Assembly (NCBI GenBank): GCA_947449035.1
Contig: CANFQC010000006.1
Span: 20,991 to 84,990 of the forward strand
From: Actinomycetota bacterium
GTDB lineage: Bacteria > Actinomycetota > Actinomycetes > S36-B12
Length of the DNA stretch: 64,000 nt
Direction of reading: 5' to 3'
The notes under the pieces were generated by a model. It searched no databases. It was given only the letters and a program-made list of their open reading frames with translations, and was not told the origin of the DNA. A program made the translations under genes and the position numbers. Positions 1 to 64,000 of the stretch are shown here, in pieces. The stretch's first letter is position 1. Every line of letters starts with the position of its first letter.

Positions 1-153
1 CAGCGGGTTGCGGCCGAACGTGACGCGCTCTCGTCATTGATCGTCGGTGGAGTAGATCGGCCGGGTGCTGATCTCGCAGAGATGGGTCGCATGCTCGCGC
101 GACTTACCGAGAATCACACTCGACGTATGACAGCGCTTGGTCTCGCGGCGTAG
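1..153 (+). CDS. C-terminal fragment of a CDS cut by the window edge, probably a ferritin-like/MiaE-like fold protein
   Basis: Frame 1 is open from base 1 to the TAG at 151-153 (...MGRMLARLTENHTRRMTALGLAA*). The tail and its position next to DUF3107 resemble actinobacterial ferritin-like proteins. Confidence 0.45.
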   Translation, partial: QRVAAERDALSSLIVGGVDRPGADLAEMGRMLARLTENHTRRMTALGLAA

Positions 154-173
154 CGAGACTTTGCAGGGGCGAG

Positions 174-398
174 TTAAAGCGAGCCGAAGCCCACGCGGCG
201 CGATGACGGTGCGCCGATCTCGACATACGCGATCTTCGCGCCGGGGATCAGCACGGTGCGACCGCGATCGTCGGTCAGCGACAGCACGGTGCCGTTGGCC
301 AGAGCGGCCTCGACTGCAGCGGTGACCTGCTCAGGTGTCTGCTCGCTCTCGAGTGCGACCTCGCGCGGGGTGTTCTCGACACCGACCTTGATCTCCAC
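174..398 (-). CDS. DUF3107 family protein
   Basis: 74 aa MEIKVGVENTPREVALESEQTPEQV...; matches the DUF3107 pattern, adjacent to TetR as in other actinobacteria. Confidence 0.85.
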   Translation of the reverse strand: MEIKVGVENTPREVALESEQTPEQVTAAVEAALANGTVLSLTDDRGRTVLIPGAKIAYVEIGAPSSRRVGFGSL

Positions 399-513
399 GG
401 TCTATCTCCCTTGTCTATGCGGACCTACGGCTCAATGCTCTCACGCGGCCCGCTGCAACGCCCCGGGGCGGGGTTACGCCGTCGACGAAATGGTCTGGCT
501 TCTAGGAGCAAAG

Positions 514-1134
514 CTAGGCCGGGGGGTGTGTCAGCGGGAATCCGCCGATACCCCGCCAGCACAAGGTGGCCACGAGTTCGGCTGCCTCCTCGCGAGTGAT
601 CTCACCCGGGTCTCGAACCCACCTGCGTGCGGAGATCTCCATCGTGCCCTGGAGCCCTGAGCCCAGCAGGAGAGCTTGATCCTCGCGAAGGCCGGTGTCG
701 GTGGCGATGACACGAGCAATCGATTCCGCGATCGCCGACTCGGCCTTCTCCACTCGCTCGCGCACGGCAGCCTCGTTCATCAGATCGCTCTCGAACACGA
801 GACGGAAGCCGCTCTTACGCGCATCGATAAAGCCGAAGTAAGCATCGAGGGTGGCGCGTACGCGTTGCTTGTTGTCGGAGGTCGAGGCGATTGCCGCGTT
901 GGTGGCGGTGAGAAGTTCGCTGATTGCCGAGTCGAGCAAAGCCAGATAAAGATCGAGTTTGCTCGGGAAGTGCTGGTAGAGCACCGGCTTGGTGACCCCG
1001 GCTCGCTCGGCTATCTGGTCCATGCCCGCCGAGTGGTATCCGTCAGCGGAGAAGACCTCGAGCGCCGCCTCGAGCAATTGCGCACGGCGCTCGGCCTTCG
1101 GCAGGCGAGCAGCGCGCACGGTCTCGGCGGTCAT
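514..1134 (-). CDS. TetR/AcrR family transcriptional regulator
   Basis: HTH GMDQIAERAGVTKPVLYQHFPSKLDLYLALLD. Start taken at MTAETVRAARLPK (ATG complement at 1132-1134) rather than the longer ORF start. Confidence 0.88.
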   Translation of the reverse strand: MTAETVRAARLPKAERRAQLLEAALEVFSADGYHSAGMDQIAERAGVTKPVLYQHFPSKLDLYLALLDSAISELLTATNAAIASTSDNKQRVRATLDAYFGFIDARKSGFRLVFESDLMNEAAVRERVEKAESAIAESIARVIATDTGLREDQALLLGSGLQGTMEISARRWVRDPGEITREEAAELVATLCWRGIGGFPLTHPPA

Positions 1135-1191
1135 GGAAAGAACCCTACCGACGGGTAACCATGCTGGGGCGGTCTTGGGTAACCTGGTCTC

Positions 1192-2088
1192 GTGACCGAA
1201 ACCGCGCTCGCTCCGCCGTGGCCCCGCTCTGATGTGGCCCTGGCGCATCGCACGCTCTCGGTACGTCATGCCGAGCCCACGAAGCCCGGTCTTCCCGTCG
1301 CCATATTCATCCACGGTCTTGGCGGATCCTCGCTCAACTGGACCGACCTCATGGATGCGATGCGCGATCAGGTCGATGGCTACGCAGTTGACCTCGGCGG
1401 TTTTGGACAGTCACCGCCACCACGGGATGGCGACATGACTCCACTCGGGCACGCGCGTGCTGTCGTCGATCTCATCGATCACCTCGGTGGTGGCCCGGTT
1501 CATCTCTTCGGTAATTCACTCGGCGGCGCAGTAGCGGTGCAGATTGCAGCACGTCGACCTGATTTGGTGCGTTCACTGACCATGACCTCGCCCGCACTGC
1601 CGACCTTCAGCATCGGCAAGGGCAATGTGCACCTCCCCGTCATCGCCGTTCCAGGTGTCGGTGAGAAGTTGGTCGAGAAGTTCCTCAACGTGCCAGTCGA
1701 GCAGCGTGTACAGGGCTCCATCGATCTCTGCTTCGCCGATCCGTCACGAGTTGCCCCGCAGCGTTACGAAGAGGCTGTCGTTGAGGCGAAGTCGCGCGAG
1801 CACTTCCCGTATGCCAACGATGCATTCCTCGCCTCTTTGCGCGGGATGATGAAGACCTTCCTTGATCGCGGCCCGCAGCGTCCGTGGAAGCTCGCGACCA
1901 AGATCACCTGCCCCACGCTCGTGATCTACGGTCGCAAGGATCCGCTCATTGATCCCAGCGCTGCACACAAGGTCACCAAGTACTTTCCGAATGCACACGT
2001 CGTGGTGCTGCCCGACTCTGGTCATGTGGCACAGATGGAGCATCCGGAGTTCGTCAAAGCTGCGTGGGATCGCTTCATCGCGTCCTAG
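1192..2088 (+). CDS. alpha/beta hydrolase
   Basis: IHGLGGSSLNWTDL, nucleophile elbow LFGNSLGGAVAVQ, DPLIDPSAAH, C-terminal DSGHVAQMEHPE. Confidence 0.9.
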   Translation: MTETALAPPWPRSDVALAHRTLSVRHAEPTKPGLPVAIFIHGLGGSSLNWTDLMDAMRDQVDGYAVDLGGFGQSPPPRDGDMTPLGHARAVVDLIDHLGGGPVHLFGNSLGGAVAVQIAARRPDLVRSLTMTSPALPTFSIGKGNVHLPVIAVPGVGEKLVEKFLNVPVEQRVQGSIDLCFADPSRVAPQRYEEAVVEAKSREHFPYANDAFLASLRGMMKTFLDRGPQRPWKLATKITCPTLVIYGRKDPLIDPSAAHKVTKYFPNAHVVVLPDSGHVAQMEHPEFVKAAWDRFIAS

Positions 2089-2172
2089 TTATCCACAGCT
2101 CGTGAACTGACCCTGGTGCACGACAACTGATCGACCTACCGTCGACGAGTTATGACTCGGACGGGGGAAAGC

Positions 2173-3384
2173 ATGCTCGACCACCTTCACGCGCGAGTGC
2201 GCTCGGCACTACTCGATGCAGCTGTCGATCCCATGGCGAATGCGGCTGGCGCGAGATCAATTATCGATGAATGCATTGGTGAGCTTGACCCTGCTGACGT
2301 GTCACCCGAAACCCGGCGCACACTCCTCGCGGCATTCACCGGCTACGGAGTACTTCAGCCGCTCTTCGACGACCCGAGTGTCGAGGAAATCTGGATCAAT
2401 GAGCCAGGACGAGTCTTCATCGCGCGTGGCGGTCGAAGTGAGCTCACGACGATCGTGCTGAGCGAGGGCGAGATCCGTGAGCTGGTCGAGCGAATGCTTC
2501 GTGCATCGGGGCGTCGACTAGACCTCTCGAACCCCTTCGTTGATGCGATGCTGGCTGACGGCAGCCGCCTCCATGTTGTGATCCCCGACATCACACGTGC
2601 GCATTGGTCGGTGAACATTCGCCGATTCGTGGTGAGAGCCGCACACATTGACGCATTGGTCGGCCTTGGCACGGTCACCTCTCATGCGGCGGGTTTTCTC
2701 GAGGCAGCAGTGGTGAGCGGGCTCAACATCATCGTGGCTGGAGGCACGCAGGCGGGCAAGACCACGATGCTCAATGCGCTGCTCGGCTGCGTTCCCTCTC
2801 ATGAACGCATCATCAGCTGCGAGGAAGTCTTCGAGATTCGCACGGCTCACCCTGACTGGGTACCTATGCAGACGCGTGATGCGAGCCTTGAAGGCACAGG
2901 TGAGGTCAGCCTTCGTCGCCTCGTGCGCGAGGCACTTCGTATGCGTCCCACTCGGCTCATCGTGGGCGAGGTTCGCCAGGCCGAAGCCCTTGATCTCCTG
3001 GTCGCAATGAACAGCGGGATGCCTTCCATGGCGACACTCCACGCAAACAGCGCTCGCGAGGCAATCACGAAGCTCTGCACGCTACCGCTGCTGGCAGGCC
3101 AGAACATTCCCGGTGATTTCGTCGTCCCGACTGTTGCCGGAAGCGTCGATTTAGTGGTGCATGTGGCAACCCTTGCCAGCGGTCAGCGGGTCGTGCGCGA
3201 GATTTCTGCCCTGTCCGGGCGGGTTGAGCAAGGGGTGATCGAACTTGCTGAGATTTTCGGCGACCGTGGTTCTGGCCTCGAGCGTCGCGGGGGCTTTCCG
3301 CCTCACCCCGAGCGCTTCGAGCGAGCAGGGTTCGACATTGCGCAACTGCTCTACGACACCGATACCCGAATGAGAGTTGCCTGA
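2173..3384 (+). CDS. tadA: TadA/CpaF-type pilus assembly ATPase
   Basis: Walker A AGGTQAGKTT, FDDPSVEEIWINEPGRVF, LVGEVRQAEALDLL. ATG 2173 has a GGGGGAAA RBS; the ORF opens at 2152. Confidence 0.9.
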   Translation: MLDHLHARVRSALLDAAVDPMANAAGARSIIDECIGELDPADVSPETRRTLLAAFTGYGVLQPLFDDPSVEEIWINEPGRVFIARGGRSELTTIVLSEGEIRELVERMLRASGRRLDLSNPFVDAMLADGSRLHVVIPDITRAHWSVNIRRFVVRAAHIDALVGLGTVTSHAAGFLEAAVVSGLNIIVAGGTQAGKTTMLNALLGCVPSHERIISCEEVFEIRTAHPDWVPMQTRDASLEGTGEVSLRRLVREALRMRPTRLIVGEVRQAEALDLLVAMNSGMPSMATLHANSAREAITKLCTLPLLAGQNIPGDFVVPTVAGSVDLVVHVATLASGQRVVREISALSGRVEQGVIELAEIFGDRGSGLERRGGFPPHPERFERAGFDIAQLLYDTDTRMRVA

Positions 3385-4229
3385 TGGGTGCGTTGGTCGG
3401 CCTGTGCCTGGCGATCGGCGTGCTGCTCATCCTTATGTCCATCAGTCACCCCGTGCACCGTGCTCGACGACGCGGCCGAGTGCAGAACCTCATTGATTCA
3501 GCCGCGCTGGTGCACGCAACGCCGGGCACCGTCATCTCTGCTTCGGCAGCCGGCGCGGTGATCTGTGGTGCATGTGCACTCCTCGTGACGTCTGTCCCGA
3601 TGGTTGGGGTGATCGCAGCCCTTCTCGCTTCGGCTGTGCCAATTCTTCTACTGCGCCGGAGGGCTCGCACTCGAGCTCTTGCGGTGCGCAGTGCATGGCC
3701 GGACGCCGTGGATTCCCTTGCCTCTGCTGTTCGTGCAGGAATGGCACTGCCGGAGGCGCTTGCCGACCTCTCAACGCGCGGTCCCTCTGCCTTGCGACCT
3801 GCGTTTGCGAGATTTGCCGCTGAGTATCGAGTATCGGGGTCTTTCGGAACGGCTCTTGACACTTTGCATGCAGCACTCGCGGACCCCGTCGCAGACCGGG
3901 TAATCGCTTCACTACGTATTGCGCGTGACGTGGGAGGCACTGATCTTGGCCTGGTGTTGCGCACTCTGAGTTCACTTTTGCGCGCTGACATGCGCACACG
4001 CGGCGAAATCGAAGCCCGTCAGAGTTGGACGGTTTCTGCGGCACGGCTCGCGGTCGCTGCCCCGTGGATCACGCTGGCGCTTTTGTGCACGAGACCGGAA
4101 GCCGCTCTTGCGTACCGGTCCGCGCTCGGTGCGTTGATCGTGCTCATCTCGGCAGGGCTCACGGTTGTCGCGTACCGCGTAATGCTCATGATCGGAAGGC
4201 TTCCGACGGCGCCGAGGAGCCTGGCGTGA
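3384..4229 (+). CDS. tadB: TadB-like type II secretion/pilus assembly membrane protein
   Basis: Position after tadA, hydrophobic segments, DALASAVRAGMALPEALADLS-type T2SF core. Confidence 0.8.
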   Translation: MGALVGLCLAIGVLLILMSISHPVHRARRRGRVQNLIDSAALVHATPGTVISASAAGAVICGACALLVTSVPMVGVIAALLASAVPILLLRRRARTRALAVRSAWPDAVDSLASAVRAGMALPEALADLSTRGPSALRPAFARFAAEYRVSGSFGTALDTLHAALADPVADRVIASLRIARDVGGTDLGLVLRTLSSLLRADMRTRGEIEARQSWTVSAARLAVAAPWITLALLCTRPEAALAYRSALGALIVLISAGLTVVAYRVMLMIGRLPTAPRSLA

Positions 4230-5089
4230 CAACATCATGGGCGGGAGCTCTGGTGGGGCTTCTCGCCGCGTGCGGCATCGTGATGGTTGTCGCTCGGCTG
4301 AGGGCCACCGCGCCCTTGACCCTCCGTGAGCGCATCACTCCGTTCGTTCCGCATTTACGCGTTGACGTACGCGATGAACGACCTTCGACGGTGCAGACCC
4401 TGCAGGCCTTGCTGCCCTTTGCGCGCTGGGGCCTGAAGTTCAACGGTCAACCAGAGCGCGTCAGCGGACTCGAGCAACTCACGGCAGTCGCTGCCGGCGT
4501 GGGCGCGGGGGCTCTTCTGGGGTTCGCAATCGCCCTGCGCGGTAGTCCAGGGGTGCTGGTTTTGCTTCTCGCCGGGCTGGGTGGTGTGGCAGCAGAATTC
4601 ACTCGATCGAGATTCCGCTCTCGAGCACAGCGACATGCGGTCCGACGAATCGAAGCTGAACTGCCGGATCTCGCTGAGATCCTCGCATTTGCTGTGGCGG
4701 CAGGTGAGCCACCGCCCGCGGCGCTCGCTCGTGTTGGGGCAATGGCCAGCGGAGAACTCGGAACGCTGATGAGCCGCGCAGCTGCAGACGCCCGACTAGG
4801 AACCCCGTTCGAGATGGCCATGCACGATCTCGTCACCGCTTCCGGATCGCCTGAAGTGGAACGCTTCGTCGATGCACTCCTGCTCGCGATGGAACGCGGA
4901 ACACCACTCGCCGATCATCTTCGTGCGCAAGCAGCCGATGCACGAGCTGCTCAATCACGCAGGCTGATGGAGTCCGCCGGCCGCAAGGACGTCGCGATGC
5001 TCATCCCGGTCGTCTTCTTGGTCCTGCCAACAGTGGTGCTCATCGCACTATTTCCCGGATTTCGAAGTCTTCATCTGTTCATCAACTAA
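4226..5089 (+). CDS. tadC: TadC-like type II secretion system F family protein
   Basis: T2SF core (AELPDLAEILAFAVAAGEPPPAALARV...GTPFEMAMHDL) and hydrophobic C-terminus. GTG start at 4226 overlaps the tadB stop. Confidence 0.8.
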   Translation: MTTSWAGALVGLLAACGIVMVVARLRATAPLTLRERITPFVPHLRVDVRDERPSTVQTLQALLPFARWGLKFNGQPERVSGLEQLTAVAAGVGAGALLGFAIALRGSPGVLVLLLAGLGGVAAEFTRSRFRSRAQRHAVRRIEAELPDLAEILAFAVAAGEPPPAALARVGAMASGELGTLMSRAAADARLGTPFEMAMHDLVTASGSPEVERFVDALLLAMERGTPLADHLRAQAADARAAQSRRLMESAGRKDVAMLIPVVFLVLPTVVLIALFPGFRSLHLFIN

Positions 5090-5102
5090 CGAAAGGTTCC
5101 TC

Positions 5103-5291
5103 ATGATCACTCGACTTCGTGACTACTCAATTCGACTAGCTGTCCGAGCTACCGATGATCGCGGTGATGTGCCCGGCTGGGTTCTCGTCTCGGTGATGAC
5201 AGCCGGGTTGGTCACGGCAATCTGGCTCATCGCTGATGACCAGCTCACCGGGGTACTCGATCGTGCGCTCACTTCCGTATCGACTCCATGA
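5103..5291 (+). CDS. Small Flp-pilin-like protein of the Tad locus
   Basis: 62 aa with DDRGDVPGWVLVSVMTAGLVTAIWLIA hydrophobic N-terminal helix; position between tadC and TadE-like genes. Confidence 0.65.
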   Translation: MITRLRDYSIRLAVRATDDRGDVPGWVLVSVMTAGLVTAIWLIADDQLTGVLDRALTSVSTP

Positions 5292-5671
5292 CCTCACTTC
5301 GGCGCGATGATCGTGGAAGCGCCATTGTCGACTTCGTTGTCGTGGCACCCCTCCTGATCGCCGTAGCGCTAGCGGTGCTCCAGATCATTCTGGTGATGCA
5401 CGTGCGCACGGTCCTGATTTCGGCCGCCGCCGAGGGGGCGCGAGCGGCGGCGCTCGCCGACTCCAATCTGGCGTCGGGAGAGCGACGAGCCCGAGCGATA
5501 ATTGACGAGTCGATCGCCGCATCTGCCGTGGAGCGCATCGAAGTCCACCCGGTCATGAGTGGCGGAGTCATGATGATGGCGGTCAGCATCGATGCGCGCC
5601 TTCCGCTTATTGGCCTGCTTGGTCCCACTGCGATGCACGTGCAGGGCCATTCGCTCCAGGAGCGCGCGTGA
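5288..5671 (+). CDS. TadE-like pilus assembly protein
   Basis: DDRGSAIVDFVVVAPLLIAVALAVLQI N-terminal TadE signature. Confidence 0.8.
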   Translation: MTSLRRDDRGSAIVDFVVVAPLLIAVALAVLQIILVMHVRTVLISAAAEGARAAALADSNLASGERRARAIIDESIAASAVERIEVHPVMSGGVMMMAVSIDARLPLIGLLGPTAMHVQGHSLQERA

Positions 5672-6117
5672 GTCTTGTCGACTCGAGATCTCGTGAGCGT
5701 GATCGAGGAAGTGCCGTAATCGAATTCATCGTGATCGGCGTTCTCGTACTGATCCCACTCTCATACATCTCGATGTGCCTCATGCGCGTGCAGGCTGCCT
5801 CAGTCGCCTCATCGCTTGCAGTGCGTGAGGCTGGTCGCGCTTTTGTCTCAGCTGACACCATCCCCGAGGCGCGAGCGAGAGCATCGGCTGCCGCCAAACT
5901 CGCGCTCGCCGACCAGGGATTCCCCTTGCCCGCGCGGAGTCTTCGAGTCAGCTGCTCGTCCACCCAATGCTTAGCGCCAGAGTCAACCGTGCATGTCGAA
6001 CTCGACTGGGCAGTTGACCTGCCGTGGATGCCCGCATTCTTAGGTAAAGAGCGCACATCGATCGCGATCACTGCGCAACGGACCATGCCGGTCGATGCGT
6101 ATCGAGGCGAGCAATGA
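5668..6117 (+). CDS. TadE/TadG-like pilus assembly protein
   Basis: RDRGSAVIEFIVIGVLVLIPLSYI; overlaps the previous stop (ATGA-type coupling). Confidence 0.7.
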   Translation: MSLVDSRSRERDRGSAVIEFIVIGVLVLIPLSYISMCLMRVQAASVASSLAVREAGRAFVSADTIPEARARASAAAKLALADQGFPLPARSLRVSCSSTQCLAPESTVHVELDWAVDLPWMPAFLGKERTSIAITAQRTMPVDAYRGEQ

Positions 6118-6554
6118 GTCGTGAGGTTCGCAACGACACGGGAAGCGTGATGCTGCTTGGCATCATTCTCGTCGCGGTCTGCCTTCTTGCCCTGGCAGTC
6201 GTGGCTGATGTGTCTGCGCTGTTCATTCAACGACGCAATCTCGCGGCGATCGCCGATGCGTCCGCTCTCGCCGGTGCTCAGGCAATTGATCTCGACGCGT
6301 ATTACGCACACGGTGCAAGTCGTGCGACAGCACTAGACCCCGCCATTGTCGTGAGAGTAGTTCGAGCAAATGTGGCAGCTGTCGTTGCTGCCGATGGCCT
6401 CAGGGGAGTCAGGCTCGATGAAGTGCACAGCGATGGTGAGTCAGTGAGCGTTCATCTCAGTGCACCGGTGACGGTGCCTTTTCTCGATTCCCTGATTGGC
6501 GAACGTGCAGAAGTCATAGCTCGTGCGCGACTGGACTACCGATCAGCGAGTTAG
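6114..6554 (+). CDS. TadG-like Flp pilus-assembly protein
   Basis: NDTGSVMLLGIILVAVCLLALAVVADVSALFIQRRNLAAIADASALAGAQ. Confidence 0.8.
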   Translation: MSREVRNDTGSVMLLGIILVAVCLLALAVVADVSALFIQRRNLAAIADASALAGAQAIDLDAYYAHGASRATALDPAIVVRVVRANVAAVVAADGLRGVRLDEVHSDGESVSVHLSAPVTVPFLDSLIGERAEVIARARLDYRSAS

Positions 6555-6580
6555 CCGTACGTCACTGACGTGAGCAGAGA

Positions 6581-7081
6581 TCAGTGGTTGTAGCCAGTGG
6601 TCTTCGCGCGCTCGTATGACGCCTTGATCTCGGTCTCTGCATCAGTACGGCCGACCCAGGTTGCGCCTTCGACGCTCTTGCCGGGTTCGAGATCCTTGTA
6701 GACCTCGAAGAAGTGCTGGATCTCGAGACGATCGAACTCAGGCACATGGTGGATATCGCGCAGGTGCTCCAGGCGCGGATCGAGCGGAACACAGAGCACC
6801 TTGTCGTCGCCACCGGCTTCATCGGTCATGCGGAACATGCCCACGGCGCGGCAACGGATAACCACGCCCGGGAAGGTCGGTTCCTGGACGAGTACGAGAG
6901 CGTCGAGTGGATCGCCGTCCTGGCCGAGGGTGTTGTCAATGAAGCCGTAGTCGTGCGGGTACCGAGTGGAAGTGAAGAGCATGCGATCTAGGCGGATACG
7001 CCCGGTCTCGTGGTCGATCTCGTACTTGTTCTTGCTGCCCGCAGGAATCTCGATCGTCACATCAAAGGTGAGCGGTTCCAT
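6581..7081 (-). CDS. ppa: inorganic pyrophosphatase
   Basis: [57 protein letters not shown]. Confidence 0.97.
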
Positions 7082-7149
7082 GAGGAGCCTTCCTTGGTTT
7101 GCGGTCGCTGATGCGACCTGGTCGGTACAGGTGCCATTGTCATACTCTT

Positions 7150-8493
7150 ATGAAGCAAGGCTATAGAGGCGGAGGAGGCGCGTTGCAGCAACGTTTACTT
7201 CCTGTGGCATCGGTCACCCTTATCGCCGCGATCGGGCTCGTGCTCGGAGGGAATCCTGCATCTGCTGCCTCGCCCGGCCCCGTGCTGACTCCTACGGTCA
7301 TTGCCGGCTCCACCGCCCCGGTGCCGACCTCGACCGGTCTGTCCTCGAAGCTGACCCCGTTGCTTACCTCGCTCACCATGGGTGATGCCGCCGCGATCGT
7401 CCTGGATCCCGCAACGGGGGAGACACTCTTTGACCGGGCGTCGACCATGCCTCACGTGCCCGCGTCGACAACGAAACTACTGACGGCCACTGCCGCCTTG
7501 CATGTGCTGGGGGCGGAGAGCCGACTGGCCACCACGGTTCATTCAGATGGCTCGACCCTCACGCTGGTCGGAGGTGGAGATGCCACGTTGGTCACCGGAA
7601 CCAAGCCGCGATCTGCCTCCTCCCTCTCTGAGCTCGCGAAGCGGACTGCAGCCGCCCTGCCGGCCGATGCTGCCGTGGTCGTCGATTACGACGACTCGCT
7701 GTTCAGCGGTCCTGAATTCGCCCCGGGCTGGTCACGAAGTTGGGCGGGAGCGGGAGTTGTCACTCCGGTCACAGCGCTGATGACCGATCAAGGACGAGTC
7801 AGCAAGCGGTCCCTCGCCCGAGTTTCGGATCCGGCGCGAGAGGCAGCCAAGAAGTTCGTCGATCTGCTCAAGCTCGACGGCACCAAGGCAAAGCTCGGCA
7901 CCAATGCGAAGCCAATTGAAGGATCAACGGAGATCGCACGAGTTGAGTCACCGACAGTAGGCACGCTCGTGCAGCAGATGCTTACCGACTCAAATAACGA
8001 TCTCGCCGAATCCCTCGCCCATCTTGTGGGCCTGAAGTCAACAGGTAAGGCGACGTTTAAGACGGGTGCGAGTTCGACGATCGCTGCCGCGAATGAACTC
8101 GGAATCCCGACAGCGGGCGTCACTTTGGTCGACGGCAGCGGGCTCTCACATCGTGATCGCATCACACCGCTTGCGCTGGCTTCCGTCATCTCTGCGACTG
8201 CTGGTGACAAGGCAAGCGTGCTGTGGCCGATCGCTGCGGGTCTTCCGGTGGCCGGCCTGACTGGCACGCTCACAGATCGATTCGCGGCCAAGGGCATGAA
8301 GCAGGCGATTGGCTACGTTCGGGCTAAGACCGGCAGCCTCAACGACACGGTCGCGCTTGCCGGCAGTGTGCGCGATCATGACGGTCGGGTGCTGACTTTC
8401 GCAGTACTTGCCAACAAGATCCCCTCCGTGGTCGCGGCACGCGCTACGGTCGACAAGATCGCGAACCAACTAGCGAAATGCGGATGCCGATGA
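7150..8493 (+). CDS. dacB: D-alanyl-D-alanine carboxypeptidase/endopeptidase (PBP4/DacB family)
   Basis: Signal-like N-terminus; VPASTTKLLTA (SxxK), SNNDLAESL (SxN), VRAKTGSLNDTVALAG (KTG). ORF opens at 7099; likely start 7150. Confidence 0.9.
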   Translation: MKQGYRGGGGALQQRLLPVASVTLIAAIGLVLGGNPASAASPGPVLTPTVIAGSTAPVPTSTGLSSKLTPLLTSLTMGDAAAIVLDPATGETLFDRASTMPHVPASTTKLLTATAALHVLGAESRLATTVHSDGSTLTLVGGGDATLVTGTKPRSASSLSELAKRTAAALPADAAVVVDYDDSLFSGPEFAPGWSRSWAGAGVVTPVTALMTDQGRVSKRSLARVSDPAREAAKKFVDLLKLDGTKAKLGTNAKPIEGSTEIARVESPTVGTLVQQMLTDSNNDLAESLAHLVGLKSTGKATFKTGASSTIAAANELGIPTAGVTLVDGSGLSHRDRITPLALASVISATAGDKASVLWPIAAGLPVAGLTGTLTDRFAAKGMKQAIGYVRAKTGSLNDTVALAGSVRDHDGRVLTFAVLANKIPSVVAARATVDKIANQLAKCGCR

Positions 8494-9539
8494 GTGCTCA
8501 GGTCACGCTCCTGCCGTGCAATCAGTTCGATCACTTCTACCGAGGCGGTAATCGCATCGGCGAGTTGCGTCGTGGCCCCGGCGGCCCGCAGCGCCCGGAG
8601 GAATGGATCGGCTCGACAACCGCACGCTTTGGTCAGGCACCGCAGGGTTTCAACGTGCTTCCCGACGGACGGTTGCTGATCGAAGCGATCGACTCGGAGC
8701 CGGAAGCGTGGCTTGGCGCGGCACACCTCGCTCGCTATGGCACGAGCACTGAGGTTCTAGTGAAGCTGCTCGACCTCGATCAGCGTCTTCCGGTTCACCT
8801 TCACCCGAACCGCGCGTTCTCCAAGACCCATCTCGGTCTCGCGCATGGCAAGACCGAGGCTTGGTATGTGCTCGATGCGCCAGAGGGCGCTGAGGTCGGT
8901 GTCGGATTCAAGGACACGATGAGCCTCGACCAGGTAAGTGACTGGGTACGCGAACGAGACAGCGCAGCGCTGCTCAGTTCGCTACAGACACGAGTGGTGC
9001 GCCCCGGTGACGCGATGCTGGTTCCGGCCGGACTTCCGCACACCGTCGCCGATGGAGTCTTCGTCCTCGAACTGCAAGAGCCCACAGACCTCTCGATCCT
9101 GCTGGAATGGGCCGAGTTCGCCGTCGATGGCGCCAAGGATGGTCACCTCGACCTCGGTTTCGAGACGGCACTTCAGGCGGTTGATCTCTCGGCCGTGTCG
9201 TCGTCAGATCTCGATCGCCTCGTGCTCACCCGTGATCAGCTCGATGTTGCAGGGCTGCGCAGCATCATGCCCGCGGCCGCAGACCCGTACTTCCGTGCCC
9301 AGCGCATTGACACGTCGGCGGGCGCTGTTGGCGTCGATGCTGGTTTCTCCATCGTGCTCGCAACCGAAGGCCGCGGCATCATCCACACCTCTCAGGGCGA
9401 TCATGAGGTCGCGCGCGGTGACGTGTTGCTCATTCCGTTTGCTGCCGGCGACTGGTCCGCGTCATCTGAGGGCTCGAGTTCACTCGTCGCAGTCGCGTGC
9501 CGCCCGCCGGCACCTGACGCGCCGACTAACGCACGCTGA
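8490..9539 (+). CDS. manA: class I mannose-6-phosphate isomerase-like protein
   Basis: LDLDQRLPVHLHPNRAFSKTHLG, GKTEAWYVLDA, PAGLPHTV; ATGA overlap with the dacB stop (8478 and 8484 also possible). Confidence 0.85.
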   Translation: MSAQVTLLPCNQFDHFYRGGNRIGELRRGPGGPQRPEEWIGSTTARFGQAPQGFNVLPDGRLLIEAIDSEPEAWLGAAHLARYGTSTEVLVKLLDLDQRLPVHLHPNRAFSKTHLGLAHGKTEAWYVLDAPEGAEVGVGFKDTMSLDQVSDWVRERDSAALLSSLQTRVVRPGDAMLVPAGLPHTVADGVFVLELQEPTDLSILLEWAEFAVDGAKDGHLDLGFETALQAVDLSAVSSSDLDRLVLTRDQLDVAGLRSIMPAAADPYFRAQRIDTSAGAVGVDAGFSIVLATEGRGIIHTSQGDHEVARGDVLLIPFAAGDWSASSEGSSSLVAVACRPPAPDAPTNAR

Positions 9540-9541
9540 GC

Positions 9542-10531
9542 ATGAGCACGCAGGGCACCGTCGCAGTGCGCAATGCCGTCGAGGCGGCGTGCGTCGATCT
9601 CGCTGACAACGCTCTCGTGCTCGTGGCCTGTTCAGGGGGCCCAGACTCGCTCGCGCTCGCTGCCTGCACGGCGTGGGTGGGGGAGCGTCAGAGGTTTCGC
9701 GTTGGTGCAGTGATTGTCGATCATGGATTACAGGACGATTCGGCGGAGGTTGCCGAGGCAGCGGCACATGCGTGCCGAGCGTTCGGTCTTGATCCTGTGG
9801 TCATCGAGAAGGTTCAGGTTGGCTCGGCGGGTGGACCGGAGGCGGCAGCGCGCGATGCGCGATATGCAGCACTGAGTGCGACCGCTGATTCCCTGGGCGC
9901 CGGTGCGGTGCTGCTCGGGCACACTCGCGAAGACCAAGCCGAGACCGTGCTGTTGCGGCTCGCACGTGGATCGGGCGCGCGATCACTTTCTGCCATGTCG
10001 CCTGCGAACGGAATGTGGCGACGACCCATGCTTGATATCGCGCGCGCTGTCGTGCATGAATGCGCGGCTGAGGAATGCGCACGCATTGGGGTCACGCCGT
10101 GGAGTGATCCGCACAATTCCGATCCGTCGTATTCGCGAGTGCGCGTGCGTGAAGCACTCCCCGTGCTCGCGGAAACCCTCGGCGATGGCGTCATCGGCGG
10201 TCTCGCGCGCTCGGCGCAGCTACTTCGCGACGATGCCGATGCCCTCGATGCATGGGCGATGGTCGAGATTGCTACGCACGTTCTCGATGCCCAGCCCGGC
10301 TGCTCCATTGACGTGGCCGCACTCGAGTCGATGCCCAAGGCAATCCGGACTCGCATCTACAAGGTGATGTGCGAGCGGTGCGGCAGTGCAGAACTCGATG
10401 CTGGTCATATCGCCGGTATCGACGAGTTGATCACCCGCTGGCATGGGCAGGGCACCCTCAATCTGCCCGGGCGGGTGAATGCGGCTCGCGAGTATGGAAG
10501 GCTGTCAGTCTGGCCCCCGAAGATGGAGTGA
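9542..10531 (+). CDS. tilS: tRNA(Ile)-lysidine synthetase
   Basis: PP-loop VACSGGPDSLALA; GHTREDQAETVLLRLARGSG; upstream of hpt-ftsH. Confidence 0.93.
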   Translation: MSTQGTVAVRNAVEAACVDLADNALVLVACSGGPDSLALAACTAWVGERQRFRVGAVIVDHGLQDDSAEVAEAAAHACRAFGLDPVVIEKVQVGSAGGPEAAARDARYAALSATADSLGAGAVLLGHTREDQAETVLLRLARGSGARSLSAMSPANGMWRRPMLDIARAVVHECAAEECARIGVTPWSDPHNSDPSYSRVRVREALPVLAETLGDGVIGGLARSAQLLRDDADALDAWAMVEIATHVLDAQPGCSIDVAALESMPKAIRTRIYKVMCERCGSAELDAGHIAGIDELITRWHGQGTLNLPGRVNAAREYGRLSVWPPKME

Positions 10532-10534
10532 TGC

Positions 10535-11089
10535 GTGCACGCTGAGGATCTCGGAAACGATCTCGCCGAAGTACTGCTGAGCGAGGAGCAGATCCACGCG
10601 CGTATCAAGGAGCTCGCCGATCAGATTGAGATCGACTACGAAGGGCAAGATCTCCTTCTCGTCGGAGTTCTCAAGGGCGCAGTCATGGTGATGGCCGATC
10701 TCGCGCGCTCACTGACCCGGCACGTGGGCATGGACTGGATGGCAGTGTCGTCCTACGGCTCGGGCACCAAGAGCAGCGGCGTGGTGCGCATTCTCAAGGA
10801 TCTCGACGCAGATATCGCGGGTCGCAACGTGCTCCTCGTCGAGGACATCCTCGACTCGGGTCTGACCCTCTCGTGGCTGTTGCGCAATCTCTCCTCCCGT
10901 GGCCCGGCCTCAGTTGAGGTGTTCACCTTGATGCGCAAGCCTGACGCCGTCAAGGTGCCCATCACTCCCAAGTACTGCGGATTCGACATCCCCAACGAGT
11001 TCGTCGTGGGCTATGGCCTCGACTATGCCCAGAACTACCGGAATCTGCGTTCGGTGGCGATCCTCGCCCCTCACGTGTACGGCGCCTGA
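10535..11089 (+). CDS. hpt: hypoxanthine phosphoribosyltransferase
   Basis: [41 protein letters not shown] start. Confidence 0.95.
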
Positions 11090-11188
11090 CCTGCTCGTTG
11101 GCCCCCGAAGCCTGAGGAGCCGTCCGCCCTTGGCGGAAGCCCCTTAGCCGCGGGAGCGGCCCCCGTGGCGACGGGGTAACCTCATGAG

Positions 11189-13185
<1,997 letters not shown>

Positions 13186-13186
<1 letters not shown>

Positions 13187-13797
13187 TGTCCGACATCAAT
13201 CGGGTCTCGCTGCCTGACGGTGTTGTCACTCGTGAATTCGACGCAGCCGCGGCTGAGGCGGCGGTGCGCCAGCTGCTCATCGCCATCGGCGAAGATCCCG
13301 ATCGCGATGGCCTGAGCGATACGCCGGCTCGAGTCGCACGTGCCTACGCCGAGATGTTCGGCGGCCTGCGCCAGACTCCCGAAGAGGTGCTCACCACCAC
13401 CTTCGATGCCGGTCATGACGAGATGGTGATCGTGAAGGACATCGAGCTCTACTCCACGTGTGAGCATCACTTGGTTCCCTTTCACGGTGTTGCCCACATC
13501 GGTTACATCCCCAATGCCAATGGGCGCATCACGGGGCTTTCCAAGCTCGCACGTCTCGTCGACATCTTCGCCAAGCGTCCGCAGGTTCAAGAGCGCTTGA
13601 CCACTCAGGTAGCTGATTCGCTGGTGCGCATCCTCGAGCCGCGTGGGGCGATCGTCGTCATGGAATGCGAGCACCTGTGCATGTCGATGCGTGGCGTTCG
13701 CAAGCCGGGCTCTCGAACGATCACCAGTGCCGTTCGCGGATCACTTCGTGACCCTGCTTCGCGCGCGGAGGCCATGTCGCTCATCATGGGGCGCTAG
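13186..13797 (+). CDS. folE: GTP cyclohydrolase I
   Basis: [44 protein letters not shown]. Confidence 0.97.
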
Positions 13798-13799
13798 CG

Positions 13800-14660
13800 A
13801 TGTCACAGTCGGCTGACGAAACTCTGACTCGTTTGCCAATGCTCGGCCCGATCGTCTTCGGTGTCATCAACACCACTCCCGATTCCTTCTCTGATGGTGG
13901 CAAGTTCGCCGACGCCTCCAATGCAATTGATGCGGGAATCCGACTCCATCGCGAGGGTGCAGACGTCATCGACGTGGGTGGCGAGTCGACACGTCCGGGG
14001 GCAGTGCGAGTGTCTGCCGACGAAGAGTGCGGCCGCGTGCTGCCGGTTATCGACGGACTTGTCGCGGCAGGCGTGCCGGTGAGCATCGACACCATGCGCG
14101 CTTCGACCGCGCGCGCCGCTGTTGAGCACGGTGCGACCTACGTGAATGACGTCAGCGGTGGTCTTGCTGATGAATCCATGTTTTCAGTCGTCGCCGAACT
14201 GAACGTGCCGATCATCGTGATGCACTGGCGTGCGCATTCGAATGAGATGGATAAGTGGGCGAAGTACGACGATGTCGTGATGGACGTCGTTAATGAGCTT
14301 ACGGCTCGGGTGCGAGACGCCCTCAAGGCCGGAATCGCTCGCGAGAACATCATCGTCGACCCGGGGCTCGGCTTCGCCAAGGAGGCCGAGCACAACTGGG
14401 CTCTGCTGCGCGGACTTCCGCGCCTGGTGGCCATGGGCTTCCCGGTGATGGTGGGTGCGTCACGCAAGCGCTTTCTCGGTGCTTTGCTCGCTGACGATGA
14501 TGGCAATCCGCGCGACCCCGCTGGGCGTGATGAGGCCTCGGCCGTGATCTCGGCTCTCGCAGCAGAGCGCGGCGCCCGGTATTTGCGGGTACATGATGTG
14601 GCTCGTACGCGCGATGCTCTTCGCGTGCGTCAGGCATGGATAACCGGAGGTCAGGCATGA
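13800..14660 (+). CDS. folP: dihydropteroate synthase
   Basis: GVINTTPDSFSDGGKF; ADVIDVGGESTRPGA; IVDPGLGFAK. Confidence 0.97.
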   Translation: MSQSADETLTRLPMLGPIVFGVINTTPDSFSDGGKFADASNAIDAGIRLHREGADVIDVGGESTRPGAVRVSADEECGRVLPVIDGLVAAGVPVSIDTMRASTARAAVEHGATYVNDVSGGLADESMFSVVAELNVPIIVMHWRAHSNEMDKWAKYDDVVMDVVNELTARVRDALKAGIARENIIVDPGLGFAKEAEHNWALLRGLPRLVAMGFPVMVGASRKRFLGALLADDDGNPRDPAGRDEASAVISALAAERGARYLRVHDVARTRDALRVRQAWITGGQA

Positions 14661-15016
14661 GCGATCGCATCACGATCACGGGCATCACCGGTCACGGCTA
14701 CCACGGCGTCCTGGCGTCAGAAAAAGCTGAGGGCCAGCCCTTCATTGTCGATGTGGTTCTCGACACCGATATCCGCGCAGCCGCGGCATCAGATGATCTC
14801 ACTCGCACGATCGACTACAGCGTGATCGCCGAGCTCGTGCACTCGCACATCACCGGCGAGGGTTACGACCTCATCGAGACCTTGGCCGAGCGAATTGCTG
14901 CCGCAGTTCTCGGTGCCTGTTCAGCGTCTGCTGTCGAAATCACGGTGAACAAGCCCAATGCCCCCATCTCGGTACCTTTCACCAACGTCAGCATCTCGAT
15001 CCGCCGGGAACGCTGA
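14657..15016 (+). CDS. folB: dihydroneopterin aldolase
   Basis: ITITGITGHGYHGVLASEKAEGQPFIVDVVL; operon position between folP and folK. Confidence 0.95.
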   Translation: MSDRITITGITGHGYHGVLASEKAEGQPFIVDVVLDTDIRAAAASDDLTRTIDYSVIAELVHSHITGEGYDLIETLAERIAAAVLGACSASAVEITVNKPNAPISVPFTNVSISIRRER

Positions 15017-15492
15017 TGACTCGGGCGGTCATCGCCCTCGGGGCGAATCTAGGTGACGCCCGCGCAGCCCTGGCTGGTGCTGTTGAGGCCATCACTGCCA
15101 CTGCTGGCGTGACGGTGCTGGCTGAGTCCTCCGTCTACTCGACCGCGCCGATCGGGGGAGTCGAGCAGCCGGACTACCTCAATGCCGTCGTGGTCGTGGA
15201 CACCTCACTGAGCCCGCATGAGCTGCTAGACCGCCTCCATGACATCGAGAACGCCTGGCATCGCACCCGTGAGGTGCGGTGGGGCCCCCGCACCCTGGAT
15301 CTTGACCTCATCGATTACGCCGGCGTCACCTCAGGTGACCCGGAATTGACCCTCCCGCACCCACGGGCCCATGAGCGGGCCTTTGTCCTGGTGCCCTGGC
15401 TGGAGGCCGACTCCGAGGCCGAATTGACCGGATTCGGCCCCGTGGCAGGGCTTGTCCCTGCCTTGGGTGACCAAGCGATAACGATCGCCTGA
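15016..15492 (+). CDS. folK: 2-amino-4-hydroxy-6-hydroxymethyldihydropteridine diphosphokinase
   Basis: ALGANLGDARAAL; RTREVRWGPRTLDLDLIDY; LPHPRAHERAFVLVPW. Confidence 0.96.
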   Translation: MTRAVIALGANLGDARAALAGAVEAITATAGVTVLAESSVYSTAPIGGVEQPDYLNAVVVVDTSLSPHELLDRLHDIENAWHRTREVRWGPRTLDLDLIDYAGVTSGDPELTLPHPRAHERAFVLVPWLEADSEAELTGFGPVAGLVPALGDQAITIA

Positions 15493-15584
15493 ATCCGCTG
15501 ACATTTCGGGCACGGCTGCCTAGGCTGGCCCCGTTACTTGAGCCAGGCTTGAGTAACGTCCACTCACCGCTAGAAGGAGTCTCG

Positions 15585-16367
15585 ATGGGCCAGTTGGATG
15601 GCAAGGTAGCCGTCATCACCGCAAGCACCCGCAGCATCGGCCGCGGAATCGCCGAGGCGTTTCACGCCGAGGGCGCCAAGGTTGTCGTCAGCGGCCGTAA
15701 TCCCGAAAAGGGCGCGAAGGCCATCGAGGAGATGGGTGGCGGCGATCGTCTCCATTTCATCGCAGCCAATGCATCGAAGCAGGCTGACATCGAGGCCCTG
15801 GTCGACGGCACCGTCGAGAAGTTCGGCCGCGTTGACATCATCGTTCCGAACGCCGGTGGCGTTGCCAACACCGCGCCCGTCGCCATGATGAGCGACGAGG
15901 AGTGGCAGTACGAGCTCGACTTCAACATCAACCAGACTTTCTGGATGACCCGTCGTGCGCTCAAGTACATGATCCCGCAGCAGCACGGTCGCATCATCGG
16001 CATGTCGTCGATGTACGGCAAGATCTCAACGATGGCAGTGCCGGGTTACATCACCAACAAGCACGCCATCATCGGCCTGATGAAGGCAGTGGCCAAGGAG
16101 GTCGGCACCCAGGGCATCACCGCGAATGCGATCTGCCCCGGCTTCGTGCCCACCGACATGTTCTACGAGACCGGCCCCGCGACCGTCGAGGCCATGGGCC
16201 TGCCGGATCTCGATGCCCTCGCACAGATCATGTACTCGGTTACCTGCATCCAGCGTCCGAACACGGTCGAGGAAGTTGCAGCTGCTTGCGTACTGCTCGC
16301 CTCGGATCTCGGCGCCGGCATCAGCGGCACCACGATCAACGTCGACGGTGGCGCATCGCCGTACTAA
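15585..16367 (+). CDS. SDR family oxidoreductase
   Basis: GKVAVITASTRSIGRGIA, Tyr/Lys YITNKHAIIG, DGGASPY C-terminus; start at ATG 15585 after AAGGAG. Confidence 0.92.
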   Translation: MGQLDGKVAVITASTRSIGRGIAEAFHAEGAKVVVSGRNPEKGAKAIEEMGGGDRLHFIAANASKQADIEALVDGTVEKFGRVDIIVPNAGGVANTAPVAMMSDEEWQYELDFNINQTFWMTRRALKYMIPQQHGRIIGMSSMYGKISTMAVPGYITNKHAIIGLMKAVAKEVGTQGITANAICPGFVPTDMFYETGPATVEAMGLPDLDALAQIMYSVTCIQRPNTVEEVAAACVLLASDLGAGISGTTINVDGGASPY

Positions 16368-16380
16368 GCCTCACCACGAC

Positions 16381-16408
16381 AGCGGTCACCCTCCACGGGG
16401 TGGCCGCT
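16381..16408. terminator. putative intrinsic terminator between two SDR genes
   Basis: AGCGGTCACCC-tccac-GGGGTGGCCGCT stem followed by TTTCGTGTTTTC. Confidence 0.55.
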
Positions 16409-16511
16409 TTCGTGTTTTCGGAAGCAATTTCGCCGAAATTTCCCCACGAGAACAAGGGGTTACTTACTAGAGTGATTCTCAAGTAATCCCGAATCCCTCG
16501 AAAGGACGCCC

Positions 16512-17291
16512 ATGTCCGCACTCGGTAATCTCGATGCCTCCTTCGCCGGCACTACGACCATCGTCACCGGCGGTGCTGGTGGCATGGGCCGTGCCATCAC
16601 CTTGGCCTTCAGTGCCGCAGGATCGAACATCGTTGTCGCTGACATGAACGATGCCAGTGGCAGCGAGATCGTCGACATGGTCAAGGCGCAAGGCGGCAAT
16701 GCCGTGTACGTGCGCACCAACGTGGCTGTGGCGGAAGATGTCCAGGCAATGGTCAAGACAGCGGTCGATACTTACGGCGGACTGAACTTCGCGGTAAATG
16801 CCGCTGCCATCGAGTTCGAGGTTGATTTTCTTGCCGATCTCGCCGACGAGGATTTCGATCGCATGATCGCGGTCAACCTGCGCTCGGTGTTCTTGTCGAT
16901 GAAGCATGAGATCAAGGCGATGCTGCCGAAGGGTGGGGCAATCGTGAACATTGCCTCGACCAACTCCTACCGTCCGCAGCCGCACCAGTCTGCCTACACC
17001 GCGAGCAAGTTCGGCGTGCTCGGCATCACGAAGTCTGCAGCTATCGACTACGCCTCCCAGGGCATCCGCATCAACGCCATCTGCCCCGGCGGCATCGATA
17101 CCCCGATGCTTCGTGGCGCTATCGAGAAGCGCGGGCGTGATCCGCAGGAGGTGGCCAACCGGCTTTCAGTGAACGGACGTTTCGGCACCGCTGATGAGAT
17201 CGCGGCTGCTGCGTTGTGGCTGTGCTCAGATGCCTCGTCCTACACCTTCGGGCACGCACTGGCAGTCGACGGTGGCTACCTCGCGCGATGA
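16512..17291 (+). CDS. SDR family oxidoreductase
   Basis: TTIVTGGAGGMGRAITLAFSAAG; YTASKFGVLG; ICPGGIDTPM. Confidence 0.93.
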   Translation: MSALGNLDASFAGTTTIVTGGAGGMGRAITLAFSAAGSNIVVADMNDASGSEIVDMVKAQGGNAVYVRTNVAVAEDVQAMVKTAVDTYGGLNFAVNAAAIEFEVDFLADLADEDFDRMIAVNLRSVFLSMKHEIKAMLPKGGAIVNIASTNSYRPQPHQSAYTASKFGVLGITKSAAIDYASQGIRINAICPGGIDTPMLRGAIEKRGRDPQEVANRLSVNGRFGTADEIAAAALWLCSDASSYTFGHALAVDGGYLAR

Positions 17292-18325
17292 GCTCCGACG
17301 TCGAATTCAGCGTGCACGGCGGCATCGGCCGCATCACGCTCAACCGCCCCAAGGCGCGTAATGCGTTGACCACCGGCATGGTGCTTTCGATCAAGGAACA
17401 GCTCGACGCGTGGGATCTCGACCCTGCAGTTCGAGCCGTAGTCGTTGTTGGTGCCGGTGAGCACGGACTCTGCGCAGGCGGCGATGTGCGCGACATGCAG
17501 GCCAGCGCCATTCGAGGCGATGCTGATGTAGCGGAGTTCTTCCGCGCTGAGTATCGAATGAACGCGCGCATCCATCAGTTCGCCAAGCCCTACATCTCGA
17601 TAATGGATGGTCTCGCCATGGGTGGGGGCATCGGCGTCTCGGCCCATGGCAGCGTCCGCATTGTCACCGAGCGCTCGCTCCTAGCCATGCCAGAGGTCAC
17701 GATTGGCATCTGCACCGATGTGGGCTCCACCTGGCTGCTCTCCCGAGCACCCGGGCAGGTCGGCACCTATCTCGCACTCACGGGCAGCACCTTCGGCCCA
17801 GGTGACGCGATCTACTGCGGCTTTGCTGACCACTTCATGCCAGTGGCTGATCTGGCGAACTTCGTGCATCGTCTCGAGACGGAGTCGATCGACTCGCTGA
17901 TAGCAGAGCTCTGCGCGCCTGCCCCGGCCTCGCCGTTGGCTGGCATGCATTCATGGATCGACGAGTGCTTTGCATTCGACACGGTGGCAGAGATCCTCGA
18001 GGCACTTGACGCAAGCGCCTCCCCCGAAGCCAATGCGACCGCCGACCTGATTCGTACGAAGTCACCCTCAGCGGTGGCCGTGACTCTTGAGGCCATACGA
18101 CGGACTCGGTTCGCCGAGTCGGTGGAGCACGTTCTCGAAGCCGACTTCCTGGTCGCCTGCTACCTGATGTATCAGCACGATGCCATCGAAGGTGTCCGCG
18201 CGCTGATCGTCGACAAGGACAGGAATCCGAAGTGGCAGCCGCCAACGAATGCTGGTGTCACGCGGTCGTATATCGAGGCGGCCTTCGAGCCGTCGATCTA
18301 CGGCAGCCTCGGCCTGCTCGGCTAG
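17288..18325 (+). CDS. enoyl-CoA hydratase/isomerase family, 3-hydroxyisobutyryl-CoA hydrolase-like
   Basis: GRITLNRPKARNALTTGMV; GLCAGGDVRDM; MDGLAMGGGIGVSAHGSVRIVTE; MPEVTIGICTDVGSTWLLSRAPG. Confidence 0.87.
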   Translation: MSSDVEFSVHGGIGRITLNRPKARNALTTGMVLSIKEQLDAWDLDPAVRAVVVVGAGEHGLCAGGDVRDMQASAIRGDADVAEFFRAEYRMNARIHQFAKPYISIMDGLAMGGGIGVSAHGSVRIVTERSLLAMPEVTIGICTDVGSTWLLSRAPGQVGTYLALTGSTFGPGDAIYCGFADHFMPVADLANFVHRLETESIDSLIAELCAPAPASPLAGMHSWIDECFAFDTVAEILEALDASASPEANATADLIRTKSPSAVAVTLEAIRRTRFAESVEHVLEADFLVACYLMYQHDAIEGVRALIVDKDRNPKWQPPTNAGVTRSYIEAAFEPSIYGSLGLLG

Positions 18326-18443
18326 TGCCTGAATTGCAAGCCCAGCGCCAACGAACCGGCGTGCGTTCAACCGAGATCACCACTCATTCACCGCCCGCCG
18401 AATTACCGGAGTCAACACGAGCCGCGAAGCAGGGCGTCCTTGA

Positions 18444-18459
18444 TACGATTAGAGAAAGT
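18444..18459 (+). promoter_or_regulatory. copy 1 of a 16-nt promoter-proximal element TACGATTAGAGAAAGT
   Basis: 14/16 identical to 20597-20612; begins with a TAnnAT -10-like hexamer. Confidence 0.5.
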
Positions 18460-18480
18460 ATTTCACCAAGGGACACGTGC

Positions 18481-18600
18481 ATGCCGACTTCATTCGATAC
18501 GCCCAGAGCCCAGGTCTCGGCCGCACACTTAGTCAAGGGCCAGATGATGACTTGGGCAGCAGTGGCAGATCTCGTCGTGCGCGGCCAGCACAGTGACTGA
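18481..18600 (+). CDS. 39-aa small ORF overlapping the start of the sulfotransferase gene
   Basis: ATG 18481 after AAGGGA; MPTSFDTPRAQVSAAHLVKGQMMTWAAVADLVVRGQHSD*; its stop overlaps the GTG start at 18593 by 8 nt. Confidence 0.4.
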   Translation: MPTSFDTPRAQVSAAHLVKGQMMTWAAVADLVVRGQHSD

Positions 18601-20515
18601 ACTTGTCTTGTTGGGAGCCCCGCGAAGCGGTGCGGGCCTCCTCGCGGCAATCCTGAAGAGCGGTAGTGGTTGGGGCACGAGTGCACTGAGCACCGGGCAG
18701 CTTGAGGATTCAAACGCCGAACTCGGTGCGCAGTCGCGCGGATTCATCTCACATAACCTCGGCACTGTTGACGCGACACCGCGGGTACTCGATCTCGTGC
18801 GGCAGGCCGCAACACAGATCGCGCCAGCCGACTCTGAAGGCATCGTCGACTGGAACCCGCGCCTGTCGGTGCGGGTAGACCTTCTCGCGACCGCATTGCC
18901 GGACTCGAAGTTCGTGCTCGTCGTACGCCGGCCCGTCCCGACTATTAGTTCCTCGATGGACGCGTGGCGGACAAGGGAGTTCGCATCGATCCCTGACCTA
19001 CCCGATTGGTGGGGGGAGCCTTGGTCATTTCCGCTGATTGAGGGTTGGCGTGCGCTGATCGGTGCGCCGCCGGCTCAGGTGTGCGCCACGCAGTGGGCGG
19101 CCATCACTCACGACCTTCTCGACTCACTTGCGTCGCTGGATTCAAATCGCTGGGCGGTCTGCTCGTACGAGAACCTGATCGCGAACCCGGTGGAGGAGAT
19201 CGCAACGCTCACTCGGGCGCTCGGGATCCAGTGGACGGGGGAGATTCCTGACCCGCTCCCACTGATCAGTAGCGTTGTGACTGTTCCGGAAGCGGGGAAG
19301 TGGCAGCGCAATTGGCCGGAGCTGTCCGCAGCACTGCCGTCAATCCAGCCGACGATCGACCGATACCGAGAAGTGATCGAGGCCAAAGGCCCTGGAACTC
19401 CGTGGCCTGAACTCGAGCCGCTCGAGAAGCCACAAGCCGATGTGCGCACGATCGCGAGTGAGGGAACGCCGTTCTCCTCCTCGCATACCTCCACGATGGG
19501 TCAACTGCTCGAGCAGGCCAGAGCGTCACTAGTGATCACCACCTACAAGTCCGGTCATGTGATCCTCGCCCGTGCCGACGAGGGGAAGGTCAACACCGAG
19601 TTCAAGCACGTCAACCGGCCCATGGGTGTTGCCGTCGCGGGTGCGCGCCTGGCAATCGGCTCCGCGGACGCAATCCTCACTTTCACCGCGAACTCCGGCA
19701 TTGCCGCGCAGGTTCCCTCCCCTAAGCCTGTCGATGCGGCGTATGCGCCACGATCCATCGTCTTCACCGGTGACGTAGCCATCCATGACATGGCGTACGG
19801 AGCCGATGGCACGCTGTATTTCGTCAATACTCGCTTCTCGTGCCTGTGCCGCCAGGACATTGATTACTCATTCACCCCCGTATGGCGACCGACGTGGATC
19901 AGCGGTCTCGCTGCAGAAGACCGCTGCCACGTCAACGGGCTGGCGATGGTCGACGGTAAACCCCGCTACGTGAGTGCCCTGTCACAGACAGACGTCGCCG
20001 GCGGCTGGCGAGAACTCACAGGCACCTCGGGTGTCATCGTCGACATCACCACCGATCAGATCGTTGCCTCGGGCTTGGCAATGCCTCACTCGCCCCGATG
20101 GCATGACGGGCGACTGTGGGTGCTCGAATCAGGCAAGGGCTCACTGTCGACGGTTGATCTCGACACAGGTGCCTTGATTCACGTTGCGACGCTCCCGGGC
20201 TTCACCCGCGGGCTTAGTTTCATCGGCCCCTATGCCCTGGTCGGACTGTCGCAGGTGCGCGAATCCGTGTTCTCCTCGCTGCCCATTACCTCCCAGGCGG
20301 CCGAACGCAACTGTGGCGTATGGATGGTCGACACCCGCAACGGTTCGATCGCCGGATTCCTGAAATTCGACGGGGTGGTGCAGGAGATCTTTGAAGTGGC
20401 GGTGCTGCCTGCCACGTGGCCAACCATCATTGATCCGGGCGAGCTCACGATCAACGCCTTTGTGCTATCCGAGGAGACGCTCAAGGACATCGTCACGCCG
20501 CAGAAACCGGGTTAG
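18593..20515 (+). CDS. bidomain protein: N-terminal sulfotransferase plus C-terminal TIGR03032-family domain
   Basis: N-term LLGAPRSGAGLLAAIL (PAPS-loop-like) and FVLVVRRPVPTISSSMDAW. C-term IHDMAYGADGTLYFVNTRFSCLCRQDIDYSFTPVWRPTWISGLAAEDRCHVNGLAM...PHSPRWHDGRLWVLESGKGSL...GFTRGLSFIGPYALVGLSQVRES fits TIGR03032. Confidence 0.85.
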   Translation: MTELVLLGAPRSGAGLLAAILKSGSGWGTSALSTGQLEDSNAELGAQSRGFISHNLGTVDATPRVLDLVRQAATQIAPADSEGIVDWNPRLSVRVDLLATALPDSKFVLVVRRPVPTISSSMDAWRTREFASIPDLPDWWGEPWSFPLIEGWRALIGAPPAQVCATQWAAITHDLLDSLASLDSNRWAVCSYENLIANPVEEIATLTRALGIQWTGEIPDPLPLISSVVTVPEAGKWQRNWPELSAALPSIQPTIDRYREVIEAKGPGTPWPELEPLEKPQADVRTIASEGTPFSSSHTSTMGQLLEQARASLVITTYKSGHVILARADEGKVNTEFKHVNRPMGVAVAGARLAIGSADAILTFTANSGIAAQVPSPKPVDAAYAPRSIVFTGDVAIHDMAYGADGTLYFVNTRFSCLCRQDIDYSFTPVWRPTWISGLAAEDRCHVNGLAMVDGKPRYVSALSQTDVAGGWRELTGTSGVIVDITTDQIVASGLAMPHSPRWHDGRLWVLESGKGSLSTVDLDTGALIHVATLPGFTRGLSFIGPYALVGLSQVRESVFSSLPITSQAAERNCGVWMVDTRNGSIAGFLKFDGVVQEIFEVAVLPATWPTIIDPGELTINAFVLSEETLKDIVTPQKPG

Positions 20516-20596
20516 CGGAGCCGGCCACGATTCATTGGCGGGCGGGCCGAAGTGCCAGATCGACAGGCGAACGCCCTGAACCGTCTTGTAATATGT

Positions 20597-20612
20597 TAAA
20601 ATTAGAGAAAGT
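20597..20612 (+). promoter_or_regulatory. copy 2 of the 16-nt promoter-proximal element TAAAATTAGAGAAAGT
   Basis: Identical to copy 1 except 2 positions inside the -10-like hexamer. Confidence 0.5.
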
Positions 20613-20660
20613 TCCCTGTAAGTGGACCCAGTTTCGGAGAGTTCAAAGCATGAGCAGGTT

Positions 20661-22292
20661 ATGAATCGGGCAGCGCGTCGTCTTTCGCGTCGGCGAATCG
20701 GCGGCCTGGCGGGCATGTCATTGGTCGCCACCACGGGGCTGCTCGGGGTCTATCTCGGCAACCCACGAATGCCGAGGGCCTACGCCGCCACGACCTGCAC
20801 CGTGACCACGTCAGCTGACAGTGGCGTCGGTTCACTGCGTCAAGCGCTCTTAGACCATGACGCGGTGGATAGTGACTGTTCGACCATCGACTTCGCTGCC
20901 GATATTTCCACAATCACGCTCTCATCGAATCTCCCGACGGTGACGGGTTCCTCATTGACCATCACTGGTCCCGGCTCCAGCGCGCTCACGGTCGACCTCA
21001 ACAGTAAGTCCGGAATTCGCATGAATAACTCCACAGCCGGTCAAACTCTGTCGATCAGCGGACTCATTCTTACCGGGGGCAATTCAGCTGGTTACTTGGG
21101 TGGTGCCGTGTATGCGCGCCACACTAATGTCACTATCTCGGATGTCTCCTTCACGAACAACACCAGTGGTGGCCTCAATGGCGGCGCCGTAGCTGTGTTT
21201 CACGGCCAACTTGATGTCACGAACTCGACCTTCACGTCCAACACAGGCGGCAATGGCGCGGCAACGTGGTCGAGTTATGGTGCGGTAAATATCACGGGCT
21301 CAACCTTCACGTCTAACACCAGTAGTGGCAGCGGCGGTGCTGTGTCGGTGACCGATGCTGGCCAAGTCAACATCGCAAGTTCTGCGTTCATTGGCAACTC
21401 TGCCCCGGGAGATTACAACAACGGTGGGGCGGTCGGTGTCTCTAGTAACGACGCGAATGTTTCACTCAATGTCTCATACTCAACCTTCTCCGGAAATCAC
21501 TGTGGCAGCGATGGTGGCGCGCTCTTTGTCAGCAACATGCCGGCTACCGTGACCAACAGCACGTTCGTGGGAAACTGGAATACCTATGGGCGTGCTCAAG
21601 GTGGTGCTATAGGCGCTCAGAATCTCACGGTAAACTTCACCACCTTTTATGGAAACAGCACCAACAACAGCAGTTATCCGGGGACCATTGATGCTTCCGA
21701 GACCTACACGCTGTCGAACTCGATTGTTCATCAGACCGATACCGGCCTTGCGCTCGGTGGCGGTGGCGGCAGTTCAGCAACATTTTCGTTCTTCAACAGT
21801 TCGAGTGCTCTGACGAACAACTCCGGTGCAGGCTTGATCTTCGCGGACACCCCGGGTGTGGCACCGCTGAATCTTGGTGCGCTGGCTGATAACGGCGGGT
21901 CGACGATGACGATGTTGCCGGGCGCGGGCAGCCCGGTGATTGGTGCAGCGAACCCGGCGTCGACGACTCCGGCACTTGACCAGCGTGGCTACACCCGCAG
22001 CAGTCCCTCGAGCATGGGTGCGGTGGAGTCCAATGGTGTGCGACCGGTGGCTGACACCTCCCAACTACCACCGTCATGGTTCCAAGCGACAATGCGTGCG
22101 TCTTCGACCGAGCCGTGCCCTTCTGGCAGTAATCCGAGCTGGGCAGCCTGGCCGAATCAAGGCACGGGTGGCTGGACCTGTGAGAAGACCACGTGGTGGG
22201 ATGTCAATAAGGGTGTAAGTGGCGGTTGGGTCACGACCCCTGGGCTGCGGTCACTGAAGCACCACGCACCGAAGGCCCACTTGCCGCGATAA
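20661..22292 (+). CDS. exported right-handed parallel beta-helix repeat protein (CSLREA/polymorphic-type)
   Basis: Arg-rich N-terminus plus hydrophobic segment ending RAYA-ATT; CTVTTSADSGVGSLRQAL; repeated STFTSNT/SAFIGNS/STFSGNH/STFVGNW units. ORF may begin at GTG 20622. Confidence 0.8.
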   Translation: MNRAARRLSRRRIGGLAGMSLVATTGLLGVYLGNPRMPRAYAATTCTVTTSADSGVGSLRQALLDHDAVDSDCSTIDFAADISTITLSSNLPTVTGSSLTITGPGSSALTVDLNSKSGIRMNNSTAGQTLSISGLILTGGNSAGYLGGAVYARHTNVTISDVSFTNNTSGGLNGGAVAVFHGQLDVTNSTFTSNTGGNGAATWSSYGAVNITGSTFTSNTSSGSGGAVSVTDAGQVNIASSAFIGNSAPGDYNNGGAVGVSSNDANVSLNVSYSTFSGNHCGSDGGALFVSNMPATVTNSTFVGNWNTYGRAQGGAIGAQNLTVNFTTFYGNSTNNSSYPGTIDASETYTLSNSIVHQTDTGLALGGGGGSSATFSFFNSSSALTNNSGAGLIFADTPGVAPLNLGALADNGGSTMTMLPGAGSPVIGAANPASTTPALDQRGYTRSSPSSMGAVESNGVRPVADTSQLPPSWFQATMRASSTEPCPSGSNPSWAAWPNQGTGGWTCEKTTWWDVNKGVSGGWVTTPGLRSLKHHAPKAHLPR

Positions 22293-22308
22293 CGGCTGCA
22301 GAAATTCT

Positions 22309-22337
22309 TGAGGCCCGACTCAAAGAGACGGGCCTCA
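22309..22337. terminator. putative intrinsic terminator between convergent genes
   Basis: TGAGGCCCG-actcaaagaga-CGGGCCTCA. Confidence 0.6.
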
Positions 22338-22355
22338 CGACGTGAGTGGTGGTGG

Positions 22356-23204
22356 CTACTTCGAGTAGTCGTAGAAACCGCGACCTGACTTACGGCCCAG
22401 CAGGCCCGCCTCGACGTGACGCTTGAGCAGTGCGGGTGGTGAGAACGAGTAGTCGAGGTGCTCGGCGTACAGGCTCTCGGCCACGAGCAGCAAGGTGTCG
22501 AGGCCGATCATGTCGGCGAGGGTCAGTGGGCCCATCGGCATTCCGCAGCCGTAGACCATGCCGGTGTCGATGTCTTCTTTGCTGGCCACGCCAATCTCCA
22601 GTGAGCGGATGGCGGAGAGCACGTAAGGCACGAAGATCGCGTTGACCAGGAAGCCGGAGCGGTCAGCGGCGTTGATGACGATCTTGCCCAGCTTGTTCTC
22701 GCCGAACTCGGCAGCCTTCTTGGCGTTCTCCGGGTCGGTGACCAAGCACGCGATGATCTCGACGAGCTTCATGACCGGCACTGGGTTGAAGAAGTGCATG
22801 CCGAGCACGCGCTCGGGGTGCGAGCTAGCTGCGGCGATCTGGGCGACGGGGATCGACGAAGTGTTCGTCGCGATGATCGTGGTGGGGGAGACGATGGCAT
22901 CGAGCTGGGCCATCAGCGCCGACTTATCCTCAATCGTCTCGCGAATAGCCTCGATCACGATCTCGCGATCGGCCAGGGCCGAGAGATCGGTCGTGAAGGT
23001 GATGCGACCCATGATGGCGTCGACCGACTCGCTCAGCTTGCCCGCAGACTCTGCCTTGGTCAGCGATGCGGTCATGCGCTCCTTCGCGCTGTCGAGCGCG
23101 GGGGCGATGGCGTCGACCACGATGACATCGCAGCCACCCTTTGCGCCAACTTCAGCAATACCGGAGCCCATCAGGCCGCAGCCGACTACACCAAGCTTGT
23201 TCAT
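22356..23204 (-). CDS. hbd: 3-hydroxybutyryl-CoA/3-hydroxyacyl-CoA dehydrogenase
   Basis: KLGVVGCGLMGSGIAEVGAKGGCDVIVVD; GMHFFNPVPVMKLVEI; C-terminal GRKSGRGFYDYSK. Confidence 0.93.
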   Translation of the reverse strand: MNKLGVVGCGLMGSGIAEVGAKGGCDVIVVDAIAPALDSAKERMTASLTKAESAGKLSESVDAIMGRITFTTDLSALADREIVIEAIRETIEDKSALMAQLDAIVSPTTIIATNTSSIPVAQIAAASSHPERVLGMHFFNPVPVMKLVEIIACLVTDPENAKKAAEFGENKLGKIVINAADRSGFLVNAIFVPYVLSAIRSLEIGVASKEDIDTGMVYGCGMPMGPLTLADMIGLDTLLLVAESLYAEHLDYSFSPPALLKRHVEAGLLGRKSGRGFYDYSK

Positions 23205-23244
23205 TGAGTTCCTCGTTCTGATTCGCAGGTGGTTGTTTCAGGGT

Positions 23245-23751
23245 CTAGAAGTCGCCGGCGTTCGCACGCAGGCTGCGCAGCACGCCGCGCAGTTGGTCGA
23301 CCTGGTTGTCGGTCACGCCGAGGTTCTCGAATACCTGGGCGTTCAGTGCTGTGGTCGCGGCAGCGGCCTGGGCGCGACCGACCTCGGTGATGGAGGCGAG
23401 GATCGCGCGACGATCAGTGGGATGCGGCACGCGCTCCACGAAGGCCTGGCTCTCGAGTCGATCGACCGCGCTGGTGACGCTGGTGGGATGAACCTGGAGC
23501 AGCGCGCCCATCTTGGTCATCGGCAGAGCCCCGCTGCGCGAGAAGCTCAGCAGCATGAGGATCTCGTAGCGGGCGAAGGTGAGATTGAGCGGACGGAGTA
23601 CCGAGTCGATGCGCTGCATCAGGATCTGCTGGGCGCGCACGAGCGAGGTCACTGCAGCCATGCCGTCAGCGGCGGATTCCCAACCGTGATCGACCCACTG
23701 GCGACGGGCCTCTTCGATGGGATCCGTGCTGAGCATCTTTCCGAGTGTCAT
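23245..23751 (-). CDS. MarR family transcriptional regulator
   Basis: LPMTKMGALLQVHPTSVTSAVDRLESQAFVERVPHPTDRRAILASIT. Confidence 0.92.
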   Translation of the reverse strand: MTLGKMLSTDPIEEARRQWVDHGWESAADGMAAVTSLVRAQQILMQRIDSVLRPLNLTFARYEILMLLSFSRSGALPMTKMGALLQVHPTSVTSAVDRLESQAFVERVPHPTDRRAILASITEVGRAQAAAATTALNAQVFENLGVTDNQVDQLRGVLRSLRANAGDF

Positions 23752-23763
23752 CTCGTGATCTCC

Positions 23764-26700
23764 CTAGACGTTCCGACGGTACTGGCCACCGACCTCGAAG
23801 AACGCTGAGGTGATCTGCCCGAGTGAACATACCCGCACGGCGTCCATGAGTGCGGCAAAAGTGTTGCCGCCGCTGGCTGCCGTGGCCTTCAGGTGCGCGA
23901 GAGCTGCCTCGGACTCACCCTGGTGGGTGGCCTGGAAGGCGCGCACGCGTGCGACCTGTGACTCCTTCTCCTCCTCGCTGGCGCGAGCCAGTTCGAGCTC
24001 GCCCATTTCGGCGGGGTTCGGATTGAGGAAGGTGTTGACGCCGATGATCGGAAGTGACCCATCGTGCTTCTTGTGCTCGTAGAGCATTGATTCGTCCTGA
24101 ATGCGACCGCGCTGGTAGCCGGTCTCCATCGCACCGAGAACGCCGCCGCGATCAGCGATGCGGTCGAACTCGAGCAGCACGGCCTCTTCGACGAGGTCGG
24201 TGAGCTCATCGACGATGTACGAACCCTGGAGCGGGTTCTCGTTCTTGGTCAGGCCCCACTCCTGATCGATGATCATCTGGATCGCGAGGGCGCGGCGCAC
24301 TGACTGCGCACTCGGGGTCGTGATCGCTTCGTCGTAAGCATTCGTGTGGAGCGAGTTGCAGTTGTCGTTGATCGCGCACAGCGCCTGCAGCGTGGTGCGG
24401 ATGTCGTTGAAGTCCATCTCCTGGGCGTGAAGTGAACGGCCCGAAGTCTGAATGTGGTACTTCAGCTTCTGGCTGCGGTCATCGGCGCCGTAACGATCGC
24501 GCAGGGCGATGGCCCAGATGCGACGGGCCACGCGGCCGAGCACGGTGTATTCAGCATCGATGCCGTTGCTGAAGAAGAACGAGAAGTTCGGCGCGAAGTC
24601 GTCGATCTTCATGCCGCGTGCGAGGTAGGCCTCGACGTAGGTGAAGCCGTTGGCCAACGTGAACGCGAGCTGCGAGATGGGGTTCGCTCCGGCCTCGGCA
24701 ATGTGGTAGCCCGAGATCGAGACCGAGTAGAAGTTGCGCACCTTGTTGTCGATGAACCAGCTCTGCACATCGCCCATGCAGCGAAGGGCGAACTCGGTGG
24801 AGAAGATGCAGGTGTTCTGCCCCTGATCCTCCTTGAGGATGTCGGCCTGCACGGTGCCGCGCACGTTGGCGAGTACCCAAGCTTGCAGGGTTGCGTACTC
24901 GTCGGCATTGGGCTCGCGGCCATGCTGATCACGGAAGCCGTCGACTCGCTGATCGATCGCGGTGTTCAGGAACATCGCGAGGATCGCCGGGGCGGGGCCA
25001 TTGATGGTCATCGAGACTGAGGTGGTCGGATCGCAGAGATCGAAGCCGGCGTAAAGCGCCTTCATGTCATCGAGGGTTGCGATCGAAACACCGGAGGTGC
25101 CGACCTTGCCGTAGATGTCGGGGCGCTCTTCGGGATCGCGGCCATACAGCGTGACGGAGTCAAAGGCGGTCGATAGACGCGTGGCCGGCTGGCCGGATGC
25201 CAGCAGGTGGAAGCGACGGTTGGTGCGGAACGGATCGCCCTCGCCGGCGAACATGCGAGCAGGGGCCTCGCCCTCGCGCTTGAAGGGGAACACGCCTGCG
25301 GTGTACGGGAACGAACCCGGCAGGTTCTCCTCGCGCAGGAAGGTGACCTGGTCGCCTGCGTCATTAGTGCGCGGCAGGGCCACGCGCGGGATCCGATTGC
25401 CTGACAGGGTCTGGCGCCACAGGGCGTTGCGCATTTCCTTGTCGCGGATCTTCACGACGAGTTCTTCCTCGCGGTACGCCTCGCGCATGGCGGGCCATTC
25501 ATCAAGCATGGCCTTGACGGTGGGGAGGAGCTCGGACTGCTGCTTGGCGATCAGTGCGTCGATCTCGCCCGTGCCCGAACCGCTCTCAGCGAGAAGTGCG
25601 CGTGCGGTCTCGAGATGCTGCACCCTGCTCGCCACCTGCGCCTGCGACGCGGTGGTGGAGTGGTATCTACGAATGGTCTCGGCAATGTCAGAGAGGTAGC
25701 GCGTGCGAGCCGGCGGCACGACAGTCGTGAGACCGGTGGGCTGCTTGCCCTCGACGAACGGGAGCTGGCCCTCGTTCACCTTCAAGCCGCGCTCGACCAG
25801 TGCTTCCTTGAGGTATTGGTAAAGGGCGGTGACGCCGTCGTCGTTGAAACGTGCGGCGGAGGTACCGAAGACCGGCATGTCCTCCCAGGAGGATCCGAAG
25901 GCCTCGCGGTTGCGCACCATCTGGCGACCAACATCACGCAGGGCATCCTCGGCACCGCGACGCTCGAACTTGTTGATGGCTACTGCGTCGGCGAAGTCGA
26001 GCATGTCGATCTTCTCGAGCTGCGAAGCAGCGCCGAACTCCGGAGTCATGACGTACAGCGAGGTGTCGACGAAGGGGACGATGCCGGCGTCGCCCTGGCC
26101 GATGCCGGGGGTCTCGACGATGACGAGATCGTGAGTCGCACGTGCGGCATTGATGACATCTGCGAGGTTCTCGGGGATCTCGGAACCGGCCTTGCGTGTT
26201 GCCAGGGAACGGAAGTAGACCGAGCCGAGATCAACGGAGTTCATGCGGATGCGGTCACCGAGAAGTGCGCCGCCGCCCTTGCGACGGGTCGGATCTACGG
26301 CGATCACTGCGATGCGCAGCTTGCCTTCCTGATCAAGGCGGAAGCGGCGCAGAAGTTCATCAGTCAGGGTCGACTTGCCGGAACCACCGGTGCCGGTGAT
26401 GCCGAGAACAGGAGTGTTGCTGCGCACTGCTGCATCGTGGATCGCGGTGCGGAACTCTTCAGTTGCGGCACCTTCCTCGAGTGCAGTAATCGCACGTGCG
26501 AGTGCGGGCTCACTGCCGGCCAGAACGGCGTCGAGTGCGGGGAGTTCGTGGGCGAGATCGACATCGCACTCGTCCATCATTTCCGTGATCATGCCGACGA
26601 GGCCGAGGCGTTGGCCGTCCTCAGGGGAGAAGATGCGGATGCCGCGGCTGGCGAGCATGGCGATCTCTTCGGGAACGATGACGCCACCGCCACCGCCGTA

Positions 26701-26985
26701 GATCTTGACGTGATCGGCACCTTGGGCGTTGAGCAGTTCGCGCAGGTAACTGAAGTACTCGACGTGACCGCCCTGGTACGAGGAGATCGCGACACCTTGA
26801 ACGTCTTCTTGGATCACCGCGCGCACGACTTGGTCGACGCTGCGGTCATGGCCGAGGTGGATGACCTCTGCGCCCTGCGACTGCAGGATGCGACGCATGA
26901 TGTTGATCGAGGCGTCATGGCCATCGAAGAGAGAGGCCGCCGTCACGAATCTGACGGGGTTCTTCGTGCCGGCTTCGTTACTCAC
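23764..26985 (-). CDS. icmF: fused isobutyryl-CoA mutase IcmF (B12-binding + MeaI-type GTPase + mutase)
   Basis: B12 motif DGHDAS near N-terminus; GITGTGGSGKSTLTDELLRR and AVDPTRRKGGGALLGDRIRM GTPase; C-terminal acyl-CoA mutase barrel (FSVSISGYHIAEAGANPI-type); 1073 aa. Confidence 0.93.
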   Translation of the reverse strand: MSNEAGTKNPVRFVTAASLFDGHDASINIMRRILQSQGAEVIHLGHDRSVDQVVRAVIQEDVQGVAISSYQGGHVEYFSYLRELLNAQGADHVKIYGGGGGVIVPEEIAMLASRGIRIFSPEDGQRLGLVGMITEMMDECDVDLAHELPALDAVLAGSEPALARAITALEEGAATEEFRTAIHDAAVRSNTPVLGITGTGGSGKSTLTDELLRRFRLDQEGKLRIAVIAVDPTRRKGGGALLGDRIRMNSVDLGSVYFRSLATRKAGSEIPENLADVINAARATHDLVIVETPGIGQGDAGIVPFVDTSLYVMTPEFGAASQLEKIDMLDFADAVAINKFERRGAEDALRDVGRQMVRNREAFGSSWEDMPVFGTSAARFNDDGVTALYQYLKEALVERGLKVNEGQLPFVEGKQPTGLTTVVPPARTRYLSDIAETIRRYHSTTASQAQVASRVQHLETARALLAESGSGTGEIDALIAKQQSELLPTVKAMLDEWPAMREAYREEELVVKIRDKEMRNALWRQTLSGNRIPRVALPRTNDAGDQVTFLREENLPGSFPYTAGVFPFKREGEAPARMFAGEGDPFRTNRRFHLLASGQPATRLSTAFDSVTLYGRDPEERPDIYGKVGTSGVSIATLDDMKALYAGFDLCDPTTSVSMTINGPAPAILAMFLNTAIDQRVDGFRDQHGREPNADEYATLQAWVLANVRGTVQADILKEDQGQNTCIFSTEFALRCMGDVQSWFIDNKVRNFYSVSISGYHIAEAGANPISQLAFTLANGFTYVEAYLARGMKIDDFAPNFSFFFSNGIDAEYTVLGRVARRIWAIALRDRYGADDRSQKLKYHIQTSGRSLHAQEMDFNDIRTTLQALCAINDNCNSLHTNAYDEAITTPSAQSVRRALAIQMIIDQEWGLTKNENPLQGSYIVDELTDLVEEAVLLEFDRIADRGGVLGAMETGYQRGRIQDESMLYEHKKHDGSLPIIGVNTFLNPNPAEMGELELARASEEEKESQVARVRAFQATHQGESEAALAHLKATAASGGNTFAALMDAVRVCSLGQITSAFFEVGGQYRRNV

Positions 26986-27008
26986 ACGTGCTCCATCCAG
27001 TTACTTAC

Positions 27009-27025
27009 GTCCACATATTGTGGAC
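27009..27025. promoter_or_regulatory. perfect palindrome upstream of icmF
   Basis: GTCCACA-TAT-TGTGGAC, 24 nt upstream of the icmF start. Confidence 0.55.
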
Positions 27026-27048
27026 AGCAAATAATAGGACGTCAATGC

Positions 27049-27073
27049 TTTTAGGGCGAGACGTGTCCTAAAA
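27049..27073. repeat. inverted repeat between tetR and icmF
   Basis: TTTTAGG-gcgagacgtgt-CCTAAAA. Confidence 0.5.
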
Positions 27074-27087
27074 CGGATAAAAAGTAC

Positions 27088-27687
27088 TTATCGGACGAGG
27101 TGTTCGGCCAGAGCAGCCGCATTGGCACGAAAGCGCATCGGCCCGAGGGTCCGGTAGCTCGGGTCGAGTTCGAGCCTGGCTCGAGCCACTGATTCAAGGA
27201 GGGCGATCAGGGCGAAGCCCGCCACGGCGATCTCGACCTTGTCCTTGGCCGGGCTCATCACGGTGAAGGCCTTGGTCGCCTTCTTGGTGAGGTCATCGCG
27301 GGTGCGCTTGCGCACTGCCTCGCAGGTGCTGGTCGCACCGATGGAGGTCACGAAGTAGACCGTGGCCGCGCGCTCGCGCTCATCGACCCAGGTCAGCACC
27401 GTGTCCATGAAATCGGCCAACTGGCCAGGGGAATCCAGATCAGCGAGAAGGTCGCTGATGGTGGTGCCCCAGTCGCTAGCGAAGGCTGTCACGATCTCGT
27501 CGAGGATCTCGTCCTTGGAGGAGAAGTGGTAGTAAAACGCGGCCGGGGTCATGCTTGCCTGGGCGGCTATATCGGACACCGCGATCTCGTCGGGCGGCTG
27601 AACGGCGAGCAATTCGATCGCGGCGGCGAGAATCTCGTGGCGCCGTGAAGGCCGGTTGGCCGGCCGCGCTGTCCGTGGAGTGGGCAT
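27088..27687 (-). CDS. TetR/AcrR family regulator upstream of icmF
   Basis: AVSDIAAQASMTPAAFYYHFSSKDEILDEIVTAF; start at MPTPRTARPANRPSRR (27687), not the far upstream ORF start. Confidence 0.88.
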   Translation of the reverse strand: MPTPRTARPANRPSRRHEILAAAIELLAVQPPDEIAVSDIAAQASMTPAAFYYHFSSKDEILDEIVTAFASDWGTTISDLLADLDSPGQLADFMDTVLTWVDERERAATVYFVTSIGATSTCEAVRKRTRDDLTKKATKAFTVMSPAKDKVEIAVAGFALIALLESVARARLELDPSYRTLGPMRFRANAAALAEHLVR

Positions 27688-27759
27688 GATTCTGGAGTCT
27701 TTCACAGGAAAGTCCCCTTTTGGACGGATATTCCACGGCACCGAGTCGATAATGGCCGT

Positions 27760-28434
27760 GTGGCCAGCACTCCGATCGACGAGCTCGACGGCGATGCCGA
27801 GCGCTCGCGGCCGGCACATCGTCCGTCGAGGCGTGCGGAGATCGTCAACGGCGCTATCACCGTCTTCTCGCGCCTGACCTATGCCGAAGCGACCGTTGAA
27901 GACGTGGCAGCCGAATGCGGAGTCGCTCCCACTGCTGTCTACTACCACTTCGGCGGCAAGGAAGAACTCTTCGATCAGGCCTTCCAGTCCTGCCTCGAGG
28001 GGTTCAGTGCGGCCTTCGAGCACATTCGCAGCAACGCCGACCAGCTCAATGACAAGGTGCTGCGCGAGGTGATCTATGCCGGATGGGCATGGTGGCGCAC
28101 GCATCCGGTCGAGTCCAGGTTCTTGATGTTGCACCTCGGTGGCGCAACTCCCCAGTCACGTCGCACCTATGAGGCCTGGCAGGAGCGTCACGCTCAACGC
28201 GCCTTCGATTACCTGCCTGACAGTGAGCGTCCTCCGCGCAGCTCGCGTAAGGCGCGAGAGCAGTACGCCGCCAAGCTGATGGCGTACAACTTCATGACTC
28301 AGATGCTGACCACTGCGCAGAGCGCATGGCTTGACGGTTCACTGAGCCGCCTGCCCGTGGCGAAGGTCGAGGTTGCCATGGCTGACATCCTCGTACCGGT
28401 CATGATGGGAAGCGAACTTCCCGACCGCGCTTGA
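27760..28434 (+). CDS. TetR/AcrR family regulator (divergent from 27088-27687)
   Basis: [38 protein letters not shown] start. Confidence 0.9.
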
Positions 28435-29626
28435 GTTCCCACTGCGCGATTGAGCGCAGATGCACTTCGTCAGGGCCGTCAAAGATGCGCAGTGCGCGAT
28501 GCCAGCCGTACATGCGTGCCAGCACAATGTCATCGCTGATGCCCAGCCCGCCGTGAGCCTGAATCGCACGATCGATCACGTTGCAGGCCACGCGCGGGGC
28601 AATCACCTTGATGGCAGCGATTTCAGTCTTCGCGTACTTGGCATTGCCTTGATCGATCATCCAGGCAGCCTTTAAGCAGAGCAGGCGTGCCTGCTCGATC
28701 TCGATGCGGTTGTCGGCGAGATCGCGCTGAATCGTGCCCTGCTCGGCAAGGGGCTTGCCGAAGGCAACGCGGCTCTTGACGCGCTCGACCATCATCGCGT
28801 GGGCGCGCTCGGCGGCACCGAGTGCGCGCATGCAGTGATGGATACGGCCGGGGCCGAGGCGTGCCTGGGCGATCATGAAGCCATCGCCCTCGGAAGCCAG
28901 GACGTTCGTGACCGGAACCCGCACGTCCTTGAACTCGATCCAGGCGTGACCATGCTGATCCTGGCGGCCCATGACCGGCATCGAACGAGTGATCTCGAGA
29001 CCCGGAGTGTTGCGGGGCACGAGCACCATTGACTGCTGGCGGTGCACCTCGGCGGTGGGGTCGGTCTTGCCCATCACAATGAAGATCTCGCAGCGCGGGT
29101 CGTTGGCGCCGCTGATCCACCACTTGGTTCCGTTGATGACGTACTCATCGCCATCGCGGGTGATCGAGCACTCAACGTTCGTGGCATCGCTACTGGCGAC
29201 GTAAGGCTCTGTCATGGCGAAGGCCGAGCGGATGGTGCCGTCGAACAGCGGATCAAGCCAGCGCTTCTTCTGCTCCTCGGTACCGAAGCGGAAGAGTGTC
29301 TCCATGTTTCCGCTGTCGGGTGCCTGGCAGTTGATGGCCTCGGGAAGTAGATCCATGCTCCAGCCCGAGATCTCGGCGAGCGAGGCGTAGTCGACATTGG
29401 TCAGGCCGCTGACCTCGGGAAGGAACAGGTTCCACAGCCCACGCTTGCGTGCATCGACCTTGAGTTCCTCGACGATCGGGGGGAGGACGTGCAGGCGGGG
29501 ATCACCAGGGCCGACCTCGGCGCGCAGGTCGTAGTACTCGGCCTCGGCAGGCAGCACGCGGGTGTTCAGGAAGTCCCACATGCTCTCGGAGAGTTCCTTG
29601 GCCTTGGGGCTGAGCTCGAAATCCAT
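28400..29626 (-). CDS. acyl-CoA dehydrogenase
   Basis: [55 protein letters not shown]; start [12 protein letters not shown] at 29626. Confidence 0.92.
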
Positions 29627-29754
29627 GATGCTCCGTATCGCGCTAGAGACGAGATGTGGTTTCTTGAGTCTGACTCTACTAAGACAGAGTATCCTCCGCA
29701 CGACTGCTGTGTCAGGCCCTGAGCCTGGCCGAGACACCTGCCCGAAGGAACCAC

Positions 29755-31320
29755 ATGCCTGCGCTGCCCCTTGGTCCCATCGCCGATCGTGCGCGCACGA
29801 CTCCCGATGAACTCGCACTCGTCGACTCGGTCTCGAGTCGCACCTGGGCGCAGGTGGCCGCGGAGCTCGCCATCGCATCCACCGCAATGCTCGAGGCGGC
29901 GCCCGAAGCACAGCAGCGGTGGGGCGTACTCGGCGACAACACCCTCCACACGATCCTCGGGCACGCCGCAGGCCTGATGGCCGGCGTCGGCACCGTCGCT
30001 GTCTCGCGGCAGTTGACCCTCCGCGAACTCGCCGATCAGATCGACGATGCTCACATGACCGGTCTGATCACAGGCCCTGGCGGAGCTGCGGCATCAATGG
30101 AGGCACTCGAGCAGGGCCTCGTGAAGGTCGTCGTCCTCCATTCCACGGCCAAGCCGACCACTGTCCCTGATGGCCTGGTGATGTGGGAGGACTGGATTGC
30201 CTCGCACTCCGCACTGGCTGAATTCCCGGAGCGCCCAGCTAGCCCGGTGATGGTCTACACCTCCGGTACCACCGGACGTGCTCGCGGAACCGCCACGCGT
30301 TGGGTGCTCGCACCGTGCAGCACGAGCGGCGAATACCTCGTCAAGCTGCGCGAACGTGCCCAATTCCCCGCCGGCCCGCATATCGTCGTCGGCCCACTCC
30401 AGCACAACGGCCCGCTCGCCGCGGTGCGGCACTTCTTGCTTGGCGAAACCGTCATCGTCCTCGGCAAGTTCGAGGGCGAGGAAGTCCTGCGCCTCATTCA
30501 GGATTACGGCGTGACCTCGTCGGTCATGGTGCCCACGCACTTCCAGCGCCTTCTCGCCGTCGATCCTGACGTGCGTGCTGAGTACGACCACAGCTCACTC
30601 GCCTTTATCGCGCACACTGGTTCGGCCTGCCCGGCAGACGTCAAGCGCGCGATGATCGACTGGTGGGGCCCCGTCTTCACCGAGTCCTACGGCGGCAGCG
30701 AGTCGGGCACCTTGTGCCGCATCAACTCCACTGACTGGCTGCAGCATCCAGGATCGGTCGGCCGCACGATTGATCCCTATGTCATTCATGTATTCGATGA
30801 GCAGGGCAATGACCTGCCGGCGAATGAGACCGGCCTGCTCGCGTTCGAGGCACCTGAGGGATACGGCATCACGTATCACCAGGATCCGGAGAAGACTGCG
30901 AAGGCCTACGTGAAGCCGGGCATCTTCACCCTCGGCGACATGGGACATGTTGATGAGAACGGCTTCATCTTCATCACTGATCGAGTCTCCGACATGGTGG
31001 TCTCCGGTGGCGTGAACCTGTACCCGTCCGAAAGCGAGAACGTGCTACGGGAGTACCCAGGGGTCGCCGACATTGCGGTCATCGGCATCCCGCACACCGA
31101 CCTCGGTGAGCAACTGCTCGCTCTCGTCGTTGCGAGTGATCCGCTGTACCCGCCGACGGCGAGTGAGCTCGAGAATTTCTGCCGCGATCGCCTCGCTAGC
31201 TACAAGATTCCGCGTAAGTTCGAACTCGTGGCAGAACTGCCGCGCAATGAGATGCAGAAGATCGACAAGAAGTCACTACGTAAGCCGTACTGGGATTCCG
31301 ATCGCACGATCGGTGGATAG
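29755..31320 (+). CDS. AMP-binding acyl-CoA synthetase/ligase
   Basis: [75 protein letters not shown]. Confidence 0.93.
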
Positions 31321-31329
31321 GGGAGAGTC

Positions 31330-32106
31330 ATGCTGAAGGGCATTGCAGGACGCACGGCAATCGTCACGGGCGCCGCCGGTGGCATCGGATCGGCCACATG
31401 CCGCCGACTGCACTCAGAGGGCGCGAACATCGTCGCCGTTGATCTTGACCAGGCAGGGCTCGATGCACTCGTTGCCGAGCTTGGTGATCGCATCATCGCC
31501 ATTCGTGCTGACGTGAGTGATCCGCAGGCAACCGAGGACTTCTTCGCGAAGACTGTCGAGACCTTCGGCTCCGTCGACATGTTCCACGCCAATGCGGGCG
31601 TCGAGTCCAAGGTTGTTCCGGTGGCGAACTTCGACATCGCCGATTTCCACAAGGTCATGAATGTCAACGTGCTCTCCGCCTTTCTCGGTGCCTCAGCCGC
31701 CGTGCGCCAGATGGCTACGCAGCCGACTGCGGGCAAGATCGTCTTCACCGCATCAATCGCGGGCCTCAAGAGCGACGCGGGTGTCTCGGTCTACAACGCG
31801 AGCAAGCATGCGGTGATCGGCCTGGCCCGCTCGCTCATGAAGGAAACCGGCGCACTCGGTATTCGCGTCAATGTCGTTGCTCCCGGCGTCGTCGACACTC
31901 GCATGATGAAGCCGCTCGAAGACGGGCTCGGCGCACTTGCAGGTATTGATGGCCCCACGCTGAAGTCTGCGTTGCTCATGGCTGTTCCTCTTGGTCGCTA
32001 CGCCGAGGCAGATGAGGTCGCGGCAACCGCGGCCTGGCTGCTCAGTGATGAGGTTCCCTACATGCACGGCGAGGTCGTGACCGTCGGCGGTGGTCTGTAC
32101 CCGTGA
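31330..32106 (+). CDS. SDR family oxidoreductase
   Basis: RTAIVTGAAGGIGSATCRRL; YNASKHAVIG; APGVVDTRM. Confidence 0.93.
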   Translation: MLKGIAGRTAIVTGAAGGIGSATCRRLHSEGANIVAVDLDQAGLDALVAELGDRIIAIRADVSDPQATEDFFAKTVETFGSVDMFHANAGVESKVVPVANFDIADFHKVMNVNVLSAFLGASAAVRQMATQPTAGKIVFTASIAGLKSDAGVSVYNASKHAVIGLARSLMKETGALGIRVNVVAPGVVDTRMMKPLEDGLGALAGIDGPTLKSALLMAVPLGRYAEADEVAATAAWLLSDEVPYMHGEVVTVGGGLYP

Positions 32107-33017
32107 CCCGCGTTGGTCTTTCGCTTCCCCAGCTCGGCAGCTTCGCGACTCGCGACACTATTCGCGGTTTCTCGGAGTCAGCTGAAGAGCTTGGATTCGG
32201 CTCGCTGTTCGTGCAGCAGCACTTGTTCTATCCGATCAACCCGGCCTCGGGTTACTCCGCGCGACCAGGGCTTGCAGTTCCCGAGGCCTATCGCTCGATC
32301 CTGCAGCCGATGGAGATCCTCGCCGCGGTGGCCGCATGGACAGAAAAGGTCATCATCGGCACGAGCATTCTCGTTGCCGGCTATCACCGGCCAGTTGACC
32401 TCGCGCAGCGCATCACGACACTTGATGTGCTCTCCGGCGGTCGCACGGTGTTCGGCTTCAGTGTCGGGTGGTCAGATGAAGAGCATGCGCAGTACGACGT
32501 CGATCCGCGCACACGCGGCAAGCGAGCCGATGAGCTCATCGATGCACTTAAGGCTTGCTGGGGTGCTGATCCTGTGTCATTCAACGGCGAGTTCTTCACC
32601 ATTCCCGAATCCGATGTCAGGCCCAAGCCTGTGCAGAAGCCGCATCCGCCACTGATGTCGGGCATGCGCTCTGAGGCAGGCCTTAAGCGCACGGCCGAGA
32701 AGTTCGATATCTGGAATCCGGCATCCGGCACCCTTGAGCAGCATCTCGAGACGTTGGCAACAATCAATGAGATGCGCGATCCTTCGCTGGCTCCGCTCAC
32801 CATGTGCTGGAACCTGTTCACCGATCCGCCCGTGATCGTCGCGAATCTTCAGCCGCTCAGTGTCGATGAACTCTGCGAGCAGGTAGCTGCCGCAGCCGCA
32901 GCAGGTGTCGAGGCAGTATCGATTGACGCGAACTTCGAGCTCGCATACTCCTCGCCCGAGGAGTGGTTGGCGCTGCCGAAGAAACTCGCGCCGGTGGTCG
33001 AGGCCGCGAAGGGCTGA
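32103..33017 (+). CDS. LLM class flavin/F420-dependent oxidoreductase
   Basis: GLSLPQLGSFATRDTIRGFSESAEELGFGSLFVQQHL; VDLAQRITTLDVLSGGRTVFGFSVGW. Confidence 0.9.
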   Translation: MTRVGLSLPQLGSFATRDTIRGFSESAEELGFGSLFVQQHLFYPINPASGYSARPGLAVPEAYRSILQPMEILAAVAAWTEKVIIGTSILVAGYHRPVDLAQRITTLDVLSGGRTVFGFSVGWSDEEHAQYDVDPRTRGKRADELIDALKACWGADPVSFNGEFFTIPESDVRPKPVQKPHPPLMSGMRSEAGLKRTAEKFDIWNPASGTLEQHLETLATINEMRDPSLAPLTMCWNLFTDPPVIVANLQPLSVDELCEQVAAAAAAGVEAVSIDANFELAYSSPEEWLALPKKLAPVVEAAKG

Positions 33018-33034
33018 TCGCCTGCTTGAAAGAC

Positions 33035-33340
33035 CTATTCGGCCTTGTGGACGCCCCGCTTTTTCAGCGTGACCGGCCCGGTCACCGTGAGTCGGCAGGC
33101 AAGGCGACGCTGGCCGTCGAGCGGAACCAAGGTGCGCGTCAGGGTCTCTTCCTCATCGGCGGGCATCGGGCCGCAGTTCTCGGCGCCTTCTTCGACAATC
33201 GAGACGCAGGTACCGCAGGAGGCATTCGCTTCGCAGACGGTCGGCCAGCCGTACCCGGCAGCCACTGCTGCCGCCATGACCGTCTGGTCAGGGGCAACCT
33301 CGAGCTCAATGCCGAGCGGCTGCACGCTGACGATGCTCAT
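33035..33340 (-). CDS. 2Fe-2S ferredoxin
   Basis: CEANASCGTCVSIVEEGAENCGPMPADEEETL...LACRLTVTGPV plant-type 2Fe-2S spacing; start at MSIVSVQPLG. Confidence 0.88.
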   Translation of the reverse strand: MSIVSVQPLGIELEVAPDQTVMAAAVAAGYGWPTVCEANASCGTCVSIVEEGAENCGPMPADEEETLTRTLVPLDGQRRLACRLTVTGPVTLKKRGVHKAE

Positions 33341-33433
33341 GGGGCTCCTCAATCCTGTGAATAGGTACTTACCGTAGTCCGATGCTAGTAACATTCAACC
33401 GCATCACTACATCCCTACGTTTTGAGGATTGAC

Positions 33434-34198
33434 ATGGATCTTGGTCTCAAGGGCAAGCGCGCAATCGTCACGGGCGGTACCCGTGGCATCGGTCGCGCGA
33501 CCGTCGAACTGCTCGCAGCCGAGGGCGCATCCGTCGCCTTCTGCGCTCGCAATGCCGATGTCGTTGCCGAGGTTGCTGCTGAACTGACGGCCAAGGGCGC
33601 CACGGTTTTCGCCAAGGCAGTCGACGTAAGCAAGGAAGCCGAACTCAAGGGCTTCATTCAGGAGGCCGCTGCCGCACTCGGTGGCGTCGACATCTACGTC
33701 TCCAACGTGACCGGCGGCTCGCTCAAGGGCGCCGAGCAGTGGCAGCAGAGCCTCGAGCTCGATCTGCTGCCGCTCGTGCACGGTATTGACGAGGTAACCC
33801 CGCTCATGGAGGCAGCCGGCGGCGGCTCGATCATCGCCCTGTCGTCGACCTTCGGCTTTGACAATGTCTGGCCGTCGAGCCCGAACTCCTACGGCGCCTT
33901 CAAGGCAGCAATCCTGCGTCACGCTTCGGCAGCAGCGCACGCGCTCGCATCCAAGGGCATTCGCGTTAACAGTGTCTCGCCCGGCCCCGTCTACTTCGAG
34001 GACGGCGACTGGGGCAAGATCAAGGCCGGTCGCCCCGAGGTCTACGAGAAGGTCCTGGGCTCGATTCCCCTGGGCCGCATGGGCAAGCCGGAAGAGGTTG
34101 CCGCGGCAATCGTCATGCTGGCCAGCCCGGTCACCGGCTACACCGTTGGCACCAACCTGGTGTGCGACGGCGGCATGACTGTTCGTACCCAGTACTAA
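33434..34198 (+). CDS. SDR family oxidoreductase
   Basis: KRAIVTGGTRGIGRATVELLAAEGASVAFCARN; SYGAFKAAIL; GTNLVCDGGMT. Confidence 0.92.
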   Translation: MDLGLKGKRAIVTGGTRGIGRATVELLAAEGASVAFCARNADVVAEVAAELTAKGATVFAKAVDVSKEAELKGFIQEAAAALGGVDIYVSNVTGGSLKGAEQWQQSLELDLLPLVHGIDEVTPLMEAAGGGSIIALSSTFGFDNVWPSSPNSYGAFKAAILRHASAAAHALASKGIRVNSVSPGPVYFEDGDWGKIKAGRPEVYEKVLGSIPLGRMGKPEEVAAAIVMLASPVTGYTVGTNLVCDGGMTVRTQY

Positions 34199-34211
34199 AA
34201 ACGGCACTTCG

Positions 34212-35030
34212 ATGACGACTCCTGCGCGCTGCGATAGCGCACGAGTCGACATCGCGCTCGTATGCGGCGGGCGCTGGCATGACTTTGACTACGCGCGACT
34301 TCGGTTGCTGCAGTGGCTCGAGACTCATGACAGCGTCCGCTGCAGCGTTTACTCCGACTTCACGCAGATCGAAGCGATCTGCGCCGCCGATGCCGTGATC
34401 GCTTACACCTGCGATGTGCGCCCCTCCCAGGTGCAGGCAGCACTTCTGCGAGATCGCATCGCGGCGGGCGGACGACTCCTCGCCCTGCACGCGACTAACT
34501 CGGCCATCGATGCACCCGAGCCCGGCGGGGAGCGCATTTTTCGCACGCCTGACGTAATGCCGACCTTCACTGATTTGCTCGGCAATCGCTTTCTGGCACA
34601 TCCAAAGATCGCCGAATATGCAATCGAAGTGCGCGACCCCTCGCATCCTCTCGTCGCAGGCCTCGCCGACTTCCGCACGACGGACGAGATCTACGTGAGC
34701 GAGATCGCTGACGATCTGCAGGTCATCCTTGACACTGAATATGACGGCCCGTGCGCCGGCTTCGAGACCGAGAGCGTGCCCGGTCGCACGCGCCACCCGA
34801 TCCTCTACACGCGCTCGGAGGGCTCAGGTGAGGTCACCTACTTCACCCTCGGCCACTGCCGCGGGCGATTCGATATCTCCGACATGGGAGTCGATGACCT
34901 CGGAGTCATCGACCGCATCGCCTGGGATTCACCCGAATTTCTCGAGATCATGCAAAGGTCGGTGGCCTGGGCAGTGCACGGAAATAGTTGGAGCAACTGC
35001 TCCGCAACAAGCGAAGGAGCATCAGAATGA
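34212..35030 (+). CDS. ThuA-like domain protein
   Basis: IALVCGGRWHDFDYARLRLLQWLE; GGRLLALHATNSAI; FLAHPKIAEYAIEVRDPSHPLVAGLADFRTTDEIY; GEVTYFTLGHCRGRFD. Confidence 0.85.
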   Translation: MTTPARCDSARVDIALVCGGRWHDFDYARLRLLQWLETHDSVRCSVYSDFTQIEAICAADAVIAYTCDVRPSQVQAALLRDRIAAGGRLLALHATNSAIDAPEPGGERIFRTPDVMPTFTDLLGNRFLAHPKIAEYAIEVRDPSHPLVAGLADFRTTDEIYVSEIADDLQVILDTEYDGPCAGFETESVPGRTRHPILYTRSEGSGEVTYFTLGHCRGRFDISDMGVDDLGVIDRIAWDSPEFLEIMQRSVAWAVHGNSWSNCSATSEGASE

Positions 35031-35785
35031 GCGATCGCGGAACTGCGGTAGTCACCGGAGCCGGCCAGGGCATAGGCAAGGCCATTGCCGCGCGGCTTGT
35101 CGCCGACGGCTACGACGTGCTCGCCGTCGACGTGAATGCCGAGCAGGTCACTGCCACAGCCAATGAGCTCGGCTGCCGCAGTGCAGTCGCCGATGTCTCC
35201 GACCCCGCTCAGATCACCGCTCTTGTCGCGCTTGCGCCGAAGTGCACTGCGCTCATCAACAATGCGGCCATTCAGAAGTACCAGGACCTCCTGCACACCA
35301 CCGCCGAAGAGATGCGCCAGATCTTCGACGTGAATGTCATCGGCCCAATCCTGCTCGCACAGGCCTTTGTCCCAGTCATGGCCGCCAACGGCGGCGGAAA
35401 CATCGTGAACTTCAGTTCGATCACTTCGCAGGCGCATCCCGAGGGAGTCTCGGTCTACCCGGCATCAAAGGCCGCGATCAACCAGATCACCGAAGGCATG
35501 GCCCAAGAGTTTGGCCGTCTCGGCATTCGCGTGAACTCCATTGGCCCTGGCACAGTCATGACCGAAGGCACCGCTGGCCATTACGGAGACGCAGCAGCGC
35601 AGGGCGCCATCGCCGGCTGCTTACCGATTGCGCGCATGGGTCAGCCCGATGACATTGCAAATGCGGTGAGCTTCTTCTGCTCCGACGAGGCCTCCTGGGT
35701 CACCGGTCAGACCCTGTACGTCGACGGCGGTCACCTTGCGGCTCATGGTGCGTTCTTCCGCTGGGCGCGCAAGGTTCCGAAGTAA
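35027..35785 (+). CDS. SDR family oxidoreductase
   Basis: GTAVVTGAGQGIGKAIAARLVADGYDVLAVD; YPASKAAINQ; start at MSDRGTAVV. Confidence 0.93.
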   Translation: MSDRGTAVVTGAGQGIGKAIAARLVADGYDVLAVDVNAEQVTATANELGCRSAVADVSDPAQITALVALAPKCTALINNAAIQKYQDLLHTTAEEMRQIFDVNVIGPILLAQAFVPVMAANGGGNIVNFSSITSQAHPEGVSVYPASKAAINQITEGMAQEFGRLGIRVNSIGPGTVMTEGTAGHYGDAAAQGAIAGCLPIARMGQPDDIANAVSFFCSDEASWVTGQTLYVDGGHLAAHGAFFRWARKVPK

Positions 35786-35835
35786 GCCAGCACGCACCTA
35801 ACTCCGTTGCACTGCACGATAAGAGAAGAGACGAG

Positions 35836-36810
35836 ATGTCCGTGAAGCCCTTCCGCTTTGCCATTCAGGCGTACCGCAGTGAGTCGCGCGCCGCGTGGGT
35901 TGATCTCGCGCGCAAGACCGAGGATCTCGGCTACGACACCCTCTTCCTTGCCGATCACTACCTCGGCCCAGGCGAGATGATCGACACCACTGGTCACCGC
36001 GTGCAGACCCTTGCCTCCATCCCGGCCATGACAGCAGCCGCCATGGTGACAAGCACCGTGAAGATCGGCTCGCGCATGACCTGCGTCAGCTACCACCTGC
36101 CGACGATCCTGATCAAGGAGATGGCGTCAATTGACGTGCTCTCCGAGGGCCGCCTCGAGATCGGGCTCGGTGCTGGCTGGCTGGTCAAGGAGTATGAAGC
36201 GCTGGGCATTCCTTTCCCGTCTGCCGGGGAGCGCATCGCTCTGCTGCGCGAGACTGTCGAGTGCATGAAAGCGGCCTACTCGGGTGAGCCGCTTGATTAC
36301 CGCGGCGAGTACGTGACGTCCTACGGCTACACCGCCGTGCCGCCTGTTATTCAGCGCCCGCATCCTCCGATCATTATCGGCGGTGGCGCACCCAAGGTGC
36401 TCGGCCTGGCCGGCGAGCACGCCGACATCGTCTCGATCAACTTCAACAACAGCGCTGGTGTAGTCGGTAGCAACTCGATCGCGAGCTCAACAGCCGACGA
36501 GACCGATAAGAAGATCCAGTGGGTCCGCGACGGCGCCGGTGATCGATTCGACGAGATCGAGCTCGAGACCGCGCTCTACTTCGTGTCGGTCGAGGGGCGT
36601 TCCGAGATCACTGCAGACGCCCTGATCGCACGCACTGGTCTCTCACGCGAGGAGATCGTTGATTTTCCGCATGCGGCCGTCGGAAGTGTCGACGAGATCT
36701 GCGAGGCTCTCATTCGTCGACGTGAGCGCTACGGGTTCTCGTACATCACCGTGGGCGATGCCAACATCGATGCATTCGCGCCGGTGATCGAGAAGCTGAA
36801 GGGCAAGTAA
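35836..36810 (+). CDS. LLM class F420-dependent oxidoreductase
   Basis: DLARKTEDLGYDTLFLADHYLGPG; IGSRMTCVSYHLPTILIKEMASIDVLSEGRLEIGLGAGWLVKEY. Confidence 0.92.
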   Translation: MSVKPFRFAIQAYRSESRAAWVDLARKTEDLGYDTLFLADHYLGPGEMIDTTGHRVQTLASIPAMTAAAMVTSTVKIGSRMTCVSYHLPTILIKEMASIDVLSEGRLEIGLGAGWLVKEYEALGIPFPSAGERIALLRETVECMKAAYSGEPLDYRGEYVTSYGYTAVPPVIQRPHPPIIIGGGAPKVLGLAGEHADIVSINFNNSAGVVGSNSIASSTADETDKKIQWVRDGAGDRFDEIELETALYFVSVEGRSEITADALIARTGLSREEIVDFPHAAVGSVDEICEALIRRRERYGFSYITVGDANIDAFAPVIEKLKGK

Positions 36811-37613
36811 TGCACAAGTACTCACTCGCGCACCTCTCGATGATCGAGACTGCGCCGATCCAGGTCGTGCAAGCGGCAGCCGCAGCGGGTTTCGACTACA
36901 CGGGCTTCCGACTCACGCCGACGGCTTCAGGCATCGATCACGGCATCATCGGCAATGGTGCAGCGATCCGCGAACTTAAGGCAGCTATCGACGACTCGGG
37001 CGTGGGAATCCTCGATCTCGAGGTGCTGCGCCTTAAGGACTCCGGCCCCACCACTGACCCGATGCCGCTCTTCGAGGCGGCGGAGTATCTCGGTGCGCGT
37101 TACGTGATCACCACCCTCGAGGATCCCGACCCGGTACGACGTGTCGACTCGCTCGCACTACTCGCAGAGCAGGCCGCCGAGTATGGAGTCGGCCTCTCGG
37201 TAGAGTTCATGCTCTTCTCGTCGGCACCGAATCTCGCTGCGGCCTGCGAGGCGGTGGAGGCGTGCGGCGCCGCTAATGTCGTCGTGTTGCCTGACGTCTT
37301 GCATCTCACTCGCTCCGGTGGCACTCCTGATGACATGCTCGATTACCCGGCTCGTCTGTTCCCTTACGTGCAGATCTGCGGTGCGAATGGTCCGGGTGCA
37401 GCAGCTGATGCCGTGTCCGCGAGGACTGAAGCAGTGAACGCTCGCCTCATGCCTGATCAGGGCGATCTCCCGGTGCAGGAGTTCATCGAGTGCGCGCCTG
37501 CCAGCACGATTCTCAGCGTCGAGACTCCGCTCGTGGGCCTCGGAAATCCGGAGGATCCTGCGGCACTTGCCGTCGAGCTTCTCGCATCCGCGCACCGCGC
37601 AGCAGGGGAGTGA
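36810..37613 (+). CDS. sugar phosphate isomerase/epimerase-like TIM-barrel protein
   Basis: AP endonuclease 2-like barrel: VVQAAAAAGFDYTGFRL...GVGILDLEVLRL...LLAEQAAEYGVGLSVEFMLFSSAPNL. Confidence 0.8.
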   Translation: MHKYSLAHLSMIETAPIQVVQAAAAAGFDYTGFRLTPTASGIDHGIIGNGAAIRELKAAIDDSGVGILDLEVLRLKDSGPTTDPMPLFEAAEYLGARYVITTLEDPDPVRRVDSLALLAEQAAEYGVGLSVEFMLFSSAPNLAAACEAVEACGAANVVVLPDVLHLTRSGGTPDDMLDYPARLFPYVQICGANGPGAAADAVSARTEAVNARLMPDQGDLPVQEFIECAPASTILSVETPLVGLGNPEDPAALAVELLASAHRAAGE

Positions 37614-37615
37614 CC

Positions 37616-38362
37616 ATGGCGCGCGAACGCGAGCTCAGCATTGATGGCATGTCGAATGTCCGTGATCTCGGCGGTCTGCCCACCCGTGATGGCAAGAAGA
37701 TCAAGGCTGGCGTCGTGGTGCGCAGTGACAATCCGAAGGGCATAACCGAGCAAGGTCACATCGATCTGATGGCCGTAGTTGGGCCGCGCACCATGATCGA
37801 CCTTCGCATCGAGGTCGAGGTCGAGCATGATGGCTACACGATCAAGGATGAGTCAGTCACCGTCGTCAACTTCCCGATGCTGCCGCTCTCCGGCGTTACT
37901 CAGGAGCAGATCGACGCAGGTGCCTTCGACAACTTGATCGATGACTACATGGGTCAGATTGAGATCAATGGTGAATCAGTGCTGAGTGCCTTACGGATCA
38001 TCGCCTCGAGCGATCAACACCCGGTGCTCTATCACTGCACGGCGGGCAAAGATCGCACCGGAATTGTGACGGCGATGCTGCTCGACATTCTCGGTGTGGA
38101 ACACGAGACCATCGCGGCTGACTACCACCTGACTACAGAGAACATGCTGCCGATCATCGAGCGCATTCGTAATGCCCCGGTCTACAAGGAGAACGGCCTG
38201 GCGTATGCGCCGGCTTGGATCTTCTCCTCGGACCCGGAGACCATGCTGGCGTTTCTCGAGCGGATGACCGCGAAGTACGGCAGTGCCGAGGGCTGGGCTT
38301 TGCAGCGTGGACTGACCCAGGATGAAATCGATGCAATTCGCGAGCACCTGCTCGAGCAATAG
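37616..38362 (+). CDS. tyrosine-protein phosphatase (Y_phosphatase3-like)
   Basis: SNVRDLGGLPTRDGKKIKAGVVVRSDN; active-site YHCTAGKDRTGIVTAMLL. Confidence 0.9.
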   Translation: MARERELSIDGMSNVRDLGGLPTRDGKKIKAGVVVRSDNPKGITEQGHIDLMAVVGPRTMIDLRIEVEVEHDGYTIKDESVTVVNFPMLPLSGVTQEQIDAGAFDNLIDDYMGQIEINGESVLSALRIIASSDQHPVLYHCTAGKDRTGIVTAMLLDILGVEHETIAADYHLTTENMLPIIERIRNAPVYKENGLAYAPAWIFSSDPETMLAFLERMTAKYGSAEGWALQRGLTQDEIDAIREHLLEQ

Positions 38363-38371
38363 CCGTACACG

Positions 38372-38408
38372 TCAAAGGCCCGGATGCAGCACGTATCCGG
38401 GCCTTTGA
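38372..38408. terminator. bidirectional intrinsic terminator
   Basis: TCAAAGGCCCGGAT-gcagcacgt-ATCCGGGCCTTTGA, perfect 14-bp stem between convergent genes. Confidence 0.8.
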
Positions 38409-38418
38409 ATTTATGAAG

Positions 38419-39177
38419 CTACGAGATCGTCTCGCCGCCGTCGACGATGAGGGTCTGGCCTGTGATGAACGATGCGTCGCTGCTCAGGAAGAAGCAGATC
38501 GCGGCCGCGAGCTCGTCGGCGGTGCCCATGCGCTTCATCGGAATAGCGGCGCCGAAGACTTCCTCACCCTTTGTCATGTCGCCACCGCGCTGAATCATGA
38601 GCGGGGTGGTCATCCCGGTGATTGTGCGGCCAGGAGCGATGCAGTTGATCCGCACCTCCGGCAGTGCTTCAAGGCTGAATTGGCGGGTGATGCCGGTGAT
38701 CGCGGCCTTCGCGGCGCCGTAGGGGACGTTGTTGTTGTTCGCCATGAAGGCGGCAGTGGAGGCGATCGTGACGATTGAGCCGTTGCCGCGTGCCTTCATC
38801 ACTGGGGTCACGTACTTACAGACGTAGAAGGTGCCGCCCACGTGAACCTCAAGCATCTTGTTGAAGCGCGCGGTATCCCATTCGGCGCTCGGCCCGAACT
38901 CGGCGTGGCCACCTGCGGCGAGTGCGACGTCAATACCGCCGAACTCCGCGACGGTCGCATCAACGGCGGCCTTCACCTGGTTCTCGTCGGCGACATTTGC
39001 GCCGAGGCCGATGGTGCCGTGGCCGATCTCTGCTGCGACGGCCTGGGCCTTGGCGAGGTCGAGGTCGACGAGAGCGGCCTTGCCTCCTTCGGCAACTACG
39101 CGCTCAGCTGTAGCGCGACCGATGCCACTGGCGCCGCCGGTGACGAAGAGGACCTTGTTCTCGAAGCGATTCGACAC
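38419..39177 (-). CDS. SDR family oxidoreductase
   Basis: KVLFVTGGASGIGRATAERVVAEGGKAALVD; YGAAKAAITG; GQTLIVDGGETIS. Confidence 0.93.
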   Translation of the reverse strand: MSNRFENKVLFVTGGASGIGRATAERVVAEGGKAALVDLDLAKAQAVAAEIGHGTIGLGANVADENQVKAAVDATVAEFGGIDVALAAGGHAEFGPSAEWDTARFNKMLEVHVGGTFYVCKYVTPVMKARGNGSIVTIASTAAFMANNNNVPYGAAKAAITGITRQFSLEALPEVRINCIAPGRTITGMTTPLMIQRGGDMTKGEEVFGAAIPMKRMGTADELAAAICFFLSSDASFITGQTLIVDGGETIS

Positions 39178-39232
39178 GTATTGCCTAACTGGTGAGGAGT
39201 GCTGGTGGGTTGGTGTTGCTCAATGCTCGTGA

Positions 39233-39763
39233 CTAGTGATCTGAGCCGGAGGGGGAGTCGCTGGGGCGCGCGCCCTCGGCCTTGGCCCACATCTTGGCGC
39301 TGTCGAAACCAATGCGGGTGACGGGAACAAGCTCGAGTACCAGGCGACCGGGGGAGTCGATCATGGCGAGGAACGCAGCGGCCTTCTCGGGCTCACCAGG
39401 GCGCATGGCGTCGGCGAACTGAGGGAGGATGCGATCGAGGGTCTCGCGATCGTCATGAATGATCGCCTCGCACTTGTAGGTGATCGACTGGCGCTCGGTG
39501 ACGCGCGATCCCTTGGAGGAGATTGCGATGCTCATGCGGGGATCCTGGCGAATCGACTTCACTCGCGGACGCTCCTCGCTGACCGTCAGCCAGAAGCGCT
39601 CCTCGCGGTAGATGAAGTTCACGACCACGCCCATCGGCCATCCATCTTTACCGGCCCAGATCATGGTGCACTCGGTCTGAGCGTCGAGTAACTCAAGTTC
39701 GGTACCAGAATCTAGGGAGTAACTCTTGACGTTTTCCCAGTTCTTCGCCTGCTCGGCAGCCAT
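39233..39763 (-). CDS. pyridoxamine 5'-phosphate oxidase/F420-binding split-barrel family protein
   Basis: GWPMGVVVNFIYREERFWLTVSEERPRVKSIRQDPRMSIAISSKG; start at MAAEQAKNW. Confidence 0.82.
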   Translation of the reverse strand: MAAEQAKNWENVKSYSLDSGTELELLDAQTECTMIWAGKDGWPMGVVVNFIYREERFWLTVSEERPRVKSIRQDPRMSIAISSKGSRVTERQSITYKCEAIIHDDRETLDRILPQFADAMRPGEPEKAAAFLAMIDSPGRLVLELVPVTRIGFDSAKMWAKAEGARPSDSPSGSDH

Positions 39764-39817
39764 GATTTCCCTCTCGAAATGCCCTGAATCGGGTCGTCCG
39801 TAGGCTCTCATGGATTG

Positions 39818-39840
39818 AAGGTAATTTCTATAGTTACCTT
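39818..39840. promoter_or_regulatory. inverted repeat in divergent promoter
   Basis: AAGGTAA-tttctatag-TTACCTT between 39763(-) and 39902(+). Confidence 0.55.
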
Positions 39841-39901
39841 GCATAAACTCCCCAGTGTTCCTAGGGTCATCGAGCACCCCCCCGCGCCCCGAAGGAGTCC
39901 C

Positions 39902-40348
39902 ATGGCACTCGATCTACAGACCATCTCCGATCGCATGGAGATCGACGACCTGCTGCAGAGCTACTCCCGCGCAGTCGACTCGAAGGACTGGGACGCCGTC
40001 GAGGCCACCTTCACTGTCGATGGTGAGTACGACGCCGGCTCCCTGGGTCACCCCATGAGCGGCAAGGCCGTGCGGGAGATGATCGAGGGCGCCCTCAGCA
40101 CCGTCGATTCCACCCAGCATCTGGTCGCTAAGAGCCTGATCGAGGTGCACGGGGATACCGCCGATGTGCGCACCTACCTGATCAGCCAGCACATCCGCGA
40201 ATCAGCGCCCACCGAGGTCAAGCACTACTTCATCGGCGCCGAATATGTCGACCGCGTCGTTCGCACCCCCGAAGGCTGGAAGTTCGCCTATCGTCGCCTT
40301 GATCGCATGTGGAAAGAGGGCGATCGCGCGGTCATCGCCCGCGGCTAG
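39902..40348 (+). CDS. SnoaL/NTF2-like nuclear-transport-factor-fold protein
   Basis: QTISDRMEIDDLLQSYSRAVDSKDWDAVEATFTVDGEYDAG...WKFAYRRLDRMW. Confidence 0.85.
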   Translation: MALDLQTISDRMEIDDLLQSYSRAVDSKDWDAVEATFTVDGEYDAGSLGHPMSGKAVREMIEGALSTVDSTQHLVAKSLIEVHGDTADVRTYLISQHIRESAPTEVKHYFIGAEYVDRVVRTPEGWKFAYRRLDRMWKEGDRAVIARG

Positions 40349-40404
40349 TCTCAACTCACCTACCTACGTTTGTACTGCCCACCGAACGGAAACAAGGAGT
40401 CATC

Positions 40405-42066
40405 ATGGAACGCTGGATCGCCGATACTGAGCCCCTGGAGCGGTTCCCGATCTTCACCCGCGGCAATGCCGACGAGGTAGGCCCCGATCCGTTCAGCCCG
40501 CTCAACTGGACCCTGGCCTGGGAGCAGGGCGTCGTACCCGGCACCGCCTGGGGCTGGATCCACATGGGCACCTTCAAGGAGAACGAGTTCATCTGGACAA
40601 AGCCAGAGACCTACGGCTCCTGGGGCGGCTACTTCTACAACCAGGTGTCGGTCGGTCGCGTCTTCGGCCACCGCATGCCCGGCCTGACCGCCGATGCCAT
40701 TGACGTCACCTTCTTCGGCCAGAACCCGGTCGTGCCGCCGTATGTCGAGGATCCCCGCGATAACGACGAAGAGTGCTCGGCTGCACTGGGCGAGACCTTC
40801 GGCGGCATTCTCGGCGGCAGTCAGCAGCCGATGCTCGATGAGTTCCTTGTCCAGGTCGAGGAGTGGGTGGCCTCTCGTCCGGATCTCGCCTCGATCAGCG
40901 ACGCCGAGCTCGTCGAGTACGGCCGCGTGATGGCGAAGCGCCAGAACCGCACCTGGGATGTCTACGCGCAGGTCGTCATCGGTGCCACGGTTGGCCCGTC
41001 GATCGTCTCCGGCATTGCCGAGGCAGTCGGCAAGCCCGAGCTCGCCATCCGCATCTTCGCCGCACTCGGCGAGGTGGCATCCGCAGGTCTGCCTGAGCGA
41101 GTATGGGAGCTCTCTCGTCTCCCGCAGGATTCGCCTGAGTTCAAGACAAAGTTCGATGCGTTGATCAAGCAGTTCGGTCATCGCGGCGTCAATGAGTGGG
41201 AGCTCAGCGCAGACACCTGGGCCATTAACCCCAAGCTCGCCTACGAGATGATCGATCGGGTTCGCCAGCAGGACGCCAGCATGTCGCCGGCAGTCCGCAC
41301 GGCCATTGCGCTCGAGCAGCGTCACGCTGCTGAGGCTGAGCTCACCGCCGCGGTTGCCGGTGATGAGGCAACTGCGGGCTTGCTCGCTGCCGGTATCGCT
41401 GCCGGGCAGGCGGCCTACCGCAACCGCGAGGCCGGCAAGAACGCGGCCGTGAAGTTGTTCGGCGAGCCGAAGCTGGCCTTCCAAGAACTGGGTCGTCGCA
41501 TGGCCGAGCGCGGCGTGATCGCGGAGCAGAAGCACATCTTCATGCTGCTCGACTCCGAGCTCGATGGTTTCCTCGCGAACCCCGACGGCTGGTCACCCAA
41601 GCTCGCCGAGCGCTACGGCCAGTGGCTAGAGCTCTTCGAGCTCGATCCGCCCTACGTCGTCATGCACGGCACGCCCATTCCGCCGATCAGCGAATGGCCG
41701 AAGAAGAAGGATCGCGGCGGAGCGGCCGAGGCCGTGGGTGCGGTAGTTCAGGGCGTCCCCGGATCACCCGGCACTGTCACGGCGAAGACCCGCTACATCA
41801 GCGATCTCTCGCATGCCGATGAGCTCGAGGTCGGCGAGATCCTGGTCTGCTCGACCACTGATCCGTCGTGGGTGCCGCTGTTCATGATTGCCAGCGCCGT
41901 GATCTGCGAAATCGGTGCACCGGGCAGTCACGCGGTGATCGTCAGCCGTGAGCTTGGTGTTCCCTGCGTCGTCTCGGCTGCAGGTGCCAGCTACAAGCTT
42001 CCGACCGGCACCCTTGTCGATCTTGATGGCTCGACCGGCAGCATCACGGTCGTCGAGACCGCGTGA
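40405..42066 (+). CDS. PEP-utilising enzyme 'mobile' (phosphohistidine swivelling) domain protein, paralog 1, no ATP-grasp domain
   Basis: C-terminal GEILVCSTTDPSWVPLFMIASAVICEIGAPGSHAVIVSRELGVPCVV; candidate catalytic His codon at 41929-41931. Confidence 0.82.
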   Translation: MERWIADTEPLERFPIFTRGNADEVGPDPFSPLNWTLAWEQGVVPGTAWGWIHMGTFKENEFIWTKPETYGSWGGYFYNQVSVGRVFGHRMPGLTADAIDVTFFGQNPVVPPYVEDPRDNDEECSAALGETFGGILGGSQQPMLDEFLVQVEEWVASRPDLASISDAELVEYGRVMAKRQNRTWDVYAQVVIGATVGPSIVSGIAEAVGKPELAIRIFAALGEVASAGLPERVWELSRLPQDSPEFKTKFDALIKQFGHRGVNEWELSADTWAINPKLAYEMIDRVRQQDASMSPAVRTAIALEQRHAAEAELTAAVAGDEATAGLLAAGIAAGQAAYRNREAGKNAAVKLFGEPKLAFQELGRRMAERGVIAEQKHIFMLLDSELDGFLANPDGWSPKLAERYGQWLELFELDPPYVVMHGTPIPPISEWPKKKDRGGAAEAVGAVVQGVPGSPGTVTAKTRYISDLSHADELEVGEILVCSTTDPSWVPLFMIASAVICEIGAPGSHAVIVSRELGVPCVVSAAGASYKLPTGTLVDLDGSTGSITVVETA

Positions 42067-42776
42067 CGGTCAAGACTCCGCCGACACCTCCTGAGCCGCC
42101 GTTCAGCGTCCGTGAGCCCTTTCTCATTGGGGTAGACGGAGTAACGCGAGTCACGTTCTGCCGTCATGCCCAGCAGGCGTACCCCGTCTCTGATGAGTTC
42201 GTGCATGACGACTGGGCTGATCCACCGCTGAGTCCCCTCGGCGAGGTGCAGGCGCACGCGCTTGCCGCTGCGCTGGGCGAAGAAGAGATCGATGTCGTGA
42301 TTTGCAGCACGATGAAGCGTGCGCGCCAGACCGCGGCGATGGTCGCGAGCCCACATGGGCTCGAGCCGGTCGTGATTCCCGAACTCCGCGAGATCGACTC
42401 GTATCGTGATCTCGAACCGGGCATGAACCCGCAGTCTCTCGTGGACCCGGCCGAGTGGAAGCGCCGCGAGGATCTCTTCCGAATCGAACGCAAGTGGGAT
42501 CACATGTTCTTCGGTGAGTCCTCGGCAGAGTTCCGGGCTCGCTGCCTCGGAGCCATCGACAAGGTTCTCGCCCAGTTCGAGGGAAAGAACATCGTGTTCA
42601 TCAGTCACGGAGGCGTCATCAACGCCTTCTTTGCGAACGTCATCGGCTGCGATGAGGATCTCTTCTTCCTGCCCAATCACGCCTCGATCAGCACTGCTGC
42701 GGTCAAGGGCAATATCCGAAGAATGACGTCAATTAATGAGCATCACCACTTGCATGCGGGCATCCTGACCGACTAG
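42063..42776 (+). CDS. histidine phosphatase family protein
   Basis: VTFCRHAQQAYPV (RHA in place of RHG); PPLSPLGEVQAHALAAAL; ICSTMKRARQTA; FISHGGVINAF; GTG start. Confidence 0.88.
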   Translation: MTVKTPPTPPEPPFSVREPFLIGVDGVTRVTFCRHAQQAYPVSDEFVHDDWADPPLSPLGEVQAHALAAALGEEEIDVVICSTMKRARQTAAMVASPHGLEPVVIPELREIDSYRDLEPGMNPQSLVDPAEWKRREDLFRIERKWDHMFFGESSAEFRARCLGAIDKVLAQFEGKNIVFISHGGVINAFFANVIGCDEDLFFLPNHASISTAAVKGNIRRMTSINEHHHLHAGILTD

Positions 42777-42831
42777 AAAGTCATCTAGACGAATTTCTGG
42801 TGCCTATGGGGGCCGCTAGTCGAGGAGTGCC

Positions 42832-44040
42832 ATGACAGACACCGTTCCGCAGTATGCGGCAGGTTCGCACAGCGCCCTGGATCGAGATGAAGCGCTGTCG
42901 ATCATGGATCGACTGTTCGCTCACCTGGCGAACAACTCCACAGACATGGCCCCTGAGCAGCTCGAGATCCCGATGTCGTATTACCTGGACGAGGATCTCT
43001 GGAAGCAAGAGATGCAGGAGATCTTCTACAAGATCCCGCTGCCCGTGGCGATGTCAGTCGCGCTGCCTAATCCGGGCGACTTCAAGGCCATGCGCGTTGT
43101 CGGCCGCGAGATCATCCTTTCGCGCGGCAAGGACGGCCGTATGAATGCGATGCTCAACGTCTGCCGTCATCGTGCGATGAAGCTCGTGCCTGAGGGCTGT
43201 GGCAACGCGCGCCGGTTCACCTGCGGCTATCACGCATGGACCTACGACACTGACGGAAAACTTACCGGTGTTCCGGCTGAAGACACCTTCGGCGATGTCG
43301 ATCGCGATGAATACAGCTTGGTGCGCCTGGCCTGCGAGGAACGCGCCGGCATCATCTTTGTCTGTCTGACCGCCGGGCGAGAGATCGACGTCGATGCTTG
43401 GCTCGGCGATGCCCTGCCACATCTTGAACGTCTCGAACTCGATAAGTGCGTGCACTTCACGACCAAGGAGCTCGCTGGCCCGAACTGGAAGGTCACCCTC
43501 GACGGTTATCTAGAGAGCTACCACTTCTCGACTCTGCATCCCGACACGGTGGCACTGACCAACCACACGAATCGCGCAACATTTGATGCCGTTGGCCCGC
43601 ACTGCCGAAATGTGTTCGCACTCAAGTCAATGGATGCCATGGCTGAGACTGCGCGCGATGAGTGGGAGCCGGCTGCAGCACTTGGTCTCATCTACTGGCT
43701 GTTCCCCGGCATGTCTATCGCCGGTGGAATGCGCGAGCGCACTGTCGTCTCGATCATCTTGCCTGGCGACTCGTGGGGTGAATCGATGACATGGCAGACC
43801 ACATTGATGCGACGTGCGCCAGAAACCGCGGCTGAACTCGAAGAGGCCGAGAAGACGGCTGACTGGTTCTTTGCCGCATTCCGCGACGAGGACTACGCCG
43901 CCCAGCAACTGGTGCAGGACGGCCTTGCCACTCTTGCCGACAAGCACATGATCATCGGCCGCAACGAGATCGCAGTCCAGCACGCCCATGAGTCTGTGCG
44001 TCGCCTGATGAACGGTGAGCCTGTTCACGAGCCTCGCTAG
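42832..44040 (+). CDS. Rieske 2Fe-2S aromatic ring-hydroxylating oxygenase alpha subunit-like
   Basis: Rieske CRHRAMKLVPEGCGNARRFTCGYHAWTY; mononuclear iron site LDGYLESYHFSTLH. Confidence 0.92.
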   Translation: MTDTVPQYAAGSHSALDRDEALSIMDRLFAHLANNSTDMAPEQLEIPMSYYLDEDLWKQEMQEIFYKIPLPVAMSVALPNPGDFKAMRVVGREIILSRGKDGRMNAMLNVCRHRAMKLVPEGCGNARRFTCGYHAWTYDTDGKLTGVPAEDTFGDVDRDEYSLVRLACEERAGIIFVCLTAGREIDVDAWLGDALPHLERLELDKCVHFTTKELAGPNWKVTLDGYLESYHFSTLHPDTVALTNHTNRATFDAVGPHCRNVFALKSMDAMAETARDEWEPAAALGLIYWLFPGMSIAGGMRERTVVSIILPGDSWGESMTWQTTLMRRAPETAAELEEAEKTADWFFAAFRDEDYAAQQLVQDGLATLADKHMIIGRNEIAVQHAHESVRRLMNGEPVHEPR

Positions 44041-44157
44041 GGGAGTCCCGCGCGACTGTGACCTCTTTGTGAGGATTTTGCAGGGACTTCCAGGTATCTG
44101 ACTGGCAGAATGACGTGGCCCCCACCGGGGCGTTCCCTGCGACAGATGGATACCCGC

Positions 44158-45858
44158 ATGACCAAGGCATGGCTTACCGATACCGAGCCCAGCGCTCGCT
44201 TCCCCGTCTTCACTCGCCTGAACGCGGCCGACGTGATGTCCGAACCGATCACCCCGCTGGGTGCATCGATGTGCTGGATCCCGAATGTGCTGCCGGGCTG
44301 GGCCTCGGGCTACGTCGAGGACGTCTGCTTCACCTCCGATGAGCTCACCGATGAGTCGGCTGTCGCTGGCTTCTTCTACGGCTACCTCTACGTCAACCAG
44401 AGCTCGGTGCGCGTGCTCGGCATCCGCAAGGGCATGGGCTGGGAGACCATCGACGCGATCTTCTTCAACTCACCCGGCGCTCCCGCTCACGCGACGTCGC
44501 CTGCTGACGAGAACCCTGCTCTGACTGCACTGGCCCCGGCACGTGCCGGTTGGGCACTCACCACCTCCAAGTTCGAGGGCGCCGATGAAGACGAGGCAAT
44601 TGCTGACGACCTGCGTCGCAATCGTCCGAACCTTCGTGGCATGAGCAACCGTGCGCTCGTTGCACGCGCTCGCTCGGTCATGCCGTACGAGCGTCTTGCC
44701 TGGCGCTCGGAGCAGATCGGCTCTTCCAACGCGGCGCTCGGCCCGGCCGTCGCCGGCCAGATCCTCGGTGACAAGGCGCATCTGCTTGTCACGATCCTCG
44801 GCTACGCCGGTGATGTCGAGTCCGCAGCGCCGACCTACTCGCTGTGGTCGCTGTCGCGCACGGTCAAGAACGACCCGAAGATGACCGCGCTGTTCGACAG
44901 TGGCGTCGACAAGGTTGTCGCGCAGCTGCCGACCGCGCGTGGTGGCTTCTGGAGCGACTTCGCTGCCTTCATTGCAGAGTTCGGCTACCGCGGCCCGAGT
45001 GAATGGGATCTTGGCACCGAGTCATGGGAGTCCAAGCCGTCACTGGCCCTGGGTCTCATCGATCGCATGCGCCAGCTTGATGATGCCGATTCGCCCTCGT
45101 CAAAGCAGGCCGCGCACGCGGCGGCCACCGACAAGGCGATGATGGAAGCGACTGCAGGCATGGACCCGGCAACCGAGGCTGCCTTCCGTGGCGCCGTCGG
45201 CTCGGCCCGTCGCTTCGCCGGCTGGCGTGAGAGTGGCAAGAGCTCATGTATCAAGATCATGAACGAGGCACGCATGGCCCTCATCGAGCTAGGTGAGCGT
45301 CTTGCTGCCAAGGGCGTTCTCGATCATTCGCGCCAGATCTTCATTGCTCTCGATGAGGAGCTCGACTCCCTCGCTCTGGAGGAGACCACCTTGCGTCCGG
45401 TTCTCGCCCAGCGCGAGAAAGAGTGGAATGCACTCAAGGAGCTCGAGGTTCCGACCTTCCTTGATGGCTCCAAGCCGATCCCGCCAATCTCCGAGGTTCC
45501 CCGCAAGGGCGCCAACAAGGCCGAAAAGGCAGCCAAGGGCACCATCCTCACCGGTGCCGCAGCCTCGACCGGCATTGTCGAGGGCGTGGCCCGAGTCATC
45601 ACCGGCACCGATGCGATCAGCGAGTTCCAGCCCGGCGAGATCCTGGTCGCACCGCAGACTGATCCGTCGTGGACCCCGCTGTTCATGGTGGCCTCGGCTG
45701 TCATCGTCGACACCGGTTCGATGGGCTCGCACGCGATGATCGTCGCTCGCGAACTCGGAATCCCGTGCGTCGCCGGCTTGCCGAAGGCAACGGAGATGAT
45801 CGGCACCGGCACGATGGTGCGCGTCGACGGCGCTGCAGGCACGGTCGAGATTCTCTAG
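44158..45858 (+). CDS. PEP-utilising enzyme 'mobile' (phosphohistidine swivelling) domain protein, paralog 2, no ATP-grasp domain
   Basis: WLTDTEPSARFPVFTRLNAADV matches paralog 1 WIADTEPLERFPIFTRGNADEV; GEILVAPQTDPSWTPLFMVASAVIVDTGSMGSHAMIVARELGIPCVAG; His codon 45730-45732. Start may be 44146. Confidence 0.82.
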   Translation: MTKAWLTDTEPSARFPVFTRLNAADVMSEPITPLGASMCWIPNVLPGWASGYVEDVCFTSDELTDESAVAGFFYGYLYVNQSSVRVLGIRKGMGWETIDAIFFNSPGAPAHATSPADENPALTALAPARAGWALTTSKFEGADEDEAIADDLRRNRPNLRGMSNRALVARARSVMPYERLAWRSEQIGSSNAALGPAVAGQILGDKAHLLVTILGYAGDVESAAPTYSLWSLSRTVKNDPKMTALFDSGVDKVVAQLPTARGGFWSDFAAFIAEFGYRGPSEWDLGTESWESKPSLALGLIDRMRQLDDADSPSSKQAAHAAATDKAMMEATAGMDPATEAAFRGAVGSARRFAGWRESGKSSCIKIMNEARMALIELGERLAAKGVLDHSRQIFIALDEELDSLALEETTLRPVLAQREKEWNALKELEVPTFLDGSKPIPPISEVPRKGANKAEKAAKGTILTGAAASTGIVEGVARVITGTDAISEFQPGEILVAPQTDPSWTPLFMVASAVIVDTGSMGSHAMIVARELGIPCVAGLPKATEMIGTGTMVRVDGAAGTVEIL

Positions 45859-45870
45859 ATCTACCTCGTT

Positions 45871-45902
45871 AATGGCCCGACACCGTGTGGTGTCGGGCCA
45901 TT
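45871..45902. terminator. intrinsic terminator-like hairpin after paralog 2
   Basis: AATGGCCCGACACC-gtgt-GGTGTCGGGCCATT, perfect 14-bp stem. Confidence 0.75.
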
Positions 45903-45997
45903 GGCATTCCTGGGGTTTTGCTCCTGGCCTGCCTGCAGTGACTCCTCGGCGGTGCGGCATGATGGAAGTCGGTATCCGGCATCGTCAGGGGAAGTTT

Positions 45998-46438
45998 GTG
46001 AGTGAGTCCAGGGGTTCATCGGTCATCGTCCACCGCTTGGTGGCCTGGAATGAGACCGATGCAGCGGGACACAACCACTTTGCTGCCGCCTTTCGGTGGC
46101 TAGAAGAGGCTGAGCATGCGCTCCTGCGCTCAGTAGGCATGCCTGTCGAGGAGATCGCCCGCATTCCGCGCGTGCACATCGACATCGATTACAAGGATCG
46201 CCTGTACTTCGGCCAGGAGATTGCCGTGCAGGTCACCGTGGCAAAGGTGGGCACGAGCTCATGCACGTATGACTTCGAGGTTCGCACCGAAGCAGGTGTG
46301 GTGGCGGTGAGCGGCACCCTCGTGGTCGTGCATGCGTCAAGTACCTCCGAGGGCTCTGCCCCGTGGCCCGACGATATTCGTGAGGCGTTGCTCGATGGTC
46401 GGCTCATCGAGGTTCGCACTGAGACCACGCAGGCCTGA
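45998..46438 (+). CDS. hotdog-fold acyl-CoA thioesterase (4-hydroxybenzoyl-CoA thioesterase-like)
   Basis: HRLVAWNETDAAGHNHFAAAFRWLEEAEHALLRSVGM...VHIDIDYKDRLYFGQEIAVQVTVAKVGTSSCTYDFEV; GTG 45998 preferred, ATG 45959 possible. Confidence 0.85.
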   Translation: MSESRGSSVIVHRLVAWNETDAAGHNHFAAAFRWLEEAEHALLRSVGMPVEEIARIPRVHIDIDYKDRLYFGQEIAVQVTVAKVGTSSCTYDFEVRTEAGVVAVSGTLVVVHASSTSEGSAPWPDDIREALLDGRLIEVRTETTQA

Positions 46439-46504
46439 TCCGAGATCTCGTCACGACCCTCGCGAACGTCACGTGGCAGAAGGGGTGACATGCCCTACAT
46501 CAAT

Positions 46505-46526
46505 GTGCGATATTTGATAAACGCAC
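46505..46526. promoter_or_regulatory. putative GntR operator in its own promoter
   Basis: GTGCG-ATATTTGATAAA-CGCAC, 26 nt upstream of the gntR start. Confidence 0.5.
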
Positions 46527-46551
46527 CACATGGTCTACAGAAGGGGGTGTC

Positions 46552-47307
46552 ATGCTGACGAAGGCGCAGATCGAGAGCGCGTCTGATGTTGCCGCCCGGT
46601 CGCTCTTCGATGCCATCGTTGATCAACGCATTCCGCCGGGAGCACCACTGCGCCTGAAGGAGCTCTCCGAGCAATTGGGCATGAGCATGATGCCCGTCCG
46701 CGAGGCCATTCGCCGCCTCGCAGCGCTTGACCTGGTCGAGATCGAACCTCGTCGCGGTGCCCGAGTTCGTGAACTCTCCCTTGCCGATCTCGAAGACACC
46801 TATTTCGCTCGCCTTCACCTGGAGAACATCGCCGTCTGGGAGGCCGCGCAGAACTTCACTGCTGACGACGGCGCCCAGGCCGCTGCTGCGCTTGCTGATC
46901 GTGAGGCAGCCCAAGAGGCCGGTGACCGAGTCGCCGCCCGTGACGCCCACGAGCGCTTCCACTTCGCCATCTATGAGGCGTCCCAGCGCACCTGGCTGAT
47001 TCGCTCGATCCTGCCGGCGTGGCGAAACTCAGAGCGCTACCGCATCGGTGCCATGCGACATATCGAGACCCAGGGCACCCGCGACCATGAGCACACTCAG
47101 ATCCTGTCGGCGCTGATGCGCCACGACGGACTCGAGGCTGTGAGGTGGATGACCAATCACCTCACCAGCTCGGTCAGGCTCTCGGCCCAGCACCTGATCA
47201 GCGAGACCGGCGAGGCTGATCGAGAGATCTCCTTGCCCAAGGTGGCCGAGGTCGTTGCCCGGTTCGACATCGCGGCCGGGATCCCGGCTGAGATTCCCAC
47301 AGTCTGA
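46552..47307 (+). CDS. GntR family regulator (FCD-type effector domain)
   Basis: SLFDAIVDQRIPPGAPLRLKELSEQLGMSMMPVREAIRRLAALDLVEIEPRRGARV; helical C-terminal HERFHFAIYEAS. Confidence 0.92.
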   Translation: MLTKAQIESASDVAARSLFDAIVDQRIPPGAPLRLKELSEQLGMSMMPVREAIRRLAALDLVEIEPRRGARVRELSLADLEDTYFARLHLENIAVWEAAQNFTADDGAQAAAALADREAAQEAGDRVAARDAHERFHFAIYEASQRTWLIRSILPAWRNSERYRIGAMRHIETQGTRDHEHTQILSALMRHDGLEAVRWMTNHLTSSVRLSAQHLISETGEADREISLPKVAEVVARFDIAAGIPAEIPTV

Positions 47308-47311
47308 GGCG

Positions 47312-47344
47312 AACCCCACCAGGTGGGCATGTCGGGTTTTTTGC
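47312..47344. terminator. possible terminator after gntR
   Basis: AACCCCACCAGGTGGGCATGTCGGGTTTTTT hairpin plus T-run. Confidence 0.4.
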
Positions 47345-47396
47345 GTCCGTCATGTCAACAATAGGTAACAATTGGGTGATTCCCCTTGTGGAGCCG

Positions 47397-47407
47397 TTGA
47401 TCAAATG
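47397..47407. promoter_or_regulatory. TTGATCAAATG element upstream of the ABC transporter
   Basis: 11-mer identical to 58310-58320. Confidence 0.45.
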
Positions 47408-47484
47408 TCAAGATCCAGGTCCGCAGCATTCGCGGCGGAAGAACTTCAGGGTCACCTCGGCCCTGTCTCGTCAAGGGAGGTCGC

Positions 47485-48723
47485 ATGAGACTTCGTCTCA
47501 TGACCGTGGCAGCAACGGTGGGCGCTGGCGCGCTCATCCTGTCCGGATGTAGCTCGTCATCCACCAGCAGCTCAAGTGCAGCATCGGCTCCTGCCGCTTC
47601 CGCCGCAGCATCTGAGGCAGCCCCCGCTGCCACCGGTGATCCGCTGGTCCTCGGCATCGTCCAGGCCGGTTCCGGCTTCATGGGCCCGATCGATACGCCG
47701 GCCCGTAACGCCCTCCTCATGGAGGTCGACAAGGTCAACGCCGCAGGCGGCGTCAACGGCCAGCCGATCAAGGTCAACTTCATCGACACCGAGACCAAGT
47801 TCGAGTCGTACGCACCGGACGCTCAGAAGGTTCTCGATGACGGCGCCAACGTCCTCATCGTCACCTGCGATTACGACGTTTCCTCGCCGGCAGCACTCGT
47901 CGCCGAGGCGAAGAACGTTCTCAACATCGCTCCTTGCATCGGTGACCCGATCTACGGCCCCAAGGGTGGCCTGAAGCTCGGCTTCTCGATGGGTGATGGC
48001 GTTCCCGGCGAAGCCTCGGTCATGGCCGAGTTCGCGAACAAGAAGGGCTGGAAGTCAGCCGTTCTGCTCAAGGACACCTCGATCAAGTACACCCAGAACC
48101 AGTGCGCAGTGTTCGACAAGCGCTTCACTGAGCTCGGTGGCAAGGTCATCAACACCTACGAGTACAAGCAGGGCGACTCCGTCAAGGAATCCGTCTCGAA
48201 GATCGCTGCAGGCACCAAGCCTGACGTGATCGTCAACTGCGGTTACAACCCCGGTGGCGGCCAGGTTGCCAAGGAGATCCGCGATGGCGGTCTCGCAACC
48301 CCGATCATCTCCGGCTTCGGCATGGACGGTGACTTCTGGGTCGGCGCAATTCCGAACCTGACCGACTACTACGTCGTGACCTACAACGCCAAGAATGGCG
48401 ATGACCCCAGCGCAGACGTCAACGCCTACGCCGAGGCATACAAGGCCAAGTACGGCAACCTTCCCGACGTCGGTGGCTTCACCACCGGCCCGACCACCCT
48501 TCAGGCCATTCTCGAGGCCTACAAGGTTGCCGGTAGCTGGGATGGCGACAAGATGACCGCAGCCCTGGAGAGCTTCAAGGATGTCCCGACCCTGTCGGGC
48601 CCGACCAGCTTCTCGCCGGATCTGCACATCAACGTCGGTCGTCCGATGGTGGTCCTCGAGGTCGTCGACGGCAAGCTCAAGTTCATTGAGGCTATTACTC
48701 CGTCGAAGGTCGTCTTCCCGTAA
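47485..48723 (+). CDS. ABC transporter substrate-binding lipoprotein (branched-chain amino acid type)
   Basis: Lipobox GALILSGCSSSSTSSSS; periplasmic-binding fold QAGSGFMGPIDTPARNALLMEVDKVNAAGGVNGQPIKVNFIDTE. Confidence 0.93.
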   Translation: MRLRLMTVAATVGAGALILSGCSSSSTSSSSAASAPAASAAASEAAPAATGDPLVLGIVQAGSGFMGPIDTPARNALLMEVDKVNAAGGVNGQPIKVNFIDTETKFESYAPDAQKVLDDGANVLIVTCDYDVSSPAALVAEAKNVLNIAPCIGDPIYGPKGGLKLGFSMGDGVPGEASVMAEFANKKGWKSAVLLKDTSIKYTQNQCAVFDKRFTELGGKVINTYEYKQGDSVKESVSKIAAGTKPDVIVNCGYNPGGGQVAKEIRDGGLATPIISGFGMDGDFWVGAIPNLTDYYVVTYNAKNGDDPSADVNAYAEAYKAKYGNLPDVGGFTTGPTTLQAILEAYKVAGSWDGDKMTAALESFKDVPTLSGPTSFSPDLHINVGRPMVVLEVVDGKLKFIEAITPSKVVFP

Positions 48724-49475
48724 TGATTGACACCACGGCACCCCGGTCACGCGCACTCCGCGTGGCCGGGGTTTCCCGTGCGTTCGCCGGCGTTAAGGCA
48801 CTCACCGACGTCAGCCTCTCGTTTGCTCCCGGCCAGGTGCTCGGTCTCATCGGCCCAAACGGCGCCGGAAAGTCCACCCTTGTCAACATCATCAGTGGAT
48901 ACGACCTGCCCGATAGTGGCACTGTCGATCTCGATGGTCGCGACATCACGCGTACCAAGCCCTATGTGCGCTCCCGCGGAGCTCTTGCCCGCACCTTCCA
49001 ACATGGTCACCTGTTCAACGGGCTCACCGTGCGCGAGAACATCGTTGTTACCGCCATGGGCGTCGGAAAGTCGCGCAAGCTCGCACTCGCGCGTGCCGAT
49101 GAACTCATCGCCGACTTCGGACTCGAATCCCGTGCCGATCAGCCGTGCGGCTCACTTCCGCACGGGTTCGAGCGCCGCGTAGGTGTGGCCCGAGCACTCG
49201 CCACTGATCCCTCCTACGTCCTTCTCGATGAACCGGCTGCTGGCTTGAATGAGGGTGAGATCGGCGAGTTCGCGGCCAACATCCGCAGCCTGCGCGAGCG
49301 GGGCCTTGGTGTCCTGCTCATTGACCACAACGTCAAGCTCATTCTCGATGTGTGCGATCGCATCCACGTTCTCGTCGAGGGGAAGACCCTCCTGGAAGGC
49401 ACCCCGGCTGAGGTACGCGGCAGCGAGGCACTCGTCGAGGCTTATCTCGGAAGGAGCGGCAGTGTCCACCGCTGA
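48723..49475 (+). CDS. livG: ABC transporter ATP-binding protein (LivG-like)
   Basis: LIGPNGAGKSTLVNIISGYDLPDSG; DEPAAGLNEGEIGEFA. Confidence 0.93.
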   Translation: MIDTTAPRSRALRVAGVSRAFAGVKALTDVSLSFAPGQVLGLIGPNGAGKSTLVNIISGYDLPDSGTVDLDGRDITRTKPYVRSRGALARTFQHGHLFNGLTVRENIVVTAMGVGKSRKLALARADELIADFGLESRADQPCGSLPHGFERRVGVARALATDPSYVLLDEPAAGLNEGEIGEFAANIRSLRERGLGVLLIDHNVKLILDVCDRIHVLVEGKTLLEGTPAEVRGSEALVEAYLGRSGSVHR

Positions 49476-50184
49476 CACCCGGCAGGGCCTGCACGTCGAG
49501 AACCTAGAAGTCGCGTACAACGGAGTTCCTGCCGTGCGTGGCATCAGTTTCGAGGTCAACGCGGGCGAAGCCATCGGCTTGATTGGCCCCAACGGCGCCG
49601 GTAAGTCTTCAACCCTTCTCGCGATCATGGGAGCGACCCCTCGCACCGGTGTCGTCACCGTGCACGGACACGACATCTCGGGTCTTGCGCCGGAAAAGGT
49701 AGTGCGCACCGGTCTTGCACTCGTGCCCGAGGGCCGTCACGTATTCACCGAGCTTTCGGTCATGGACAACCTGCGCCTGGGGGCTGTAGCTCGTCGTGAC
49801 AAGTCCACCTACAAGTCGGCTCTCGAGCACGTGCTTGATCTCTTCCCGATCCTGCGCGACTTCGGACATCGCCATGCCGGCTTACTCTCCGGCGGTCAGC
49901 AGCAGCAGCTGGCCATTGGCCGAGCATTGATGAGTGATCCCGACATCTTGATGCTCGACGAGCCGAGCCTTGGCTTGTCGCCGACAGCTGTCGACACTGT
50001 GTTCGAAGCACTTGATGTCGTGCGCAAGGCAGGTAAGGCAGTGCTCATCGTCGAGCAGCGCGCAGAGTTCACCATTGCCTTCTCCGATCGCACCTACGTG
50101 CTGCACGATGGAGTCATCACCTTGAGCCTGAAGCCCGAGGATGCCGATAACGTCGAGGTTCTGACGGAGGCGTACTTCGGATGA
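49462..50184 (+). CDS. livF: ABC transporter ATP-binding protein (LivF-like)
   Basis: LIGPNGAGKSSTLLAIMG; LLSGGQQQQLAIGRALMSDPDILMLDEPSLGLSP; GTG start inside the livG end. Confidence 0.93.
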   Translation: MSTADTRQGLHVENLEVAYNGVPAVRGISFEVNAGEAIGLIGPNGAGKSSTLLAIMGATPRTGVVTVHGHDISGLAPEKVVRTGLALVPEGRHVFTELSVMDNLRLGAVARRDKSTYKSALEHVLDLFPILRDFGHRHAGLLSGGQQQQLAIGRALMSDPDILMLDEPSLGLSPTAVDTVFEALDVVRKAGKAVLIVEQRAEFTIAFSDRTYVLHDGVITLSLKPEDADNVEVLTEAYFG

Positions 50185-51065
50185 ACCAGCTCATTCAGTC
50201 ACTCGTCGATGCGATCTCGGCCGGCGCCGTTCTCGGCCTGGCGGCACTCGCCATCGGCCTCGTGTTCGGAGTCATTCGCCTGGCCAACTTCGCTACCGGC
50301 GAGATCATCACGGCCGCTGCTTATTCGTTGATCCTCACCTGGGATCTTGGCTGGTACATCTCCATTCCCATCTCGATCATCGTTGCGGTGCTCATCTCGC
50401 TGCTGATGGAGCTTGCGGTCTTCTCGCGCATGCGCAATCACGGCCCCGCTACGCTGCTCATTGCCTCATTTGGCCTGAGCTTCTTGCTGCAGCGCGTCTA
50501 CGAACTGATCTTCGGCAACAACGTGCGCACGGCACCTATAGCGAGTGGCCTCGCCCAGTCCGTCGATATCGGTGGCATTCGCGTGCAGATGCTCTCGGTC
50601 ACCACGATCGTGCTGGCCGCGGTCCTGTTGATTGCCCTGCAACTGTTCCTGACCAAGACCAGCCTGGGCCTGCAGCTCAAGGCGGCAGCGGCTGACTTCA
50701 AGACAGCGCGTTTGGTCGGCATTCCCGCCGGTCGGGTGATCGGCCTCAGCTTCGCCTTGTCAGGCATCCTCGCCGCCGCAGTTGCCTTCGTGCTCACGGT
50801 GCAAAGCGGGGCCGTCGGCCCGAGCTTCGGCGTGCGCATCACGATCCTGGCTCTCGTCGGCGCGGTTATTGGCGGCATCGACAAGATCTCGGGCTCACTC
50901 GCCGGTGGATTCCTCGTCGGTTTCGCGACCTCGATGCTGGCGTCGTGGCTGCCGCAGGAAATGACTAACTTCAAGGATGCCTTCGTGTTCGTGCTGGTCA
51001 TCGCCGTACTTCTCTTCAAGCCCTCAGGCTTGCTGATCAAGGGTCGGGGGGTGGTCCGCACATGA
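50181..51065 (+). CDS. livH: branched-chain amino acid-type ABC permease (LivH-like)
   Basis: MNQLIQSLVDAISAGAVLGLAALAIGLVFGVIRLANFATGEIIT; polytopic. Confidence 0.93.
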   Translation: MNQLIQSLVDAISAGAVLGLAALAIGLVFGVIRLANFATGEIITAAAYSLILTWDLGWYISIPISIIVAVLISLLMELAVFSRMRNHGPATLLIASFGLSFLLQRVYELIFGNNVRTAPIASGLAQSVDIGGIRVQMLSVTTIVLAAVLLIALQLFLTKTSLGLQLKAAAADFKTARLVGIPAGRVIGLSFALSGILAAAVAFVLTVQSGAVGPSFGVRITILALVGAVIGGIDKISGSLAGGFLVGFATSMLASWLPQEMTNFKDAFVFVLVIAVLLFKPSGLLIKGRGVVRT

Positions 51066-52141
51066 GCACCTCATCTGCTGTCGACAAGTCCTCACTGCGC
51101 TGGCGCCTCGGCCCACTGTGGTCGCTGGTCAGCCTGCTCCTCATCGTCACCGCGGCGACCTTCATCACCGCATCCTTCGGCAAGAGCCTGCAGGTGCAGG
51201 TGCAGTACGCACTCGTCAGTCTCGTCATCGTCGTGGCCCTGCAGATCTTCATCGGCACCTCGGGCGTGCTCAGCTTTGGTCACGTGGCATTCGTGGCGAT
51301 GGGTGCCTGGACAGTCGGCTTGCTCACGATCGATCCCGTGCTCAAGGAAAATCTGCTCCCGGATCTCTTCCCATTCCTCATGCACGCGCAGGCGCCCTGG
51401 ATCCTCGCGGTGTTCATCGGTGCGGTAATCGGCGGGCTCTTGGCACTGATCGTGGCGCCAGTGCTGATGCGCCTCAATGGCCTTCAGGCGGGTATCGCTA
51501 CCTTCGCCTTGCTGGGCGTGGTGAACCTCGTTCTCACTTATTGGTCCAGCATCGGTCCGCGCTCTGGACAGTCGATGGTGGGTATTCCTGAGGTTCTCGA
51601 TTACAAGTTAGCCCTCGTCTTCGCTCTCAGTGCGATCATCTTCGCCTGGCTTTTCCAGCGCACCCGCCCGAGCCGACTACTGCGGGCAGCGCGCGAGGAT
51701 GGCATTGCGGCCGCAGCCTCGGGTATCAACATCGTGACCCAGCGCGTCATCGTGTTCGCAGTGTCCGGCGCTGTCGCCGGCGTCGCGGGTGGGCTCTTTG
51801 CACTCACCAACCGCGTGGTGCAGTCGAGCCAGCTCTACATCGACCTAACCTTCCTCACCTTGGCGATGCTCGTTCTCGGTGGAACGCTCTCCCTCAGTGG
51901 CGCGGTGGTCGGCACGCTCGTCTTCAGCGCCATTGACGTCTTCCTGACAAATCTTCAGTCGGGTATCGATATCGGCAGCGTGAGTCTGTCGATTCCGCAA
52001 GGAACGCGCCCGATCATCCTCGGCCTCATCCTGGTGCTGATGCTCATCTTCCGAGCTACCGGCCTTACCGGTGGTCGCGAATTCGTCTGGCCCTTCCGCA
52101 CGGTTCGCCCGTTGCCGGGTAACCCGCCCACCAACGAATAA
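51062..52141 (+). CDS. livM: branched-chain amino acid-type ABC permease (LivM-like)
   Basis: VQYALVSLVIVVALQIFIGTSGVLSFGHVAFVAMGAW; polytopic. Confidence 0.93.
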   Translation: MSTSSAVDKSSLRWRLGPLWSLVSLLLIVTAATFITASFGKSLQVQVQYALVSLVIVVALQIFIGTSGVLSFGHVAFVAMGAWTVGLLTIDPVLKENLLPDLFPFLMHAQAPWILAVFIGAVIGGLLALIVAPVLMRLNGLQAGIATFALLGVVNLVLTYWSSIGPRSGQSMVGIPEVLDYKLALVFALSAIIFAWLFQRTRPSRLLRAAREDGIAAAASGINIVTQRVIVFAVSGAVAGVAGGLFALTNRVVQSSQLYIDLTFLTLAMLVLGGTLSLSGAVVGTLVFSAIDVFLTNLQSGIDIGSVSLSIPQGTRPIILGLILVLMLIFRATGLTGGREFVWPFRTVRPLPGNPPTNE

Positions 52142-52152
52142 TCCCCGAGCAC

Positions 52153-52188
52153 GAAGAAGGGCGCGACCTGGTGGTCGCGCCCTTCTTC
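52153..52188. terminator. bidirectional intrinsic terminator
   Basis: GAAGAAGGGCGCGACC-tggt-GGTCGCGCCCTTCTTC, perfect 16-bp stem between convergent operons. Confidence 0.85.
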
Positions 52189-52200
52189 TTTGCCTTGAGG

Positions 52201-53805
52201 TCAGCCGGTGAGTCCGGTGATCATGGCGGCAAGCTGCTTACCGTGCTCATCGGCGAGCGCCGCCTGACGAAGCAGCGCTACTTGCTGCGCTGCATCGCTG
52301 CGGTTGGACACAGCGGGGAGTACCCGCATGATTTCGTTGAAACTGTGCATGCCACGGGCGTGTGTTTCGCCGTAGCCCTTGACGAGCTGCTGGCACTCCA
52401 CGATCTCGCAGGCGAGTGCATAGTTCGTGGCGGCGTATTCCCGCACCGTGGTGAGCCAGGTATCAATACGAGCCTGCTCGAGGCCGAAGCGCAGCGAGCG
52501 ACGACGGATCGGGCGGCAGCGGGCCATCGTGTACAGCATCGTGTACCCCCAGACCGATGTGGTCTGGAGCTTGATGCCCTTATGCGTAACCCGATGGATG
52601 ACCTTGTTGGCTGCCTTGGAGTTGAGCACCCAGCGGCCAAGTCCGGTGGGCAGCGTGTCAGTGATCTCCTCGACCTGCGGATGCAGATACTCGCGCACCT
52701 GCATCATCTGCTCGTCATTGACTCGAGCTTCCTTGCCGACGCGGTCAAAACGGCGAGCGCGGGTCTTATGGAAGGCCACTCGGATCGTGTCCTCGTAAGT
52801 CATCCACAATGCCGTGAAGCGCGCAGTCTCGGTGGTCAGGCGTGCATCGCCGTCGGGGTCGATCTCGAAAGCGGTGATCGAGGCAACTCTGTCCAAGTAC
52901 TCGTCTGCGTACCTGACGTCCTGGTACTCAGCAGTGCGCTTGATGCCGTTGACAAGCATGTGTCGCGAGGCCGCAGGGAAGGCGCTGATGCGCTCTGCCT
53001 GCGATGCGATCTTGCTGCCGACGAGGGCAGCAGGATTGACGATGGCGAGATCGACCTCGGCGGTGTGTGCGAGTTCGGCAGCGATGGCCTCCTCGACCTC
53101 GGCCGGGCGTGAACCCAGCGAGAGCTCGACTACCGGTCGCTGCGAGGCTGCCGCGACACGGAAGCCCTCCGAGAAAGCTCGCAAACTCGACTCGACACCC
53201 TTGCCACCTGAGCGGATGGCCTCTTCGAACTGCTCGCGAGTGAACGGCAAGGTGCCTGATGCCGCGATGGCGCCAAACAGCACAGCGCTGATGACAGAGC
53301 CGGTCTCGTCGGCGATACGTGCGAAGTCTCCGCGCCAGAATGACTTCGAGGCACCCAATGCAGCGTCGATGATCTCCTGGGAGTCAATGCGACCGTCACC
53401 CATGGCGGTGCGCTCAGGCATCGCGTAGGTACGACTCGTGGAGGCAATGAGCACGCTTCGATCAGGGGTGCAGAAGCCACGCTGAATTGCGCGACCGGCC
53501 TCCATCAGTTCAGAAGCCACCACGACGTCGACCTCGCCAGGTGTGGGCATGGTGCTCAGTACGGGGTAGCGCGGATTCGGGGAATCCTCGCGGGGAAAGA
53601 GCTCGACGTAGTAGACGGTGGCGCCGGTGCGCTGGGCGACGCCAGGCACTGAAGTGCTCTGGGCGAACCAGCCATTGTGCTCGGAGAGTGCCACGATCCA
53701 ATCGGAGAGCACGCCGCCGCCTTCACCGCCCATGGCGAGGATTGCCATGTTGATGGGTCGAGTGCGTCCAGCAGTGGCGGGGTTCGCCTGGGTCATCATC
53801 GTCAT
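52201..53805 (-). CDS. iorB: indolepyruvate:ferredoxin oxidoreductase beta subunit-type protein with C-terminal extension
   Basis: INMAILAMGGEGGGVLSDWIVALSEHNGWFAQSTSVPGVAQRTGATVYYVELFPR; 534 aa. Confidence 0.87.
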   Translation of the reverse strand: MTMMTQANPATAGRTRPINMAILAMGGEGGGVLSDWIVALSEHNGWFAQSTSVPGVAQRTGATVYYVELFPREDSPNPRYPVLSTMPTPGEVDVVVASELMEAGRAIQRGFCTPDRSVLIASTSRTYAMPERTAMGDGRIDSQEIIDAALGASKSFWRGDFARIADETGSVISAVLFGAIAASGTLPFTREQFEEAIRSGGKGVESSLRAFSEGFRVAAASQRPVVELSLGSRPAEVEEAIAAELAHTAEVDLAIVNPAALVGSKIASQAERISAFPAASRHMLVNGIKRTAEYQDVRYADEYLDRVASITAFEIDPDGDARLTTETARFTALWMTYEDTIRVAFHKTRARRFDRVGKEARVNDEQMMQVREYLHPQVEEITDTLPTGLGRWVLNSKAANKVIHRVTHKGIKLQTTSVWGYTMLYTMARCRPIRRRSLRFGLEQARIDTWLTTVREYAATNYALACEIVECQQLVKGYGETHARGMHSFNEIMRVLPAVSNRSDAAQQVALLRQAALADEHGKQLAAMITGLTG

Positions 53806-53832
53806 GTCAGTTCATTCCTCGTCGATCGTGGT

Positions 53833-56007
53833 TCAGGACGCAGCCGGCTCGATGCCGGTCAGTCGGCGCTCAATCCCACGCTGCAGCATTCCGATGTACC
53901 AGCGTCGGACGGCGAGCTTGGTGCGGTCCCAGCGGCTCGGGTTGGTGATGATCTGCGTCTGGTAGAACGACGGGCACAGTGCCGCTGCATGCGCATTCTC
54001 GCCACACAGGCCGCAGCCCACGCACGAGCTGATCACCTGGGCAATCGGATCGGTGCGCATCGGGTCAGGGTTATCGGCGATCGTGAGCGACGGGCAGCCT
54101 GAGATGCGGATGCACGAGTGATCGCCGGTGCAGGTCTCGGGGTCGACACCGAAGCGCTCGCGCACGACGCGCTTGCCTTCCTTGGCCGCCTTCGCCATTG
54201 CCGGCTTCTCGCGACGCATGCGGTTCAGGGTGCACTCGCTCTGGGCGATGATCACCTTGGGGCCGGCGTCGTCGCTGGTAAGTGCCTCCTTGAAGAGATC
54301 ACGCATCTCGTCGACCTTGTAGGTGTTCGTGGCGGTACGCGCCCACTTCACGCCGATACCTCTTACCGCAGCCTCGATCGGGTGCTTGGTGGAGCGAATC
54401 GGATTGTCTGCTGCAGAGGACAGCACGTCTTGGCCACCTGTGGCGGCGCTGTAGGCGTTGTCGACGATCACCAGCAGTTGGTCGTTCTCGTTGAAGACGG
54501 CGTTGCCCACGCCTGAGGTCAGGCCGTTATGCCAGAAGCCGCCGTCGCCCATCACGGCGATCGGACGCTTCATCGCACCCGATCCATTGAGTGCTGAAGC
54601 GGCAGCCGAGCCCAGGCCGTAGCCCATGGTGGTGGCGCCGATATTGAAAGGCGCATTGATGCTGAACAGGTGACAGCCGATGTCGGCGCTCACGTAGTGC
54701 TCCCCAACCTCACGCTGGGCGAGAGTGAGTGCGGCGAAGATCGGACGCTCGGGGCAGCCTGTGCAAAAGCCCGGAGGACGACCTTGAACGAGGTCAGTAG
54801 CGATGCGCGGAGCAAGGGGGTAACGCGGATCGTCGGCAGGCAGTGCCAGTACCGGAAGTTCGACACCTTCGAGGGATTCAGGGGCGTACTTCTGCATGAA
54901 TGCCAGCACGCCCTTGGTGACTGCTGCGGGGGTGTACTCGCCTGCGACCGGGAGAACGTCCTTGCCATGCAGCTTCACGGTGGCGTCGTTTCGGCGAAGC
55001 ACGGCCTGGATGTTCTGCTCGATGTAGTCGGGCTGACCCTCTTCGACGAGGAGCACCGCACGCTTGCCCTTGCAGAACTCGACAACCTCGTCGTCGATGA
55101 CGGGGTAGGTGACGTTCATGATGTACAGGGGAATCTTGCTCTCGCCGTAGATATCCGAGAGACCGAGAAGCTCGAGTGCTCGGTTGACGTTATTGAACAG
55201 GCCACCTTGCAAGATGATGCCGATGTCCTGGCCTTCACCCGGCAGATACTCGTTGAGCTTGTTCTCCTTGATGAATTCGACGGCAGCGGGCCACCTCTTG
55301 GTGAGCTTCTCTTGCTCATGTGCGAAATTCATCGGGGGCAGCACGATGCGGCTGAGATCGCGCTCGGGGTTCTCGACGGCTTCCTTGATGGTCATCTTCG
55401 GACGCTTGTTGTCCTTGGCGATGAACGACCCGTGCAGATGGCACGAGCGCAGGCGCAATTCGAGGATCACAGGGGTATTGCTTGCCTCGGAGAGTTCGAA
55501 GCCCTTCTCGACCATGTCGACGATGGCGGTCAGGTTCGGCCTCGGATCCAGCAGCCACATCTGCGACTTCATCGCGAAGGCGTGGGTGCGCTCCTGCATG
55601 ATGCTGGAGCCCTCTCCGTAGTCCTCACCGATGATGACGAGCGCACCACCACGCACGCCACCCGAGGACAGGTTCGCGAGAGCGTCTGAGGCCACGTTGA
55701 AGCCGACCGTTGACTTGAACGTGATGGCGCCACGAAGCGGGTAGTGCACCGAGGCGCCGAGCATGGCGCCAGCAGTCGCCTCGGACGCACTGTTCTCGAA
55801 GTAGATATCGAGCTCGTCGAGGATCTCCTGCGCATCGCCGAGAACATCCATCAGATGCGAGATGGGAGCGCCCTGGTAGCCACCCACATAGGACACACCT
55901 GACTGCAGCAGGCCCTTGGTGACGGCGAGGATGCCCTCGCCGTGGAACTCCTGGCCCTCGCCAATGCGCAGGGCCTTAACCTCGGTGGCAAATGAGCGTT
56001 CAGCCAT
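53833..56007 (-). CDS. iorA: indolepyruvate:ferredoxin oxidoreductase alpha subunit (TPP-dependent)
   Basis: SYVGGYQGAPISHLMDVLGDAQEILDELDIYFENSASEATAGAMLGASVHYPLRGAITFKSTVG; RPPGFCTGCPERPIFAAL; C-terminal CVGCGLCGENAHAAALCPSF. Confidence 0.93.
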   Translation of the reverse strand: MAERSFATEVKALRIGEGQEFHGEGILAVTKGLLQSGVSYVGGYQGAPISHLMDVLGDAQEILDELDIYFENSASEATAGAMLGASVHYPLRGAITFKSTVGFNVASDALANLSSGGVRGGALVIIGEDYGEGSSIMQERTHAFAMKSQMWLLDPRPNLTAIVDMVEKGFELSEASNTPVILELRLRSCHLHGSFIAKDNKRPKMTIKEAVENPERDLSRIVLPPMNFAHEQEKLTKRWPAAVEFIKENKLNEYLPGEGQDIGIILQGGLFNNVNRALELLGLSDIYGESKIPLYIMNVTYPVIDDEVVEFCKGKRAVLLVEEGQPDYIEQNIQAVLRRNDATVKLHGKDVLPVAGEYTPAAVTKGVLAFMQKYAPESLEGVELPVLALPADDPRYPLAPRIATDLVQGRPPGFCTGCPERPIFAALTLAQREVGEHYVSADIGCHLFSINAPFNIGATTMGYGLGSAAASALNGSGAMKRPIAVMGDGGFWHNGLTSGVGNAVFNENDQLLVIVDNAYSAATGGQDVLSSAADNPIRSTKHPIEAAVRGIGVKWARTATNTYKVDEMRDLFKEALTSDDAGPKVIIAQSECTLNRMRREKPAMAKAAKEGKRVVRERFGVDPETCTGDHSCIRISGCPSLTIADNPDPMRTDPIAQVISSCVGCGLCGENAHAAALCPSFYQTQIITNPSRWDRTKLAVRRWYIGMLQRGIERRLTGIEPAAS

Positions 56008-56056
56008 TGTTGCTCTTTCCTCGATGATGGTGCGGAGTATCAGTAATGCAGGTGTG

Positions 56057-57127
56057 TCAGGAAGCGTTTAGTGCGTGGATGACGGCAGTTGTGACGCCCT
56101 CAGTATCGGATGTGCCGCCGAGATCCGCAGTTCGAGTCGCGGGGGAGGCGAGGGTGGCCGCGATGGCCACCATGATGCGGTCACTGATTTCGGTGTGGCC
56201 GAGGTGCTCGAGCATCATTGCCCCGGACCAGATGGCCGCGATCGGGTTCGCGATGCCCTTGCCCATGATGTCGGGGGCGGAGCCGTGCACCGGCTCGAAC
56301 ATCGAGGGGTAGCGGCGCTCGGGGTCGAGGTTCGCGGATGCTGCGATACCCAGGCTGCCGACTGTGGCAGCGGCGAGATCACTCAAGATGTCGCCGAAGA
56401 GATTCGAAGCGACGATGACATCGAACTCATGCGGGCGTTGCACGAGTTCTGCCGCCAGCGCATCGATGAGCACCTTGCGGGTTGCGACGCCTGGGTAGCG
56501 AGTGGCGACGTCGTCGACGACTTCGTCCCAAAAGGGCATCGTGTGAATGATTCCGTTCGACTTGGTCGCCGAGGTCAACTTCGATCGTCGTGCTACCGCC
56601 TGCTCGAAGGCATAGCCGGCCACGCGCTCAATTCCCGTGCGCGTGAAGACGTTCTCCTGGATCGCGAACTCACGCTCCGTGCCACGACCAAAGCGACCGC
56701 CGAGCTCGGAGTACTCGCCCTCGGTGTTCTCGCGAACGATAACCATGTCGATGCGTGCGTCGGCGGGGATCACGACGCGGACGGGCACGCCATCGAACTG
56801 GCGCACCGGGCGCAGGTTCACGTACTGGTCGAACGCGCGGCGGATGGGGATCAGCAGGCCCCACAGTGACTCGTGATCGGCGACGTCGGGGCGGCCAACT
56901 GCACCGAGAAAGACCGCATCGCTCTGGCTGAGTTGATCGATGCCGTCACTCGGCATCATCGAGCCATTGGCGACGAGGTAGTCGCAGCCCCAGTCGAGCC
57001 AATTCCAGTCGACGCTTACACCTGACTGCGCTGCGGCGTGGTCGATGACCCGCGTGGCAGCTGGGAGAACCTCGTTGCCGATTCCGTCACCGGGGATCGT
57101 TGCGATGGTCAGGCGTGAATTCGTCAT
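56057..57127 (-). CDS. isocitrate/isopropylmalate dehydrogenase family (tartrate/D-malate dehydrogenase-like)
   Basis: IATIPGDGIGNEVLPAATRV; DMVIVRENTEGEYSELGGRFGRGTEREFAIQENVFTRTGIERV; YPSMFEPVHGSAPDIMGKGIANPIA. Confidence 0.88.
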   Translation of the reverse strand: MTNSRLTIATIPGDGIGNEVLPAATRVIDHAAAQSGVSVDWNWLDWGCDYLVANGSMMPSDGIDQLSQSDAVFLGAVGRPDVADHESLWGLLIPIRRAFDQYVNLRPVRQFDGVPVRVVIPADARIDMVIVRENTEGEYSELGGRFGRGTEREFAIQENVFTRTGIERVAGYAFEQAVARRSKLTSATKSNGIIHTMPFWDEVVDDVATRYPGVATRKVLIDALAAELVQRPHEFDVIVASNLFGDILSDLAAATVGSLGIAASANLDPERRYPSMFEPVHGSAPDIMGKGIANPIAAIWSGAMMLEHLGHTEISDRIMVAIAATLASPATRTADLGGTSDTEGVTTAVIHALNAS

Positions 57128-57129
57128 CG

Positions 57130-58236
57130 TCAGGCGAGTTCCTGATGTCCGCCGTTGTCTTCATACACGGTCTCGGCGAACAAAGCGAGCGAGTTGATCA
57201 TCGGGAAGTCATTGAACGAGAACAGGAACGCAGGGTTGGAGGCGTCGTCATTGTGATGCTCATGCCACGACCATGACGGCACGACGAAAATGTCGTGCTC
57301 CTTCCAGTCATAGCGCTTGCCGTCGATGATCGAATGACCCTTGCCCTCGGCCACGTGGTACACCACTGAGCCGGTGTGGCGATGGGCCTTCGAGGCGAAG
57401 CCGGGCTTGAGCATCTGCATGTGAGCACCCATGGTCGGCATGACCGAGCCACCGGTGTGCGGATTGACGTATTCCATGATCACGCCGTCGTACTCGGTGC
57501 CATCAGAGACCTTGCCGAAGTTCACGAGGGCATCGCGGGTCTGGGCCCATGGGTAGCCGAGCAGAGGGGAGTACGGCTTGCCCCAGTTGCGGTTGGCTGG
57601 CTTGAGGGTGCCACTGCCGTGGGTAAGGATCGAGGTGTTATTCACCTTGCCTGGTACCTGGTACAGATCGGGATGCACTTCGTAGAAGTTGGCGTCGAGT
57701 GCATTGACGAGCGGAATGTCGAGTCCGTCTTGCCAGATGACGAAGTTGTCAGCGGCCTCATTGCCGTGCTCATGCCAGGTTCCACCAGGCGTGATGGCGA
57801 AGTCATTGGGGCCAACCTTGAGGCGATCGCCATCAACGATGGTCCAAGCGCCTGAGCCCTCGATCACGAAGCGCAGCGCGCTGGCGGCATGGCGATGAGC
57901 GGTCATGGACTCACCGGGGTTCATGATCTGGATACCGGTGTAGAGCAGGCCGACGGCGGCAGCGATGTCGCGCCGACCATCGTTGACCAGGTAGACCACT
58001 CGGCGACCGGCATCCTTGCCCTGTACAAGACGCGCCGATTCGACGACGAAGGGGCGCATCTGCTCGTAGCTCCAGAACATCGGGATGCTCTTGGGCTGGG
58101 GATACCAGGGCTCGATCTCATTGGCGACGTTCCACAGGGCACCAGAGCCCACGGCATCAAGTCGCGCGTAGAAGTCCTCGAGCTCAGCGGTGTCGTGAAC
58201 TCGTGCGCGCCCGGCAATGTCCTCGATCTTCGCCAT
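57130..58236 (-). CDS. gentisate 1,2-dioxygenase-like bicupin
   Basis: MNPGESMTAHRHAASALRFVIEGSGAWTIVDGDRLKVGPNDFAITPGGTWHEHGNE...KAHRHTGSVVYHVAEGKGHSIIDGKRYDWKEHDIFVVPSWSWHEH; start MAKIEDIAGRAR. Confidence 0.9.
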   Translation of the reverse strand: MAKIEDIAGRARVHDTAELEDFYARLDAVGSGALWNVANEIEPWYPQPKSIPMFWSYEQMRPFVVESARLVQGKDAGRRVVYLVNDGRRDIAAAVGLLYTGIQIMNPGESMTAHRHAASALRFVIEGSGAWTIVDGDRLKVGPNDFAITPGGTWHEHGNEAADNFVIWQDGLDIPLVNALDANFYEVHPDLYQVPGKVNNTSILTHGSGTLKPANRNWGKPYSPLLGYPWAQTRDALVNFGKVSDGTEYDGVIMEYVNPHTGGSVMPTMGAHMQMLKPGFASKAHRHTGSVVYHVAEGKGHSIIDGKRYDWKEHDIFVVPSWSWHEHHNDDASNPAFLFSFNDFPMINSLALFAETVYEDNGGHQELA

Positions 58237-58308
58237 ATGTCTCACCCCTATATATGTGTCTCTGGCGGGTATTCCGTGGGGGAAGCCCACGAAAAGGCTA
58301 CCGTGATC

Positions 58309-58320
58309 TTTGATCAAATG
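58309..58320. promoter_or_regulatory. TTTGATCAAATG element in divergent gentisate dioxygenase/nitrilase promoter
   Basis: Contains perfect 10-bp palindrome TTTGATCAAA; 11 nt shared with 47397-47407. Confidence 0.5.
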
Positions 58321-58370
58321 CTACCCTTTATCGAATCCTCCCGAATGGGAATCAACTGAAGGCGAGTCCG

Positions 58371-59369
58371 GTGATCACCTATCCCCAGTTCCGTGCCGCG
58401 GCCGTGCAGGCTGCGCCGGTCTTCCTGGATACCGACGCCACGATCGAGAAGGCTTGCCGGCTCATTGCCGAGGCTGCCGCCGGCGGTGCCAAACTCGTCG
58501 TGTTCCCCGAGGTCTTCGTGCCGGGCTACCCGTATTGGAACTGGACCATGACCCCGGTCAAGGGCAGCGCCTGGTTCGAGAAGCTGTTCCGTGCCGCCAT
58601 CAATGTTCCCGGTCCTGAGGTTGACGCCCTGCGCATCGCTGCGCGGGACGCCGGTGCGCACGTCGTGATCGGCATCAACGAACGCGATCCGTACTCGATG
58701 GGCACCCTCTATAACTCCCTGCTCTTCATCGATGATTCGGGCGAGGTCATCGGTGTGCATCGAAAGTTGGTGCCGACCTGGGCCGAGAAGCTCACCTGGG
58801 CCGGCGGCGACGGCAGTTCGCTGCGTGTCTACGACACGTCGATCGGCCGCCTTGGCGGCCTGGCCTGCGGTGAGAACACCAACACGCTTGCTCGCTTCGC
58901 CCTGCTGGCCCAAGGCGAGAACATCCATACGGCCAACTACATTTCACTTCCTACAGCTCCGGCCGACTACGACATGGTCGAAGCGATCAAGGTCCGCGCG
59001 GCAGCCCATTCGTTCGAGGGCAAGGTCTTCACTGTCGTCGCGTGCTCGGCGATCACACCCGAGATTGTTGACGCCGTTGCTCATGACGACGAATCACGCG
59101 CCATGCTCGAGCGCAAGCATTCGGCATTTAGCGGCATCTTCGGTCCCGATGGTCGTCTCATCAGTGAGCCACTCATTGATGATGAGGGCATCGTCTACGC
59201 CGATATCGATCTCAATAAGTGCATCCAGCCCAAGCAGATGCACGACATCATCGGGCACTACAACCGCTTCGACGTGTTCCAGCTGCACGTGAATCGCGCC
59301 TCGCAGCCAAAGATCGTCTTCAACGAACTCCCTCCCGTCGAACTCGACGCGGACTCCACCGAGCTCTAA
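58371..59369 (+). CDS. nitrilase-type carbon-nitrogen hydrolase
   Basis: LVVFPEVFVPGYPYWNW; HRKLVPTWAEKLTWAGGDGSSL; catalytic LGGLACGENTNTLARF; GTG start. Confidence 0.92.
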   Translation: MITYPQFRAAAVQAAPVFLDTDATIEKACRLIAEAAAGGAKLVVFPEVFVPGYPYWNWTMTPVKGSAWFEKLFRAAINVPGPEVDALRIAARDAGAHVVIGINERDPYSMGTLYNSLLFIDDSGEVIGVHRKLVPTWAEKLTWAGGDGSSLRVYDTSIGRLGGLACGENTNTLARFALLAQGENIHTANYISLPTAPADYDMVEAIKVRAAAHSFEGKVFTVVACSAITPEIVDAVAHDDESRAMLERKHSAFSGIFGPDGRLISEPLIDDEGIVYADIDLNKCIQPKQMHDIIGHYNRFDVFQLHVNRASQPKIVFNELPPVELDADSTEL

Positions 59370-59398
59370 CTTCACCAACCAACATCAGGAGAAATCGC

Positions 59399-60298
59399 AT
59401 GCGTTTCGTCACTTACAGCACCGCGGCACAGGCTGATCCTCGAATCGGTCTCGTCGTCAACGGCGACACCGTCGTCGACCTTCGTGCCGCTCTTGCCGGC
59501 ACCGTCGACGTTCCCGTGAAGCTGATCGACTACATCGCCGCAGGTGAGGAGCTGCATGCCAAGGTGCGCGCTGCTGCGTCAGCGGGAGCATGGGCAGCAG
59601 GCACGACTTCGCCGCTCGCCGATGCACGCCTGCACGCGCCGCTGCGCCCCGGCAAGGTGGTCGGTGTTGGTCTCAACTACGTCGAGCACGTCGAAGAGTC
59701 GAGCCGCACGCTCGATACCGACAAGGAGCTCCCGACTCGTCCGGTGCTGTTCAGCAAGCCGGGCACTGCAGTCGTCGGCCCCAATGAGCCCATTCAGCAC
59801 AACGGCGCCATGACCCAGCAGCTCGACTGGGAGTGCGAGCTCGCCGTGGTCATCGGCGCGGCTGCACGCAACGTCACCGAGGGTGATGCGCTCAAGCACG
59901 TGTTCGGCTACAGCATCGTCAACGACATCAGTGCTCGCGATCAACGTCGATCAGGCCAGTGGTTCTTCTCCAAGGGACAAGATTCCTACTGCCCGTTCGG
60001 CCCGATGATTGTTACCACTGACGAGATCACTGACCCGCACACCCTGCAGCTGTCGCTCACGGTCAATGGCGATCAGCGACAGAATGGCAACTCCAAGCAC
60101 ATGCTGTTCAAGATCCCGACCCTCATTGCCGACATCAGCTCGGGCGTTACCCTCGAGCCGGGCGATGTCATCGCCACCGGTTCACCCCAGGGCGTGGGTG
60201 CGGCAATGAACCCGCCGACCTTCCTGCAGCCCGGTGACGTCGTGGCGTGCACGATCGACGCCATCGGCACTCTCAGCAACCCGGTCGTGGCGGTCTGA
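59399..60298 (+). CDS. fumarylacetoacetate hydrolase family protein (candidate maleyl-/fumarylpyruvate hydrolase)
   Basis: KVVGVGLNYVEHVEES; PVLFSKPGTAVVGPNEPI; DWECELAVVIGAAARNV; GYSIVNDISARDQ; GDVIATGSPQGVGAAMNPP. Confidence 0.92.
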   Translation: MRFVTYSTAAQADPRIGLVVNGDTVVDLRAALAGTVDVPVKLIDYIAAGEELHAKVRAAASAGAWAAGTTSPLADARLHAPLRPGKVVGVGLNYVEHVEESSRTLDTDKELPTRPVLFSKPGTAVVGPNEPIQHNGAMTQQLDWECELAVVIGAAARNVTEGDALKHVFGYSIVNDISARDQRRSGQWFFSKGQDSYCPFGPMIVTTDEITDPHTLQLSLTVNGDQRQNGNSKHMLFKIPTLIADISSGVTLEPGDVIATGSPQGVGAAMNPPTFLQPGDVVACTIDAIGTLSNPVVAV

Positions 60299-60299
60299 C

Positions 60300-61055
60300 A
60301 TGACCAAGACCAACTTCCGCGTCGGCCTGATCGTGCCGAGCTCGAATGTCACGATGGAAACCGAGATCCCGGCCATGCTTCGCGCCCGCGAGGCCGTCGA
60401 GCCCGAGCGTTTCACCTTCCACTCCTCACGCATGCGCATGAAGTCGGTGACCAAGGAAGAGCTCGAGGCCATGGACGACGCCTCTGACCGCTGCGCCGTC
60501 GAGCTCTCCGATGCACAGGTCGATGTCATGGGCTACGCCTGCCTGGTGGCGATCATGACCCGCGGTGCGGGCTACCACTGTGTCTCGCAGGAACGCCTCG
60601 GCAAGATCGCCGTAGCCGAAGGCTGCGACGCCAGTGTCGTGACGAGCGCTGGCGCACTCATGGATGCCCTGAACCTCATGGGCGCCAAGAAGGTTGCTCT
60701 CATCGCGCCCTACATGCTGCCGCTTACTCAGCAGGTCGTGGCCTACATCGAGAACGGTGGTTTCGAGGTCACCGACTTCGTCGCCCTCGAGATCCCCGAC
60801 AACCTTGAGGTCGGTGCCCAGGATCCGATGAACCTCGATGCCATCGTCGATCGTCTCGATCACAGCGAGGCCGATGTCGTGATCTTGTCGGCCTGCGTGC
60901 AGATGCCCTCGCTCGCCGCGATCCAGAAGGTCCAAGATCGCATTGGCAAGCCGGTGATCTCGGCAGCCGTTGCCACCACGTACTACTTGCTCAAGGAGAT
61001 GGGCCTCAAGCCGGTCGTGCCGAACGCCGGCGCCCTGCTCAGCGGCGCGTACTAG
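60300..61055 (+). CDS. maleate cis-trans isomerase/arylmalonate decarboxylase-like Asp/Glu racemase superfamily protein
   Basis: FRVGLIVPSSNVTMETEIPAML; VDVMGYACLVAIMTRGAGYH; VVILSACVQMPSLAAIQKVQDRIGKPVISAAVATTYYLL. Confidence 0.88.
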   Translation: MTKTNFRVGLIVPSSNVTMETEIPAMLRAREAVEPERFTFHSSRMRMKSVTKEELEAMDDASDRCAVELSDAQVDVMGYACLVAIMTRGAGYHCVSQERLGKIAVAEGCDASVVTSAGALMDALNLMGAKKVALIAPYMLPLTQQVVAYIENGGFEVTDFVALEIPDNLEVGAQDPMNLDAIVDRLDHSEADVVILSACVQMPSLAAIQKVQDRIGKPVISAAVATTYYLLKEMGLKPVVPNAGALLSGAY

Positions 61056-61062
61056 TTCACGC

Positions 61063-61100
61063 ACAAGGCCCGCTGCCCCCGTAGGGGTAGCGGGCCTTGT
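61063..61100. terminator. intrinsic terminator-like hairpin between convergent genes
   Basis: ACAAGGCCCGCTgCCCC-cgta-GGGGtAGCGGGCCTTGT. Confidence 0.75.
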
Positions 61101-61125
61101 CGTGTCAGGGGGAGTGTGAAGCAGG

Positions 61126-61413
61126 CTAGAAGCCGCCTTCCGTTCCAATCGAGAACCCAGCCTCGATGTCTTCCTTGAGGTAGGTCTTGAACGCGATGTG
61201 TGTTTCGGTCGAGACGATGCCCGGCACGATGCCGATCTTGTCGTTCACGATGCGGGCGACCTCGTCGTGGTCCTTGACCGTGATGATGACGACGAGATCG
61301 ATCTTGCCGGTGACCGAGTAGACAGTGGCGACGCCGGGAACCCGAGTCAGGGCCTCGCCGACCTCGTTGATGTGTCCGGACTTGACCTGGAGAAAGCACA
61401 GCGCTGTCAGCAT
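61126..61413 (-). CDS. stand-alone Lrp/AsnC ligand-binding (RAM) domain protein
   Basis: LTALCFLQVKSGHINEVGEALTRVPGVATVYSVTGKIDLVVIITVKDHDEVARIVNDKIGIVPGIVSTETHIAFKTY; no HTH. Confidence 0.85.
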   Translation of the reverse strand: MLTALCFLQVKSGHINEVGEALTRVPGVATVYSVTGKIDLVVIITVKDHDEVARIVNDKIGIVPGIVSTETHIAFKTYLKEDIEAGFSIGTEGGF

Positions 61414-61550
61414 TCGGCCAGTCTAGCCAGGGGCGAGTCACGGTGGCCGGGATTGGCGAGCGGTTCCCCTTGCGCTCGGGGGTAGCATTACGGAATATTG
61501 GCGATAGTCAATTTCCCGCTACATTGGTGGCGGCCTGAGATGGAGTGCAC

Positions 61551-63905
61551 ATGCGCATCGCGGTCATCGGCGGCGGCCCCGGCGGTCTTTACTTCTCCAG
61601 CCTGGTCAAGCAGCTGAACCCGGCAGCCGAGATCACCGTGTGGGAGCGCAATGCGCCCGACGACACCTTTGGATTCGGCGTGGTCTTCAGCGACCAAACC
61701 CTCAGCGGCATTAAGGCCTCCGACCGACCGGCCTTCGATGACATGGGCAAGTCCTTCGCGTACTGGGACGACATCGACATCGTGGTCGATGGACAGTCGA
61801 TGACCATCGGCGGCAATGGGTTCGCCGCGATGAGCCGTAAGGAACTGCTCAACGTGCTGCAGCGCAGGGCCATTGCACATGGAGTCGATATTCACTTCCG
61901 CACGGAGGCGCCTGCGGTCGAGGCGCTCATGGCCGAATACGACCTCGTTCTGGCGAGTGATGGCATCAACTCCCCGATCCGAGACAAGTACTCCGATCAC
62001 TTCGGCACCACGATCGATCCACGCGAGTGCAAGTTCATGTGGTTGGGCACCGACACCGTGTACGACGCTTTCAAGTTCTTCGTGCGTAACACCCCTTGGG
62101 GCGCCATGCAGATTCACTCGTACCCGATGGACGCGAAGGGCAGCACCTTCATCGTCGAGATGCACGAGGACACCTGGCGCAAGGCTGGCTTTGACAAGGT
62201 CGACTCGGCATCTCTGCCGCCGGGCGTCAGTGATCTCGAAAGCATCGAGCGCATTGCCGAGATCTTCAAGGACGATCTTGAGGGTGGATCACTGCTCGCC
62301 AACAACAGCAAGTGGATCGCCTTCCGCACGATTCGCAACAAGACTCTCGTCTATAACAACATGGCATTGCTCGGTGATTCGGCACACACTGCTCACTATT
62401 CGATCGGTTCCGGCACGAAGCTAGCGATGGAGGACGCCCTCGCCCTCGCTGCATGCGTGATCGAGCAGCCCACCATCGCCGATGCGCTGAAGGCCTACGA
62501 CACCGAGCGTGGCCCGGTCATCAAGAGCACGCAGCGCTCGGCGCAAGCGAGCATGGAGTGGTTCGAGGAGATCGATCAGTACGTCGGCCAAGAACTTCCG
62601 CAGTTCGTCTTCAACATGATGACCCGCAGTCGTCGAGTCACCTACGGAAACCTGCAGGCCCGCGACCCTAAGTTCGTAGCCGAGGTCGATGCCTGGCTTG
62701 TGAAGAGCGAGATCGCCGCCGGCCGGGTTCCTGCAGGAACCCGGCCCCGTCCGCCAATGTTCCTGCCCTTCCGACTGCGCGAGGTCGACATCGCCAATCG
62801 CGTCGTTGTCTCGCCGATCGGCCTGTACTCGGCCGTCGATGGCGTGCCGAGCGATATTCACCTGGTGCACTACGGCGCTCGCGCACTCGGTGGCGCCGGC
62901 TTGATCCTCACTGAGATGGCGGCAACGTCCGCTGACGGTCGCATCACTCCGGGCTGCCCCGGCATGTGGAACGACGCCCAGCAGGCCGGCTGGGCTCGCG
63001 TGGTCGATTACGTGCACACCACGCCCGCGAAGATCGGATTGCAGCTCGGCCACGCCGGTCGCAAGGGTGCGGTGAAACCGTCGTGGGAGGGTATGGACGC
63101 CCCGCTCGACACAGGTGCGTGGCCACTCATCTCACCCTCGCCGTTGGCCTGGGCCGAAGGCAATCAGGTGCCACGCGAGATGACGCGCGGTGACATGGAC
63201 GATGTCGTCGCGGAATTCGCCGAGTCAACTCGTCGGGCGGCGGAAGCCGGTTTCGATCTCCTTGAACTGCACTTCGCGCACGGCTTCTTAATCTCCTCCT
63301 TCCTTACCCCTGTAAGCAACCAGCGGACAGACGAGTACGGCGGATCGACGGAGAACCGCCTTCGCTTCCCGCTCGAGGTCTTTGCCGCGGTGCGAGCGGC
63401 ATGGCCTGCCGATCGACCGATCAGCGTGCGGCTATCTGCCACCGACTGGGTATCTGACGGCATCACAGAGGAAGAATCAATCGTCATCGCTCAGGCATTT
63501 GCCGATCACGGTGCTGACATCCTCGATGTGTCCACGGGCGAGACCACACCCAAGGCTCGCCCGGCCTACGGCCGCTCGTACCAGACCCCGTACTCCGATC
63601 GCATCCGCAACCTGGTCGGTATCCCGACCATCGCGGTGGGTGCGATTAGTAGCTGGGACGACGTCAACACGAATATCGCTGCGGGTCGAGCAGACCTGTG
63701 CGCAGTCGGGCGTCCGCACCTGTACGACCCCAACTGGACCCTGCACGCGGCTGCTGATCAGGACTACCCGATGGCCTGGCCTGATCCGTACCTGTGGGGA
63801 AGTGCAAAGCCGGCCGCCGGCCGCAGCGAAGATCCCAAGCCTCGACTCGTACTGGTGCCCGAAGAGACCACGGTGGTCAATCGACCCAGTCGCTGGCGTC
63901 CGTAG
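61551..63905 (+). CDS. bifunctional salicylyl-CoA/anthraniloyl-CoA 5-hydroxylase (FAD monooxygenase) fused to Old Yellow Enzyme-type oxidoreductase
   Basis: N-term MRIAVIGGGPGGLYFSSLVKQLNPAAEITVWERNAPDDTFGFGVVFSDQTL, ALLGDSAHTAHYSIGSGTKLAMEDA; C-term OYE FLPFRLREVDIANRVVVSPIGLYSA...LQLGHAGRKGAVKPSWEG...FAHGFLISSFLTPVSNQRTDEYGGSTENRLRF. ORF also has ATG 61545. Confidence 0.9.
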   Translation: MRIAVIGGGPGGLYFSSLVKQLNPAAEITVWERNAPDDTFGFGVVFSDQTLSGIKASDRPAFDDMGKSFAYWDDIDIVVDGQSMTIGGNGFAAMSRKELLNVLQRRAIAHGVDIHFRTEAPAVEALMAEYDLVLASDGINSPIRDKYSDHFGTTIDPRECKFMWLGTDTVYDAFKFFVRNTPWGAMQIHSYPMDAKGSTFIVEMHEDTWRKAGFDKVDSASLPPGVSDLESIERIAEIFKDDLEGGSLLANNSKWIAFRTIRNKTLVYNNMALLGDSAHTAHYSIGSGTKLAMEDALALAACVIEQPTIADALKAYDTERGPVIKSTQRSAQASMEWFEEIDQYVGQELPQFVFNMMTRSRRVTYGNLQARDPKFVAEVDAWLVKSEIAAGRVPAGTRPRPPMFLPFRLREVDIANRVVVSPIGLYSAVDGVPSDIHLVHYGARALGGAGLILTEMAATSADGRITPGCPGMWNDAQQAGWARVVDYVHTTPAKIGLQLGHAGRKGAVKPSWEGMDAPLDTGAWPLISPSPLAWAEGNQVPREMTRGDMDDVVAEFAESTRRAAEAGFDLLELHFAHGFLISSFLTPVSNQRTDEYGGSTENRLRFPLEVFAAVRAAWPADRPISVRLSATDWVSDGITEEESIVIAQAFADHGADILDVSTGETTPKARPAYGRSYQTPYSDRIRNLVGIPTIAVGAISSWDDVNTNIAAGRADLCAVGRPHLYDPNWTLHAAADQDYPMAWPDPYLWGSAKPAAGRSEDPKPRLVLVPEETTVVNRPSRWRP

Positions 63906-63981
63906 AAACCAGTCGCCGCACTAAGAAAACTCCGCTAGCGTCGCCGTCGGTAACGCTGAATCGCTCATCGAAGGGAAGCAC

Positions 63982-64000
63982 ATGTCCGATCTCTCCGGCC
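63982..64000 (+). CDS. start of the next CDS (MSDLSG...), truncated by window end
   Basis: GAAGGGAAGCACATG ribosome-binding context followed by open frame. Confidence 0.4.

Follow-up and report, generated by a model that had tools for sequence, protein, structure and literature searches.

This locus raises the question of where two proteins that carry a phosphohistidine swivel domain, here called A and B, obtain their phosphate. The window, by which we mean the whole stretch of 64,000 nucleotides analysed, comes from a freshwater actinobacterium (draft genome G000, 97.7% complete). Both open reading frames are present on its forward strand with plausible start codons, A at 40405..42066 (553 aa) and B at 44158..45858 (566 aa). 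As the original prediction had it, they are twin phosphohistidine paralogs, with the codon of the catalytic His at 41929 in A (His509) and at 45730 in B (His525); their identity is 34-37% over the full length. Pfam places a PEP-utilisers mobile domain (PF00391) at the C-terminus of each (A, E 1e-19; B, E 4e-24) and gives no other match above cut-off, PPDK_N included.

Acceptor and swivel domains of A and B

The AF2 model of A (pLDDT 72, pTM 0.72) was searched with Foldseek, where rifampin phosphotransferase (RPH) was the sole full-length match (5fbu; E 3.6e-14, TMq 0.65, about 594 alignment columns); B matched RPH by phmmer (E 3e-28). RPH (5FBS/5FBT/5HV1; PMC4844700) has an acceptor-binding domain and a C-terminal phosphohistidine swivel domain, as do A and B, but its chain also carries an ATP-grasp domain at the N-terminus, whereas A and B have no PPDK_N domain and occur as two paralogs per block. 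An ATP-grasp domain hidden in the N-terminal halves of A and B was rejected both by Pfam and by structure comparison, so the predicted lack of an N-terminal ATP-grasp or PPDK_N domain holds, and the N-terminal region, predicted to bind the acceptor, corresponds in A to the acceptor-binding domain of RPH. R341, E342, K345 and H509 of A and R357, E358, K361 and H525 of B align with RPH R666, E667, K670 and H825, and all four are invariant in the 19 A/B sequences aligned (19/19).

A and B belong to a monophyletic ATP-grasp-less clade (support 100/99), whose catalytic members keep the R/E/K/H of RPH, with a K-to-R change in G035 and G057, and in which the swivel-loop GG of RPH is G[AS] throughout. 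A and B are ATP-grasp-less homologues of RPH, composed of an acceptor-binding domain and a phosphohistidine domain, a description of domain content and catalytic residues drawn from sequence or model. Two further A/B paralogs are encoded elsewhere in the genome, on contigs C44 and C69; "PEP-utilising" proteins without an ATP-grasp domain number four in G000 and four or more in G172. The sister of A in the tree is a paralog from G172, and B groups with the C44 paralogs, a split on which a recent tandem duplication was rejected; judged by this tree, A and B are old paralogs.

The gene block around A and B

Between A and B lie the two genes that the original prediction had named. The histidine phosphatase (branch 1, RHA; 42063..42776, forward strand; PF00300, E 2e-34), whose first 4 bases overlap the end of A, keeps this position in related genomes too. 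The Rieske oxygenase alpha subunit (42832..44040, forward; PF00355 and PF00848, with a CxH...CxxH motif) is kept in most block carriers and is absent at the corresponding place in G008. Rieske genes also flank other A/B paralogs, as well as HpeHI-like kinases.

The genes upstream of A are conserved in the block. On the forward strand these are a ThuA-like protein (34212..35030; PF06283), a short-chain dehydrogenase (35036..35785; PF13561), an F420-dependent LLM-class oxidoreductase (35836..36810; PF00296, with TIGR03621 above cut-off), a xylose-isomerase-like TIM barrel (36810..37613; PF01261) and a second phosphatase, of the CX5R tyrosine-phosphatase family (37616..38362; HCTAGKDR; PF13350, E 2e-56). 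A second short-chain dehydrogenase (38419..39177; PF13561) and a divergent F420/PPOX-type flavin oxidoreductase-like protein (39233..39877; TIGR03618, below cut-off) follow on the reverse strand, and a SnoaL-like protein (39902..40348, forward; PF13577) lies directly upstream of A. Directly downstream of B is a YbgC/FadM-like thioesterase (45872..46438, forward; TIGR00051, below cut-off), a neighbour of B shown only within the window's genus (L019, L101).

The block recurs with the same gene order in genera g1, g2, g6 and g12 of the family, and the pattern is therefore not due to chance. No ATP-grasp fold was found in A, the His is kept and the neighbourhood is conserved, the three points on which the original prediction had staked itself. 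Its suggestion that the Rieske enzyme oxidises the phosphorylated substrate and that a phosphatase reverses or completes the step is plausible. CreD is a phosphohydrolase. The alkylphenol oxidation system is made up of CreH, CreI, the P450 CreJ and CreD (PMC9549646). Our literature searches on Rieske oxygenases with PEP-synthase-like kinases and on PEP-utilising/ATP-grasp neighbourhoods found nothing describing the A/B system.

Candidate donors of the phosphoryl group

As far as PPDK_N goes, the claim that no ATP-grasp gene lies in the window is correct; the genome has a single PPDK_N gene, elsewhere, on contig C16, and it encodes an ordinary full pyruvate phosphate dikinase (PPDK). No orphan ATP-grasp gene like that of phenylphosphate synthase, for which a search of the rest of the genome had been advised, was found. 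Stand-alone PPDK_N proteins of the HpeI/CreI/PpsB type were not found in three genomes of the genus (G000, G008 and G020), and a missing HpeI-like subunit was rejected on this basis. The two-component phenolic dikinases HpeHI, CreHI and PpsAB (PMC12167813) resemble the A/B system in their catabolic setting and in having an acceptor and swivel protein separate from the phosphate donor, but they possess an HpeI-like ATP-grasp subunit, whereas A and B show an RExxK motif and are accompanied by a Rieske oxygenase in place of a P450. HpeH-like modules with a nearby HpeI-like gene, which is close to its partner in every pair observed, carry a DHxF/NHNF-type motif at the acceptor site where A and B have RExxK, and this difference weakens the analogy with phenylphosphate synthase and, with it, the idea of a phenolic substrate. 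Of the split-phosphotransferase reading, the part that the RPH fold, the catalytic residues and the conserved neighbourhood support stands, while the orphan ATP-grasp and the phenolic substrate find no such support.

The best donor candidate is instead a PPDK paralog with a lost ATP site and an intact PEP site (G000:C24:25604-28132; 842 aa), here called the ATP-dead PPDK. It is 37% identical to the genome's own pyruvate phosphate dikinase over nearly the full length, and carries PF02896 (PEP-utilisers_C, E 8e-72) and PF00391 (E 1e-20). However, each of the nine orthologs compared has lost every core ATP-site residue examined (K22R, R92S, D321L/I/T, Q335G and R337E; 9/9), whereas His455 and the PEP residues R561, R617, E745, N768 and C831 are intact in every one of them; the psG017 row, an antisense ORF, was left out of the identity and residue tables. 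Purifying selection acts on the N-terminal region (dN/dS 0.01-0.10). Its best model is TIGR01828, below cut-off, the HPr-binding domain of Enzyme I (EI) is absent from it, and the region is a PPDK derivative. The AF2 model had a pLDDT of 33 (six near-identical sequences) and was not used, so that a PPDK-like fold of this region is predicted from homology only.

The ATP-dead PPDK is present in 14 of 14 block carriers and in 2 of 45 other genomes of the family sample (Fisher 9e-12, ignoring shared ancestry). Outside the window's genus most genomes have it next to the block; within that genus it is not adjacent (about 29 kb off in G020). G034 and G032 have it without a detected block, and both contigs end close to the locus. 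Five genomes (G172, G311, G094, G035 and G057) have A/B-type modules without it, so the ATP-dead PPDK is no general requirement of the module family.

The gene adjoining the ATP-dead PPDK (C24:28140-28754) encodes a protein of about 204 residues with three invariant histidines, which also accompanies the modules in the five genomes just named. Within the family this partner occurs in 16/16 genomes with modules against 6/43 others (6.8e-10, ignoring shared ancestry) and, in the phylum sample, in 8/8 module-bearing genomes from seven families against 27/297 overall (1.6e-9, ignoring shared ancestry). In G035 and G057 its gene neighbours the module in divergent orientation, and in G109 and G213 a truncated PPDK, the 204-aa protein and a module form one apparent operon. 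A PDB search with a profile of its family gave no significant match. It is of the same family as the 204-aa neighbours of PRK05878 genes, which encode truncated PPDKs of the VadK type; by operon position it is a putative counterpart of Rv1126c. VadK (Rv1127c, PRK05878) is a truncated PPDK of M. tuberculosis that autophosphorylates and was parted from its operon partner Rv1126c with 2 M NaCl (PMC13400623). Like the ATP-dead PPDK, VadK derives from PPDK and has a phospho-histidine of its own, and truncated PPDKs homologous to it are paired with members of the 204-aa family; VadK and the ATP-dead PPDK are nevertheless mirror images, VadK-type proteins having kept the ATP site and lacking the PEP domain.

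A putative PEP-fed relay and its alternatives

These genome comparisons suggest that A and B may receive phosphate from phosphoenolpyruvate (PEP) through a remodelled, ATP-dead enzyme, and on balance we favour the reading that they are subunits of a split RPH-type phosphotransferase fed by the ATP-dead PPDK with the 204-aa partner. PEP would charge the ATP-dead PPDK at its histidine, from where the phosphoryl group would pass to A (at His509) and B (at His525), directly or via the partner. The swivel of A or B would then carry it to a hydroxyl of the substrate, which the R-E-K triad would hold in place. Oxidation of the phosphorylated compound would fall to the Rieske enzyme, to the block's flavin and short-chain dehydrogenases, or to both, and its phosphate would later be stripped by the two phosphatases. 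ATP-site loss, the conserved block and co-occurrence come from sequence or model analysis; the direction of flow, the protein-to-protein transfer, the order of steps and the substrate we infer. Enzyme I of the PTS likewise uses a PEP barrel and a phospho-histidine domain as entry point, but the N-terminus of the ATP-dead PPDK is a degenerate PPDK ATP-grasp rather than an HPr-binding domain, and the PTS yields a transported sugar where the proposed relay would use RPH-like modules as acceptors and yield a phosphorylated metabolite. Transfer between histidines of two proteins, as from EI to HPr, is proposed here, and apart from that pair we know of no direct precedent for it between two swivel domains.

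That the intact C16 PPDK charges A and B with ATP in trans, the ATP-dead PPDK doing something else, is unlikely but has appreciable weight. No PPDK_N gene other than that on C16 is present in the genome, modules of other actinobacteria are paired with truncated PPDKs that are ATP-fed, and G172, G311 and G094, which have modules and the 204-aa partner, encode no strong PPDK_N protein apart from PPDK (an extra weak PPDK_N-like match in G172, G172:C1:1404276, falls in an 887-aa ORF unlike the reference set). PPDK is, however, nearly universal in the family while the modules are not, and it is the ATP-dead paralog that co-occurs with the block and adjoins it. The absence of an HpeI-like subunit from three genomes of the genus, the RExxK motif and the proximity of HpeI-like genes to their partners leave a classic two-component ATP dikinase of the PpsAB/CreHI/HpeHI type largely refuted already; although the acceptor and swivel architecture is the same and the genome is a draft at 97.7% completeness, an unassembled or too diverged ATP-grasp subunit is very improbable.

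We regard as improbable that A and B work without a protein donor, moving phosphate from one ester to another: HpeH alone does so from 4-phosphoacetophenone to acetovanillone (PMC12167813), but at a low rate and as a side activity in an enzyme that is driven by ATP, and this reading would leave unexplained why the ATP-dead PPDK and the 204-aa protein co-occur so tightly with A and B. Equally low is our estimate for a PPDK-derived regulator of metabolic enzymes that merely shares the locus, A and B acting otherwise. VadK, for which such a role was proposed, is reported to interact with methylcitrate-cycle enzymes (PMC13400623), and four genomes of the family (G006, G011, G023 and G030) have the 204-aa protein and a nearby PPDK_N gene with no module above threshold; yet the two are linked by the apparent operons of G109 and G213 and, in G035 and G057, by a 204-aa gene next to the module.

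A wider form of the favoured PEP-fed reading, which we put forward tentatively, is a second PEP-dependent phosphotransferase system, in which the ATP-dead PPDK would be the Enzyme I analogue, the 204-aa protein an adaptor or phosphocarrier, and interchangeable RPH-like modules would phosphorylate small molecules for catabolism. The donor could be swapped between ATP (VadK-type) and PEP, and VadK-type proteins of other actinobacteria would be module donors and not regulators only. If true, a widespread class of ATP-grasp-less "PEP-utilising" proteins would gain defined partners and an energy source, in a PEP-fed phosphorelay that ends on small molecules, draws its parts from central metabolism and mirrors the ATP-fed VadK. 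VadK/Rv1126c-type pairs would gain a testable biochemical role, and phospho-tagging of substrates would be linked with Rieske oxygenation, a recurrent association near other paralogs and HpeHI-like kinases. The first reading of this DNA had overlooked the second phosphatase (37616-38362), the C44 and C69 paralogs and the ATP-dead PPDK on C24.

Conserved block and RPH-like architecture of A and B

The window (G000:C6:20991-84990) derives from a draft, 2.36-Mb, 97.7%-complete genome (G000), in which PF00391 is the sole recognised domain, C-terminal, in both protein A (window 40405-42066, 553 aa) and protein B (window 44158-45858, 566 aa). From residue ~230 to the end, both align with the C-terminal part of rifampin phosphotransferase (RPH)-, PigC- and PRK06241-type enzymes (NCBIfam), with matches far under the equivalog cut-offs. 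The second-best NCBIfam match of A is PRK05865, an epimerase-type, Rv2047c-like family of 854 aa and possibly a further swivel protein that lacks ATP-grasp.

We compared an AF2 model of A, built from 19 sequences (mean pLDDT 72, pTM 0.72), with solved structures; those of RPH alone matched at full length, with ~594 columns aligned (5fbu, E 3.6e-14, TMq 0.65). Because RPH is the only such match, the N-terminal ~400 residues of A are, according to the model, the RPH acceptor-binding domain and not ATP-grasp, consistent with the acceptor-binding role originally predicted for this region. By phmmer alignment, R357, E358, K361 and H525 of B fall on R666, E667, K670 and H825, residues demonstrated to be important in RPH (PMC4844700). 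The four residues (R341, E342, K345 and H509 in A) are unchanged across 19 A/B sequences. A 24-residue stretch (alignment columns 253-276) is present in A of other genera and missing from the window's genus.

The gene order of the block is ThuA-like, SDR, F420 LLM oxidoreductase, TIM-barrel, CX5R phosphatase, SDR (minus strand), PPOX-like (minus strand), SnoaL-like, A, His-phosphatase, Rieske, B. The expected conservation of the two paralogs with phosphatase and Rieske genes was borne out, as this order recurs in genera g1, g2, g6 and g12 of the family; in one genome, G008, the Rieske gene is missing from its usual place. Since A clusters in the tree with a G172 paralog and B with the C44 paralogs, a recent duplication as the origin of A and B is ruled out. 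The window also holds a separate aromatic-CoA-type cluster (52201-63905), with indolepyruvate oxidoreductase-like genes, a cupin protein and a bifunctional salicylyl-CoA 5-hydroxylase/oxidoreductase (above cut-off), and a 640-aa protein fusing a sulfotransferase-like domain to DUF4915 (18593-20515).

Stand-alone modules in the RPH-like superfamily

A, B, two further ATP-grasp-less modules of G000 (C44, L053:7495-10791; C69, L054:1448-7342) group with relatives from G172, G311 and G094 in a single supported clade (100/99) within the RPH-like superfamily. Both further modules adjoin Rieske oxygenase genes, and the C69 locus also has a ferredoxin-reductase-like gene. Catalytic members of the clade retain R, E, K and H, with K replaced by R in G035 and G057; a C44-like module of G215 (L226:3424-5076) has Tyr in place of the catalytic His. 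The swivel loop reads G[AS] in this clade versus GG in nearly all ATP-fed relatives.

Stand-alone modules elsewhere are of two kinds: HpeH-like, with a DHxF/NHNF-type motif and a nearby stand-alone ATP-grasp gene (G079, G069, G168, G137, L104, L107), and RExxK-type, with no stand-alone ATP-grasp gene adjoining. Single chains of ~1510-1550 aa in G181 (L140:2829-7355) and G268 (L141:4481-9133) carry one ATP-grasp followed by two acceptor-plus-swivel modules, an arrangement indicating that one donor can serve two modules.

An ATP-dead PPDK as candidate donor and its putative 204-aa partner

G000 has a single PPDK_N gene, which lies on C16 and encodes an ordinary PPDK. Another PPDK-like gene, on C24 (25604-28132; candidate donor locus L055:2-10020), encodes 842 aa with PF00391 and PF02896, and no PPDK_N match was found in it. 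Among 59 family genomes, orthologs at at least 72% identity occur in 14/14 block carriers and 2/45 others (G032, G034; Fisher 9e-12, uncorrected for ancestry). Outside the window's genus the gene is usually a neighbour of the block: the ATP-dead PPDK and the 204-aa gene come first, followed by (a zinc ADH or OYE-like gene and) B, Rieske, His-phosphatase and A. In G020, ~29 kb of a single contig separate it from B.

In C. symbiosum PPDK numbering, the ATP residues are substituted in 9/9 orthologs (K22R, R92S, D321L/I/T, Q335G, R337E); all nine retain His455 as well as R561, R617, E745, N768 and C831 of the PEP site. Identity to real PPDK is 23% in the N-terminal region versus 50% in the PEP barrel. 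This N-terminal region is conserved among orthologs (dN/dS 0.01-0.10 where measurable). It is repurposed rather than in decay.

The adjoining 204-aa gene (C24:28140-28754) belongs to a family in which H105, H170 and H177 are invariant in all 44-49 alignment rows covering them. Within the bacterial family, 16/16 genomes with an RExxK module encode it versus 6/43 without (6.8e-10, ignoring shared ancestry), and so do, in the phylum sample, 8/8 genomes with catalytic RExxK stand-alone modules, representing 7 taxonomic families, versus 27/297 overall (1.6e-9, ignoring shared ancestry). The co-occurrences behind these statistics span several genera and families. The four HpeH-type genomes G079, G069, G168 and G137 lack the 204-aa gene, as does G215, where the module lost its His. 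In G035 and G057, which have no ATP-dead PPDK, the 204-aa gene adjoins the module in divergent orientation.

Elsewhere, the 204-aa gene adjoins truncated PPDKs (PRK05878, above cut-off), in which the ATP site is intact and there is no PEP domain. An apparent operon unites truncated PPDK, 204-aa gene and module in each of G109 and G213. VadK (Rv1127c), a truncated PPDK of M. tuberculosis, autophosphorylates, and its operon partner Rv1126c raises its solubility and is taken off with 2 M NaCl (PMC13400623). From its operon position, we infer that Rv1126c is a member of the 204-aa family.

Proposed phosphate route and substrate

The route best supported by these comparisons starts with PEP, which would charge the ATP-dead PPDK; this protein would in turn charge A and B, either by itself or through the 204-aa protein. 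A and B would pass the phosphate to a hydroxyl, after which the phosphorylated compound would be acted on by the oxygenase and dehydrogenases and released by phosphatases. For the modules of G172, G311, G094, G035 and G057 the donor must be a different one, probably intact PPDK. The Cre alkylphenol system, in which CreHI and CreD have roles, shares the kinase-oxidase-phosphatase logic proposed for the block. It provides a precedent for such logic (PMC9549646).

The RExxK motif of A and B favours an RPH-like acceptor rather than a phenol. A monosaccharide-type ABC transporter and PDH-E1-like genes at the candidate donor locus, where a zinc ADH gene also lies, hint weakly at a polyol- or sugar-like substrate. 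As Rieske genes adjoin C44 and C69 and lie near HpeHI-like pairs, phospho-tagging ahead of Rieske oxygenation may recur. In L104, L106 and L107, these pairs consist of ATP-grasp and kinase genes and are followed by the Rieske oxygenase gene.
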